A stretch of 64,000 nt of DNA from Chrysophaeum taylorii (Eukaryota > Sar > Pelagophyceae > Pelagomonadales > Pelagomonadaceae): contig JAQMWT010000521.1 in the NCBI GenBank assembly GCA_029834535.1, positions 124,001-188,000 on the forward strand, given 5' to 3'. The notes below the pieces were generated by a model. It ran no database searches and had not been told where the DNA came from. It saw nothing but the letters and a program-made list of their open reading frames with translations. The position numbers were made by a program, and so were the translations under genes. Below, one piece after another: positions 1-64,000 of the stretch (position 1 is the stretch's first letter; each line of letters starts with the position of its first letter).

Positions 1-48
1 TCCTGGACTCGAGGCCTCGTTCCTATCTACAAGCTATTATATTTTTTT

Positions 49-1682
49 TCAAATACAGGTGAATTCAACTTCCCGGAATTGGCGGAACTGGTTTGTGATT
101 GCGAGGGTCGCTTTTAGACCAGCGACGAAACTAGGGTCGACGACTTGAACATCCGTGCGCTGCCAGTGCGGAAGCCACTCGAACGTGCCCGTTACGGCGT
201 TCGCGACGTAAGAGCCGGCGTGCTTCTCGTTTTGCTTGAAAATGTTTTGCGTCGCGAAGGAGAGACGACTATTCGCACACTTTACGTCGTAGACGAGCGG
301 ACGAACGTAAAATCTCTCGGCGCTGTACATTTTCCACCCGTCCAAGACACTTCTGGTGCAGACGTCCTCGTCGCAGCCGTCGCCGAAAATTTCCAATTGC
401 CACGCGACCGCGCGGGTTTTCGTAATCTCCATCACCCGAACGTCAGCGCTTCCGGTTTCGTTCGTCAATTTCGTCGGCCACCAGTTGGTCAACGCGTTCC
501 CCGACGGGAGGCGGTCGTTATCGCCGAAAACTTCGGAATACCCAGGAAATTCGTATTCCCAGACGACACGAGCTTCGGAGTTTTCCCACTTCAAAACGAC
601 AGCTTTGGAATTGTTGTTGGTTTCGTAATTGTTGTCGAAGAGGTAGAAGTAGCCGTCGCCGAAGTATTCGGCGTTGTGCTGTCCGTAGAACAGACTCGAA
701 CGACGGTTGCCTTCTTTGTCAAAAAGTTTCACGCTCCCGCCTTCGCCGATGATCGTTTTTTCGGCAGTGCTCCTGTCGTACCAGACGATGTTGCTCGCCG
801 ACCGGTCGCTCAACACGATCGCGTCGTCTAATACTTGCGCGTGGTTGATGTCGCCAGAAGTGATGTCGTAGGTCGCTTCTTCTTTTTCGCCGCCGTATAG
901 TAGAACGCCTTCGTAGGTCGGGACCCAGATCGAGCCGTCGTCCCACTGCGCGTCGTGCGAATTCACTTTTTGATCGGAAAATTTCTCCAATTTTCCTCCT
1001 GCCTCCCAGTGCCACAGGTAATTGTGACCAAATTCGTCGTAATCTTCGTTGCTGCTCACAAGAAACGTTTTCGGGTTCACGGGCTTGAACCTACACCCAC
1101 CAGGATTCGATTCGATTCACAACAACAACAACAGTCGGCCACGACGACCAACCAACACGCGGGCTTTTGATTATTCCTCGATTGATTCGCGAGCAGCAGC
1201 AGCAGCAGCAGCAGCAGCAGGCTCGATTCCTTCACAAGAGGCGGCCTCCTCGACAAACACTTGGCTCGATTGCTTGATTCGCAACTCGCACAACAACTAC
1301 TCACGCGTCAAAGTGCGTTCGCGTGAGGCCAGGATCGAGGACCGAAACGAGTTCCCCGGTCAACGAAACGACGCAGAGATAACAAACTTCTTCGGAATAC
1401 AACGCAAACCCGACGTAGCCCTCGGCGGCTTGCGGCCCGATCTCTCCGTGGGTCAGATCGCTCACCGTGAACTTGAGTTCGCGCGGCGCCTAATCGCGAC
1501 GCTTTAGCGCGTCTCACTACTACATTGCGCACCTTTTTGTGCGTCCCCGCGGCCCTGATGAACTCGCGCCTGTCCACGACCACCTCGCGCAGCAGGGGCG
1601 CCGACCTCTTGTTAGAAACAACCAACGCCACCAACACGGCCCCGCCGACGCACGCAATCAGACGCACGCGAAACCCAACCAT
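49..1682 (-). CDS. arylsulfotransferase-like (ASST family) protein, three exons
   Basis: I join three exons: 1682-1533, 1489-1305 and 1090-49. The introns are 43 and 214 bp, both GT-AG, and the frame is kept across both junctions, giving about 458 residues ending at a TGA. The first 50 residues start MVGFRVRLIACVGG and hold one hydrophobic segment (about residues 7-22), which suggests a signal anchor or signal peptide. The last exon carries features I associate with the ASST/ASST_2 propeller: SHDAQWDDGSIWV, HNAEYFGDGYFYLFDNNY and RLPSGNALTNWWP. Known ASST enzymes move sulfate from a phenolic ester to an acceptor phenol; the substrate here cannot be told. The last exon alone begins with GTG, which is why splicing is needed to find a plausible start. 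There is no frameshift. Family assignment is fairly sure, exact activity is not. Confidence 0.8.
1191..1220. repeat. (AGC)n microsatellite inside intron 2 of the ASST-like gene
   Basis: About ten AGC units lie within the 214-bp second intron (1304-1091) of the ASST-like gene. They read CTG on the transcribed strand. Confidence 0.9.
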
Positions 1683-1689
1683 AACAATC

Positions 1690-2228
1690 TTGCCACTAAG
1701 TGAAGGGTAAGCGAGTCTTCATATTCCTTCCGCCCCTCCTCTATACAGCCGCATGGGGGTAAGGAGGGCCTGCGGGGGCAAAAGCAGAGAGGCTGTGCGA
1801 GAGAGGGAGGGTGAGCGAGGGGCACTCTCTCTTTCTCTCTCTCTCTCTCGGCATCAGAGTGCGCGGAGCGGCTGCGGCGCTTACTGCGCTGAGTAAGCAG
1901 CGCTTCAAATTCCGGTTAGTAACGGAGCCGCCATGTCCCGCCTCGCCGGCCTGGCATATCCTCGCAGCTCCCTCGCTTCCGCGGAGGCGGCGCATCGAGT
2001 CTCATTTACCCTCATCACACTACCTACGACTACCAGTAGTAGTATCGGCACGCCACATCGAATAATGGGATGCACCCCCACAACCGTCCGTCGAGAGAGA
2101 AAGAGGGACCCGCTTTGATTTTATTTACTCTGCTTGGGGTCCGTGCGCAAAAGGCCATGCGCACGAGGCCCGGCCGCCTGCCGGGGTGAAGTGGCGCGTT
2201 GATCGAATTCACCAAACAATATATGAAC
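1690..2228. other. intergenic interval with a (CT)n tract
   Basis: This stretch lies between the 5' end of the ASST-like gene and the 3' end of the antenna gene, both on the minus strand. It holds a CT-rich tract near 1830-1850. I see no supported gene or RNA in it. Confidence 0.5.
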
Positions 2229-2840
2229 TTAGATGCCGCCCGGCCAGAGGGAGACACCGAGCTCCTCGTGGACCATGAGCGCGAGGATGCCCATCATCGC
2301 AGCGCGGCCGTTGTTGAGCTCGATCGCACGTTTGCTCAGCTTCTCCTCGGCCGAGAACGAGTCCCACCCAAAGTCCAGCGCGCCGTTGCGGAAGTCGCCA
2401 GGGAACTCGCCGGGAGCGGCGCCGTTGGCCGAGTCCTTCATCACAAAGAGCTCGAGGAAGCCGACGAAGGCGACGATCTGGGCGATGCCCGCCGGTTGGA
2501 TCGCGGAGAAGGCACCGAAGCCCGTCGGGACGTCCGAGAACTTGGTGCCCGAGTAGTCGATGGTACCCGGAAGGAAGACCCCTGCCTTGGTCACGATCTG
2601 GCCGAGGACGGCAAGCATCGAGATGCGGCCGTGCTTGATCTCGACATAACGGAGGCGCTCGAACTTCTCCTGGTCGGCATCCGCCAAAAGGCCGAGAGGG
2701 TCAAAGAAGCCAAGCGGGGGCTGGACGCCGAGCTCGGTCTCGAAGGCCTTGACGACAGTCTTGGGGGCTGCGTGGGAGGCCACGGGCGCGAAGGCAACAG
2801 CCGACGAGAGGCAGAGAGCGACGACGACCTTGGAGAACAT
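2229..2840 (-). CDS. fucoxanthin-chlorophyll a/c binding (LHC/FCP) antenna protein
   Basis: This is a 203-residue single-exon protein of normal FCP length. The leader starts MFSKVVVALCLSSAVAFAP; the AFAP motif is the usual signal-peptide/transit-peptide junction of plastid proteins in algae with secondary plastids, so the product should reach the thylakoid membrane. Helix 1 carries the chlorophyll-ligand signature RYVEIKHGRISMLAVLGQ (about residues 65-82). Helix 3 carries the matching KRAIELNNGRAAMMGI (about residues 171-186). A middle hydrophobic helix (IAQIVAFVGFLELFVM) lies between them. FCP proteins bind chlorophylls a/c and fucoxanthin and pass excitation energy to the photosystems. It is intact and is the best marker of the organism in the window. 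The LTR of a gypsy element starts only about 155 bp upstream of its ATG. Confidence 0.95.
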   Translation of the reverse strand: MFSKVVVALCLSSAVAFAPVASHAAPKTVVKAFETELGVQPPLGFFDPLGLLADADQEKFERLRYVEIKHGRISMLAVLGQIVTKAGVFLPGTIDYSGTKFSDVPTGFGAFSAIQPAGIAQIVAFVGFLELFVMKDSANGAAPGEFPGDFRNGALDFGWDSFSAEEKLSKRAIELNNGRAAMMGILALMVHEELGVSLWPGGI

Positions 2841-2995
2841 CTGTTGTGTTTACTGTTAGATCGTCGTCTGATTATAAAAGATCTTGAAGATGTTCCTCAA
2901 CCGAATCTTTAATTCCCCTTGGGAGGTACCACCATACGAGGGGGGCTTCCTTATCCGAAATTAATTAATTAATGTGCTGGCGGCGGTTAAGGATA

Positions 2996-3321
2996 TGGCG
3001 GCACAGAAAAACCTTCCCGACCCCCGGGTGACAGACAAAGGGCGTACTCACCGACTCGTCCTAGACCTCACTGAACGAGGAAAACACGGATTCGGGGTCG
3101 TGTATGCTCGCCACACACCTTGCGCACGCTCACCAAGCCTCTTAACAAGATGGAGAGATGGAATATGATAGCAAGGAAACTACAAGAATACAGCAAGAAT
3201 GCTTCTCACAAAAGAGAGGTATGATTATGTCACTAAGAAGATCGGGAAAGGTGTCCCGTTGAACGGATATCAAGCCTCGAGAGAGGGGGGGGTAAGCCTT
3301 AGCGGTCAGGAGTTGCCGCCA
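2996..3321 (-). repeat. 3' LTR of the gypsy element
   Basis: It is 326 bp with the same ends and order as the LTR at 11503-11822. A short purine stretch (AGGGGAG, minus strand) just inside the element could serve as a weak polypurine tract. Confidence 0.9.
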
Positions 3322-3353
3322 CAGGACTCCCCTGGTGAGAACACGAGCTGCCC

Positions 3354-5201
3354 TCAGCGAGTCCGGCGAGAAGCACGAGCCTTGGCTGAATGAGCATCTC
3401 GAGAACGAATCTTCTTGTAGGCACGTTCAACGACAGGCTCAGGAACGCGTCCACCACGTAAAGTGAACTTAGGAATCAACACATCGTTCTCATGCGGGGC
3501 GAAGTCGGTGACACAAGGAGTGGTACTGTTGTTGACCTTGGTCTTGTCGGTGAAACTGCGACCGTCCACGTCCTTGTATTCCGGCTTAAGCTTGCGAGTA
3601 GAGAGATGTGAAGTAGGCTTGTAATAAGAAACCTTGTCATGGGGACCGAGATCAGCATAGAAATGCAGAGCGACTCGATCATTCACAAATCATAGGGTTC
3701 ATAAACTTCAGCGACATAAATCTTCTTTCGCCAATCGGACCGTTTATTATCCGGAATCCGGAAGATAACGAACTTACCATGCTTGTAATCATCCCGAAAG
3801 GTCTCCTTGGGCTTGGGCACAGCTCGATCGACCACTGGAGAAACCATCACAGGGGTAATCTGACTAACATGAACACAACGGCGTTCGGGAGGAGAATCAA
3901 GAGTCTCAATCCAGTAAGTGACCGGGGACAAGCGTTCCAAAATAACGAATGGACCGCGCCATTCCGGTCGAAGCTTGTTCTGAAGAAAAGGGATGTAGAG
4001 CAGAACATGTGAACCTTCTTCATACTCCACATCAACATGGTCCGCATTATAGGCGAGACGTTGTTTACGAAGAGCCTTCTCACGAGCTTCGTTCACCGTA
4101 GCGGTATAGAACTTCAGCCTCTCGCGAGTCTCTGCCACAACATCGGAGCGAGTTTTCGGCAGGCGGCGGACATCAAGATCCATGATCGTGTAATCGGTTG
4201 GCAATAAAGGCTGCCGGTTAAGACGAAGCATGAAAGGTGAGATCTGAGTCCCCGGAGTAAATCTACGATTGTAACAGAAAGCAAAGTACTCCGCGAATTC
4301 GGGCCATTCCGTGATCTTGCGGTTTTGAAGGCACGCACGGAGGAAAGCCTTGATAAAGCGGTTGACCCTTTCCGCAGGATTAGCCTGCTCTCTTTGGTTC
4401 AGGCGTACGAGCTTTCTTGCACACTATGCAACCAGCAATGTAAGCACCCACCTCATTAGACATATGAGGCCACCAAAAACGTTCAAGTATCGACTGCACT
4501 GTACTTTGACGACCCATATGACCACCATTGAGAGGTGTGTCATGGTACAATCGGATGATGCGCGTCCGTAAAGTTCGGGGTGCGACTATCATCGGGTGCA
4601 AGTCGGGTGCGGCACGGTAGAGAACTCCTTTCACCACTTGATAGCGATAATTGGCTCCGTACCGACGAAGAGAATGGCCCTGAGCCATGCGATAACGAAT
4701 GTCCTCGCAAGTAGCATCAGTGATCTGCTCTTTGGCTATCTCTTCCAAAGTCAAATTATCCGGAATCTTGTCGATGTACTCTTGGTAATCATCGGCATCA
4801 CGGAAAATACTAGGCTGGGTCTGAAGTCGTTGCTTCTGACGTTGTTTCGTAGCATGAGACGTGACCAATTGCATCGGATCATCGAGGTCTTCTTCCTCTT
4901 CCTCCACAGGCAACTCAGTCGTAACAAACGACAGAATGACATGGCACCCAGGTAAAGGTACTCCTTCATCATCAACAGAACGAGGGAGTTCTTGGCACAC
5001 TAGATACGCGTGGTTCAAGGGTTCACCAAACTCGTCCGTCTCGATGACATGATCTATAGGATTGCGAGAGAGACAGTCAGGGATGCTCATTCCCGGCGAC
5101 TTCCCTGGCTTGTAACCCAATTCAGGATCAAAATTGGCGAGCCGCATCGCCCATCGAGCCAACTGCCCAGACGAGTGCTTCGCCTTTCGTAAAAACGTCA
5201 A
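3354..5201 (-). pseudogene. gypsy RNase H end and integrase lacking most of its catalytic core
   Basis: The open stretch 5201-4380 finishes RNase H (QLARWAMRLANFDPELGYKP, DCLSRNP) and reaches an H2C2 zinc finger (HDTPLNGGHMGRQST then IAGCIVCKKART). Near 4380 the sequence jumps to the end of the integrase core in another frame (NPAERVNRFIKAFLR). It then continues to EWPEFAEYFAFCYNRRF and a GPF-like C-terminal domain (KLRPEWRGPFVILERLSPV) in 4231-3683. The segment that should carry the first two catalytic Asp residues, roughly 100 residues, is absent. A last open stretch (3686-3354) completes the C-terminus. An internal deletion plus frameshifts means no active integrase. Confidence 0.85.
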
Positions 5202-6788
5202 GTTGCGATGATCTGTTTCAAGGATCGTCTTGTGACCTTCAATATAAGAGCGGAAATGCTCAAGAAAAGAATAACTGCCAGCAGCTCTAGCCGGCGAGGC
5301 TCATAGTTCCGCATCTCTTTCGGCACAGCTCGGCTCCAATACTCAATTACTCGTTCCTCTCGTGTCACCTTGCCGGTTTCGTCCTTGATTTCCACGAGCT
5401 GAAAAGATACGCACCCAGACCATCCTTGGAAGCATCCGAGCGGATCTGAAAAGGAAGATCGTAGTCAGGATGATAAACTCCGCGAGAATCCACGAAAGCT
5501 TCGATGATTGTACCCCATGCCCTTTGGCACTCAGGCGTCCACTCAAACTTAACGCCTTCAAGACACAATCGCCTAAGCGGCTCCACAATCTTCGAATAAT
5601 TCTTCACATATCGGCGGCAATAGTTGCTCATACCAATGAAAGATCGAATCTGGGTCTTCGGGGACGTATTGGGCAACGTACCGGGAATCGGCATCTGCTG
5701 CAACGCTTCTAACGTCTTGGGATTCGGCTTCAAGCCTTCCGGAGTCGAAATATGTCCCAAAACTCGATTTCATCCTTGAGGAGGTGGAACTTCGAAGTTC
5801 GTCCACTATATCCTCGCTGTGCTAAATGGCACAACACTTCAATCAAAACTTGTAAATGTCGATGGAGTTCATCCGATCCCATCATAATATCGTCGACAAA
5901 CGCGACCAAGTCCTTATACATCCATGTGGACAAATCGCTAGCCATCTGCTTACAAAAGAGAGCTCCTGCTGTTTTTACTCCTAGAGGCAAGCGCAAGAAA
6001 CTATGGGCTCCAAGTGGACTAACCATCGTAACAGCGTCCTGAGCAGCGGCGTCCAAACGTAAGTTATGATAACCCCATCGAATATCAATGCACGTCCGCC
6101 AACGGCGCATGGCAAGAAAAGCCAAAGCATCATCTTGACGAATATTCGGCCAACTGTCATTGACCAGCTGATCATTGAGCTGACGCAAGTCAACGGCAGC
6201 ACGAAAAGCATTCGACGTCCCGGCCTCGGCTCCCTTCTTAGGCAGCATCAGTACAGGGAATCCCCACGGAGAGTTCGCCGGTCGGATGACTCCATCGCGA
6301 CACCACTCAGTGATCTGCTTTCTGAGACACTCGAGCTTTGCTGGCGTCAACCTATAAGGCGTCATCTTGATCGGTCGTGGGTTTGCGTCTTTAAAGCGTA
6401 GAGAAACCGGTGGCGAGTCCACGGGTCTCATAATCGGATCAAAGAAAGCCCACGCGTATTGCACGCAATGGCTCAACATCATCTTCGCATCATCATCCAG
6501 ATGCGGGTTGTCGGGAATTCCTAGATCTCGAACAACCTTCTCAACTTCTTCCTTCGTCGGAATTACGACTTTCATCGCATCATTGTCCTTGACGTGCTCG
6601 GGAATCTGCGGTAACGGTACACCGTCCGAATCGCGCGGGGTATCCTTCCATGGCACATCGAACTTTTCTTCGTATTTGAACCTCACCTCAGGGTGGCTCT
6701 TATTGATCTTTTCACCTTTGACGCGCACATTCGGCTCGCTCCTTACTTTCGGCTCCTGTTCAGGTTCAGGATCCGGCGGAACGTCCAC
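5198..6788 (-). pseudogene. gypsy reverse transcriptase and RNase H
   Basis: The 352-codon stretch from 6788 holds the gypsy RT fingers and palm: SPWGFPVLMLPKKG, AFRAAVDLRQLNDQ, a motif A region reading TCIDIRWGYHNLRL and the catalytic loop AFVDDIMMG. A frameshift near 5750 moves the frame to 5760-5365 (GHISTPEGLKPNPKTLEAL, SFIGMSNYCRRYVKNYSKI, then FQIRSDASKDGLGAYLF, the start of RNase H). Another shift leads to VIEYWSRAVPKEMRNYEPRR in 5395-5198. These motifs identify a Ty3/gypsy polymerase with at least two frameshifts. It is closely similar to the decayed copy at 32.1-34.1 kb. Confidence 0.88.
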
Positions 6789-7951
6789 TTTTGATTGTCG
6801 GGGGGGGCAGCAGAAAAAACATGAGCCGTCCCCGGCGCATCAGTTGGAAGCGGAAGCTTAGGAACTTCTAGTAATCGTCGTTTCTCGTCCATCAAATCGG
6901 ACATTCCCGTCAACTTCTCCTCCATCGGCGCCGCTGTGGTCTGCTCTGCTGCGACCAAAACTGTATCGGCTAGAACATCGGCTAAAACGGCTAAAACGGT
7001 CTCGGAAACGGTCTCGGGGGGGGGCGTAGGAAAAGAAGACGTCGTCCCCGACGTCAACTCAAAAGGTCTAACGTCATCATCGTGAACTGCCCTGCAAGAC
7101 ATGCACATTGACGAATGGAGGGACACTGGAACCTGCGGCATGGGTTCGTCGGTCTCCGAATCTGAGTCTTCCCAGTAGTGCGGAGAATCCCGAGTAGCAT
7201 CTGACATTGCTTCCACATACGATGTAGAAGGCCACCGAACGATCCGAGCGTTGGTGGTATGTTGCTCCTGTTGCAAACGATGGCTGCTCGTCACAGCGAC
7301 ATCGGCAACATCATCGGAGACTCGGGTAGGGCGCGCCGTCGGGTAAAAGACAACCCCCCGACATTGGCGGCGCGTCGCATAAAGATTGGAACGCGAAAGT
7401 TGCGCTCGAATGTCCCGAACTATCCTGATATCTGCCTCCGTCATACTCGTCATCGTAATGTCGATGACGTCGGCGCCGGCGCGAATTGCGACTAGAGCTC
7501 CGGTGACGGCAAGGACTCGGGCTGCTTTGAGCAGTATGGGCTTTTCGATCAGGGCTCTGGCTTCGATGTCGGCGTGACGATCGTCTAGAAGGTGATCGTC
7601 CGTCTCGCTGTCGTGTAGAAAACGACGTAGTATCCTTGAGGCTTCTGACCTCGCTCACCATGGTCGCCATTGTGGTTCCAAGATCGGTGAGGGCCGTTTG
7701 AATTTCATTAGAAGGCTCCGATCCGTGCGTGGCGTTCGCATGAGATGCATCATCACGCTTCGCCCAATCGGACCGCGATATGGGCTGCTTCTTCTGCTTA
7801 CGAATTCGCTTCCACATCGCACAGTAGTAACGATCCGGATCGCGGTTGCAAACTACGCGATTTCCGTGTTCATCTTCATCATGGGTGGTCCAGAAGAACC
7901 CACAGTGCGGGCACGTTCTCTTGCCCCACAAAAAAGGATCTCGTAAAATCA
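6743..7951 (-). pseudogene. gypsy gag C-terminus and gag-pol linker
   Basis: Downstream of the nested LINE, the gag frame continues with a Cys/His cluster (KRTCPHCGFFWTTHDEDEH, then a further Cys about 12 residues on) that may act as a nucleocapsid-type zinc finger. An Arg/Ser-rich basic region follows. The frame then changes, and a 236-codon stretch (7453-6743) leads towards the polymerase. I looked for the DTG or DSG of an aspartic protease and did not find a convincing one, so the protease may be diverged or lost. Confidence 0.6.
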
Positions 7952-7964
7952 GCGGATCCGTATT

Positions 7965-9586
7965 AACTAACTAACTAACTAACTTCGGACCTCTCCCGGG
8001 CATGGGAGCCAGGCTGGGCCGGCAGTAGCCGGTCCAGGATCACAGAGCAAAAATCACACAGTTGGGGTAGAGGCGAGGGATGAAAGTGCGTGGATGGCGG
8101 ACCGCCACTGCGCGCGGTCTTGTGCGAGGTCGTGCCACGAGTTGAAGGGGATGTCGCATTTCCGGAGTGCCTTGGCGAGCGACCTCCCGTACGTCATCTG
8201 CGGAGCCCCCGATGGGCGCTTGGAGCGGACCCAAGACGAGAGCATCTTGCGAGGGAGTCGGGAGAAGGGCATGCGGGCGACGTGACCGGCCCAGCGGAGC
8301 TGGCGGCGCGTGACGTAGACGTCGATGGACTCGAGGCCGAGGCGCCGCAGCAGGATCTCCGTTGAGATGTGGTGGAACCAGGTGTGTTTCCGGGTCACAC
8401 GACACATGACGCGGGCGCACTGCGCGTGGAAACACCGCAACCGGCGGAACAGGACCTCGGTGAGGCACCACGATTCCGCACCGTGAAGGAGGATGGCCAG
8501 GACGAGCGAGACATAGACGAGGCGCTTGGCGCGAGCAGAGACGGACTTCGAGGCGAAGATGCAGTCCCGCAAGGCACCGAAGGCCTGAGACGCCTTCTTG
8601 ATCCGCGCGTCGACGTCTGAGTCGTCGCGGCAGTCGCGCGAGAGGACCGAGCCGAGGTACTTAAACTGGTCGACGACCGGTATGAAGCGGCCGCGCCCGA
8701 GCTCGATGTCCGAGAGGTTCGTGTCGTCGAACGACTTTGGGTCGCCGTACAGTTGTGCCGGGCGAGCGACGAACAGCATCTCCGTTTTGGACGCCGCTTT
8801 CGTGTGTCGGTTGCCGCAATGCACCTCCATGCCCCAGGCGTCGCAGTGTTCGATGAGGCGCGGTGTCTCGCTGGTGGCGATGTGGCGGTCCCAGAAGAGA
8901 AAGGCAACGTCGTCGGCGTACGCCGATTCATCGAAGGGAAACTCGTCGCCGCGAGTGGACCAACCCCGGTTCGTCATCTGAAAGTCTTTCCGCGTACGGT
9001 AGACACACGGGGCGCGGCCATGGCGTCGTCGAAACGACGTCGTCAGTGCCGCCATGAACAGCACGAACAGGACGGGGCCCAGGACGTCGCCCTGCTTGAC
9101 GCCGATGATGCTCGCACGCTCCCGCTGTTGGAGCGTGTAGTCCTCGAGTTCTGGGAGTCCGAAGTCCAGCCGGCCGAGTGGGACGTAGGCCTCCTCGGGA
9201 TTCTACCCAAAAAGGGGGACCTCTCCCTGCCGGGCAACTACCGCGGGATCATGATGCTCGAGGTCGCGCAGAAGATCGTTTCGAACATCGTCCGTGCGCG
9301 ACTCAACGTCATCTGCGAGGCCCTCGATCACGAGTCCCAATGTGGCTTCCGACCCGAGCGCGGTACGTCCGACGCCACCTTCTCGCTCAAGCTAGCGCTG
9401 AAGAAGCGGCGTGAGCACGGTCAGGACTCGTGGGTACTGTTCATCGATTTCGTTAAGGCGTTCGACCGCGTCCGGCGAGAGCTTCTCTGGGAGGTGCTCC
9501 TGAAGTTCGGCGCCCCGCCGAAGCTCGTCGAAGTCATCAAGGGCCTCCACCGAATCCAGGTCCACTTCTCGGTCAGCGGTGTCGTC
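7965..9586 (-). mobile_element. LINE insertion with internal inversion (twin priming), nested in gypsy gag
   Basis: A 13-bp target duplication, GCGGATCCGTATT, lies at 7952-7964 and 9587-9599. From 9109 down to 7965 the LINE reads on the minus strand: the end of motif B (VKQGDVLGPVLF), the catalytic YADDVAFLFWD, the long C-terminal region (LRWAGHVARMPFSRLPRKML, HDLAQDRAQWRSAI), the 3' UTR and a (GTTA)n tail. From about 9110 to 9586 the upstream RT part (GILPKKGDLSLPGNYRGI, GFRPERGTSDATF, LFIDFVKAFDRV) reads on the plus strand. Comparison with the copy at 38.2 kb shows the two halves are inverted relative to each other and that about 13 bp between them (39383-39395 there) are missing. The two copies are nearly identical, so the insertion is young. 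Confidence 0.93.
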
Positions 9587-11069
9587 GCGGATCCGTATTC
9601 CCAGACGGTTTATCCGCATCTTGCTTGGCTTGTTGATCGGAGGCCATAGCTCGACCTCCCCGCCCTCGCGGCGGTTTATTCGATTTCGGATTAGGTGGGC
9701 CTTGGTCCTTCTCCTCCTCCATCAACTTTCGTAAGTCGTTCTCGAGCCGCGTAATAAGCGCTACCATCGACTTAAAAGTCACGTAACTATCAGGATGTCC
9801 GCTCCTCATAGTCCGCACACGGGTCCTCAACTCCTTGGACGTCAATCCACTGATAAGCTGGTCAAGGATATCGACATCATCCATCGTGCGGCTGGACACG
9901 GAACAAAACTCCAAGGCTTCAGATTGGAATCTGGTACAATACGTTTGGACGTGTCGCTCCCCAGACTCCTTCGGAACTGAAGCCTGGGTGACCTTCCGCA
10001 GCTTGTCAAGCAGCTCCTGCTGCGTGCGCGGAGGTCGGCAAGTCGATCTAAAATAATCCAAAATCTTGTCGCAATACGTCTTGTTAAGACGGCGGATACA
10101 ACGAACCGAGACTCCATGCTCTTCATCGTCAGTATCTAATTTCAAGTAAAACGACGGACCGTGTGGTAGCTCATCGCAGAGCTCCTCGTATTTCTGCAAG
10201 TGGTCCTCAAAAATTGGTGCAACGGTGTCCCGTAGATGCACAGGTAGTAAGTAACGTAATTTCTCGACCGAGTAATGGTCATCTGCTTAAGTATGCATCA
10301 TCGCCGCCGAATCCAAATTAAATTGCCGTTGATCTCGGCCGTCGATGACGAGTTTGAAGTTGTCAGGCTTCAAACTGGAAGTGGGTCGACGGGATCGGCT
10401 CAAGTTGCCCTTTTCGAAGGCGTTGGCAACCGTCTGCGATATTCCCCGCGATAATTCCCGTAAAATTTTCGTACCTTCATTCTCAACGTCCGCCCTACCC
10501 TCATTCTCCGTATCGACTCGGGGCGGAGGTTCATTCCCCGTTTCAGTGTTCCTTTCCGGTTCAGGCGGCCTCACGGGCGTTTCCGGTTCGGGTCGACTCA
10601 CGGGTCGTTCGCGGCTACTCTCCCGACGCGTACGTTCGGCTAACAATTCATCTCGTTCACGACGAAATCGTTCAACCTCTTCACGTAGGGTCTTCGAGGT
10701 CTCAATCTCTTGCTGTAATGCATCATTGAGCATATCAACTTCTCGTCGAGCCGCTTCCTCTTTCGCTTCAGCCCTTTCACGAGCAAAAAGCTCAGCTAAT
10801 CGTTCATTTTCGCGACGTCTCCGCTCGAGGTCTTCACGAAGTCGACTTCGGGCTGCAGATCCGCGCTCAATAGTAACACGCTCGCCACGGTCCGGAGTCG
10901 TTGGACTCAACGGCGAAAAAATGGCAGTATCCGGAGGCACATCAGGGGGCACGTCAGCAACGTCGACTGCCTCGTCCTCTCTTTATTCACCTTCCTCGCG
11001 GCCTATCTCAGGGGCGGCGGGAAGAACTGGAGGAGATTCTTCCTCACGCACGTCTGCGTTTATCTCCAT
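9587..11069 (-). pseudogene. gag: gypsy gag, N-terminal part
   Basis: An ATG at 11069 opens the gag frame, which runs with one in-frame TAA (about 10980) into a 221-codon open stretch and then a second open stretch from 10241. The first part is a strong charged coiled coil (about 10900-10600, rich in Arg/Glu with REDLERRRRENERLAELF). The second is a helical retrotransposon-type capsid region with RHVQTYCTRFQSEALEF and LISGLTSKELRTRVRTM, ending in a Lys/Arg-rich tail. The reading frame runs straight into 7950 once the LINE and one copy of its target duplication are removed. Gag was therefore open across this point when the LINE landed. Confidence 0.8.
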
Positions 11070-11502
11070 ACTGTATCAAATATCGATCAAGAATCTCGAA
11101 ACACGTCCGGATCCGATCACTCGAAGTAATTCACGTTGATTCCAACAACGCTATCTGTCGCTGTAAAAACAGCACTCGCGGAATTCCAATTCGCTGGCAA
11201 TTCAAAAATGCCTGTGGGTAGCGATCCCACTCGCTAAACAGCTTCCACCGTTCAGCTATACCATAATCAATTCCCGGGAGAATGCGCTGCGATTTCCAAC
11301 TCGCACGCGTCTTCGTCGTCACTCGGATCGTACGAACACAAACAACGTTCGCGTATATTCTCAACGCAAACCGGTCCAATGGAACTCCGTGTGCTTGATC
11401 AGGGCTCACGTACAAATCCGGACCACGTAATACAACACGTACGGCAGCACTCGCTCGTCGGCGACCGATGTAGTCGCACGATCTCGTGTACTCCACCACG
11501 TA

Positions 11503-11822
11503 TGGCGGCACAGAAAAACCTTCCCGACCCCCGGGTGACAAAGGGGGTTACTCACCGACTCGTCCTAGACCTCACTGAACGAGGAAAACACGGACTCAGG
11601 GTCGTGTATGCTCGCCACACACCTTGCTCACGCTCACCAAGCCTCTCAACAAGATGGAGAGATGGAATATGATAGCAAGGAAACTACAAGAATACAGCAA
11701 GAATGCTTCTCACAAAAGAGAGGTATGATGTCACTAAGAAGATCGGGAAAGGTGTCCCGTTGAACGGGTATCAAGCCTGGAGAGAGGGGGGGGTAAGCCT
11801 TGGCGGTCAGGAGTTGCCGCCA
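11503..11822 (-). repeat. 5' LTR of the gypsy element
   Basis: It is 320 bp and bounded by TGGCGGCA and TGCCGCCA. It aligns over its whole length with 2996-3321, with gaps of four and three bases in this copy. Confidence 0.9.
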
Positions 11823-12129
11823 CAAAGGAAAACAACAAAGCATCTCCTCGTGAGTACGAGGGGCTCGAATCACGCCTAGAGCATGACGAGCAAGAAGAGA
11901 ACACGAGGAGCCTCCGAGATGAGATACAGCTTCAAGGAGCATAGGGGAGGTAGGCAGGTGTAACTGCGACACCCGCTCCCCTTTGGCCGGACCGACGGTA
12001 GAGAAAAGTGAAAATTACTACGCTTGCGCGTGAGGAACATCGCTCGCAATTTACGCCCTCGCAACCCGAACCCGGAGGTGTGGGTGATATAACAGAATTC
12101 CTTCGTATAGCCTTTCCTGATCGCCGACC
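11823..12129. other. repeat-derived sequence downstream of the gypsy LTR
   Basis: No gene is seen. A stretch near 11885-11950 (around GAGCAAGAAGAGAACACGAG) is similar to 13455-13520, so both probably derive from one dispersed repeat. Confidence 0.5.
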
Positions 12130-12478
12130 GCAAGGGGCTGCGATGGAGGACGGTGCCTCATGAATCCTGAGCCTTGCGAGGGCATCTGCCCTCCCGGCGT
12201 AGGTAGGCACCTGTTCGCCTCCCGGGCGGGCCGGTTGGCAGCCGGAACGTTCGCAGTGGGGCGGGGTATGGCCGGGGGGCGCAGACGGAAGGTTTTCGAC
12301 GAGAGTTGGTTGTCAGTCACATCGCGGTCTCCTCGTCGCATGGCGAAAAGCCTGATGATCACTCTCCGCCGACCCACCTTTCGGCGCCCCTCGTCTACAG
12401 ACCCGTGATTCCGGACTGGCTCCTGTCGGTCCGGCCTGGCTCCCATGCTCGGGAGAGGTCTCAAGTTAGTTAGTTAGT
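12130..12478 (+). mobile_element. SINE-like retroposon, copy S1, with LINE-type 3' tail
   Basis: About 290 bp from 12188 to 12478 match 46932-46646 (opposite strand) almost throughout, and homology to 58.6-58.4 kb reaches further 5' to about 12140. The 3' end holds two hairpins (around 12411-12463) and a (GTTA)n tail. That end is the same as the 3' end of the LINEs at 7965 and 38241, while the body is not LINE sequence. I found no clear pol III A and B boxes, so calling it a SINE rests on size, the tail and dispersal. It could instead be a non-coding derivative of another LINE family. Confidence 0.7.
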
Positions 12479-15400
12479 TCCTTCATTGAGGGACTACTGG
12501 CTGATCTGGAGAAGCCGCCACTGTTGTTGCCGCCATACACGATCCATCCCGCTACAGGCCCGCCCTGGCGCTCACGTACGCCATTTTGAGGTTGGCCTGA
12601 ACTTTATCATGATCAAGAAGGTGCTGAACAAGGACTTGGAGCTGATTCCGAATTCTCCCACAATCAGCATTAAACTGAGCTTGTCTCGCAGCGTGCTGAG
12701 CTTTGAGATGGTGCATCGTCTCTTGCTGATGCCGGACCTCCCTAGCTGCCATGATCTCTTTTATGGCGTCTTCGTCGATGTCTTCTTCGAGAAGAAGAAC
12801 CACGTCGCGGTCGCGAGTCGTCATTTTCGTTGGTGGTCGTTTGCGTGTTTTTGCTTGCTTTCACACTGCCGCACCCGGTAGCACGTGATGAAACTTGACT
12901 ACCTGTTTCAGGAACGTCAGAGAGGCCCGCCCCTCTCTGTAAACCTGTAAATTTCAATTAACGTCAGAGCATGACTCTGGGAATCCAAGTCTTTGTCCGA
13001 GACGTCGAGCAGAGTCCGATGTTTTGTAGAGAAGTGGGCAGTGGCCGTGCTGCCCTTTAACGTCCTGTCTCTACCGACACAAAGAGCAGCACGGTGTGGA
13101 ACGAAGTGATTTCTGGTTTGGGTGTGTGTGTATTAGTAACCCTATATATAATTTTTTCTGCTTCTAGGCGGCCACATCGTGACATCAAAATCCCCCGAAC
13201 CGCGAGTGGTCCCGCTACAGGGCCCGCCGTGGCGCACACGCACGCCATCTTGAGTTTGGCCTAAAATAGTTCAAAGGGGATTAATTCAGAGCAAGAATCA
13301 GTAGATTCCATGAAGTCTAAACAACAATATATGCTGTGATTGGCAGGCTAATAGGATCCTCAATTAGATGAGATTCCCAGGGAAGGCGGATAGAGATTCC
13401 AAGTGGGAATCTCCAAGTTCAAGGTAAGAGGGGGGGGTGGAATGACGTTACCGCGAGCAAGAAGAGAACACGAGAAGCCTCTTCCGCGTCAAGGAGCACA
13501 AGGGAGAGGTAGTGAGCCTATAGAGTTTGGATGGAAACCCTAGCCGACTCGACGAGGAGCGAGCGAGGTCCGGATGATATTTCCCCTCGAGTGGTCGCCC
13601 CCTCACACTATTGTTGTGGTCGTTGATTTCCCGAGGCAGATAGAAAACCAGAAACGAGGGTAGCTACGTCACCTGGTAGAGCGTAGTGGCTGTCTCAAAA
13701 AAAAAAACGTCTAATCTCTGAACAGGCTTTGACGAGACACTCTATTCTCGAAGCGTAGTGCGCAAAACTGAAGCGAGCGCCCAGGCGTCAGCGCGATGGA
13801 CTGGAGCGAGTGGCGTATAGAAACCTCATTGTGCACTCATATAGCTCAAACTTGTCCGAATAGTAGGTGTCGCGCTGGGCTCGCCATAATTTGGTTTGTC
13901 TCGAACTCGCGCGGACGTCAAGTTGCACGAACTTCAAACAAATTCGCACTCCTGCTCGCGGAATCCACAGTTCCCTGAAGAAGACCCGGTTGCTGGATCT
14001 AGCGAGCTAAGTAAGGACCCAATGCCATGTAATCCCCTAAGTGCGCGGATCCTACACGGTAAAACCACGAAAAAAAAGTTGAGACAAGGGTTTTATTTAA
14101 CAAGTCGACTGCTGTTTTTGTGAATTGGTGGAGACGTGAGGGATACCTGGAAGGCGGAGGTGTCCCGTTAAAAGACTTGCAAGGGCTGGTTTTAGATCGA
14201 TCGAGGATTCGAAGGATCGTCTCGCAAAGCACGGCCGTACAATCTGAATAGACCGACTCGGGTGTCCGGCCGAAAATGGCAGGAGTGCCTCTCTTTAAGG
14301 GGCGTGTCCTGCCTCTTAGAAGACAGCGCCTAACAACTTTATGACTCGCGGATTTCCAGAAATGTAAAAAAAATGCTGACTAAGATAATTCCGGGATAAT
14401 CCCGAACTATCCATTTTTTCCGAGGAAATCTCCGGGAGCTCGAGAGGAGACTTTCGGACAGCTGGCGGGCCGAGCCCAAAGAGGCCAAAACGCTCCTCAA
14501 TAGAGGCAGACCCATGGGTATCCGCTGAGGTGTCGGCGACCTCCACCGGAGGTATTGCAGCGCGCCGAGCGACGACCAGGACGTCGATCATCCGGAGGGG
14601 GGGGGGCGTGCAAACAAAAGAACGCGGTGTGCGTGTAAGGGGGTTTCAAATCCACTGTGCCCTAGGATCCCCAGGCCATAGGGTACTGACGTCGAGCGCG
14701 AGAAGGGTGATAGCTTGTTTTTATGAAAAACGGAGTGCGGTGGTGTGTGCACGCAGGGCGTTCAGTACGAGTAGTGTTTTTTAAAGGTCGACTGCTAAGA
14801 GAGGGGCGTGGGGTATGTGAACGTCAGCAGTTTTTTTTTTTGTGGCTGTCACCTTTGACCGCAACGCCTGCAGTGTTTCGGTCGCAGTCGAGAGTCTCGT
14901 CGACGTCGGCACCATATAGTGTAATGCTGAGGACAAGCGGCCGACGCGAAGAGGCAGCTGAGGCAGAGGAGAGTGTCTTCTTCGGATAGCGGCAGCATCC
15001 AGCCTTAGTCGTCGGAGTTCGACTGTCGTCCACATTGTTTGCGAGTTTGAGCCTCTGCCGACGAGGCGCGTTTTGTTTTCCAATTGAAAGTCGTAGTTGT
15101 AGACCCGAGCCCGCGGCTTGAACTTGACCAGAACCACCACTCACTTGGTTCTCGAAAGTCTTGGTCGAGGTGTCCAAGCAGGACGTAGAGTGGGCTCCGT
15201 TCTTCGTCATCGCGGAGAAAGGAAGTCGTCGTCTTGTCGACGGACGAGAAGCCGCTTGTTGATCAAGGGGGGGACTTCCCGGCCGGTCCTCTCGCGATTG
15301 TCGCCCGCCCATGGTACCTACACATAGGTGCACGTAGGCGCTCTCGTGGTGGGCGAGTACTTTGCGTGGCGCGTGTACTGAGGTAATGTAAATTTGGAAA

Positions 15401-15582
15401 AAAACGCGAGAACTCGTATGTTAGGATTCGTGTGAGTCAGAAGCGAATCCGGTAATATTATAACAACAAGAGTCATTGTCGTCAATTCGGAATCGTCGAG
15501 TCGCCCTGGCTGGCAAATTAATTCTTCCGGTTGCGGTAATTTGCTGCCTTGCTCCTGGCAGCGTTCGACAGGTTAACGGCCT
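12479..15582. other. gene-poor interval with a direct repeat pair and unsupported ORFs
   Basis: A 50-60 bp segment recurs in direct orientation at 12547-12600 and 13211-13265 (both contain GCTACAGG and a GTACGCCAT- or GCACGCCAT-type core), perhaps termini of a small element. Between them a 90-codon minus-strand ORF (12824-12552) would form a charged helix, but nothing identifies it. A 169-codon minus-strand ORF at 15333-14824 has no recognisable domain. From 13270 to 14800 I see no gene. Confidence 0.4.
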
Positions 15583-18500
15583 GTGCGCGACGATCACCGC
15601 CGACAAAGACGCCCGGACCCATGTCGTCGCCCTCGAAGTAAACCTAATACTTCCTCCTCAACTGGGTCAAACCAAACTACGACAACCAGAGAGAGCCACT
15701 TCGACGCGGCGATATGCGGCCTCGTCGTCGACCCGTTGGTCCCACGTATCGCGCTCGAGGGTGCCCACGCCTCTCCTCAGAGTACTCTCGCTCGCGGCTG
15801 GCGCGCCGCTTTCGTCGACGCTCTCCTCAACTGCCGTCGCGACACCGACGACTTCGCCACACCCTCCAACAAAAGGCCCTCTGCTTTTACACACGAGGTC
15901 GCCACACATCGCAAACTCGCCTACGACGGCGGATCCTATCCCCCGATCGCCGACGCGATCGCCGACGATCGCTGCTTTCTGCTACCCTTTCTTCTTCTTC
16001 AACGGCGCTTGTTTCGGTGTAGCATGGTGGTATATCTTCACACCATGCCTGTTCGCGCGAAGTTAGTTCGAGGGATGGGCAAGTGGGTTGGCATCGCGGA
16101 GTGCGCGGGCAAGCTGTACTGCGCACCTTTTTTTTTGTGCAGACTCGATTTTGGTAATAGAGCCGTTTGCTCGAAGTCCCCGTGTTCGCCCTGCGCCGAG
16201 CTGCAGAGAGAGTCGAGGCTGCGAGAACCGAGTCGACCGCGAGCGGCGCACGAGGCTTAGACTGGGATGAGCGACAACTCTTCGAACCTGTGCTCACCAT
16301 CATAGCACACTTTCATTCAGCCTTGGCTGATTCCGATCTCCCGAGTCCTGTCGAATTCGAATCGCTTGAGAACTTCGAGCAGCTGCGACGCAAAGCGAGC
16401 GTGTCGCGCTCGAGCGCGAAGTCCAATTTTTAGAAGCGTCGCTGATTTCGTTAGAAAGAAGTCGAATCGAGTTCCAGGTGGCGGCGCCGAATGTTGCTGC
16501 TCGACTAGAGATGCAGTGGCTCGAGCAGCCTGGCTCGACATCAGCGGTCCAAAAGCGGTGCGTGCATTCGAGCACTGGGAGCGCGAAGCTGACGAAAAGC
16601 GCCGTCGTCACCGAGGTGACGGACGATACCTTGGCGAACGGCTGGTGCAAACTGCGCGACGTGGATCGAGGCGCAATTGAAGCGTGCAACTCGTGGGAGG
16701 ACGCGCATCGTTTTAGCGCTGGAGGCTGCCGATCGCGAGCTGAAGTACCGGACCTCGCCACCTCATCCCTTGTCGCTCCTGCCGGTTGACACCATTCGAA
16801 CTGCTGTGACCTCCCGACTGTATACGTGCAAGAGCATGCTGGAAGAGCAGTTGAATCGAGTCCGCGAGAGGCTCGTCGATGAGATCCACACCGCCGCCGA
16901 CTGTAGTGCGGAGCTTGGGGACAAGCCCTGGCGGGAAGCGAAGGAGCGGCTGAAAATTGCAAAGAAGACGACGCTCCGAAACTCACAGTACGAACTAGAG
17001 GATGCTGGAGATGATGACGACGAAGAATCATCATCTGGCATGGAATCGTTATTAATGGGCAATATTGGTGTGGCCCGAACTCAACCGCGCGCAACGCGCC
17101 ACAGAGGACGAAGCGAGCAAATTTAGGTTGCGTTGGTTCAAGACCACTATCTCGAGGAGCTCGCCATCGTCCTCAAGGCGCCGCTCGAAACGGTTGGTTG
17201 TGTCACCACCCTGACGCCACGTCTGCAAAGCGTTGTGCGTCGAGGACGTAGCCCGCAGGACTACGAGCGCATCCCGTGGCCAGAGCACTCAGAGCCGCCG
17301 GCGTCCCGTCACGTCACAATGCCTTGTCTCTACGACGGCCAAGCACGCGTATTGAAGCAGTTCTATCTACGAAACCCTACTGAACGACGCGCCCTGGAGG
17401 AGCGCGAGGTCGAAATGCTCGTTGAATTATCTCACCCAAACATCGCAAAGCTCGAATGCGTCTTCTTCGTCGAGAGTCCGCGGGCAGGTAAGGCACAGGC
17501 TTATATCCAAAGCCCGCTTTACCACGGTGGCACATACATTGCGGCAGTGGCTCGCTCGACCTGAGAACACTATTGCAGCAGCAGCAGAAGGAAATACGCA
17601 GTCGTCCGTCTCGCCGCGGGGATGACTGCGCTTCCTCGAGGCGGAGCACCGTCACGTAGCAACCACGCACATTCGAGCTCTCCGGCAACTCCTCAGCGCC
17701 CTCTCATACATACATCTCTGCCAAAGGTTTCATCCATGGGGATGTCAAGCTCGACAACGTGCTCGTCGACGCGGTGGACGGTACTACGTGGACTGTCGTC
17801 TCGAGCGACTTCGACACGAGTCGGACGGCGCTCGACGGCGGATCTACCGCGACAACGACGCGCTTGGGCGGTGGCACCCCCGGTTACGTTGCGCCGGAGG
17901 TGCACGCACGCACGCGGGAGAACGCTCGACAGCCGCGTCCGACGTCTTTTCGTTCGGCAAATGCGCGGCTGTCTCGCTCGCTCGCGTTTTGACGGTGACA
18001 ATGCGCGACGCGTGTTGCGCCGACGCAAAGAAGCAGCAGACATGGTGCGCGAAGCAACCAGCCGTCGCGGCAACGACACGCTCGCCGCGGTTCTTTTGTG
18101 CGCGTGCCTCGAAGTAGCTGCCAAGCGGCCGAGTGCGAGTGCTCTCGAAGCCTCGCAATTATTCGCGGCGGCGACCGAAAAATTCCTGGATGACCAAGTC
18201 GGCGCGGGAAGGTCGCGCTTCGGACGTGCGCTGTATGAAGAGCGGCGACGACGGCATCGTCGGTGTGGAGCGTGCGAATTCTCGCTTCGCGTGCGACGAG
18301 TGCCTTGCTGGCCACGTCCGCGCAAACACCCGAGAGCCTGCGAGTACCTTCGAGGCGCGCGCCGGGCGGGTCCAATGCGTCGGGCCGGGGTGCGACGAGT
18401 GCTACACCGACAAGGCAGTTGCATCGCCCCAGCACGTGTTTGCGACGTATTTCGCGGCCAAGCAGCGGTTGGTAGAGCAGCGGATTGCGGCCGACCTCGA

Positions 18501-18900
18501 AGCGGGATTGGACGGGCGCGTCGGGGCCCGCGCTCGGCGGATCTCGGCGAATCCGAACGGCGCGCGCACGAGATGCGGATTCACGTTGTCTAACGCATGC
18601 TCGCGTGTCCCCGCTGTGGTGCTGCGTTCGCCGAGGCGCTCGACGGCGAACAGAGTTTTGACGGCTGTTTCGCGCTGACGTGCTATCGCGCTGGCTGCGG
18701 ATGGGGGTTTCGTGCGTACTGCCTCGCCGACTGCGGCGCGGACGCTCGTGAGCACGTCCGAAACTGCGCACACGGTCAGGGTCTGTTTCCAGCTCGCGCG
18801 CGGGAGACGTTTGAACTTGCGCAACGCGCCCGACCGGGACCTCCGCGCCTACCTCCAGACCTTGGCGGACGGACGACGAGGCGCGCGTGGTTCTAGTTGC
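15583..18900 (+). pseudogene. coiled-coil / protein kinase / RBR-type zinc protein, broken by frameshifts
   Basis: Reading across frames gives one long protein. The N-terminal part includes WRAAFVDALLNCRRDTDDF (about 15800) and FALRRAAERVEAARTES (about 16200). A helical section follows with QFLEASLISLERSRIEF and SMLEEQLNRVRERLVDE. A kinase domain comes next: ARVLKQF with the putative Lys, EVEMLVELSHPNIAKLE, the catalytic loop FIHGDVKLDNVLVD (about 17735), DFD in place of DFG, and GGTPGYVAPEV (about 17880). The end is Cys-rich and RING/IBR-like: RFACDECLAGHVRA, QCVGPGCDECYTDKA, LACPRCGAAF, and CYRAGCGWGFRAYCLADCG. RBR proteins are E3 ubiquitin ligases and kinases phosphorylate Ser/Thr, so the intact form would join both. 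At least seven frame changes are needed. It could be a pseudogene or an error-rich assembly of a live gene. Confidence 0.72.
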
Positions 18901-20003
18901 CGGCCTCGAACGCGAGCTGCGCGACACTCGACCCGCGGGCTTACCTCCCCAACTAGACTCTGGAAGTGGCAGAATGCGATTTTCTTCCTTTCTTTATCAC
19001 CGCGACAGATCCGATCGAGAGAAGATTCAACAACTCGCGACTTACGGTTCCTCCGTCAGTGAGATCGATGTCCCGACCCTTTCTCGCGTGGTGACACTCA
19101 CCGCCTTCCTCGCCCACTCCGCCCTTGGTTCAGACCAAGCTCCCTTGAGTTCTCTCCCCCACTCTGGCTTTCTCGGGTTGTTGAGTTACGAGTGACCAGG
19201 TGTCTATTCGCCTCCGGGACGGACCGGTTAGCAACCGGATTGGGGAGTCAGCCACGATGAAGTGGGCGCCGCCGATCTGCGTTGTCGTTGGGATGCAACC
19301 CTCGAGAGTTCTGCGTCCTTGCGAATGCGACTGACGCTGCGGTCGACGCAGTCGTGGTGTTTAGACCAGTTTCATTCTGAGTCTGGTTTATCATCGTAGC
19401 AGAGAGACGTCAATTTCGATGTTTTCTCGACGGACAAAGTCGTATACATTCCTGATGTGCCTCAGAGCCTCGGCGGTCACGGGAGGAAGGTGGGGGTATT
19501 CCATTCTGCCGCGGAGGCGGCGGCTGGTAATCAATCAATCAATCAATCTCGAGCAAAATGGGTAGCCGCAAATATACGCGCGATATAATGAGTGCCGATA
19601 CGCCGTGTTCTGCCGGCCGATGATCGAATCGAGGTAACGACACCCGCGAATTGTTCGTCTTCGAGCCACTGGAGCGGGCTTCAAGTTATGGTGCCCCGGC
19701 TTCAAGTTGTGATGCAAACGCCTCGCGCTTCAATCCTGGCCGGCTGCGTCGCCGCGAACGCGTTGCGTCAAGCACCCAACGACTCCGCTCTCGGTTATCA
19801 CAGAACACAACACCTTCTCCGCTGACGATGACCTCATTCTGCAGTTCTGGGCAAATATGGCTGCGCCGACGACGTCCAAGCAAAGAGACATCGACGGCAA
19901 GTCACTTCAATCGACGTATCCAAGCGCTTCATAAATCAACAATGCTGTCTTGCCAAGAAAAAAATTCGCGTCTCATCGCTGGTGGCGCGTGGATCCGACG
20001 ACG
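18901..20003. other. intergenic interval with a SINE fragment and (AATC)n
   Basis: A 40-50 bp piece at about 19196-19245 resembles the head of the SINE-like family (compare 12215-12260). An (AATC)n array lies near 19527-19548. I see no gene. Confidence 0.5.
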
Positions 20004-20174
20004 AACTAACTAACTAACTAACTAACTTCAGACCTCTCCCGAGCATGGGAGCCAGGCCGGACCGGCAGGAGCCGGTACGGAATCACAGAGGAAACAAAAT
20101 CACGCAGGTGGAGGGACGAGGAGTGTTGATGGCGGACCGCCACTGCGGACCGCGGTCTTGTGCGAGGTCGTGCA
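20004..20174 (-). mobile_element. LINE 3'-end fragment
   Basis: A (GTTA)n tail at 20004-20026 is followed by the two tail hairpins, the 3' UTR and the last codons of the LINE protein (HDLAQDRGPQWRSAI). The copy is truncated at its 5' end after about 170 bp. It differs at several sites from the LINEs at 8 kb and 38 kb but keeps the hairpin pairing. Confidence 0.9.
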
Positions 20175-22498
20175 AAAGCGTCGCAGGCCGCGGACGCGTT
20201 GGTCCACGAACAATCGACCTGTCCGTCGCGTTCTGCCCGAGCGAGCGAACCCGCGGGACGACTACTAACCTGACCGAACGCCGCAAGATTCTCAAACACC
20301 AAGCTGCTGCTGCTGCTGCTGATGGTCACAAGGAAGGCATCAAAGGGGCAGCCGTTGAAGCGGCCGCGCGAATATGCGTGCCTCAGCATTTCACCAGAAC
20401 ACGGAGATTTCTCGCGTTTGGTCGACGGCAAACACGACCGAGGATGGACGACGAAAATCGGCAACAAAGGGCGAAACAATCCGGACGAAAAAGCCTGTCT
20501 ATTTCTGCGCTCGAATATTCTCATCGAAGTACGGAACATCTCGAAACTATGTCGTGCGCGGCGAGTGTTCGAGACACCGAAAAATGTCTTATGGTAGACG
20601 CGAAAAACGAGCAAAGGCCGAGGTGTATGCACGCAAGCCAGAGAGAAGCAAGAAGCCATGACACGACCGGGGATCGTGAGAATCGGTCGGCAATAGATAG
20701 CCTTCCGCGCGGAGTGGCCCACTCTGCAAAAAATCGGTTACTCGAAAAAAAATACTCGGGTCACCCACTCCCGCGGGCTAGCTTACAAACGCGCTCATCT
20801 TCAAGTCCTCATAGACAACAAAAACGACGTCAACTCTGTGACGACGACAAAACGACCGCTTCCGGCGGACGCTGGTTGCTGGCCTAGGCGCATTCTTTCG
20901 CCACTTTTATGCCTGAAAACGTCGAACGACGACGAGGACCAACACCGCTTTCTTCTTCTTTGTTCGGTGCCTGGTGCAACTTTTTTTTCCAAGGGCGTCG
21001 TCTCGACGCAATCACGAACGATAAGTATGACATCCAAACGGTCGGTAACGAACGACTGCGCACGAAGAAAATCGTCCGTCCGCACGACTATCGAGGCGGG
21101 GGCGGCGTGAATGACTTCCAGCACCAAACTCGCCCCGACACCGCGAACAGGTAGAGTGCTTCCCGTACGCAAAGTTTCAGTCCGTGCTTGCTGAAGCGCG
21201 ACTTCCACCGTGCGGGTTCGTTTCGGGCGACTAGGTCCAACGCCGACGATAGCTCGCCTCGCGAAGCAACGCGCGCGTTCGGACTTCGCCTCGCGTCATC
21301 GACGGAGTCTCCTCAAAGGCAGTAGGCTTGCTTGATCATCGCCCGAGAATTGATCATCGCCCGAGAATACTGACGTGCAAGCGAGTTCGGCAGGAGCGAT
21401 ACGGCGGCGCCCGTTAATTAAGGACGATATTTAAAATAAACGGGCTCGTAATGGAATGTATAGAAGAGCCATTATGCTCGACGTCGAGGAGGAGGACGAG
21501 GCGCGTCCCCTTTTTTGTCCGGAATGGAAGCCAGAGTAGTTTTCTTAAACAACGTGCCGTCTTTCGGAGTCCCAACATGTCTCGGACGGAGTGGTCTCGG
21601 GGAACGGACGTGTTCTGAGAAGTTTGTTTGCGAGAAAGTTTTTTAAAAGTTAAGAGTAACGCCTGCCGCGAAAGGGTGGGTCATTGCACCTAAAAACGGC
21701 ACGATGGTGTCGATGTTGGAAGTCTGGTTTTCCTTCGAGGACTCAGTCTATTGGGGTGGCGGTAGCCAAGGCGAGGTATTGTCGTCTAGTTCGTCGGTTT
21801 GAAAATGACGTTAGTTTATCACTCTTACGTCAACTCTCGACGCAGCGAATCAGACGTATTAAGCGCGCTCGGATGTACGCAATGAACGACTGACTGACCT
21901 GGGGGGGACGCATTCTTTTTTTTCGCAGACGACAAAAAGTTCTCTGGTCCCTTCCACCTAAAGAAGACGCGATTGCCCGACGCGTTGCTGGCAAAGTCGA
22001 GTCCGTCGAGTTTGAGCCAGTAGTTTTTTTCGACCGCGGTAACAAATCCGGCCCGACGACGCTTTCTTCTTTGATGCTAGCGCCCGACGGGCCGAGCTGT
22101 CGCTGCACAAAGCCCAGAAGCGTGCCGAGCAGCAAGACCTGGACGCGATGCAAGATCATCTGTGACGATATTCCGAGACGCAGGTCGACTTTGGTCGACC
22201 TTTTGTCCGGGTAGCTTTGCGCGTTGCACCGCCCGTGGTGGGTTCCTTTCGACGTTTGTCTGCGACGTGTTTTAAGGCCGCGCTTGTCAGGGGACTTGGG
22301 TTTTTAAAGGAGGTGTAGGGGGCGTCTCCCCCCCCCTCGACAAAACAAGCGCACAGAAAAAAGGAAGATTCCGGACAAAAGGAATCTTGTCTTCGAGGCG
22401 TTGTTGGGAGAAAGAAAGTTCTTCTGATGAGTCACAAGGTGGTGGTGGTGAGTCACGTCGAACGCAATTCCAGATCAACTCGAGGATCGGTTGCCAAG
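20175..22498. other. interval without a supported gene
   Basis: There are short ORFs on both strands, including an Ala repeat from a (GCT)n run near 20303-20320 and a 135-codon minus-strand ORF at 21208-20801. None has a family signature I recognise. A plus-strand stretch ending at a TGA at 22162-22164 (LSLHKAQKRAEQQDLDAMQ) reads like the helical C-terminus of a lost gene. Confidence 0.35.
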
Positions 22499-22513
22499 AG
22501 CGAGACCAACATC

Positions 22514-23133
22514 ATGGGGCTCTTATTCTCGAGAGTCGTGCGTCGCTTTTTCAACGTCGAGGGCCGCATCCTGATGCTCGGCCTCGACGTCGCGCCGCCG
22601 GAAAAACGTCTGTCCTCTACAAGCTCAAGCTCAAGCTCGGCGAGGTGGTGAGCACGATCCCAACGATTGGCTTCAACGTCGACGAGACCCGCGTTTTTTT
22701 TCGTGATCGGACGACGATCCCATGTCGAAAGCCGCACCTAAAAGAACATCGAACTCGCGGCGCGGGACGTCGGTGGGCAAGACAAGATCATAGAGCTCGG
22801 GCACCATTACTTCGCGGGCACAAACGGCTTGATATTCGTCGTCGACTCGACTCGAACGACCGCGCGCGCCTCGACGACGCTCGTATCGAGCTCCACGACC
22901 TTCTCCAGCACGTCGAGCTCAAAGACGCGTGCCTTCTCGTCTACGCCAACAAGCAAGATCTTCCCGACGCCGTCCCTGCCACCGACCTGGCCGCCGCAAA
23001 GCTCGACCTCGCTAACCTCAAAAAACGCACCACTGGTACGTCCAGGCCTGCGCCGCGACCACGGGAGACGGCCTCTACGAAGGTCTGGACTGGATGGCCA
23101 AGGCGCTCTCGCGACGCTCGCTACCGCGAGTGA
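22514..23133 (+). pseudogene. ADP-ribosylation factor (Arf) small GTPase, frameshifted
   Basis: The start [20 protein letters not shown] has the N-terminal Gly of myristoylated Arf proteins. It runs into LMLGLD, after which five extra bases interrupt the P-loop (AGKTS resumes in another frame). Switch I reads [12 protein letters not shown] and switch [17 protein letters not shown] follows, then a repeated ACTCG pentamer that shifts frame before [17 protein letters not shown]. The guanine-specificity motif is intact as [12 protein letters not shown]. One missing A in a run of six near 23020 shifts the frame before [20 protein letters not shown]. An 18-codon stretch between switch I and [12 protein letters not shown] may be an intron or insertion. 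Intact Arf1-type proteins are about 180 residues and control vesicle budding at the Golgi. Confidence 0.85.
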
Positions 23134-23139
23134 ATCATC

Positions 23140-25332
23140 AAGTACGACGACGACACCGTTTATTCATTTGCTCACTCTTCTTTCGCGCCTTCGGATTATT
23201 CCCTACGTTGCACCGTGCCGCGACCAAAGACATCATCTCAATCAAGCTTCTTCTAAAGGTCGTTCCTTGTTCACTCGAGAGGTGGTGTCTCTTGTTGCCT
23301 CGAGGAGCGGCGGAAATATGGCGAGTGTCAAACCCTGCAAATGATGGTGGTTGCTGCGTTTGGTTGTTTCCCGGGGCTCGGCGAGCATGTTCACGGACGA
23401 CAAGATTGCTACTACGAACCAAATTCATCGAAAGTCCAAAATCAACTCTCCCGAATGGCATTTGATTACGGCGAGCGAGCGTACTGGAGTTTTACATTAC
23501 GATCATTAATAAACCCGGATTTCAAGATTAATCTTGGTGAAATAGTATCGCTTTTCTTTGACTATTGATGGTCGTACTACCTCCGTGAAACCAACCTGCC
23601 TGGAAGCAGCACCAGCTGCCATGCCGCGCATCGCGCGACAGACCGCCTCCTCCGAGAGGTCATCTCTCGGGAGTTGTGCGCATTCTTTGTTCGGTACTCC
23701 GACCCGTCGCTCGAGTGATGGACGATAGGCCGTCGTCGCTCCCGAGTGCTGCTGCTGCTCTCTCTCTCGCATGAAACACCCTTTCGTTTTCAAACAGCCG
23801 GTCTTTCATTAAGGGACGTCTCTAGAAATGTTTGCATGTTTGTGCTATAGATTGGTGGTATTCCTCCTCGGTACCAAAAGCTTAAAGATGCACGCGGACA
23901 CTTTACGCGCATCCGAGGCAACACGGTCCAAATCCGCTGGTCGGATGCGGACGCGATCCGCGTCCGTGAGCTTTTTAAACCAAACTCGTAGCTAGCTTGC
24001 GATCCGGTTCATGGACGACAAATCAGAATTCGCCATTTTCCAAACAAACTCGTCGCTGCAAAAAAAAAATCTCCTAATATTGCAATACCCGAGATTCATT
24101 CCAACACAAATAGCAGGGGATTGCCTAATAGTTCCAACGAAAGTTCATTCGTTGTTCGCCGTCGTGCCATGAATCTCCGCTACAATTTGAGACCTCTTCC
24201 ATCGCGCGCGCGATCTCGTCCTTCTTCTGCTGCGCCTCGCATACCTTGTCGTCCTAGGGCCTGCACTGGCGAGACGCCGCTCGAAATTATTCTTGATAAA
24301 GCCAGCCAGCCAGCCAGCCAGCCAGCGCTCGAGCCCGCGACAGCAACCTTGTCGACGTGCACCTCGCCTCTCTCAAAGGAGAGGCGGCGATGACGTCGGT
24401 GAATTGTTTTTTCGCGACGACGGCGGCTTTAATGGCGTCGAGTGTCTGCCGGGAGCTTGGCGTGCGAGCGCGTTCCTGATGATGTTGGAGGATCTCGGGC
24501 ACGCTTTGTTTGCGGTTGTTGATGCCGAGGATCGATTGTACGAGAGTTCGGTGATGCCAGCAACCCCGCGTCGCTCGAGAGTCTTTTTCATAAGGCTATC
24601 GGACCAGGGGCGTCAGTAGGTGGTGGGTGTTTCAAGGACTACAGCCACAACTGGGTCATCCACGCGGGCGGAGATGGAACTTCGGCGGCGGCATCACACA
24701 CAGCAACGAAAGAACGAGTCGGCATTATTTATTAGGGATCGAGTTGCCGATGACTTGCTGGATCCCAAAAATAGGCCGACGCCGCGCGCCACAACGTGCC
24801 AGATAAGGGCTTCGTCCGTCTCGCTGAACACCCAAGTCAACCGACTTCCACCTTTTCTTGCGCAGGGAAGCAAGCCTAAAGCGAGTACGGCCAAGGTATT
24901 CTGGGACCGACGGGACCTTCTTCCAAGGAGATGGTCGTCGCCGGACGCTTCAAGGGTTGGCCCTAGGGGGGGGTGGAGGGGCATTGTCGGTTCAGTTGGA
25001 GCGAAAAAAATGCAGCAGTCTTCGTGCCTCAAAGTGGATGATCTTCGTGGTCTCTGACGTCCTTCCTGTGCAGCGCTGATTAGCAATCATCTTCTCGAAG
25101 AGCGAGGGGGGTCGCCGTGGCGGCTTCACTTCTCGGCGGGTAAAATTAAATTAATTATCGGCAGCTTCCTAAACAAACGCAGAAGCGCTCAGCAGGCGCC
25201 TTCTCTGTTTTGTGCCCCGTCCCACGCTCGTACTATACACTAGAGAGCAAAAACGATGGTCGTATTCGGCTCGACTCGGCGTCTAGCATCCTGCCTCGCT
25301 CGCGCACTCGCGCTCGCATCTTAATAAGTCAC
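23140..25332. other. interval with one possible unidentified coding stretch
   Basis: On the minus strand, about 24600-24330 reads as a plausible helical peptide (LQHHQERARTPSSRQTLDAI, then AAVVAKKQFTDVIAAS). A (CCAG)n array at 24299-24328 interrupts it. I cannot name it. The rest, including 23340-24100 and 24630-25330, shows no supported gene. Confidence 0.3.
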
Positions 25333-26148
25333 TCACTCACTCTCTAGGCCCGTGGTCGTCGCCAGGAGGTGGTCGCGGCTCGCTTTGAGGCGGGCCTTGG
25401 TCTCCTCAGAAGAGGCCTCGGCGATGGCCCTGTCGTAGGCGTGGAGTGCATCCGGCACGCGGTCAGCTCTCGAAAAAGAAAGCGCCAGGAGTTCGAGATT
25501 CTGGATCGTCGGCGGGAGCTTGACGGCTGTTTCGAGGGCATCACGTCCGAGGGCGAGGAGGGCCCGCGCGCGGATTTGCCCCTCCCCTAACCTCGCCGCA
25601 CGCTCGAAATTTCCGGCTTTGAAAGCGGCTTTCGCCGCGGAAAAAAATTCGCCGCGAGATTCGAACCGATCGGCGGCCGTCGAAAAAAATTCCGAACCCT
25701 CAAGACCCAGCTCCTCCGACGCGAAACCCGCACACAAAGCGCACTGCGCGGCGTGCGGCGTCGTCCCCCGCGCCGTCGCCGCGATGCCCAGAGCTTCCCG
25801 GAATCTTCCTCGTCGCGCGAGCGCTTCGGACGTGACGTCGGCCAACCGAGCGCACGTCTCCGGACACCATCGATTCGCTTCCTCGTACGCGCCGAGGTGG
25901 AAGCAGGCGGTCGCTCGATTCCGTTCGAGTCGAAGCTCGAGCTGAGAATCGTCCTTGCGAATCGCGGCGGCGCATTCCTCGTACGTCCGCAGCGCTTCGC
26001 GGAACAGGCTCTTCTTGCCGCCGTCCAGCGCGGCGTTCGCGAGCCAGTTCCCTTTCTCGAGAAGTTCGATGGCACGGCCGTTGCCTTCGTCGTCGTCGTT
26101 TCCCACATTCGAGAATCTCGCGTAGTCCACATCGTAGCAGGACGCCAT
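25333..26148 (-). CDS. TPR-like helical repeat protein
   Basis: This is an uninterrupted 271-residue protein. It is almost entirely amphipathic helix pairs of the tetratricopeptide type: EALRTYEECAAAIRKDD, RNRATACFHLGAYEEANRWC, GKAALxA-like SAAKAAFKAGNFERAARLG, then ALETAVKLPPTIQNLELLAL and VPDALHAYDRAIAEAS. Such repeats act as protein-binding scaffolds; no catalytic motif is present and no partner can be inferred. I chose the ATG at 26148; an upstream ATG in another frame belongs to a duplicated GCCATGAGGGTT. A 135-bp LINE tail sits 43 bp upstream of the start codon, in the likely promoter or 5' UTR. Confidence 0.72.
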   Translation of the reverse strand: MASCYDVDYARFSNVGNDDDEGNGRAIELLEKGNWLANAALDGGKKSLFREALRTYEECAAAIRKDDSQLELRLERNRATACFHLGAYEEANRWCPETCARLADVTSEALARRGRFREALGIAATARGTTPHAAQCALCAGFASEELGLEGSEFFSTAADRFESRGEFFSAAKAAFKAGNFERAARLGEGQIRARALLALGRDALETAVKLPPTIQNLELLALSFSRADRVPDALHAYDRAIAEASSEETKARLKASRDHLLATTTGLESE

Positions 26149-26190
26149 GAGGGTTTAGGATGAGAAACGAACGCCATGAGGGTTAGTTAG

Positions 26191-26325
26191 TGGCGGTCCG
26201 CCATCCATGCACTTTCCAAAGCTTCTACCCCAACTGTGTGAATTTTTGCTCTGTGATCCTGGACCGGCTACTACCGGCCCAGCCTGGCTCCCATGCCCGG
26301 GAGAGGTCCGAAGTTAGTTAGTTAG
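26191..26325 (+). mobile_element. LINE 3'-end fragment, plus strand
   Basis: About 135 bp match the last part of the LINE (3' UTR from GGCGGTCCGCCATC, both tail hairpins, (GTTA)n). It is bounded on the left by GTTAGTTAG and on the right by the tail, so the target duplication cannot be separated from the tail. Confidence 0.9.
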
Positions 26326-26329
26326 CTAT

Positions 26330-27560
26330 TTCACAACGGACTTGGGTATTATTAATTATGCCACCAAGCGCGCGGACGGAAAAAAAAGGCGCATCCTACT
26401 ATCGGCCACAGCTCCTCGCACGACAAGCATTTGGCGTCATCACGAGTGGTCGGATTTTGTGCGGGGAACGGAGAGAGAGACGAACGGTACCTTCGCGTTT
26501 TTGATGCAGCGAAGAAAGCTCCTTCCTCGACTGAGGCGTGGCTGGACGTGAGGATCGAGCCAGCGACAGCGGCAGCATCTCGGGGCTACAACGGAAGCGG
26601 TTCATGGAGGCATGGCCCTCACTAATAAACAGTGTGGCGACGCTTCCAGCAAGAGATCATAGAAGCGTTCGCGAGGAAAGGCGGTGGCTCGATCGTTGTT
26701 GTCGCGGGACGATACGTCTGACGAGCATCGGGCTCGGCAAGCGGAAAAGGTATGGCCAGCAGCAGCGCCCCGCTAAGCAAGCAGGCTACGTTGATCGCGA
26801 GAGCAGAGCGAGGACAAGACGGGAAGACGGAGACGCAGGCCGTTGTTTGCAGAGGACGCCGGAGCGCGAGCCGTGAGAGAGAGCCGGTAGGAACCCGGCG
26901 GCCAGGAGACGTACCGGTCGTTGGCGTTCCTGGCAATCTATCGCTGAAACGCGCCTGTGCGTGGCTGCACCGCCCTCGACAGAGGGAGGATGCGCGGTGA
27001 GCCGTGACGGGGAGACTGCGGCAAAGACGTCTGTGCCGCGAGCCGTCGACGGGGAATAATAATTCCTGGAGGAGGCCAGCGTTGACGCCAATCGCAGTAC
27101 GATTTGGCCGTCAAATCTCCAACCACAATGCGCAGCCCTTGGGGCCCAAACACCGCGAGACGAATGAATTTTCCTGTCGGCGTACGCAGCGCGGTGTTCG
27201 CGCTGGACGTCGCCGGCTCGCTCGTCGACTGGGCTGCTCGGGGCGGCGATCGCGGCTTCGTGGTCCGGCGTCTGGCAGTGTAAAACCGCTTTGATCAGGC
27301 CGGCGAGACTAGGCGTTCTCCGCCGCACGCAATAGGAACGTCTCGACATGGACTCGAAGGAACGGAACGCGAGCGATGGACGCAACGCAAAAACAAGCCC
27401 GAAGAAAAAGGCTCGACCGTGTCGGACGCCCGCTTCGTGCACGAGCCCACTGCTGAGCACGCAAAGAATCGTTGTCCTTTGAGATGTTCGGGTGGTCGTG
27501 AATTTTTACCCTCTGAGTGTCGCCAAGGATGCCTCGCCCGGACGGAAGGACGACGGCCAC
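26330..27560. other. interval without a supported gene
   Basis: Several 60-220 codon ORFs on both strands overlap with no family signature. It may be the 3' part of the LINE relic at 27565-28631, since it lies directly downstream on the same strand, but I see no motif that proves this. Confidence 0.3.
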
Positions 27561-27564
27561 GACT

Positions 27565-28631
27565 CTAGTTCCGCATAGAGTTCGGAACGATCGGCCGCCC
27601 CTCTACCAGATCCTGGACGGAGGGGTGGTCCAAGACGCGAAGACCCTGGTATCCAAGGACGGACGTGTCGAGCCGCAGCGCACCATTGTGCGCTTTGATC
27701 TCCTCACCATATGCCGCCAGCACCGTGGCGCGAGGCCATCCAGGACGCCGTCGTCGAAGAAGAAGAAGCGGCCACAGCCCCCGAGCGGGCGGAGCCTGTC
27801 TCGTTTGAAATCTTCTTCTGCTCGGGGTAGTCCGCGACCGCGCACACCACCGGGAAGGTTGGCATGCCCTGGCGCCCGCCATTCTCCAAACGAAAGAAGG
27901 CATCGTAGCCGTCGTGAACGATGAGGCGCCAAGGAGGCGACCGACCCCAGTTGCGCAGCACCTCTTTATCGCTCTTTCTCGCTCGATGCGATTGAAGCTT
28001 ATCTCCATATCGAGCTTGATGAAGGCAAAATCGAGGCGGAGGTCGCCACGCAGACGCCGCACTGAACTGGATGGCAACGTCGTTACGAACGTGCAACGCC
28101 GAGGCTTTGTAGCTCGGACACAAAAAAAACGCAATAGCACCCGCGTCCATGGACTCGAGGGGCTTCTTGAGGAGCACCTGGTTCCAGGCTCGCCGGCAGC
28201 ATACCTGATGACCGGCGCGGATGAGGCTTGGGGTGCGCCCGGCAGCGCGATGTCCACGTCACGGAGGCGCGCTCGTAGCCTCAACAAATCCCGCGCTGCG
28301 CTCGCAAAATTCAAAGGAGGAAATGGGGGGACAGCCAGCCACTTGATAACCCTTTCCATATCCTTGTTCTACGCGCTGCGTGCGTAGAGTGATTCTGCTT
28401 GGACTGGTGCGGTCGAGCGAATTGCGAGCGACTAGAGCTGCGGCGAGGCCCGGCGGGAGCTCCGAGCGAAACCGCCGCGGCCGCGCGCGCCTTCTTCTTC
28501 GCTGGCGAACCGACGCCGGGGCCCGCCGCCTCGGCCTCTTTCGTCGTATTCTTCTTGCGACCGGCAGCGTTGGCCTTGAGCTCACGGGTTTGAGGCGATG
28601 CTTGTTGACGAGCAGGACAACACCCGCTCAC
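27565..28631 (-). pseudogene. degenerate reverse transcriptase of a second LINE-type element
   Basis: Across frames I see three RT landmarks in order: FIKLDMEISFNRIERERAI (motif A type, with Asp and a FN pair), LENGGRQGMPTFPVVCAVAD (motif B type, GxRQG) and FFDDGVLDGLAP (motif C type, with the DD pair). Upstream, a basic Ala/Lys/Arg-rich leader lies at 28631-28311. RT copies cDNA from RNA; this copy is interrupted by several frame changes and cannot be active. The residues around motif C differ from the YADDVAFLF of the LINE at 8 and 38 kb, so it is a different family. Confidence 0.6.
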
Positions 28632-28639
28632 CTTTGACG

Positions 28640-29715
28640 TTCTCGGTCCTTTTCCTCGCTCCAGCTCTCGCTCGTGCTAGTCAAAGCACCACACCAAGCG
28701 CTTCCCCGCGTCGTGCTCGCGCGACTTCGAGTACTGCCCCACGCCCTGCCGGGAGTGGGTCAAAAGAGTCCTCTCGTGCCTTTGGAGGCGAGCGCACGGT
28801 TCGGGTGTACTACTCCGTATCTCCGACCGCAGCTATGATGACGGACGAAAGCCGCCACCAGGCTGCGTGGATGCATCGACGCTCTCCGGACGCGCTCGGA
28901 CTGGGCGCGTCAGACACGCGCCGCAACGCTTCTCCATTTTCCTCAAGAAATGAGGTTAAAAACTCGGTTTTGTGGGTGCGTGTTCTTTTTGAGTATTTAT
29001 TATTTGCGCACAAGCTTCCCGGCGCAATTAACTTTCAGATCGTCATCCCACCACGTGTTGTTCTGACGAAGCAAAAGGTCCCCCAAAAAAAAACTTGGAT
29101 GGATTATTGCCCTAGTTGGGGGAAGCTCGATAGGCGTCGAAAGGGGGTTGGTTGGTTCCAACTGGCCAGTTTGCTCTCGAGGCCAGCCATCCCGCACTCG
29201 TTATTCTATACAAGAGGATGGAGATCCGCTGGCTCGTAAGCACGAAGACGCGCAATACCAAGTTACGTCACAAAGAGATGGAGCGAGCCATATCATACAA
29301 CAGACGGGACGGCGCCGCTGGAAGGTGACAAAAAAACCAGAAGAACGGCCATCCGCACCCGCGACGAACCACCAACAAGCACGGTCCACCACCACTTTGA
29401 TGGTGGCGAAGGAAGAATACGTGCGTCATCATCTGGAAGAAGGTATATCCCCCCCGTCCGTCCGTCCGCCGGCCTCGCTCTCGTTGCCCACCCGCCGCAT
29501 TTTGATCGTAATATCCGGGGCCAACCAACCAACCAACCAACCAAGAGCGAAATCGCCAACGATAGTTGATCCTCCAAGCGCGCGGTCAGGGAAGAGACCA
29601 CTACACTCTTAGTAGCCGCCGCCGTCGTCGTCGTCGCCGTCGAGTATTATCTTAGAAGCGAGGGCGAAGAAGCACAAGTGTTCTTGGTGGTGATGGTGAA
29701 GGAGGACCCTCCCTC
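28640..29715. other. interval without a supported gene
   Basis: I see only short ORFs and a (CCAA)n array at about 29520-29542. Confidence 0.4.
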
Positions 29716-30606
29716 CTAGTTGGGAGGAGCGAGGGAGGCGATGGCGTCTTTTAGGGTGAGGAGGGGCTTGGTCCCGTTGAAGATTTCGGGAATAGCATCG
29801 AGGTCTATGCCCGCAGCCTCCATCTCCGGCAGGTACTTGGAGGGTCCACCGAGAATTTTAATTTTCTCTTTCGTAACGGGGTGTATGAAGGGCGAGATTA
29901 TAGTCCAGACGGACCGGAAGACGAACGGCGCGTTCAGCACGAAACATTTCCACATCGTTTCCGGAAAAAAGGCGTTGGCCGCACCCATAATAGCAATCGT
30001 CATCTCGCGGACCTTGGGCCGCGTCATCAACGTACCTAACGAAACTTCGGCGAGGTCTATAACGTACACCTGTTTGTACCTACGCGGGCCGCGTTCCTTC
30101 GAGGCTCGGGCTTGCAAAAGTCGAATGCCCTCCATGCATTTCATGCGGACGGCCTTCGCCTCGTCGGGGGTTAACGGGTATTCGACGACCTTGACGATAT
30201 CCCCGAGCCGTTCCCCCCAAATCAGATGTCCGTACTTATCGAATCCTCCGACCGCAGAATTCATCGCTTCGTGAAGCACGTCCTCGCCCTTCAAACCCTT
30301 GATCATCACGTCCGGGTGCTCGAGGCGCCACTCCCCGATCCGCTGAAACGTAGCGATCGCCTCGGAGATACGTTCCTTCTCCGTACCTTTGTTGTTCGTA
30401 ATCATCCCGCGAAAGATACGAATCCGACTCGTCTCGTCAAAAGTATCCATGATGTTCTTCGCGTTTGAGATTTCCGGAACAATATCACCGCTCATCATCG
30501 CCTCCTCGCCCTCGTCGAGCTCCTTGTTCTCGAGGAGCGTCGCGTTTAAAGGGAGTTTCAGCCGCGTCAGCGCTTCATCGTCAACACCCATCTTGTCGTG
30601 ACTCAT
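29716..30606 (-). CDS. Sec14-like / CRAL-TRIO domain lipid-transfer protein
   Basis: This is an intact single-exon protein of 296 residues. A helical N-terminal part includes an E-W-R pattern (RIGEWRLEHPDVMIKGL). The lipid-binding fold follows: GGFDKYGHLIWGERLGDI, KQVYVIDLAEVSLGTLM, then ANAFFPETMWKCFVLNAPFV and ISPFIHPVTKEKIKILGG. These match the conserved DK-G-P, I-D-L, YPE-N-P-F and T-KI positions of Sec14 proteins, with FPETMWKC for the usual YPE-R. Sec14 proteins carry phosphatidylinositol or related lipids between membranes. The ATG at 30606 gives MSHDKMGVDDEAL; no signal peptide is seen. A (GGGA)n array lies 40 bp upstream. Confidence 0.85.
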   Translation of the reverse strand: MSHDKMGVDDEALTRLKLPLNATLLENKELDEGEEAMMSGDIVPEISNAKNIMDTFDETSRIRIFRGMITNNKGTEKERISEAIATFQRIGEWRLEHPDVMIKGLKGEDVLHEAMNSAVGGFDKYGHLIWGERLGDIVKVVEYPLTPDEAKAVRMKCMEGIRLLQARASKERGPRRYKQVYVIDLAEVSLGTLMTRPKVREMTIAIMGAANAFFPETMWKCFVLNAPFVFRSVWTIISPFIHPVTKEKIKILGGPSKYLPEMEAAGIDLDAIPEIFNGTKPLLTLKDAIASLAPPN

Positions 30607-30642
30607 CCTCTATATAACACTTACCCTTCCTTTCTCCAGAGA

Positions 30643-30681
30643 GAGGGAGGGAGGGAGGGAGGGAGGGAGGGAGGGAGGGAG
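30643..30681. repeat. (GGGA)n microsatellite
   Basis: About nine GGGA units lie in the likely 5' region of the Sec14-like gene. Confidence 0.9.
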
Positions 30682-30739
30682 GTCCCAACAACCACCAGAC
30701 ACCAACATCCTCTTGACGGCTCTTCTGATTCCGTCGAAT

Positions 30740-32050
30740 GCAACCAACCAACCAACCTTGGTCATCGTTTGTGCAACACATCTGCCCAAAGCCACCGCTC
30801 TCATCAAACGTAAGGTACAGACATACCACCACTCACTCTGTGTCCCTGCTCTGTTTTGCGATTCTCGGTGGCAGTGGCAACAACAAACGCCCGCCCACTT
30901 TTTTTTTTAATCAGGCACCATCTTTCTCGCCTATTCATCGGATGGCCCTGCGTACAGCACAACAGACCTCGTCATCACTTTTTATGAAAACTTCCATGCA
31001 ATGCCAACATGGAGCCGTTCCGGAGCAGCGAAAAAAATCACGCAGTTCGGGCAGAGAGGACGGGCGAGGACTGGTTGATGGCGGACCGCCACTGCGGGTT
31101 TCGCGCTCTGCCCAACCGAGCGAACGTGCCGCAAGCGACGACGACGACGAAACCTCGCAGTATGTTTTCATGGATGGATGACAGCAGCGTTCTTTGTACA
31201 CATTACGCGAAGCTTTAGCGACCTGGATGGCCAAAGAATGCTACACCCGTCTTGGTTGCTGGAACATTAAGGATCTGGCGACACGCGTAGCTACGAGCTT
31301 ATTATCAACGGCACGGTCGTTTTACACCTTGTTTTGGTTTTTTATGACCTTCTTGTCGCTCATCCATCCTCGCTCATGTCTTGGCCAATATTATTTTGCC
31401 TTTATGACACGCTTCAGGTCTTTTACCGACCAAATGAAATTTATCTTGGCATGCGCATTACCCGCGATCGTTCTCATGTCGACTGTCTGCCGCAGACTGT
31501 CCCCCAGATGGCTCCCCAGATCTAGCCTACATGACTCGTGTCGTCGTACTGTTGGTACCTTGTCTGTTATGACACGCGCGGACATTACTTGGATTGTAAA
31601 TTAGATTGCGCCTTTTTTTCGCTGACAATCCTGGAAAGCCTCATTGGCACGCTACTCGACATTGTCTCCGATACCTCGACGGCACGCAAGATCTCGCCCT
31701 CCTCGTTCTTTTTCGCGAAATTCCGACCTTATTCTTCGTGGATCCTCAGATTCAAGTTGGGCTGCTGACAATCCTGATGGCCGCCATTCCACTCATCAAT
31801 ACATCCTAGCCCGATCATCTTTTGAAGCTGAACTTCTCGCACTATATGCTGCCACTGCAGGACTTTCGTGGCGCTCTTTTTTGACCTTTCAACGAAAGAA
31901 AAAAAGGTCCCGATATTATGTCGACAATCAAACAACCGCCACTCAGAATGTCATAAGAAACCGCATTCTGGATCTCCGGCACACACCCACGTATTGACAA
32001 TCCGAGCGACATTTTCACAAGAAGCACATAAGCACACCTATTCCTCCGCC
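30740..32050 (+). mobile_element. copia-type retrotransposon remnant with nested LINE fragment
   Basis: The segment 30760-30900 is similar to 56780-56600 (opposite strand), which lies upstream of another copia RT. From 31400 on, several frames give copia polymerase signatures: VFYRPNEIYLGMRITRD, then NPGKPHWHATRHCLRYLDGT (the RNase H approach), then ARSSFEAELLALYAATAGLSW and a DNQ motif (VDNQTTATQNVI). Copia order is kept, but frames change many times and the 5' part is largely gone. A LINE 3' fragment on the minus strand (about 31008-31110) lies inside it. Confidence 0.8.
31008..31110 (-). mobile_element. LINE 3' UTR fragment without tail
   Basis: It contains the segment around GGCGGACCGCCACTGCGG and AAAATCACGCAGTT seen in all LINE 3' ends here. 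The hairpins and (GTTA)n are missing or eroded. Confidence 0.75.
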
Positions 32051-32141
32051 TTGGCCTCCATACTCGCGCTGACACGTACCTCTCCACTTTCTTTCTTTCT
32101 TTCTTTCTTTTTGGGCAGGCAACAACGTGCCGTGAAACTTA

Positions 32142-34100
32142 TTACCATTTCTTACTATTCAGTGTGCTATGACACTTGCCCCAGTGCCTAGGTATCTTGC
32201 ACCTTACGACGTAATCAACGGGCGTGAGTTTTTTCAACAACGGACATGTCTGTTGTGGGCGGCTCGAGCAACCACCCGCGCGTAGAACTTCGGTCAAAGC
32301 ATCGGCACGAGACTTAAGCAATTGGCGCACGGGCTGACTGAGCAAAATGTAATTAGCCGGGAGCATCGCAAGAAAGGCTAAAGCATCATCCTGTCGCACA
32401 TTCGGCCAATTGAACTGTCGCGAATCCACGGCTGATCGAAAGGCATTAGGAGACGTTCCAATTTCAGCAGCACCCTTTTTTGGCAACATAAGCACAGGAA
32501 GGGCTTGGCGACAGCCGCATCCGAGGGCGCGAGAACAGCGTTTTGCTGGGCGAGGGGGGTGGCGCGCTAAAGTTTTGTGCCCGGGGGGGGGGTCTGCGAC
32601 CTCCTAGCACGAAAGTTTCGTGGTGCTAGGGGGGTGTCTGACCTGACCACCGCGCACGCACTCTAGAAGAGGCCTCGAATGCCTGCCGAGCGCCCAGGTG
32701 GTCAGCAGAGCTATAGAAATACGGACTGGGTGCCGGCGACGAGCGCCTCTGCTAGCCTCGTCGCGGGCATTAAAGGGGTTAAAAGAATCGGATAAGAGGA
32801 GGCGCGGCAGCAGGAAAATAACAGTGGCTTAGCCATACGCGCGACTCCGAACCGCAATACTTGTCGGGATATTGTACGCGCCCTGTCCTTCCTCAAGACG
32901 ACGATGATGACGACAACGAACCGCCCCCCGCGAACATGGCGAGGTCAACGAGCCAGACTCCGTCGACGAGCGCCCGCCCTCGAGGATGAGGAGGATGAGA
33001 GCCCAGCTCCAGAGGAGAACCGAACCCCCGCGACTACCTACCTCATGGACCTCGGAGACGCCACATTCTACCATGAGGCCGCCACATTCCTTACGACCCA
33101 TTCAGCGTCGCCACAGACCCCCCTCGAAACCCAATTTCCCTGCCAAACTTGTAGCCTACATTGCAGAGCCACTACTCAGGTGCTGCGGTGCCCGTCGTCC
33201 TAGGGGGTGGGGGGCGATCCCTCCGCGCTATAGAGGAGGCCTAGGGCAGGGGATACCGACCCCCCAGCGCTAAGCTTTCGTGCTGGGGAGGGCGTTCTTT
33301 TCGTGTTCTCGCCCCCGGATGCGGCTGTCGCCAAGCCAAGTCCCTAAGACGAGTGGCTTGATACCACACTGTAATCTGCAAGTGGGCACTCGAGTTTGGC
33401 CGGAGTGAGGCGATACGGTGTCATCTAAAGACCACCACGCATATCGAACGCAGTGGCTCAGCATGAGCATTGCATTCTCATCCAAGTGCGAGTTATCTAG
33501 TATTCCAAGTTCCTTCACGACTTTTTCCGCGTCTTCTTAGCCTCGTTGTCCTTCACGTGCTCCGGAGTTTAAAGGCACACCATCTTTTCATCCTGCGGGG
33601 CACATCGAACTTATCTTCGAATCTGACTTCCGGGTGACTTTCATTAACCTTCTTAGCTGTCGACCTTTGAAATTCTACTCTCCTTTGACTCGTACTCCCG
33701 GTTCAATCTTCGGTTCCGTTTCTCAATTCTGATCCGGCAAAAAGTCCATCTGCGGTTCACGCGGGGGTGCAAAAGAAGCAAGCGACGTCCCCGTCGCATT
33801 CGCTTTAGGCGACAAGAAGGGCAAGTTGGGATTTTGTAAATCTTGCTGTGAGATCAACGGAGTTTGCACGCAGTTTCCGAAATAAACTTCAGAGGGTTGG
33901 TCACGCAAAGGGCGTCCTCGCGGACCTCGCCGCCGACCTGGCGGTACAGAGTTATGAACATTTCTGACCAAAATAGCAACAGAGTCTGGTAAGCTAAATG
34001 TTTGATCCTCTCTGTTTTCGTCAATCCAGCCCATCTAGTCAACAACTCAGCTGTCATGGTCAAGGGTTTGGTGTAAGAACCGCATCAATAGCTTGTTTGT
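32142..34100 (-). pseudogene. decayed gypsy copy interrupted by a TIR element
   Basis: The RT pieces match the gypsy element at 3.0-11.8 kb: LPVLMLPKKG, NAFRSAVDSRQF and NVRQDDALAFLAM in 32495-32142, and LGILDNSHLDENAMLMLSHC in 33518-33270. The middle of RT is deleted after ALAFLAM. Removing 32502-33337 and one AAG joins the two RT pieces in frame, so that insertion came after the gypsy one. Further upstream (33520-34100) only weakly similar gag-pol linker sequence remains. Confidence 0.82.
32502..33337. mobile_element. 836-bp non-autonomous DNA transposon with TIRs
   Basis: The two ends are inverted repeats. Each starts GGCTTGGCGACAGCCGCATC read inward, and similarity continues for about 15 more bases. 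A 3-bp duplication, AAG, flanks it (32499-32501 and 33338-33340). Each subterminal region has a hairpin built around a CACGAAA or TTTCGTG core. Inside I find no transposase. The insertion lies in a decayed gypsy RT, and the empty-site sequence can be read from the intact gypsy copy. TSD length and TIR do not settle the superfamily. Confidence 0.88.
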
Positions 34101-36209
34101 GTGGTGCGGTTGGTCTCCGTATCCTAAGTGGTCAGCGAACCTAGCCTGCATGTCCGAGAAAGTTTTGTCTGCTTGTTGTTCGAGCTGCAGCGAATGACTC
34201 GAAACCATCATACGTCTGCGCCGACTCGTGAGCGCGGGAGATCAGCAAAACCGACGGGTGTAAGCCACAATATAAGGTTCCCGTTGGATCAACCATAGCA
34301 TAAAACCGGCCGTCTTGGATAGTGTCGAAGTGATGATACCTTCTCAAAAATCACGTGCTATTAAATTGCAAAGTGCGGATTTTTTTACGCACGGAGGTGT
34401 AGCAATACGCGCAATGACCATTCCCAAGTAGCTTTGGATCAACCGCAACGTCGTATCATAGCGTCCACCGAGAGTTTGCTGCACTGCACCACGGTAGCAT
34501 TTGGGAAATTGGCGCGATGAACCTAATTCGCAGCCTCCGATGAATCAAGAGCTAATTCCTCACGAAAAGAGGCACCTCTTTCGCTCGTTCAACTCCCAAA
34601 GTGCCCGCTAAACAGAACAGCATGACCACTTTCACATAAGTGTACGAAAGCCATTGGACCTTCTCATAGCGCTGGCACACACTCCGAAGCGACACCTTTG
34701 CTCTTCTTCTTTGGCCCGATGCCCTAGCGAAGGCCTTCCATCGTCGTCTGACGTGCCCAACGTCCCATAAAGGGGCGTCGTCCACTTCTTTCCCCCGCGC
34801 ACGCCATAACCTCGCGCGCCAATTTTGCCGGGAGGCAGCCGTTGTCCAGCCCGCTCGCTCGGACGAAGGACGCAGGCAATGACACCGGGCTCCACGGTGG
34901 CGGTGAGCTCGCCTTCTGCTTCTCAGAAGTCAGGTCAGGTCAGGTCGCCCCCCAGTCGTCGTCGGCACACCGCGTAGCTCGAACACAAAGCTGGGATACT
35001 TTCACGACACTGTGTGCGTGCCGGATATTAAAATTGCAGCGAGCCTTTGCATACGCTCGACACCAACAAATTAGAGCACGAGCTTCGCGCCGCATCTCTA
35101 TGAACGGAACGCCTGCTATATTGCCCGGAGCAAGTGTTCTCTTCTTCCTTCTCCCCCAGTTACTGTATCCCATTTAATTCTACGCGTTTCTCATCCCCGT
35201 AGACTTCCCTGCCGGTCACGCATCCTTTTGACCGTCACATTCATAAAGTGTAACCGGAGCTTTTCAGTGCAGCCACGTCCGCGCTCTTCGCAAAACAGTC
35301 AACTCCGTTGCGTCGTCGTCGTCGTTCGAGCCTCGGCTGAAAGTTGGTAGCCTGTTTCGGCGAGGATACCCTTTTTCCTTCCTTCGTAAGCGGCATACAA
35401 AGCGATTGACCTCGCCGCCGAACATCTGGCGCACGCTTAACATGTGTCGGTCTCACCCTTCGTTAGACGTGCTTCTCCATCGCTTGGGCCGTCGTCCTCG
35501 AAGGTCCTTTCTGCCGCCGCTTAATTGAGCCCCAGTTCTTCGAATTATGCTCTAATTGCCTTTCCTGCCGCTGCCGGATTATCCTTCGAGTCGAGAAGGT
35601 TGCGTTGATCTTCGTCGTTTTAATAAGTTGCGCCTGGAAATGACGGAAACTCGGCGCCGAGAATCTTCGGAGTGCTCTTGGTTGACTGGCCCGGAAGTAA
35701 TTAATCGTGGTTGCTATTATAGAATTGTTCCCACTGGTCTCTAGTTATTGGATTTTCGACGTCAGCACCAAGGTCGGCGTCTTTATACTGGTTTTGATTA
35801 AATTTTTCCTCCACGCAATTTTTATTATTATCCAGTGGTTGTTGTGGTGCGGCTCCTCAACATGAGGAGGCGGCCTGGCCTTGGTGAATGAATGCGAAGT
35901 GAATTCTTAGTATTTTTCAAGGGGTCATGAATTGCTGCTATGATGACTACAGCCGGCCCAAAAATCGCTACTTTTTTTTTGCGAGTGACATACAGAACAG
36001 CAGCCGCTGCGTCCAAAGACAGCCCCAACACACCCACCGCCCCCTTCCTGGGGTAGCTAGCGCTCCGGTACGATTCTCGACGGGCTCTGGAGCGACGGGC
36101 CGACGATACCAAAACCTGCGCGGCATGAGTGGCAAAATCTGTCGAAAGCTCAAAACGAGAAGAGGCTAAAGCATAGGAGTCGCGCCATTGGGTCGAGGGA
36201 TGGGTCATT
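34101..36209. other. interval without a supported gene
   Basis: The left part may still be eroded gypsy sequence. Several ORFs of 60-110 codons occur without family signature. A triple AGGTC repeat lies at about 34933-34947. Confidence 0.35.
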
Positions 36210-37180
36210 GGTTGGGTGAAGTCGAGGTGGTTGGGACCATCATCGGCGTCGACGACACCGTCGTCATCATCCGCACCATCGGCGGCCGCCGCCTCGCGCT
36301 CCTGCACGCACCGCTTCTTCAGGTCGCCGCAAATTAATATCGCACCGAATAATGAGGCGGTGCGCATCGGCGCCGATTGTCTCGCAGACGCAGCCATCCT
36401 TGCGACGAGTCCAGACGGCCAGGAGCCGTGCGTAGAGTTGATTCTTCTCCGCGCGCTGGCGTTTGGCCTCCGTCACCTCAGTGCGGGAAGCCTCCCGGGC
36501 TTTGCGCTTGCCGAGAAAAAACGTTCGACAGCTGGCCGAACCGCGTCCGTCGGTGACCCGGATCTCGGAGATTTTTTTCTTGCGAGTCGGCTTCGCCACC
36601 CCCAAGATGCCGGCGTTCTTGGGGTCGACCTCACGCTCGGACTGATACTTGATGATGCCCTCGGGCATGGACTCGAGAAATCTTTCTCGGGCGACTTTGT
36701 TGTCGTGTCGAACTTGGGCTTCTCGCCGACTGGAGGCGGCGGCGAGTGCATGACGAAAATGGAGCATTCTCCGGCGCCAGGTGCGTCTCCTCGATCGATG
36801 CCCACCTTGCTGAAGGAGTTGATGCGATCCTTGGGGCTGCTCCAAAACCTGCGCAAAAAAATCTCTCCATCCCCTAAAAAAAAAATGCTCCTCGACGACC
36901 ATCTCTCGTCGCAGTTCGCCGCGGCGCGCTTGGCCTCCGCCTTCTGCTGGCTCATCTTGGTGAGCGAATGCCGCGAGTAGAAGCCCAGGAAGAATTCGTC
37001 CGAGGGCATCTTGCCGCGCGCGCTGGCGGAATTGGCGAAATGCGCGTGCTTGCGGCGGCCACCCTCGCGATTCTGGGCGCGCGAAGCAAGATGTGGCTGG
37101 CGCACCTTCTTACCCAGCTTACGGTCGCGGGCCGCGTCCTGCGCCAGGTTCGTCGCGATCGACGATCATCATATTCCAAT
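36210..37180 (-). pseudogene. DDE-type transposase relative, copy 1
   Basis: The minus strand holds NREGGRRKHAHFANSA, SDEFFLGFYSRHSLTKMSQQ and AEAKRAAANCDE. These match copy 2 at 47.1-48.2 kb (GGRRKKVPFNNANYKL, FIGFFARNSHRISTKI, IEAKRAAVNCDE). A Lys/Arg-rich middle follows (AKRQRAEKNQLYARLLAVW), then an end resembling the ICGDLKR segment of copy 2 (GDLKKRCVQERE). The pattern of a short basic head, FLxGF-x-RN and a helical NCDE region before a DE-containing core resembles DDE transposases of pogo/Tigger type. The catalytic middle seems deleted here. Several frame changes are needed. Confidence 0.5.
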
Positions 37181-38240
37181 AGGGCGTTCTCCTCGACGTC
37201 CGTCAGAATAATTGACTGCTCCCGACGCGCGCGTGCAGCTCCGCGTCCTCGTCGAACGACACGCTCGGCCCCTTGAGGCGATCATGGAGCTGCCGCCACG
37301 AAATCCGTTCCTTCCACTCGGGGGTGATTCTTCCTCATCCGCGCGTTCGAGGGGCAATTGGATAGTGCACGCGCCGTCGCCTTCTCGCCCGCGGGCGACC
37401 TCTTCGCGACGGGCTCCTGGGACAGCACGGCCGCCAAGGAACAGCAGGTTTTAGCTGTGAAACAAAGGCGACGCTGCAGAGGCTCGAAGCGCCTTCTTCC
37501 AGCCGAGACCAGCTGCGAGGAAACGAGCCAAGTCCGTCAGGGACAACGGTGGAGTGCGTGACGACGAGGACGACGTACACAATGAGGTGATGTCCGAAGC
37601 AGAACCGGTCAGGCCAACTCCTGTCAGAAGTACCGACCCGATCGACCTCTCTACGGCGACGTGACCGATGTGAATCAAAGCAATGTTTGTGTGGGCTTGG
37701 CGCCTTCGACCAGCAAGAGCACAAAGCTCTAGCGTCGGGTTCTGTACCGACAGCAATCGATCGCGAAGGCGTCATGCCGGGCGAGCGAGCTCCTGCGTGG
37801 ATGGAAAATTGTGTCTCGTTCTTCGGCTGACGGCGGTCGCTCTTGGCCCCAAGGAACTGTCCTCCGTCCTGTGGAAGCCGACACGACGCTCTGTTCGCCG
37901 CATGTGCGAATGGGCAACTCGGCAGTCGACCTCTTGTCGTCCCCGTCGCACTACGGGGATGGGCTTGGCGTCGCGGCTTCGGAAAAACCGCCCCCTTTGT
38001 TTCGGATCGTACGCAACGCAGATTTCGCCGACGACGTGATGCGCAGTCTTATCGACGACGACGAGCAAATGACGGAATGCGCACGCCGACGGCAGAACAC
38101 GAGAGGTGGGCGACGGGCACTGCGGCTACCATACCGTAGCGTGCGGCAGGTTCCCCTGAAGCGCGGTAATTGCGTCGACGACGCAATCACTGCCGCGCAA
38201 ATAGATGTCGAGATGTCGCGCGATGTGGTTGCAAGAGGAT
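37181..38240. other. interval with a WD40-repeat scrap
   Basis: On the plus strand at about 37350-37440 a single WD40 blade is legible (LDSARAVAFSPAGDLFATGS followed by WDST). It is the only hint of a lost WD-repeat gene. The remainder to 38240 shows no supported gene. Confidence 0.4.
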
Positions 38241-40765
38241 TAACTAACTAACTAACTTCGGACCTCTCCCGGGCATGGGAGCCAGGCTGGGCCGGCAGTA
38301 GCCGGTCCAGGATCACAGAGCAAAAATCACACAGTTGGGGTAGAGGCGAGGGATGAAAGTGCGTGGATGGCGGACCGCCACTGCGCGCGGTCTTGTGCGA
38401 GGTCGTGCCACGAGTTGAAGGGGATGTCGCATTTCCGGAGTGCCTTGGCGAGCGACCTCCCGTACGTCATCTGCGGAGCCCCCGGTGGGCGCTTGGAGCG
38501 GACCCAAGACGAGAGCATCTTGCGAGGGAGTCGGGAGAAGGGCATGCGGGCGACGTGACCGGCCCAGCGGAGCTGGCGGCGCGTGACGTAGACGTCGATG
38601 GACTCGAGGCCGAGGCGCCGCAGCAGGATCTCCGTTGAGATGTGGTGGAACCAGGTGTGTTTCCGGGTCACACGACACATGACGCGGGCGCACTGCGCGT
38701 GGAAACACCGCAGCCGGCGGAACAGGACCTCGGTGAGGCACCACGATTCCGCACCGTGAAGGAGGATGGCCAGGACGAGCGAGACATAGACGAGGCGCTT
38801 GGCGCGAGCAGAGACGGACTTCGAGGCGAAGATGCAGTCCCGCAAGGCACCGAAGGCCTGAGACGCCTTCTTGATCCGCGCGTCGACGTCTGAGTCGTCG
38901 CGGCAGTCGCGCGAGAGGACCGAGCCGAGGTACTTAAACTGGTCGACGACCGGTATGAAGCGGCCGCGCCCGAGCTCGATGTCCGAGAGGTTCGTGTCGT
39001 CGAACGACTTTGGGTCGCCGTACAGTTGTGCCGGGCGAGCGACGAACAGAATCTCCGTTTTGGACGCCGCTTTCGTGTGTCGGTTGCCGCAATGCACCTC
39101 CATGCCCCAGGCGTCGCAGTGTTCGATGAGGCGCGGTGTCTCGCTGGCGGCGATGTGGCGGTCCCAGAAGAGAAAGGCAACGTCGTCGGCGTACGCCGAT
39201 TCATCGAAGGGAAACTCGTCGCCGCGAGTGGACCAACCCCGGTTCGTCATCTGAAAGTCCTTCCGCGTACGGTAGACACACGGGGCGCGGCCATGGCGTC
39301 GTCGAAACGACGTCGTCAGTGCCGCCATGAACAGCACGAACAGGACGGGGCCCAGGACGTCGCCCTGCTTGACGCCGATGATCGAGTCAACCGAGGCGAC
39401 GACACCGCTGACCGAGAAGTGGACCTGGATTCGGTGGAGGCCCTTGATGACTTCGACGAGCTTCGGCGGGGCGCCGAACTTCAGGAGCACCTCCCAGAGA
39501 AGCTCTCGCGGGACGCGGTCGAACGCCTTAACGAAATCGATGAACAGTACCCACGAGTCCTGACCGTGCTCACGCCGCTTCTTCAGCGCTAGCTTGAGCG
39601 AGAAGGTGGCGTCGGACGTACCGCGCTCGGGTCGGAAGCCACATTGGGACTCGTGATCGAGGGCCTCGCAGATGACGTTGAGTCGCGCACGGACGATGTT
39701 CGAAACGATCTTCTGCGCGACCTCGAGCATCATGATCCCGCGGTAGTTGCCCGGCAGGGAAAGGTCCCCCTTTTTGGGGAGAATCCCGAGGAGGCCTACG
39801 TCCCACTCGGCCGGCTGGACTTCGGACTCCCAGAACTCGAGGACTACACGCTCCAACAGCGGGAGCGTGCGAGCGTCGGTGGCGAGCGCCTTCCAGACCT
39901 CCGCGCGCAGGCCCGATTCGCCGGGCGCGGTGCAGTTCAGCTGACCAACGGCCCGTTTTATCTCCCCCTGCATCGGTGGTTCCCTAGTTCCGGACGGATC
40001 GGCAACTGGTCAACGTCGTTGATCACGGTGGGGTCGTAGCGAGCTTGTCGACTGTAGAGCTGCTTGAAGTGCGCCTTGAACACGTCGGCGTTCTCCTGTG
40101 GCGACGAGCACCTGCTACCGTCGGCCTTCGTCATCAGCACCTGCCTAGCCAATGTGGTCTTCGTGAGACCGCGTCGGAGCCGTCCGACCGTATTCCAGTA
40201 TTTCGAGGTGCCGCCGAGCGACTCGCTTCCCGCATTGAGTCCGGCACACAGACGAGTAATCCATCGCCCTTTCGCCCGTGCTACGGCCTTCGCGAGCCGC
40301 GACTTGATCGCCCGAAGGTCGTCGAGGATCGTGGACGCCGAGCGAAGACGTGCGTCGCTCGATCAGAGGCTGGAGCTCTTCCGCCGCGTCCTCAAACCAT
40401 CCGGGTCGGAGGCGTCGGGTCTTCGGCAGTAAGGCGTCAGAGGCCGAGGCCGCCGCCCGCGCAAGGCGGGAGTACGGCGAGGACGGCGAGCCCTGGTCGG
40501 CGTCGGGTACCTCGTCCGTGGCGTCGGTCGGTGCGTCGTCGGTCGCGTTGTCATGTGACCCACGGCCCAAGCCGAAGATGTCGAGCACTTTCGAGCACCA
40601 CCGGCGCCGGAATCCGAAGCGCGTGCTTTCTGAGCGCAGGGGAGCGTAGTCGAGGCGCGCCAGAGAGGGCCGTGTGCCAGGAGGCCAAGAGGATTGGAGG
40701 ACAACAACCCTGACGTCATCGTCAAGAAGCTGTCGCTCGACCCCGACTTTGCGGAGCACGTTGTT
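38241..40765 (-). mobile_element. LINE (non-LTR retrotransposon), 5'-truncated, long copy
   Basis: The 3' end at 38241 carries (GTTA)n, two hairpins and the 3' UTR. Coding sequence runs to about 40760. An imperfect duplication (GTTGCAAG at 38228-38235 and 40766-40773) may mark the insertion. The endonuclease domain is absent, so the copy is 5'-truncated. It is nearly identical to the LINE at 7965-9586 but without the inversion, and serves as the reference for that copy. Confidence 0.9.
38327..39973 (-). CDS. LINE reverse transcriptase, open reading frame
   Basis: A 548-codon open frame covers most of the RT and the C-terminal domain. RT motifs in order: LLGILPKKGDLSLPGNYRGI (fingers), GFRPERGTSDATF (motif 2a region), LFIDFVKAFDRVPRELLW (motif A), GVKQGDVLGPVLFVLFMAAL (motif B), YADDVAFLFWD (motif C, catalytic Asp pair) and DQFKYLGSVLSRD (motif E). 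The C-terminal part (LRWAGHVARMPFSRLPRKML, SWHDLAQDRAQWRSAI) is common to many non-LTR elements. Upstream, the protein continues in other frames through TLARQVLMTKADGSRC and AKGRWITRLCAGLNAGSE up to about 40760, with at least two frameshifts. The enzyme would prime cDNA at a nicked target and recognise the 3' hairpin tail. As placed it lacks endonuclease and cannot act alone. Confidence 0.9.
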   Translation of the reverse strand: MQGEIKRAVGQLNCTAPGESGLRAEVWKALATDARTLPLLERVVLEFWESEVQPAEWDVGLLGILPKKGDLSLPGNYRGIMMLEVAQKIVSNIVRARLNVICEALDHESQCGFRPERGTSDATFSLKLALKKRREHGQDSWVLFIDFVKAFDRVPRELLWEVLLKFGAPPKLVEVIKGLHRIQVHFSVSGVVASVDSIIGVKQGDVLGPVLFVLFMAALTTSFRRRHGRAPCVYRTRKDFQMTNRGWSTRGDEFPFDESAYADDVAFLFWDRHIAASETPRLIEHCDAWGMEVHCGNRHTKAASKTEILFVARPAQLYGDPKSFDDTNLSDIELGRGRFIPVVDQFKYLGSVLSRDCRDDSDVDARIKKASQAFGALRDCIFASKSVSARAKRLVYVSLVLAILLHGAESWCLTEVLFRRLRCFHAQCARVMCRVTRKHTWFHHISTEILLRRLGLESIDVYVTRRQLRWAGHVARMPFSRLPRKMLSSWVRSKRPPGAPQMTYGRSLAKALRKCDIPFNSWHDLAQDRAQWRSAIHALSSLASTPTV

Positions 40766-40773
40766 GTTGCAAG

Positions 40774-41095
40774 GAGGCCGTCGGATCTTCGTGGACCCGT
40801 CGACTGCACTCAGCCCTGCTGTAGACCGCCACTACTGGTTCGGCGGCACCGACTCGATGGAAGGTCTAGTCCCAGGCCAATGTTTACTCGACTTCGCTTT
40901 TGGACGGACTTCGCTGTTCAGAGATTCAACGCGGATGGGACCTTCCTTCGAAGACGTGCCGATCAGTCGCTGGACACCAAGTCTGGATGACCTGCTATTT
41001 GAGCACGACGGCAGAGTTCACTACACATCCTGTGTAAGCGTCGAACTTGAGCAGGCTGCCATCACAGTACATAGATGGCTCTATCCGCAGCCTGG

Positions 41096-41096
<1 letters not shown>
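40774..41096 (+). other. unidentified open stretch before the tetranucleotide array
   Basis: A plus-strand frame reads on without stop (HYWFGGTDSMEGLVPGQCLL, SFEDVPISRWTPSLDDLLFE, VELEQAAITVHRWLYPQPGY) and then dissolves into the TTTA array. I do not recognise it. It may be the end of a plus-strand retroposon whose tail seeded the array. Confidence 0.3.
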
Positions 41097-41436
<340 letters not shown>

Positions 41437-42977
41437 CGCTCGCAACGAGCGACACTTAGTGCTAGTACTCGCACTTGCCGCATTGACTGAAGATACATAG
41501 TGCGCAAGTGCGAGGTGCGAGCTCGACCCATCAGCGTCGAGACGAGGACGAACTTCCTTCTGTCTTTTCGCACACCAAAACAATAGAATTTCTAGAGCTC
41601 AGGTCGCTCGCGCTATAAAACCAGAGCCCTTATTGTTGTTTTTTTAGAAATCCGCAGAAACGTAGTAACGTATCTTATTATGCTTGTGCACAGACTGCGC
41701 ATGATGCTCTCTTCTTCGAGCTGGGAGGTTGCCTGCAAATGCAATATCAAAGTACCTATCTTCCTGCCCATAATGGGGGGTCCTGGGCTGCACCCGTAGC
41801 GGCAGAGTGAGGTAGGCTCAGGGTCGTAGGGCATCACCCCCATATGTATAACCCATCTACAAACACCAGCGATTTCTGAGGCGCCTGTCATTTTCCCGTT
41901 TTTTTTCATAGCCGACTGCGAAGTGTGGGAGGAGTGGGCAATGCCGTTTTATATAAGAGCATCCGAGGCTGGGGCATCAGAGGCTGCCCCCGAGAAGGCC
42001 TCGTCCGAGCCCGGGGACGTGCGACGAGAGGGGAGGGCTGCCCGCCGCGCGTACGCGTCTTGTCGCCGGACGCGAGTGCGACAGAGCGTGACTGACATCA
42101 CGCCGGGTGGCCTGGGTAGGGTTGCCCGAGGCCGCGACGTGGCTGAGGGAGGGAGCGACCGGAGCAGCCTCACTCACGGTAAATGCGGCGTAGCTAGCGC
42201 GCCGTGGCCTCACAGACGTTGGCGCAGTCGCTGTCGCGCCGCAGCCACTTCGCGTGCCCGCGTCCGCTAGTTTAGCCTGGTATTCGAGCTCGTGTCGAAA
42301 CTCAAGCCGTAGCTCCAAGTCCCATTACACCCAAACGACGTTCTCGACATCCACGCGCCCCAGTTGTCGCGCTCGTCAGTCTGGGCCCGCACGCCCCGAG
42401 ATTGGAGTCGTTCGGTACGACGGAACTGGCGGCGTCGCGTGGTGGATTGAGTATCTGTAAATAAGGGTCTGCATATATATTACCCCGTTCCTTATCGTCG
42501 GCGTCCGCGAATTCCGCACCAACAACCACAGCCGACGGCGACGCTTCATCGCTCGAGCTTCCATCGACAAACACACGAGAATTGTCTGGCGTCGCGTCGA
42601 CAAGACCCCAGAGCTCAGTACGCTTGTCGCTTTCGCTCCATTCCCCGGGGCATCCTTCGGTCAGGATCAGTGTTCGGCCGATGTTGCTTGCTCGTTCAGA
42701 AATCTTGAGCAGCGCGCCGCAAAATGATGACGTGTGACGACCGACCTATTCAGGCCTCTCATTTTGGCTGGTGCTGAGTCACTGCTGACGTGTGGCAGGC
42801 TAAACGAACCAATCAGCGTCGTTCGGATGAGCTAGTCATAGAGCGAGCGAACTCGCAGTACAAAATCAGTCCCACAATAATAAGTGGGCAGGCGCGCGCG
42901 ATAAAAAGAGGCAGAACCACGGAGACCATAGACCTTCCTGGTGCAGTAGGTCAGCAGTGGGCGAGTCGGTCCATTAC
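41437..42977. other. interval with a diverged relative of the FGAFGEAS ORF
   Basis: On the minus strand at about 42180-41960 a peptide reads VAASGNPTQATRRDVSHALS, close to VAASGNPAQAARSQQDVTLR of the plus-strand ORF ending at 45231. It is a decayed second copy of that region in opposite orientation. Otherwise I see no supported gene. Confidence 0.45.
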
Positions 42978-43290
42978 TTTTGGGTGTTGTAGGAGTGGGT
43001 GTTTCCACCGGGAGACGTATAAGTGGCCGAGCCCCGACCATTGTCGTAATAGGTCGACCCGTCGTCATTTTTGTAGTAGTAGGATCCTGCGGAGCGGTCC
43101 AAACGGCGACGTCGTTGACTCACCGTCAGCGTTGGAATAATGGTAACTCGACCCCGAATTCGAATTCGTTCCTCCAGGTGTGTCGTAGCTGGTGGCACGT
43201 AAACGGATCGTTTTCGTTCGACACATACTGGTTCCCGTGCGAGTTGACACCACTCCGGTTCTCCATTTTGAATGTATGAGTCAGGGTTTA
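42978..43290 (-). pseudogene. Tyr/Ser/Gly-rich repeat protein, C-terminal fragment
   Basis: Two frames on the minus strand give short Tyr-rich repeats: SSYHYSNADGEST, then GSYYYKNDDGSTYYDNGRG and ATYTSPGGNTHSYN, ending in a TAA near 42978. The repeat pattern suggests a structural or cell-surface protein, but no domain is named. It abuts the 3' end of the first Helitron-like fragment. Confidence 0.35.
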
Positions 43291-43297
43291 GGTTAAG

Positions 43298-44535
43298 ACA
43301 AGTGCAGGCCAGTAAGTTCACCTAGTCCCAATCTCTAACCCTAGTAAGTTCAGGTCTGGTCCCAGTAAGTTTCATATAAGTTCACCTGGTCAGTAAGTTC
43401 ACCTAGCTCACACCAACTCCTTTGAGCTCGTCGCTCTCGCCTCCGCCAATCTAAGCTGCTTTGATCCGCACGCGCCGCCAACCTTTGAGTTTACTCTAAA
43501 ACCCTTTACTCTAAAAACCCCAGTATGTTCACCTGGTCCCAGTTTCACCTGGTCACTCAGCTCACCTAGTCCCAATCTCCAACCCCAGTAAGTTCACCTG
43601 GTCCCAGTAAGTTCACCTACAGTGCGCGTGTAGACGCCGGGAGGGGGCTTATCGGTATTGCGCAGCACGTGTGGGGTAGGGTGGAGTCGTCGACCCAGAT
43701 GAGTATATCCTCGGGGTTGCCGATCGACAGAGAGCCACGTAGAGCTGGACGTGGCAGAAGACGGGCTTGGGAAAGAGGACGCCGACCTCGCGGGGCGTCT
43801 GGCCCTGGCTCTTGTTGATCGTTTGGCGTAGGCGGGCCTTAAGCGATACAGGTTGGAGGAGCCTCGGTGACAACGACACGATCGATCATGTATCTGGTAC
43901 CGTTGCAGTGGCCGTGCGACGGGTCGAGGTTGCGAAGACTTTAAGCTCGCGATCAAAGTCAGCATGCCGTTGGTTGTCAGGGAGTTGAAAACTCGACTGT
44001 AAAGAGCGAGGCGTCGTCTTCCGACCCAGCCTAGTCAGCCGAAAAGAACTCCGACGCCTCGTCTCCGGGAAAAAAGGCCGCGGTCATGCGCGCGTTGTCA
44101 GCATCGACAACATCGTTTCGACGGGGCGTGAGAATGGCGCGCTGAAAGAGCCGCCGCGGGTCGTGGAAATAGTCAACGACACGATCGATCATGTATCTGG
44201 TACCGTTGCAGTGGCCGTGCGACGGGTCGAGGTTGCGAAGACATTAAGCTCGCGATCAAAGTCAGCATGCCGTTGGTTGTCAGGGAGTTGAAAACTCGAC
44301 TGTAAAGAGCGAGGCGTCGTCTTCCGACCCAGCCTAGTCAGCCGAAAAGAACTCCGACGCCTCGTCTCCGGGAAAAAAAGGCCGCGGTCATGCGCGCGTT
44401 GTCAGCATCGACAACATCGTTTCGACGGGGCGTGAGAATGGCGCGCTGAAAGAGCCGCCGCGGGTCGTGGAAATAGTCTGCGAGGTCGCCGTAGACGGCT
44501 TGGAGGATCACTGTCTGGCTCTCGCGCCTACCTGA
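43298..44535 (-). mobile_element. Helitron/Pif1-like helicase fragment, copy 1
   Basis: Minus-strand frames give the C-terminal half of a Pif1-family helicase of the kind carried by Helitrons: RAILTPRRNDVVDADNARM, FFPGDEASEFFSAD, NLDPSHGHCNGTRYMIDRVV, then INKSQGQTPREVGVLFPKPV and CHVQLYVALCR, the near-terminal helicase motif. A 303-bp segment is tandemly duplicated (about 43875-44177 and 44178-44480). Frameshifts and stops break the frame. The left end (GGCCTGCACTTGT on the minus strand) is shared with copies 2 and 3, so it is probably the element's true 3' boundary, though it is not the classic CTRR end. Confidence 0.8.
43310..43620. repeat. 19-bp tandem array at the 3' end of Helitron copy 1
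   Basis: Imperfect units of AGTAAGTTCACCTGGTCCC recur, with the variants CACCTAGTCCCAATCTC and TAACCCTAGTAAG. Equivalent arrays lie at 45425-45778 and 54283-54440, next to the same helicase C-terminus. Confidence 0.85.
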
Positions 44536-44547
44536 TCCTTACCCTAA

Positions 44548-45231
44548 ATCGAGGGACAAACAGTCTACGGCCGGTACCGAGGCAATCTCGCCCGACGTCA
44601 AGTCGTCCCAGACATCCTCACCACGCTCGACAACAAGGAGCAACTCTACGACATCAAAACCCTCGCTTGGGGTTCGTTGTACACCGCCCACGCCCTCCAT
44701 CCCTCCCACCCGTCGCCTGTCGATCGGCGCGCAGCGCAAGTCCACTCCGAACACCTCGCTCACGCCCGCGGCATCGACGCCATCATCCCCCAGCCGGGTA
44801 CAGCACCACCGCCTGGCTTCTTGGGCCCTGTCGAACAGCGGCTACGTAGCTACGGCACCGTCGCCGGCCTCGTCTTTGGTGCCTTCGGTGAGGCCAGCGC
44901 GGCGTGCCACGCTCTCTCCCAAACATGCGCAGAGCGCATCGCTGCGCGAACCTGGGTGACAAGCGGCTGCGCCAACTTCACAGAGGCAAAGGCGGCCCAA
45001 ACTCGCCGCATCTACCGTGAGTGGGGGATCGCCAACGCATTAGGCCGGGCTCGCTGTGCCCTCACCGCCCTCACCCTTGTCGCCGCCTCGGGGAACCCCG
45101 CCCAGGCCGCCCGATCCCAGCAGGACGTCACCCTTCGTCGCACATACGTCCGGCGGCAGCATGCGTACGACCTACGGGCGGGGCCCGTCCTCTCTTCGCC
45201 TGCCCCACGCCTCGGCGATGACCCCGACTAG
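44548..45231 (+). CDS. conserved unknown ORF (FGAFGEAS signature) divergent from the Helitron helicase
   Basis: The frame is open from 44548 to a TAG at 45229, about 227 codons, with no ATG near its start, so its beginning is missing or spliced. Residues include GNLARRQVVPDILTTLDNKE, LYDIKTLAWGSLYTAHALH, GFLGPVEQRLRSYGTVAGLV, FGAFGEASAACHALSQTCAE, then AAQTRRIYREWGIANALGRA and CALTALTLVAASGNPAQAAR. I recall similar stretches in many algal genomes next to mobile elements, but know no name or function. It starts only about 20 bp from the helicase fragment on the other strand. Truncated relatives are at 42.0, 46.4 and 63.9 kb, so it travels with the cassette. Confidence 0.55.
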   Translation: MEGQTVYGRYRGNLARRQVVPDILTTLDNKEQLYDIKTLAWGSLYTAHALHPSHPSPVDRRAAQVHSEHLAHARGIDAIIPQPGTAPPPGFLGPVEQRLRSYGTVAGLVFGAFGEASAACHALSQTCAERIAARTWVTSGCANFTEAKAAQTRRIYREWGIANALGRARCALTALTLVAASGNPAQAARSQQDVTLRRTYVRRQHAYDLRAGPVLSSPAPRLGDDPD

Positions 45232-45410
45232 GTCCCGCGTACTTATCTCCGCCCGTCAGGCACATCCCTCATACCCCACAAACCCACCCACATCCTTCAT
45301 GCTCCCCACACACACCCCCCCCTCTTAGCAGTCGACATTTAAAGACAAACAGTCGACATTTAAAGGCAAACAGACAAACAAACAGACAAACATCTGTCGA
45401 TTAGTAGTTA
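45232..45410. repeat. terminal module of the cassette, copy 1
   Basis: After the ORF stop comes a block of CCCACAAACCCACC and CCACACACACCCC followed by CTCTTAGCAGTCGACATTT and AAAGACA, then CAAACAGA repeats. The same block is at 46440-46645 and, with small changes and doubled, at 63781-63897. Confidence 0.85.
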
Positions 45411-45412
45411 AG

Positions 45413-46405
45413 ACAAGTGAAGGCCAGTTAAGTTCACCTAGTCCCAATCTCTAACCCCAGTAAGTTCACCTGGTCCCAGTGGTCCCACTGACTCCCAGTA
45501 AGTTCACCTGGTCAGTAAGTTCACCTAGTCCAAATCTCTAACCCCAGTAAGTTCGACGTAAACCCACTCGTGCTCACACCGCTCCTTCTTCGAGCTCGTC
45601 GCTCTCGCCTCCGCCAATCTAAGCTGCTTTGATCCGCACACGCCGCTAACCTTTGAGTTTACTCTAAAAACCCCAGTAAGTTCACCTGGTCCCAGTAAGT
45701 TCACCTGGTCACTATATTCACCTAGTCCCAATCTCAAACCCCAGTAAGTTCACCTGGTCCCAGTAAGTTCACCTACAGTGCGCGCGTAGACGCCGGGAGG
45801 GGGCTTATCGGTATTGCGGAGCACGTGTGGAGTAGGGTGGAGTCGTTGAACAAGAAGAGGATATCCTCGGGGTTGCCGATCGACAGAGAGCCACGTAGAG
45901 CTGGACGTGGCAGAAGACGGGCTTGGGCAAGAGGACGCCGACCTCGCGGGGCGTCTGGCCCTGGCTCTTGGTGATCGTTTGGCGTCGGCGGGCCTTAAGG
46001 GATACAGGTTGGAGGAGCCTCGGTGACAACGACACGATCGATCATGTATCTGGTACCGTTGCAGTGGCCGTGCGACGGGTCGAGGTTGCGAAGACTTTAA
46101 GCTCGCGATCAAAGTCAGCATGCCGTTGGTTGTCAGGGAGTTCAAAACTCGACTCTTGAGAGCGAGGCGTCGTCTTCCGACCCAACCTAGTCGGCCGAAA
46201 AGAACTCCGACGCCTCGTCTCCGGGAAAAAAGGCCGCGGTCATGCGCGCGTTGTCAGCATCGACAACATCGTTTCGACGGGGCGTGAGAATGGCGCGCTG
46301 AAAGAGCCGCCGCGGGTCGTGGAAACAGTCTGCGAGGTCGCCGTAGACGGCTTGGAGGATCAATGCCTGCCTGGCTCGTGGGCTTACCTGATCCTTACCC
46401 TAAAT
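45413..46405 (-). mobile_element. Helitron/Pif1-like helicase fragment, copy 2
   Basis: It repeats the order of copy 1: 19-bp array (45425-45778), helicase C-terminus (INKSQGQTPREVGV-type frame at 46035-45805) and the FFPGDEASEFF region near 46230. It lacks the 303-bp duplication. At 46405 (AAATCGAGGG) it jumps straight to the end of the FGAFGEAS ORF, so about 640 bp present in copy 1 are deleted here. Confidence 0.8.
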
Positions 46406-46634
46406 CGAGGGCCCGTCCTCTCTTCGCCTGCCCCACGCCTCGGCGATGACCCCGACTAGGTCCCGCGTACTTATCTCCGCCCGTCAGGCACATTCCTCAT
46501 ACCCCACAAACCCACCCACATCCTTCATGCTCCCCACACACACCCCCCTCTTAGCAGTCGACATTTAAAGACAGACAGACAGACTTCATGCTCCCCACAC
46601 ACACCCCCCTCTTTGCAGTCGACATTTAAAGACA
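46403..46634. repeat. truncated FGAFGEAS ORF end plus terminal module, copy 2
   Basis: It matches 45180-45360 (VLSSPAPRLGDDPD codons, CCACACACACCCC block, GCAGTCGACATTTAAAGACA). The terminal block is doubled and followed by GACAGACAGACAAAC, where a SINE-like copy is inserted. Confidence 0.85.
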
Positions 46635-46645
46635 GACAGACAAAC

Positions 46646-46932
46646 TAACTAACTAACTCCAGACCTCTCCCGAGCATGGGAGCCAGGCCGGACCGACAGG
46701 AGCCAGTCCGGAATCACGGGCCTGTAGACGAGGAGCGCCGAAAGGTCGGTCGGCGGAGAGTGACCATCAAGCTTGTCGCAATGCGACGAGGAGACCGCGA
46801 TGTGACTGACAACCAACTCGCCGATAACCTTCCGTCTTCGCCCCCCGGCCATACCCCGTCCCACTGCGAACGTTCCGGCTGCCAACCGGCCCGCCCGGGA
46901 GGCGAATAGGTGCCAACCTACGCCGGGAGGGC
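46646..46932 (-). mobile_element. SINE-like retroposon, copy S2, with perfect TSD
   Basis: A 287-bp element lies between two copies of GACAGACAAAC (46635-46645 and 46933-46943). It starts GCCCTCCCGGCG on the minus strand and ends with the double hairpin and (GTTA)n. The unoccupied site is legible in the paralogous cassette at about 45385-45412 (CAGACAAACATCTGTCGATT). Compared with S1 it lacks about 50 bp of the 5' head, so it is 5'-truncated. Confidence 0.9.
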
Positions 46933-47185
46933 GACAGACAAACATCTGTCGATTAGTAGTTAGGACTACAGGCGGGCGCCTCCACACTGAAAGTTACTGT
47001 ATTTAATGTTGCAAGGGCAGTACCATGGACCGATCTCGACCAACGAGCGATGTGAGACGCTCAGGAGTACTCCCGACCATTGTCCGAAAGTTTAGCGTGA
47101 TCGTGGCATGGTGTGGGTGTAATGTCTAGCAGTACCCGACACTAAAAATTACCAGGCATGAGGAAGGGGAGGATGGCGAGCCGCA

Positions 47186-48181
47186 CTAGGTGTCGAAATA
47201 AGCATTATGACCGTAGCTCCCGAAGTGTCGGTGGGGTCGCTGCTTTGGGCGGGTCTCAAGTAGCTGGTTGGTTCGTGGCTGGGGCCGCCATTGGCGGCGA
47301 CGATCGTGACCGATCTCGCGCTCGAATTCGGCGTCGCTGTCCTCCTCCTCCTCCTCCTTCTCATCTTCAGCATCAGCATCATCCGGCACGGCAAATGCAA
47401 GATCCTCCAGCGCCTTTTTGCACGCCTCCTTACTGCACTGCTTCCGTTTGAGGTCCCCGCAGATCTCGCAGTACTTGAGTTTGCTGGCGTCGCACGCGGC
47501 GCCGTTGTCAAGGCCGCAGACGCACCCGCCCTTGCAGCGCTGCCACGCCTCGAAGCATGCCGAGAAAAAAAGCCGCGTCCATCGCGGCCCGCACAGGCCC
47601 CAGCACATCATGACAGTGTTGCACTCGAGGTAGTCGTAGGCCTCGGCCCAGCAGATGAAGTCACACTCGCCGGGCCCCAAACTTCTTCTTGGAGTTCCCT
47701 TTGCTGTTGTCGGCGTAGTCCACGAACTGGGAGGTCTCGTCGAGGTTCAGGACAAGGCGGGGGTCCGATATGGCGCCGTGCTCGTCCATAATCCCCGCGG
47801 CCTCGATCTCGGCGCGAAGTGACTACGTGGATGCATGATGATGAAGTACTCCCACCTCGACCATCTCGTCGCAGTTCACGGCGGCACGCTTCGCCTCGAT
47901 TATTTTGCTTGATCTTCGTGCTGATCCGGTGCGAGTTGCGGGCGAAGAAACCTATGAAGAATTCTTCCACGAGGGCGGATAGCCGCACACAAGTTTGTAG
48001 TTGGCGTTGTTGAACGGGACTTTCTTGCGGCGGCCGCCGCGCCGGTTCTGAAGTCGATGATTGAGGAGTAAAATATGGCGCACTTTGACTCCGACTCTCC
48101 GCAGCTTGGCGCGGCGCGGGCCTTGTTGCTCTCAACATTCCATTTCACAGACGCCTGCTCCTCCTTTGGCGTGAGCAACAC
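47186..48181 (-). pseudogene. transposase-like protein with C-terminal Cys-rich domain
   Basis: Reading across frames from 48181: MLLTPKEEQASVKWNVESNK, then GGRRKKVPFNNANYKL, FIGFFARNSHRISTKI, IEAKRAAVNCDEMVEV and EAAGIMDEHGAISDPRLVLN followed by LDETSQFVDYAD. The N-x-DET motif at this point after such a head is typical of the first catalytic Asp region of pogo/Tigger-type DDE transposases. The end (47680-47186) is an open frame with a Cys-rich domain: CWGLCGPRWTRLFFSACFEA, CKGGCVCGLDNGAACD, KYCEICGDLKRKQCSKEACK, and an acidic tail. Two frameshifts and a stop interrupt it, and much of the catalytic core is short or missing. Copy 1 is at 36.2-37.2 kb. The superfamily assignment is inference. 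Confidence 0.55.
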
Positions 48182-48465
48182 CCGGTCCGAGTTGGAGTGT
48201 GCGTCGCGGCTGTTTCATCAAACAAAACACGCTCCTTCAGTCTATCGTCGAGCTGTCGTCTCCAGGTGATGATGAGCTCAATCCAGTCTGGGTGGTCAGT
48301 CATGCACTTCTTGGCCCCTACTCCTTCCTTCTCGCAATACGCTAAGGCCTCCGCTAAGAAAAAAAAACTTTCTGCTGTTGCTGGCGTTTCTTTTCCGCAG
48401 CCGTTTTCTTGTTGAAAACTCGCGTCTAAGGAGCCGTTTTTTTCTCGCTGCCGCTTCTCCCGGGC

Positions 48466-48701
<236 letters not shown>

Positions 48702-48859
48702 ATAGGGGCCCGCCCAGGTTCCTTCCGTGCCTTGGGGCGCTTGCTTAGACCCACCATCGGCTTGGCTCTGGTGGCCTTCCTAGCTGCGGAAGCTGAGTTT
48801 CGAAAGAGCGGGTAATTTTTGTAGTGTCGGGTGATTTTTAGTGTCGACCCGCCTGTATA

Positions 48860-50879
48860 AGGCATGTGTTAAACCAACCGGTTTAAACATCTCCTCGCAT
48901 CGGAGTTGACACAGAAATGCTCATAGAAGAAGAAAAGAGTGCAGGACGTCAGTTTGCGGTTAGGGAGCATTTTCTATGCCACGCGCTCGCTGGCTCCTGT
49001 TAGATTTGCACACGCCGGTGGCTGTTACGGTGACCATGTTCAATGGCGGACGGCACAGGAGTTTGGGGAATGACTACGTGATCACAACGCAACGGACGGC
49101 ACAGGAGTTTGGGGAGTGACTACGTGATCACAACGCAACGGACGGCACGTTCGAATGGAAACGCGCGGCACGCGGCTGCACGCACTCAAGCACGGTTAAA
49201 TACTTCAAGTCGGCTCATTGGGCTGAGCGGGCGCCGCTGTCATCGACGTCCAGATATGGAAGCAGGAGAAAATGACTTCCACTGCCTCCGACTGGGCCGT
49301 CCATGGCGCTGCGCAGTTCCCCCTTATCGCCCTCCGACTTGATTGCCTCGCCGTCCTGTCCGCCAACGTCGAGCGCTGCTGCTGCAAAAGGCTCACAGGG
49401 TCGTCCATACCAAGTCCCGACACTGCCTCCACAACAAGACCGTTCATATCATCACCTACATCAACCTTCGCCTCCTCATCCAATGGGCGCTAGCGAGCTG
49501 ACGTGGCGGTTCAAAACCTTAACCTTTTGTGTCAGTTTCTTACCGGATTAAAACTCATAACGTACATCGTGGCTGTCGTCCTCGGTCAACCGGGGGACAA
49601 GAACGACTGAGAGGTGCGCGGTAGATTTTTTGTACTGGGGATGCATTATCACCGCGTGGAACTGGAGCTGCCCCGGCGTGTTTTTTTTTTTTTTTTGCAG
49701 ACTCTCGTCGTTCGACGCGTTGCATCGAAATCGGTTCGGAAGAGGTCGGTGGCGATGATACGATCGTTACGGGTTTGAAGCCTGCTGAGATTATGAGTCG
49801 TACGACGGCGTGCTGTGAGGTCGGGCAGCACCGCTGCCGTTCGCCTGGTGACGTGTTTGTTCGTGGCCAGTACGCATCGTTCTTGGTCGCGTCCGCGCGC
49901 ATCGCTAATCGCCGGCCCGTTGACCTCGTGGCCTTGTAGTGGTTTTCTCAGATACCCGCCCCTCCTGGCCGGACCGGGGGCCTCAACAACCCTTCCTCCC
50001 AACCCGAACCGAACCGCGGGTGAAACCACCACACGCCCGATCTCAGCGTAATACCTCACGCCATCTCGAAAAAAATCGGACAATCAAAAAAGAGGGTAAT
50101 AGCAAGAAGACAGCAAGAAAGCAACACAAACACCTGGTACATTGCGTTCAGTGGAAGCGCAGGTGAGGGTGTCAAGATGACAGACACCCCCCCCATAATT
50201 GCAAGGTCAGTACCAGGGCAACAAACAACCAGGGTAAGTCATGTGGCAGGCAGGCAGGCAGGCAGGCAAGTGGGGGAATGGGCGTTACTGCCACAGCCTT
50301 GTTGGGACGAGGTGGTCTGTTCGCGTTCGACCGGCGGAAATTGGTCGATGGAGGACTTTCGACCTCCAACAGAAGTTGTCTTCCGGGCGCGACCATTTGA
50401 GCTCGCTCGTATGCTTGGAGCGAGGTCTCGCGGGTGACTCCACAATACTGTATCGACACAAATTTAAATAGTAAGAAAGCTGGACGTCTTGCGAGTTATG
50501 AAAGGCTTCCTCGTTGCGCTCGTGTGGCTTGCTTTGGGCGCCCCTGCCCGCAGACTCTTCCCATGCGGCTCGAAGGTAGAAGCGGCTTGTCCAGAAGCTG
50601 GACACATCGCCCTTTGTTTTAATGAAAGCATCGCGGCTCGGCAGCACATTTTTTTATGCGTCTCGCAGGCATTTTATTGGTGTCGGTCTGAGCGCCAACG
50701 ATGGCTGCGAAGGCACAGAAGGCGACGCGCAGGAACACCGAGCGCAGCTGGTCCCGGTCGTGGTCCTTGCCACTTGCCACCCTTCCGAGCCCCCACGACC
50801 GTCTTACGTAAGATATATGGCGACCGGCAAGTTGGTGGTGGTGGTGGTGGTGGTGGTGGTAAGAGCGAAAATGAGGTCA

Positions 50880-50923
<44 letters not shown>

Positions 50924-51179
50924 GTACTACTACTAGTACTACTACTACTGAAAGTTTTTGCCCGGTAATGATGTAGCAAAACCTGGAAGGAAGAAGAATT
51001 CATTCCTGCAAGGTAGCGATGTTTCTTGGCGGTTTGGTTTTAATCGTCGGATTCTTTATTATTTGGACCGTTGTTTCAAAACCGCGGCAGAGCCGTGCAC
51101 GCGGATCCGCACAGATATTTTTTAAGCAACAACAACAACAACAAGAAGAGGCCGAAAGTCATGACATAAAAAAAAAAAT
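48860..51179. other. interval with tandem duplication and microsatellites
   Basis: A 46-bp unit is tandemly repeated at 49048-49093 and 49094-49139, with the start of a third. (GGCA)n lies at 50249-50268, (GGT)n at about 50835-50862 and (CTA)n at about 50880-50947. A plus-strand frame from 50501 starts MKGFLVALVWLALGAPARRL, which looks like a signal peptide, but it soon runs into the microsatellites and I do not call it a gene. A short frame at 51019 (MFLGGLVLIVGFFIIWTVVS) could be a single membrane segment; its end overlaps the sulfotransferase stop. Confidence 0.4.
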
Positions 51180-51950
51180 TCAGCGGTGCAGGAGGTCCTC
51201 CATGTCGTCGCGATTTTTCTGGTAGGGGTTGTAGTTGAGTTTAGGTCCGTCGATGTCGACGTGAAGATGGGCGTAAACCTTGGTCATGACGTCCGGGTCG
51301 GCGAAGATGCTTTCGGTAGTCACGAACAACCAAGATTCCGGGTAAAACCTGGAGTTGTCGCGCTGAAGACCGTACCAGGCTTCGAGCCATTCCTTATAGT
51401 GCTCGAAGGGAAATTCATTCTCTTTTTTAGCGAGTTCTTCGTCGGCGACGGTCCGGTCGCAATCCTTGCCGTAACACTTGGTGATGCTGGCCTTTCTCGA
51501 GCTCACGTATTGTCCGTACCGATCTTCTCGCTCCAAGACGATCTTGCGGACGTGAGGCGACTCGACGAGACAACGGTACTCGTCAGCTTTGAGGTGAAAC
51601 GAGAAGAACTTGAAACCTTCGGCGCGCTTGTTGGTACGATGGAAGATGTAGTGCATGAAGTCGCTCCGGTTTTGCTCGCGTCGTTCCACGGACCATCCCT
51701 GGCGCACCGTTGGGGGCGGGACGTTGCGCGGATGAAAGGCCTCCGAAAGCGCGGAGACGTCAGGATGGCTGGATATGGTTATCTGCAAAGTTGAGCTCGC
51801 TGACCTCGCGCTGCTTATTATCACAAATTTCGTCTTGTTGTCGTCGGGCGGGCAATACGGCTCGACGGGGAAGGGCTTGTTCTTCCGGAACTCTGGCGTC
51901 TGCTCGTAGAACAAAGCCGTCGCCGCGCTCGCCACCAAAATCAATTTCAT
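51180..51950 (-). CDS. Stf0-like sulfotransferase, probably secretory-pathway
   Basis: This is an intact 256-residue single-exon protein. The start MKLILVASAATALFYEQ suggests a short signal peptide or anchor. The PAPS 5'-phosphosulfate-binding segment reads KFVIISSARSASSTLQITIS (about residues 41-60). The 3'-phosphate-binding helix reads RKIVLEREDRYGQYVSSRKA (about residues 134-153), with the Arg and Ser expected in the family. GFKFFSFHLKADEY fills the place of the GFKL motif. Sulfotransferases move a sulfo group from PAPS to carbohydrate or other hydroxyls. With the ASST-like gene at the window's start, two sulfate-transfer genes lie in one region, but 50 kb of mobile DNA separates them and no operon-like link is implied. 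Confidence 0.82.
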   Translation of the reverse strand: MKLILVASAATALFYEQTPEFRKNKPFPVEPYCPPDDNKTKFVIISSARSASSTLQITISSHPDVSALSEAFHPRNVPPPTVRQGWSVERREQNRSDFMHYIFHRTNKRAEGFKFFSFHLKADEYRCLVESPHVRKIVLEREDRYGQYVSSRKASITKCYGKDCDRTVADEELAKKENEFPFEHYKEWLEAWYGLQRDNSRFYPESWLFVTTESIFADPDVMTKVYAHLHVDIDGPKLNYNPYQKNRDDMEDLLHR

Positions 51951-52133
51951 CTTTTTCTCGCCACGTGGTCTGCACTCTAATTTTCCCTATACGCCCTAAA
52001 GATCCTCCTCCAAATCTTCAACAAGATACTTTTTTTTGGACCTTTTTGACGACAACTTCGCGCCAACCAGCCGTCGCATGGCGAATCTTCCTCTTCTTCT
52101 TCTTCTTCTTCTTCTTCTTCTCGAGCACACGGC

Positions 52134-52979
52134 TTGCCGCCTAAATCCTCGAAAGTCGTCGCCGAGTTTGGCGAGGCGTCCTCCATCAACTCGATCGATT
52201 CGATCGCGCGTTCTATAGAGCCATCGTCGTCGTTCGACCGATCTCTTCGCGTCGCTGGCACTCGACCGCAAAACAAGCCACTCGTGGCGGCGCGGTCGCG
52301 GTCCCTTCGGCACGAGACGACGCTCTTCGAGGTGCTACACTCGGGTTCCGTCGCGCGCCATTTCAAGGCAAGGCCCCCCCGAGCTGCGACGTCCGTCTGG
52401 TCGACCTCCGAGAGGTCGTCGCCAACCTCGTCGCGCGTGGACTACCCCCCCCTCCGACGCGCTGCCCCCGGAGCGCGTCGAGCGTATTCGTGTCGACGGA
52501 GAATCCGAGCGCTCCTAATCAACTTGAGCCGTAGGATTCGTCGGCTCGCCGAACCGATCGGCCCTCGGCCCCCGACGCGACTGCTTAACGACGTTCGTGC
52601 CGAGGTTTCCGTCTCGCGAAAGACGCCCATCTCGGAGCGCAGCGTTCGGACGGAGGTCCGCGTCGCTTGCCGGCGATCGCCAACCGAGGACTTGAATTTG
52701 CGAACGCAACCCGAGCACTTTCGTACGCAGCGGCCTAAGCTTCTTCGAGTATCTTACCGCCCGCGTCGTCCGTCCTTCTCGCGAGGGCCCACCGCGGCAG
52801 CCGCGACTTTGCTTCGCCTCCTAGTTGTTGACGGCGGCGGCGGTAACTCGACGGTCGTTCCGAGCTTTTCGCGGTACTTCCGGAAGGGTCTCGAGACGCC
52901 CTGCCCTCGGGCGCGGAAAACTCCGTCGAGAGCCTCGGGTCCGGTCGCGCTCGACGGACTGCTGAGAGCAGGCTGTTGA
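52134..52979 (+). CDS. uncertain 281-codon ORF
   Basis: A plus-strand open frame starts MPPKSSKVVAEFGEASSINS. The first 100 codons look protein-like (TTLFEVLHSGSVARHFKA), and another frame continues the sense better near 52390 (SCDVRLVDLREVVANLVARG), which suggests a frameshift or intron. After that the composition is Arg/Ser/Pro-rich and may be non-coding. No family is recognised. Confidence 0.3.
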   Translation: MPPKSSKVVAEFGEASSINSIDSIARSIEPSSSFDRSLRVAGTRPQNKPLVAARSRSLRHETTLFEVLHSGSVARHFKARPPRAATSVWSTSERSSPTSSRVDYPPLRRAAPGARRAYSCRRRIRALLINLSRRIRRLAEPIGPRPPTRLLNDVRAEVSVSRKTPISERSVRTEVRVACRRSPTEDLNLRTQPEHFRTQRPKLLRVSYRPRRPSFSRGPTAAAATLLRLLVVDGGGGNSTVVPSFSRYFRKGLETPCPRARKTPSRASGPVALDGLLRAGC

Positions 52980-53303
52980 TGATATAGTCCTTTGGTCCTG
53001 CTTCCGAATTAACGGCCTGCCTGGGCACTTTTTGGTCGTTGAAGCGGGCGCCCTGTGTTTGTTTCTCCGCGCTCTGCCGGCCGAGGCCTAGGTCGACGGA
53101 AGGTTATCGACAACGTATTTTTCGACGATCACGGTATCCGTCCCGTCCCGGGGTCTTCTGAAGAACAGTCCCAGCGCCCCAGGTCGAGCGGCTTCGCAAC
53201 GACGAAAGGGATGATGAAGCGTCCAGACGTCTGTCTCTCTCTCAGAGCGGGGCTAGGGTTTCAACTGTTATATAACCTAGGCCTAGGTTGTTGGAAGCAG
53301 CAT

Positions 53304-53942
53304 ATGGCTAGTTACCAGCACACGACGGGCTCCAAGGCGTCAAAGTTCTGCGAGACGAGCGTCCAGGAAGCGTTGAGCGAGGAGGTGGACAAGCGCATGA
53401 ACCGCGCTCTTGATGAACTCAAAGACAAGTACGCATCGGGGAATGCGTCGCGGGAAAGGTCCGTTCGCGGGCCAACCGGACCAGCTTATCAAGCCCAAGC
53501 CGCCGTCCCGGACGAGGTGGCAGTGCTGCGCGAGAAACGGCTCCGCGAGCTCAAGGCGTCATATGCCGAGCGTCGGGAAAATATTTTCAACGGTCACGGC
53601 CGCCTAGAGGAAATCGTCCAGGACGAGTTTTTGGCCAACGTCCTAAAATCGAAGCGCGTTCTTTGTTTGTTTTACCACGACGATTTCCCAGATTCACGGA
53701 TAATGGAACATCATCTCCGCACCCTCGCGCCAGCTCATTTAGAAACTCGATTCCTTCGGATCAACGCTGCCAAGACGCCCTTTTTCGTGACCAAACTTCA
53801 GATCAGAGTCGTGCCGACGCTCGTCTTCTTTAGAGATGGCGTTGCGACGGCGAGACTCGTCGGCTTCGACGGCCTCTCCGACGAGTCCCGCGAATTTCCG
53901 ACGGCTAAACTCGCCTCCTGGCTCCTTCGCGCCGGCGCAATA

Positions 53943-53980
<38 letters not shown>

Positions 53981-53996
53981 TGATGATGATGATTAG
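53304..53996 (+). CDS. TXNDC9 / phosducin-like thioredoxin-fold protein
   Basis: From the ATG at 53304 (MASYQHTTGSKASKF) the protein has 230 residues, close to the usual TXNDC9 length of about 226. A helical N-terminal part (ALDELKDKYASG, VLREKRLRELKASYAERREN) leads into GHGRLEEIVQDEFLANVLKS. The thioredoxin fold follows: VLCLFYHDDFPDSRIMEHHL (no CxxC redox pair), THLETRFL-like AHLETRFLRINAAKTPFFVT, then RVVPTLVFFRDGVATARLVG with the cis-Pro. TXNDC9 is a co-chaperone of the CCT/TRiC chaperonin in tubulin and actin folding. The frame is open for another 83 codons upstream, but no homology starts before 53304 and a TATATAA lies just upstream. The C-terminus ends in 17 Asp encoded by a (GAC)n/(GAT)n repeat. 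Confidence 0.9.
53943..53993 (+). repeat. coding (GAC)n/(GAT)n triplet repeat (poly-Asp)
   Basis: Seventeen Asp codons, first GAC and then GAT, end the TXNDC9-like protein directly before its TAG. Confidence 0.95.
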
Positions 53997-54220
53997 GGGC
54001 TCTTAGTTACTGTACTAGACACTTGGTGTCGTCGCGATGGTATATACCAAGGTGGTGCCGTTTTTTCGGGCGCTGTCTCCGACGGTCGCGCTCAAAGTCA
54101 AAAGCCTTCGATTAACAACCATTTTTAGTTGCCCGCCCGCCGCCCACGCTCCTACTACTTATTCTCCAGGCGCACGAGTGAATGGATACAGTGCGGTACT
54201 AATAAGCTCCGTTCATTTCC

Positions 54221-54258
54221 GCAGCAGCAGCAGCAGCAGCAGCAGCTGCAGCAGCTGC
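54221..54258. repeat. (CAG)n microsatellite
   Basis: About a dozen CAG units with two interruptions lie directly before the 3' end of Helitron copy 3. Confidence 0.9.
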
Positions 54259-54273
54259 ACCAATTAGATAATA

Positions 54274-54830
54274 ACAAGTGCAGGCCAGTAACTTGTTCAC
54301 CTAGTCCCAATCTCTAACCCCACTAACTTCACCTGCGCCCAGTAATAATAAGTTCACCTGTTCGAAACCTGGTCACTAAGTTCACTTAGTCCCAGTCTCG
54401 AACCCCACTAAGTTCACCTGGTCCCACTAAGTTCACCTATAGTGCGCGCGTAGACGCCGGGAGGGGACTTGTCGGTATTGCGCAGCACTTGTGGGGTAGG
54501 GTGGTGTCGTCGTCGACCCAGAAGAGGATATCCTCGGGGTTGCCGACTCGACAGAGAGCCACGTAGAGCTGGACGTGGCAGAAGACGGGCTTGGGCAAGA
54601 GGACGCCGACCTCGCGGGGCGTCTGGCCCTGGCTCTTGTTGATCGTTTGGCGTCGGCGGGGCTTACGGGATACTGGTTCGAGGAGCCTCGGCGACACGAT
54701 ACGACACGACACGACACGACACGACTAGACACGATAGATGATGTATCGGGTGCCGTTGTAGTGGCCGTGCGACGGGTCGAGGTTGCGAAGACTTTAAGCT
54801 CGCGATTTCCGTACTGCGGGTGAAAATATC
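54274..54830 (-). mobile_element. Helitron/Pif1-like helicase fragment, copy 3
   Basis: It has the same 3' boundary (GGCCTGCACTTGT, minus strand) and 19-bp array (54283-54440) as copies 1 and 2. The same helicase C-terminus follows (QTINKSQGQTPREVGVLLPK and PVFCHVQLYVALCR in 54712-54437). An (ACGAC)n microsatellite at about 54690-54725 interrupts it. The fragment ends near 54810 within the NLDPS segment, so the copy is 5'-truncated. Confidence 0.8.
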
Positions 54831-55433
54831 GCTAAGATTGTCAAGACGGGGACATGCTGGAGGGCTATAATTTTGTTGCGGTGATAGTGGGCCACGGTGG
54901 TGCGGTTATTGACATACATAGGAACGTTCAGCAGTAGCAGTAGCCAGCGGTGGAGCGGCGATCATCGGGGTTCTCGGCCCAGCTGGAGACGGAATAATCA
55001 CAGAGACGAAAGGTAGAATGGCGACCTAGAACAAGGGCAAGATCTTGACTACCATGGAGGTAGCGGAGCGTCGTGTCATAACAGAAATAAACAAGACGCA
55101 ACCGACAATAAAAAAAAGGTGATCGGAGGAACCGTGTGCAGGACAGTCAGCCGCAGAAAGACGAAGACCGTTTGGAGCGGGTGTCAATTCGGGTTTACGT
55201 GCTCGATCACGCGCGAGGCGAAGACCAACGGAAGTGTGAAGGCTTTGGGGGAAAAAAAAAAAACGCAAAAGGAAAGCTTGGGGTAATGGCCAATGCAAGA
55301 ACGGGGGTGCGCCACAAGAAGATCATCAACGACGAGAACAAGGCACGACAGTAGACTTAAGCATGAGTTTGTAGCTGCAAGTGTGTGTCGCCAGATCCGC
55401 GGAGAAAGCTACAATCATTGACAAGGAAGCGTT
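54831..55433. other. interval without a supported gene
   Basis: Only short ORFs are seen. It may include the 3' part of the copia remnant that follows, but no motif shows this. Confidence 0.35.
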
Positions 55434-56800
55434 CTAAGTAAAGCCACCAGTGGGGACATGCTTGCATGCAACCGTACCAAGAGCGACCGAGTTTGGAAAT
55501 GAGCTTGGAGGTATCTTTCGGTTGGCTGGGAGCCGAGCCTTCGGGTGGCCAGACAGGGGCTTGTATGAAAGCAGAGATGACATCCAGCTTATGCTAATCC
55601 CAGTCATGAACGGCAACGAAGGTGAGAAAGAAGCGTATAGGTTGGCTACAGGACTGTACGTGTCGTGGTAAGCAATGCCGTGAACCTGGATGTAACCGCG
55701 GACAACGAGACGAGCTTTGTACGATTTGAAGCGGCTAGATTCATACTTCCTGCGGAGGACCCACTTTAAAGTGCAGATGTTGCCAGAAAAAAGTAGAAGG
55801 AACGCGAAAGACATCCCAGCAACCGAGCTGACTGAGGGAATGATATTCTTTGGCGATGGCTTGTAACCGACGTGCAGGATTGGGATGGGCTAGAGCTTCG
55901 CGTAAATGAGTGGAAATGAGAGCGCCGTCATCAATGTAAGAATAGTGTGGCGAGTAGAGGACACGATGGGCTTCGACACATGGGGGGATCAACAAGGGTG
56001 TGGGCGAGACAGAGGGGAAGGAAGACATAATGAACTAACAAACGAAAGCTAGCATAATTAACGTACAGGGAATGACAAGATGACACAGAATCGAAGGGAA
56101 TGACAAGATGACACAGAATCGACATGAGATGACACAGAATCTTGTTTCTCCAGTTGTTTCTGAATAATGTGCGCTTTTGTCGACTTGGCGCGGTCGGCTC
56201 TGTTTGGCTCGACTTAGTTTTGCACTTTCCTCAGGAGGTTTTGGGCTCGTTGGTTTTGTCGGCTCTGGTTTGCTCGACTTTGTTGTGCACTTTTCTGTGG
56301 GGGTTGTTGGTTCTTCGGAGTTCATGAGCTCGTAGAATGGTCGGTTCACGTGATGGGGTGATCTGTCCCAGTGAAACCGGCGCATTCTCATCAAACACAG
56401 GGGACAAGGGGCGGAAGAACAGGTGACAATCGGGCAACAGCAGGAACAGGTGACAATGGGGCAACAGTAGACGATAGCTTGGAAGCGTGATTCGAGTCAG
56501 AACAACGTTGAAGTTCCTTCGGTGGTTGACTTTGCAGGAAATCTGAGAATCGAAACTATCAGCAAAATCGAGGTCTGAAGAACAATAGCGACAAAAGTGC
56601 CTGGGATGACGTGCGTTAGACGATTGTTGCCACTGAGAATCGCAGCGGGGTAAAGATAGCGGGAACACAGGCTGGTACATATGAGGGCAGTGTACCAGAC
56701 GTCTGATGAGAACGTGGCCTTTGGGCAGATATGGTGCATAGCGACCAGGTTATGAAGATGGTCGGAGTCGACAGAATCAAGTTGCCATGGGCACGACCGC
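55434..56800 (-). mobile_element. copia-type retrotransposon remnant 2
   Basis: The frame at 55814-55434 gives the copia RT start: LKWVLRRKYESSRFKSYKAR, LVVRGYIQVHGIAYHDTYSP and VANLYAS. Upstream (56028-55741) a peptide with RRLQAIAKEYHSLSQLGCWD fits the region just before copia RT. At 56680-56231 an integrase-end pattern is legible (FRPLSPVFDENAPVSLGQI). Part of this (56780-56600) is shared with the copia remnant at 30.76-30.90 kb. Frames change several times and the palm with its catalytic Asp pair is missing. Confidence 0.78.
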
Positions 56801-56934
56801 GTCCTGTACGCGAAGATGGAAGACTTCTGACGCGCCAGCGTTGTAAGGAACGAACACGGGTAGACCAGGCTTGTGCAACGAACACCTGCTACCACGTGAC
56901 AACTGGAATGGGGCGTTACACTAGTTCTTCTCAC

Positions 56935-57365
56935 AGGGGTACATATAGCCCCGGGCACTCGCACGTACCAGGACCGGCATTCCTACCCTCACCTTTAGGT
57001 TATGGGCCCTTAAGGCGCTCGAGGCGGTTCGCGCGTTCGAATCCGCCCCACCGCTGCGCCGCAAGGAGTGTGTGAGTGCATTCGCGCAGCAGCTGCCGTC
57101 GCCAACTGCTGGAGCCCCATCGTCTAGAACACAGATTAGACCCCCCTCATCTGGGCGCTTTCACTTACCAGGACCGGATGTTCATCTCCGACGCAGATGT
57201 TCATCTTAAGCAGATGGCGTCGTCGTCTGCTGGGTCCCCACCGTCTCGCATACATGCTTGACTCGCCCCAGATGTTCACGTTTCACTATGATGGGGAAGC
57301 ACAGGGGTATATATAGCCCCGGGCACTCACAGACACCAGGACCGGCATTCCTACCCTCACTTTTT
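56935..57365. promoter_or_regulatory. repeated TATA-containing block, possible LTR or promoter pieces
   Basis: A 60-bp block occurs twice in direct orientation (about 56935-56995 and 57299-57360). It holds GGGGTATATATAGCCCCGGG in the second copy and the variant ACATATAG in the first, then CACTC and CCAGGACCGGCATTCCTACC. The centre is nearly palindromic and could work on either strand. Position upstream of copia remnant 2 suggests LTR-derived promoter sequence, which is inference. Confidence 0.4.
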
Positions 57366-57550
57366 GCTTCTTACAATGTAGATAATCTCTCTCTCTCCCT
57401 TCTCAACGGAACGAACGCAACCTGATTTGCCTACATACTACACTTGTACAAATGACGTACATCTAGACGAACTACTGCTATGCGCTCTGGCTTGACGGGT
57501 TCGTCCGCTTGGCGCCCTCGGGCAGTCAAGCGCCCGCAAAGGTGTTGCGT

Positions 57551-58130
57551 TTAAGACGCGGCCATATCGACGTCGGAAGCGGTTGAAGGTGAGGTGGGCG
57601 GGAACGGTGCGGCGGGCGCGGGCGCGGGAGCGAACGGAGCGGGCGCCGCGGCTTTGGCCGAGGGGCGGAGTGTCCCGAGGAAAGCCTTGCGGAGCTCGGC
57701 GACTTTCATCTGGCGCGTGCCGGGCTTGCCGTCGGTCCTAGGGACTTGGAGCTTGAGGCCCATCAGCTTGGCCCTTCGCACGAGGTCCATCCTTTTTGCC
57801 GTCTCGATCGACGTTGGCGGCAGCTCCTCGCACAGGGCCGCGAGGGCATCACGTTGGGCATCTCGGGTGGCCTCCTGAGCAGCAAGCCGTTCGCCCGTCG
57901 AAGGCTGCGGCGCCGAGGGCTTGAACCACTTGACCCTGGCATACTTGTGTTCGAACTGGTCGAGGAAGGCGTCGAGCTTCTTCCAGCCGATCTCGACGTA
58001 GTTGACCGGCCGCTACAGCTGCTCACCGCCGTTCAGCTGATTCTTGAACTTCATGACAAGCCGATTCTTGATATTCTCGCGGGCGTACTTTTGCTTCTCG
58101 CTCCTCGCGCCCTCCTCGTGTATCTGGCAG
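57551..58130 (-). pseudogene. unidentified coding remnant
   Basis: One minus-strand frame reads YARENIKNRLVMKFKNQLNG, an in-frame TAG near 58016, then NYVEIGWKKLDAFLDQFEHK, FKPSAPQPSTGERLAAQEAT and MDLVRRAKLMGLKLQVPRTD. It ends MKVAELRKAFLGTLRPS and a Pro/Ala-rich tail, with a TAA at 57551. The VAELRKAF segment resembles a small SAP-like helix. I do not recognise the family. It lies downstream on the same strand as the large unknown coding remnant at 59.5-63.7 kb and might belong to the same element. Confidence 0.45.
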
Positions 58131-58139
58131 CTGTCACCA

Positions 58140-58625
58140 CTAACTAATAAACTAAAGGCCGGCCCAATGCATGGGGCGTCGGCTATTTACTCCCAGCACC
58201 GTGGCGCGTGCAATCAGAGTCGCCGGGCGGTCAGAGGGCACGTAGATGGTCTGTCGCCAGTTGCCACGGTCTTGAGCGAGGGAGTACCATATTTCACACA
58301 TATCTTCGTGCTTATGTGAAATATTCGGAGTGCCTTGATGAGACACGGCCGTACGTGAACTATCTTCGCCTCGTTTTTGAGACCGCGGACATTCTGACTC
58401 ACTGTCAACTTCGTCGTCAACTTCCTTCCTCGCTCCCCGGCCATACGTCGTCCCGCTGCGAACGTTCCGGAAGCCAACCGGCCCATTCGGGAGGCGAACA
58501 GGTGCCAACCTAAGCCGGGAGGACCGGTGCCCTCGCAAGGGAGGCGAACAGGTGCCAACCTACGCCGGGAGGACAGATTCCTTCACAAGGAGCGGGTTCA
58601 GAAGGCACCGTCCCCCATCGCGAAA
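58140..58625 (-). mobile_element. SINE-like head joined to a diverged LINE 3' end
   Basis: The right part (about 58625-58400) matches the SINE-like family, with a partial internal duplication of the segment around GGTTGGCACCTGTTCGCCTC. The left part (about 58390-58140) is a diverged LINE end: WYSLAQDRGNWRQTI in place of WHDLAQDRAQWRSAI, a possible hairpin around GGCCGGCC, and an eroded AACTAATAAACTAA tail. The two parts are collinear on one strand. Confidence 0.7.
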
Positions 58626-58644
58626 TGTATGGCGCTATGTGAGA

Positions 58645-58740
58645 CTTGAAGCAAGGGCTTATTGATAACCCCATGCTTGAAGCATCAATAACCCCCTTGC
58701 TTGAAGCAAGGGGTTATCAATAACCCCTTGCTTGAAGGTT
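58645..58740. repeat. palindromic minisatellite
   Basis: Units of about 30 bp alternate TTGCTTGAAGCAA and GGTTATCAATAACC, both of them inverted repeats. A 26-bp hairpin can form at about 58690-58715. Confidence 0.85.
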
Positions 58741-58982
58741 GAGAGTAGAATCAGGGTAAGGGTCAAGAGCGCGTCATTTATCATCTTTTTTGCCATCGCG
58801 TGCGGCGAGTCGCGAACGACAAGGTTCCCACAACCGAAGTCTCTAGACGAAAGGGCCCACAGGTAGCCCGTAAGGAAAGGGGCAAATGAATCCAATCTTC
58901 TAGAAACTCCGTGCCGCGCTTCGTGCCCCTTGGCGGCGCCGAGTCCGTGTTCTGTTTCGGAACGTGCTGACTCAGCAACAAA

Positions 58983-59180
58983 ATCCTTCTTTAAACTTCT
59001 CAAAACTTCTCAAAACTTCTAAAAACTTCTCAGAACTTCTCAAAACTTCTCATAACTTCTCAGAACTTCTCAGAACTTCTCAAAAATTCTAAAAAAAAAT
59101 CTCAAAACTTCTCAAAACTTCTCAAAACTTCTCAGAACTTCTCAATACTTCTCAATGCTTCTCAATACTTCTCATATTAT
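58983..59180. repeat. AACTTCTCAA minisatellite
   Basis: About 18 imperfect units of AACTTCTCAA or AACTTCTCAG follow each other without unique spacers. The rest of the interval up to 59470 shows no gene. Confidence 0.95.
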
Positions 59181-59475
59181 CAACGGTCAAAATGTCTACC
59201 TATTAAGTAGAAACTAGCGATAAGGGAATGACGTTAGGGGTACTGGATACGTGGTGCAGGGGTAAGTGTCATAGCTCACAAGTAGTAAGGATAACTAAAC
59301 TTTTAACCTTTGAGTTTACTCTTAAACCCTTTATTTTGACCGATTAAGGGTAAAGATTCAGAGGAAGAGGTCCACAACCCAGTCTGTGTGAACCCAAGGT
59401 CTGAAACTAGGCCCTAATTTTGAAGTTCTGACTCGGTTCCCGACGAGCGTCACTCAAAAGCTTAAGTGTACAAGG

Positions 59476-62400
59476 TCAGTATATATCCTTCAACCAGTTC
59501 CCCCTCGATTCCCCCGATAATTTTATCGAGCTCAAAGCATCGTCGGTGGGTGTGGTATCGGTATCGTCAGGCTCGTCATACTTGGCGAAGACGCCTTCGT
59601 TCCCAACGATTCCTTTGAAGTCACCTTTTCCCAGCTTGCGAATGAGATCGCCCACCTTGCCGTAGGAGCCCTTTGTCGTCTCCTGGATGACTTTGCGGCG
59701 GAGATGTGGGCGCGAGTTTCTTACGGCGGAGCGTCGCAAGCAACTCGCGCCCCGTCAGTCCGGCTGGCGGCTCGAAGTTGTGCTCGTATTGGCGCAGAGC
59801 AGCGACGAGAGCGGCGTGGTCCATCTGTGAGAGGGGGATCTTGTTGCCGGCTTCGTCGGTCTCGAAGAGCGTTTTGGTCGGGAGCTCGTTCTCGAGGCTC
59901 ATGAGCTTCGCGATAGATTCAATGACGTTCTCCTTCTTCTTCTCGTTCGTGGCGGCCTCGTCCAGGAGCAAGCACTTCGGGATCGTGAAACTCCTCCTAC
60001 CCAGGCCAGAGATGACGAGCCGCGAGTCATCGGCCACCATGTCGCCCCTTTTATTCTTCTTCTGCACTGGCGTCGCCGTCGTTTTCATTGCTTGGTCGAC
60101 GACACCGCGGATATGGCGAGCGAGTCTGCCGATCAACTCGTCAGATCCGAAGATGTCCGGGGTGTGGTACGTCGCGTTGAGCTGGGCGTCGTGGTTGATG
60201 ATGAGGTAGAGAAGCTCGACGCCGCGCTCGATGCTCTCCATGCAAGCATGCTGCATGTTGATGCTCTCGACCGTGGAAATGCTGTGCGCTCGGCGAGTTC
60301 GCCGTGGATGTACTCGATGATCACGCCCACGAGCTTCGGCAGGTTCTCGTCGAGGTTGCGGCCGCGCTGAGATTGTCGACGTCGTGGATGAACTGGAGGA
60401 GCTCACCCGAATAGCCCAGCGCGCTGTAGCACATCGCCACGCGCTGGAACTGTGCCAGGACTTCGCGCGCGGTGACCGGGTCCATCTTGAGGCCGGGGAT
60501 GTAGTAGACTGCGCACGCCAAGTCGTTCTCAAGGAAGTCGTTAAGGAGGCGGATGGGGCGCTTATCGAGGTTTGCCTGAAGGACCGGGAGGTAGGCCGGC
60601 CGAATAGCAAGCCACGCCATGTGGAGCACGAGGGTCGCATGGTAGTAGTCGACGAAATGGAACTGTCGCGAGATCTTCCCCCAGGGGACCTCCTCGTCTT
60701 CGCCCAAGTTGCGGTAGATGCGCATATACTCGTCGAAGAAAAGCGACCGGACCCAGGACCACTAGTTATCGCTGTCGTGGCCCGACCCGATCACGAGCTT
60801 CTTGAGGACGGCCCCAGCGGCGTGCCAGAGTTTCGGGACCTGGAAGACGTAGTTGAAGGTATCGTACCCGGCCAAGCGGCTCATGAGAATGAGCGACTTG
60901 ATCCGAGGGATTGTCTCGTGGTCGCCGGAAACGAAGTGGACACGTTTCATCTTCCAGGCCGGCTCGTCGCCCTGCTCGTTCGCATTGAGGTCGCCGTCCA
61001 CTTTGGCGTCGCAGAAAATTTTGTGCACGTACGCTAGGGCCCGGAAATTGTCGAACTTGTCGCTTGACTTGGCGTCGATCGCGCCGGCGCCGAGGTGCTT
61101 TCGACCCCCGAGACCGAACTTCTGGTCGGTCTTCCGGCGGCGCATGTCCTCGGGTTTCTTTTCCTCCTCCCTGTAGAACTGCTCACGGACAAGCTCCATG
61201 TTGGCCAGGACCTGGTTCTTCGCCAGTTGGTCCTTCCTTGTGAGTGCCGACCGAGGCCCGGCATTCTCCGCCGCGGCGGCGGCGGGGGGCTCGAGGTAGC
61301 GCTCGTCCAGGTTGTAGGTGATGCTGCCGATGGACAAGCCGACGAGCCTTTCGAGCTTCAGGATGAAAGGCGTCGTGTCCAGGTTCATGATTTAACAGAG
61401 GCCGGCCTTGTAAAGGACGCCCGTCCACGCGACCTCACCCGCGCCGAGCTTCCAGCAGTCGGTCTGAGGCGGATACTGTAGGGTGGCGATTACGAAGTCG
61501 ATGACGGGGGCTACCCGTGCGCGGTGTTCACTGCCATGCGACGCGGAACCCGCGCCCTGGCGTTGCTGCTGATAGTTGTCGAGGGCGACAAATTTGGGTT
61601 CCGTAGCGTTGAGCCGAAGGAACGTGGAGACGCGAGAGAAGAAGGTCGCGAGCTGCCTTTTGCGCTGGCGATCAAGCGATGACTGCGACAAGATGATGCC
61701 AACGGAAGCGTTGAGCAGATTCGAGACGGTCCGAGTGACACCGCGCGCAGCGAGCAACGGCGAGAGGACCCTCTGCGTGAAGTTCCAGTTGCGTTGGAAA
61801 GAGAACATGCCCATCTCGATCTGGAGCTGGACTACCGCGTCTGTAGGCACGTTGCCATCCATCTGCGTCAGCATGTTGCGCACAAAGCCCCAAAGTCGAG
61901 GGTGATTTTGCAGGACTCGGCGGGTCCTATGGTAGCGCTCGCCAACATCGAGCTTGTCCTACCACTCGTTAGTCAGATAGGAGCGGTCGAGGCGCCGGTC
62001 GTGAAGCTCGAGCCCGACTTGTAGGAACCAGCCATTCCAGCCGTAGGCCGAGGCGAGAACAGCCTCTCGTGGATCTGGGGCCCTGCGCAGAAAATCGTGC
62101 ACTGACAGCCGCTGACTGTCCTCGTTGCGCAAAGCCACGACGCCCACCTTGGCGTCGCTCAGAGTAGCGTCGAGAGTTGCGAGCCTAGCGTAAGAGGTGG
62201 CCAATTCCGCTGCTACTTGGCTCCGAGCATCGTGCTCCCTCTGGAATGCTTGCAAGTGCACGCGGACTGCTGCTGCTCGGCGGTGACTTGCGCTTCCAGC
62301 CTAAAAGACCGCAGCTGGTCGGCGGCATAGGCCTCGGCCTTCTGGCGAGGGCGACGGCGTGTTGAGCTCGCTCGAGGTCGAGCTCCTGCGTCAGTCTCTT

Positions 62401-63736
62401 TATCTGATTGTTTTGGTCAACAAACCATTGATTATGCAGCTCGCGTTGGACACTGGCATAGTCGTGAGCGACCTTGAGACTGGCCTCCGCCTTCTTGCGG
62501 GCCTGACGGTCAGCGTCAGCCTGGCGGCGTCGCTCTTGCACTCGGGCCTCAGCAGACGCACGTGCAGCGGCGGTGGAAGCCTCGGCGCGGTCGTCGGCGA
62601 CGGCAACGGCACGCGCAATGTCTGCTTCGGCGCGCGCGACTTCCGCCAAGAACCACGCCTGGGCCCCCGAGGCGCGGGCCTCGGCGTCCCAGGCGCGCAC
62701 CCCCGCCGCCGAGGCGCGGTCCTCGGCATCCCGGACGCGCACCTCTGGCACCATCTCGACTCGGCGTCGAGCTTTATCAGCAACTCGACACAGCGCCTCG
62801 AGCTCGCACTCCTGCTTCTTTATCATGCTGGCGTTGAAGTTCACGAGCTCTCGATGCTGGCGTAGTTCGACTTGAAGATCGTCGACCTGGTGGTAGGCGG
62901 CTAGCTCGGTCTCAGCCTGCTGCAGCTTGGTCTTCTTAACGTCCTCTTTCTCGTACTCGAGGTGCCTGACGCGCGCTCTCAGCCTCGCGATCTCCGTTGA
63001 GTGATCCTAGGCTTCGAGCTTGGGCTTTTAAAGCCATGATGGCCTCGGGTTGCCGGTGCGGGGCTGGCGACGGCGTGTCGTCGTACTCCTCGTCCGACTT
63101 TGGCGGTGCTTTGCTCGGCGTCGACTGAGCCCGCCTCTTGTTGGTACTCGGCACTGGGTCGACGTGGGTCTCGGTGGAGGCCAGGGCCGTGGCGAAGTCG
63201 GGGGCCGCGGCGGGGACTGGGGCCTCCACAGCACGCGGCTTGGGATAGCCGCCGGCGCCGGCGCCGTACTCCGAGAGGATGGCCCACGTCGTTGGAATCG
63301 GCCAGTCCCAGGCATGACAGCTGCGTAGGTGGTTGGTCCCGCGGCTTCCGCCTGCGCCGCATTGGCAATGAATACGGCGGGGGTGGGTGAGGTCCGCGAA
63401 TTTCGTCGGGTTACTGCAGTATGACCAGTGCCTCCGGCCAGCTGCATCTTTGCGGTGGTACCTTCGAAGAGTCGGACCAAGATCTCTATTGAGCGCGGCG
63501 TTGAGTATTTCGTGGTCGACAGTGAGAATTAGACGACTCGCACCATCGCGTCGTGCGAAGACAACGTCGATTTCCCACCAGCCTTGGGTGTCTAATGCCG
63601 TCGCTGCCGCCAAAATATCATCCGCAGCTGCTGCGAGAAGTGCCATAAGGACGCGGCGACAGCACGGTCTGATTAGCACCGTGTGCCCGCCGGACTTTGA
63701 CCGACAGATGAGGTCGTGAATTTTCCGTAGACGCAA
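59476..63736 (-). pseudogene. large unknown coiled-coil-rich protein, heavily broken
   Basis: Coding sense runs along the minus strand for 4.2 kb. The start (63736-63005) has GWWEIDVVFARRDGASRLIL, a possible metal site CQCGAGGSRGTNHLRSCHAW, and a Pro-rich linker. After a frameshift near 63005 comes a long charged coiled coil (IARLRARVRHLEYEKEDVKK; RQADADRQARKKAEASLKVA). After two more shifts near 62330-62250 one frame continues from 62261 to 60321 with only three stops (61959 TAG, 61392 TAA, 60762 TAG), including MGMFSFQRNWNFTQRVLSPL, NASVGIILSQSSLDRQRKRQ and YHATLVLHMAWLAIRPAYLP. Two further shifts lead to ELLYLIINHDAQLNATYHTP, RSFTIPKCLLLDEAATNEKK and KVGDLIRKLGKGDFKGIVGN. No RT, integrase, helicase or kinase motif is seen. 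It could be a structural protein of an unknown element or virus, or a lost host gene. Confidence 0.55.
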
Positions 63737-63780
63737 AGTCCGGCGTAGGTGACGCTCGTGCTTTCCGCAGACTCATGCAC

Positions 63781-64000
63781 AAAACCACACACACCCTTTA
63801 TGCACCACACACACACACCCCCTCTTAGCAGTCGACCTTTAAAGACAGACTCATGCACCACACACACACACCCCTCTTAGCAGTCGACCTTTAAAGACGG
63901 ACTCCGAATACCTCGCTCACGCCCGCGGCATCGACGCCATCATCCCCCAGCCGGGCACAGCACCACCGCCTGGCTTCTTGGGCCCTGTCGAACAGCGGCT
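63781..64000 (+). repeat. terminal module (doubled) and start of another FGAFGEAS cassette
   Basis: Two copies of the CACACACACACCCC, CTCTTAGCAGTCGACCTTT, AAAGAC block are followed at 63906 by sequence almost identical to 44745-44850 (EHLAHARGIDAIIPQPGTAP and PPGFLGPVEQRL codons). The window ends inside it, so another cassette copy probably continues beyond 64000. Confidence 0.88.

Follow-up and report, generated by a model that had tools for sequence, protein, structure and literature searches.

Several retroelement copies in the 64,000-nucleotide stretch of DNA analysed here (the window) end in two hairpins followed by (GTTA)n, which raises the question of how short SINE-like elements and a LINE came to possess the same 3′ end. 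The original prediction had proposed a stringent LINE–SINE partnership, with unrelated bodies and a reverse transcriptase (RT) recognising the RNA hairpin. All six ends named there were found to carry the double-hairpin sequence and (GTTA)n, whereas a further relative at about 58.14–58.62 kb was missing from the list. The features are collected in Table 1. The window also carries a chlorophyll a/b-binding-type gene, by which the host would most likely be an alga, and long tetranucleotide tracts (ATTT/GTTA/CTTT, plus one that translates into TDRQ repeats in a single frame) were noted at 41100–41400 and about 48350–48750.

Table 1. Retroelement features of the window, with positions counted from its first nucleotide
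Feature	Positions	Strand	Basis
LINE A copy, 5′ part (9107–9588) inverted	7984..9588	−	nt 2321–3446 on −, nt 1826–2307 on +
SINE D copy, nearly full length, (GTTA)n tail	12116..12479	+	95.8% to D nt 4–359 at 12116–12475
Head of that SINE D copy, homologous to the 5′ end of LINE E (about nt 1–215; firm nt 1–177)	12116..12328	+	85% to LINE E at 12140–12291; ends by counting
SINE D core	12329..12402	+	D copy vs LINE E/LINE A no better than shuffles; ends by counting
Exchanged 3′ tail (exchange probable): GTGA, P1 (12411–12434), P2 (12435–12458)	12403..12458	+	boundary from E-tailed relatives
Bipartite element B/C copy, 5′ truncated	20005..20252	−	87.6% over 233 nt to L052 at 20027–20252; 89.9% to L051
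LINE A 3′-end fragment with tail	26189..26326	+	88% over 127 nt at 26189–26312
LINE A copy, 5′ truncated	38257..40686	−	98.8–99.1% to LINE A nt 975–1310 and 1349–3446
Another SINE D copy, 5′ truncated and beginning at D nt 73	46647..46933	−	97.6%
Bipartite LINE E derivative: partly duplicated LINE E head fused to the 3′ end of LINE E, E-type double hairpin	58140..58623	−	sequence match

The shared 3′ end and the parent LINEs

SINE D, ~360 bp in length, was aligned through its nt 289–359 with the 3′ end of LINE A at 86–89% over 71 nt in four of the five full-length LINE copies, and over 58 nt at 90% in the fifth. SINE and LINE have in common a specific 3′ end that extends beyond simple repeats, as in a stringent LINE–SINE pair. 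The whole assembly (70.8 Mb, 697 contigs) was scanned for tail patterns, using each pattern read backwards as control. The second-hairpin core GGCTCCCATGCNCGGGAGAGGTC was located at 992 + 963 = 1955 exact places and the reversed pattern at 0 + 0, which excludes chance. At up to one mismatch, the first-hairpin blocks of D, B and LINE A were located in 711 + 661 = 1372, 180 + 193 = 373 and 103 + 131 = 234 tails, respectively (control 0 in each case), genome-wide counts that may be inflated by haplotigs. The assembly probably contains such haplotigs, because a near-identical copy of the window locus is present on contig C25 (99.97% over 3301 bp). Thirty GGCTCCCATGCNCGGGAGAGGTC loci taken in contig order consisted of 17 D, 8 B, 3 C and 2 A tails. 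Six B-type tails in tandem, spaced by 112–114 bp, were observed at nearly the same coordinates on two contigs (C10:39062–39660 and C297:39059–39657).

The window copy of LINE A contains an open frame at 38330–40009 (560 residues) with the Pfam domain RVT_1. A protein search with LINE A in its own genome yielded 82 matches from 78 scored candidates of 1135; 27 of the 30 matches examined were free of stops, with open frames of up to 1134 aa. RVT_1 was detected in the LINE A protein by Pfam, which did not find an endonuclease in the protein itself; a Pfam endonuclease was present in the homologue P0068, one of five homologues scanned. The N-terminal 400-residue stretch was modelled with a mean pLDDT of 78.8, and the best PDB matches of this model include LINE-1 ORF2p, the LINE-1 endonuclease domain and the TRAS1 endonuclease. 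By RVT_1 and the structure search of the model, LINE A has the single ORF with an AP-type endonuclease and an RT that is characteristic of RTE-clade LINEs, and from the layout and the C-terminal motif it is a putative member of an RTE-like clade. Public proteins matching the LINE A RT numbered 393, and the 120 of them that were listed derive from ena, jgi and lgn sources; the ten best-scoring were 54–59% identical over 96–98% of the query, and the partial protein P0100 was 80% identical over 53%.

An inverted 5′ part, as in the LINE A copy at 7984–9588 with its inversion break near 9107–9109, is what twin priming would give. This copy has GATCCGTATT at both ends and sits inside an LTR retroelement: the frames at 3683–7970 and 9573–10982, two of which yielded RT, RNase H and integrase zinc-binding domains, resemble a single such element split by the LINE A insertion. 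Many full-length copies of LINE A and D have CCCTTACCCT-like bases directly in front of their 5′ end, which vary by copy.

A second parent, LINE E, is represented by a decayed element on contig C624, whose RT is ~60% identical to that of LINE A. Its 3′ end differs from that of LINE A in sequence and resembles it in layout, consisting of GTGA, two successive hairpins and a GTTA-like tail. The first hairpin is formed by CTACTCCCA/TGGGAGTAG with an inner GCGC stem, followed by CCT; the second has the loop CGTGC in one tail of this element and CATGC in its other tail, with GTTAG repeats thereafter. A 29-letter pattern of this tail was located at 49 + 53 places in the genome (up to three mismatches; control 0). 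In the C624 copy (L074, 4024–4225), two successive 3′ tails were observed, and the flanks behind them are almost identical (AACAGCAGG.AAATCTCGCTTC).

Make-up of the short elements and their tails

The C-type copy L052 was identical to LINE A at 208 of 219 positions over nt 4–223 and at 129 of 151 over nt 3295–3446, and the B copies, which were aligned with L052 over their own length, have the same make-up. Judged by these alignments, B and C are internal-deletion derivatives of LINE A, in which the first ~220 nt are fused to the last ~150. A LINE 5′ end joined directly to a LINE 3′ end, with the interior missing, was found in B, in C and in the 58-kb element, whose 3′ match to LINE E scored 160, whereas 300 shuffles of that 3′ part reached 34 at most. 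The element at 20.0 kb, previously taken for a LINE fragment, turned out to be a truncated bipartite copy of the B/C type, the stretch 20027–20252 spanning the deletion junction (Table 1).

By the same kind of comparison, SINE D is a chimera of a LINE-E-type head, a core of ~75 nt and a LINE-A/B-type tail. In another D copy, nt 1–177 were 84% identical to the LINE E 5′ end over 178 columns, start codon included; nt 20–153 were ~75% identical to the LINE A 5′ end in four of five copies, and a shorter stretch was aligned in the fifth. The statement that the bodies are unrelated has to be withdrawn on these grounds. For the core, scores against LINE E and LINE A lay within those of shuffles, so that its source was not found there and a derivation from either LINE was rejected. 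Among five E-tailed bodies (see below) compared with the two LINEs, only L131 was borderline: for two LINE E parts, its score was reached by 3 and 4 of 200 shuffles. D resembles a bipartite LINE derivative in that its head and tail are LINE sequence, though from two LINE families, and departs from one in the ~75-nt core, which matches neither. The original prediction had counted against itself the case of SINE-like bodies that prove to be internal parts of a longer autonomous LINE; this case is half borne out, the bodies being partly LINE sequence.

Rfam at the gathering threshold and a tRNA scan gave no match in the 64-kb window, and in lax Rfam scans of three sequences (one D copy, the head of LINE E and a LINE A head) all matches fell far short of the gathering scores. 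A head derived from tRNA, 5S, 7SL or snRNA, as in canonical SINEs, was rejected for D, since its head is LINE sequence without Rfam or tRNA match. An HDV-like ribozyme of the L1Tc/ingi type was likewise rejected, with no match up to E 5 in any of these three sequences.

E-type tails were also found on bodies related to D. Eleven E-tailed loci were aligned with the D body above all 30 shuffles each; L122, L123, L127, L130 and L131 contain nearly all of head and core, and the other six lack 5′ sequence to differing extents. Of the eleven, L130 comes closest; it is identical to the D body at 261 of 288 positions and diverges at GTGA, the start of the hairpins, into an E-type tail. A pattern for the junction of a D-like body with an E-type tail was located at only 13 places genome-wide (up to three mismatches), such copies being rare, and the 11 further loci taken from these places comprised nine with E-type tails as well as L140 and L141 with A/B-type tails; the stretch of L126 was too short and was not used. 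One SINE body hence occurs with the tails of two LINEs.

In an unrooted tree of 34 bodies, the bootstrap of which had not settled, the 16 D rows formed one group (support 90/93). A larger group of 25 rows (95/95) joined them to L140 and to eight of the E-tailed rows, leaving out the remaining eight E-tailed rows as well as the head of LINE E. An earlier tree of 26 rows had placed D with two E-tailed SINEs at 99/99. Bodies of 150 nt or less, L141 among them, were excluded from the trees, and the D copy L064 was included in the 26-row tree and absent from the 34-body tree. With L140 counted as A/B-tailed, the 34-body tree needs two tail changes; of 200 bootstrap trees, only 2% could do with one. 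Either the tail was swapped twice, or L140, with its 163 nt of body, is misplaced. The locus itself (G000 C77:138020–138490) has a SINE body outside the D group and an A/B-type tail, and possibly represents a second, independent tail swap. From these sequences, the SINE lineage appears to have exchanged its 3′ tail at least once, the number and direction of swaps resting on an incompletely resolved tree. The E tail is held to be the older one because the LINE E head lies among the E-tailed rows, whose branches are longer. D is by far the commoner form, with 1372 tails compared with 13 junctions of D body and E tail, although old copies escape such patterns.

It could be argued that the short elements are merely internally deleted LINEs, that is, defective RNAs that were mobilised, and that D descends from an unseen LINE with an E-type head and an A-type tail, no partner switch being required. 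B and C are exactly such derivatives of LINE A and the 58-kb element is one of LINE E, and both head and tail of D are LINE sequence. As the E-tailed SINEs share the body of D and not its tail, however, the tail differs within one SINE lineage; moreover, the D core matches neither LINE, and an E-type head combined with an A-type tail was not encountered among the LINE copies examined (a non-exhaustive set). We therefore regard this explanation as improbable, and consider it likely that D arose from E-tailed SINEs by exchange of the tail and was then amplified with the younger LINE A, by hairpin-started copying of bipartite elements in trans.

As to how the exchange came about, DNA copies could have recombined or undergone gene conversion, the alternative being template switching during reverse transcription. 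GTGA starts both tail types and would provide a short common stretch at the joint, and nothing in the present data separates the two routes; we give the DNA route a substantial chance, if somewhat less than an even one.

Covarying folds at both ends

The A-type and E-type tails, which otherwise differ, both keep GTGA, the layout of two hairpins and a CAUGC loop. When 35 tails of A, B, C and D were fitted to the fold, 94.3% of cells were paired, compared with 93.0% on shuffling (0 of 500 as high). One pair of the first hairpin (P1) is CG in 20 tails, UA in 14 and UG in one, with none broken; another P1 pair is unpaired in 12 of the 35, and two of the five pairs of the inner stem of the second hairpin (P2) are invariant. 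The wobble example given previously, ACCGGC/GCCGGT against ACTGGC/GTCGGT, is literally right. For the E-type fold, 37 of 46 tails were used, the nine without a recognisable P1 being left out; 88.4% of cells were paired, compared with 87.2% on shuffling (12 of 500 as high). Here, one P1 pair is AU in 15 tails, CG in nine, GU in two and broken in 11, and P2 is 97% paired and hardly varies. Paired cells and score lie above the shuffles, whereas the number of covarying pairs does not (3 against 2.9 in the E-type and 2 against 1.4 in the A/B/C/D tails).

Covariation was relied upon because folding energy was weak for six of eight tails (z −0.92 to −2.0, mostly unremarkable for single tails) and for all four heads, the stability of which showed no excess over shuffles (z 0.57, 0.40, −0.88 and −1.55). 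In the minimum free energy fold of the 12-kb SINE D copy, P2 was not formed. The covariation expected by the original prediction was borne out for the first stem, with one clear two-sided change per tail type, but the second stem is nearly invariant and thus uninformative. A conserved 3′ RNA stem-loop, as found in stringent LINE–SINE pairs, is represented by P1, from few events. At the level of sequence, P1 is supported by covariation in few events and P2 by the layout that A and E tails have in common and by the conserved loop.

That the RT recognises (GTTA)n alone, the hairpins merely hitch-hiking, would agree with the GTTA-like repeats at the end of the A/B/C/D tails and of most E tails examined, and with a nearly invariant second stem and few covariation events. 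It does not account for the two-sided P1 change in both A-type and E-type tails, nor for the layout and CAUGC loop, which persist though the A and E tails otherwise differ, and it was the hairpin block that the swap replaced. We accordingly think it rather unlikely, and recognition of the hairpins by the RT is retained as the probable mode.

At the 5′ end, 11 heads were compared using structures folded from single elements. With the structure folded from D alone, 93.9% of cells were paired, compared with 89.6% on shuffling (0 of 500 as high), and 27 two-sided cells were counted, compared with 11.5 (0 of 500), slid versions of the structure giving 0–3. The structure folded from LINE A alone also gave 27 two-sided cells (11.7 on shuffling) and the same five switched pairs, in columns 45/100, 58/93, 62/89, 71/82 and 119/143. 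At these five pairs, the A/B/C rows (5/5) differ from the D/E rows on both sides, with one broken row each in two of the pairs. The structure folded from LINE E alone was conserved to a lesser degree (83.1% paired), and three of the switched pairs are present in it. Counted by covarying pairs, the excess of the heads over shuffles is weak (40 and 68 of 500 as high), and the head covariation consists of five changes between two lineages, not more. The covarying fold of ~150 nt in the LINE 5′ UTR (L052, L070, L008 and L074; window 12116–12290) is kept by the short families examined.

A role of the folded head RNA itself is likely, because its pairs covary by two-sided change; the conserved head may act as a promoter, in translation or as a protein-binding RNA. 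More tentatively, copying might need both RNA ends, the covarying 5′ head being a protein-binding RNA module that was for this reason kept through the tail exchange. The 5′ RNA of R2 is reportedly such a module. Although we would not put the chance of this high, the genome would, if both ends are needed, amount to a natural experiment: the choice of LINE partner would lie with the 3′ hairpins, and the 5′ folds of different LINE families could stand in for one another.

Mobility and relation to known systems

For evidence of insertion, 64 copies of D, B/C and A were collected, and 17 with too little flank were left out. Flanks sharing an exact word of at least 8 nt were present in 33 of the 47 remaining copies, whereas 200 re-pairings gave 0.27 on average and never more than 2; this identifies target-site duplications. 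The elements are best described as short non-autonomous bipartite retroelements that were probably assembled from the ends of LINEs, the parent LINEs encoding a putative endonuclease and RT. Each would keep a folded LINE 5′ head and a 3′ tail composed of GTGA, two hairpins and GTTA-like repeats, and target-primed reverse transcription would copy it in trans, presumably with the folded 3′ tail as the place where the LINE protein starts. The D lineage would first have carried the tail of the older LINE E, which was then replaced at GTGA, the start of the hairpins, by a LINE A/B-type tail. Such an exchange of the hairpin block would have led to a change of helper, so that D may now ride on LINE A and would have been amplified together with this younger LINE, many frames of which are intact. 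The stringent partnership originally proposed remains the best reading and gains support from one body with two LINE tails, with the correction that the bodies are partly LINE themselves. To our knowledge, the RNA choice of a LINE protein is known experimentally for few elements only; UnaL2 has reportedly been assayed.

Bipartite, internally deleted derivatives are often generated from RTE-type LINEs, and a hagfish SINE (SINE2/SINE1) has been modelled with a 3′ part replaced by that of an RTE derivative, as described in PMC7245038. These SINEs and the bipartite RTE families resemble the present group in that 5′ and 3′ ends are kept, a 3′ part was replaced (in the present group probably so) and a young family has target-site duplications; they differ in that the hagfish SINEs have tRNA or 7SL heads in front (PMC7245038), whereas the D head, without Rfam or tRNA match, is a covarying LINE RNA fold. 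For Bov-A2, RTESINE1, MAR4 and RTE1-N1_LA, the promoter is given as '5′-end of RTE' or '5′-end of BovB' (PMC3747384, Table 1). As in the present elements, a LINE 5′ end is combined there with a LINE 3′ end and the entries name no small-RNA gene (PMC3747384), whereas D contains an extra core and ends from two LINE families, and its host is probably an alga. RIME and NARTc of trypanosomes are truncated, internally deleted ingi and L1Tc elements, and the pairs RIME/ingi and NARTc/L1Tc likewise comprise short deleted elements sharing a LINE 5′ domain (Pr77) and a 3′ end; Pr77 is described as an HDV-like ribozyme (PMC4035085), whereas no HDV-like match was obtained for the heads studied here.

In UnaL2/UnaSINE1 and the maize pair LINE1-1/ZmSINE2, a common 3′ end with compensatory changes in a hairpin and a short repeat tail is present (PMC3747384) as in our group, which is set apart by its double hairpin, by two types of tail within the same genome and by the probable tail exchange. 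CORE-SINEs carry L2, L3 or RTE tails (PMC3747384, Table 1), and SINE–LINE tail exchange is mentioned in PMC6887750. One SINE body with the tails of different LINEs is common to CORE-SINEs and the present group; unlike in the former, as they are tabulated, the body here also starts as LINE sequence, and old and new tails survive in one genome (PMC3747384). Among the matches listed by a search of the open-access literature, none dealt with this LINE–SINE group. As far as these sources (PMC7245038, PMC3747384) describe such elements, the kind is already in print, and the group is a new, unusually complete member of it, probably from an alga.

The picture of an 'unrelated' SINE body is corrected by these results. 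A single genome holds the probable old partner, the probable new partner, SINEs with the old tail, a SINE with the new tail and simple deletion derivatives. This set of elements would provide ready constructs for asking whether the 3′ double hairpin alone sets the partner, or whether the folded 5′ head is also needed.
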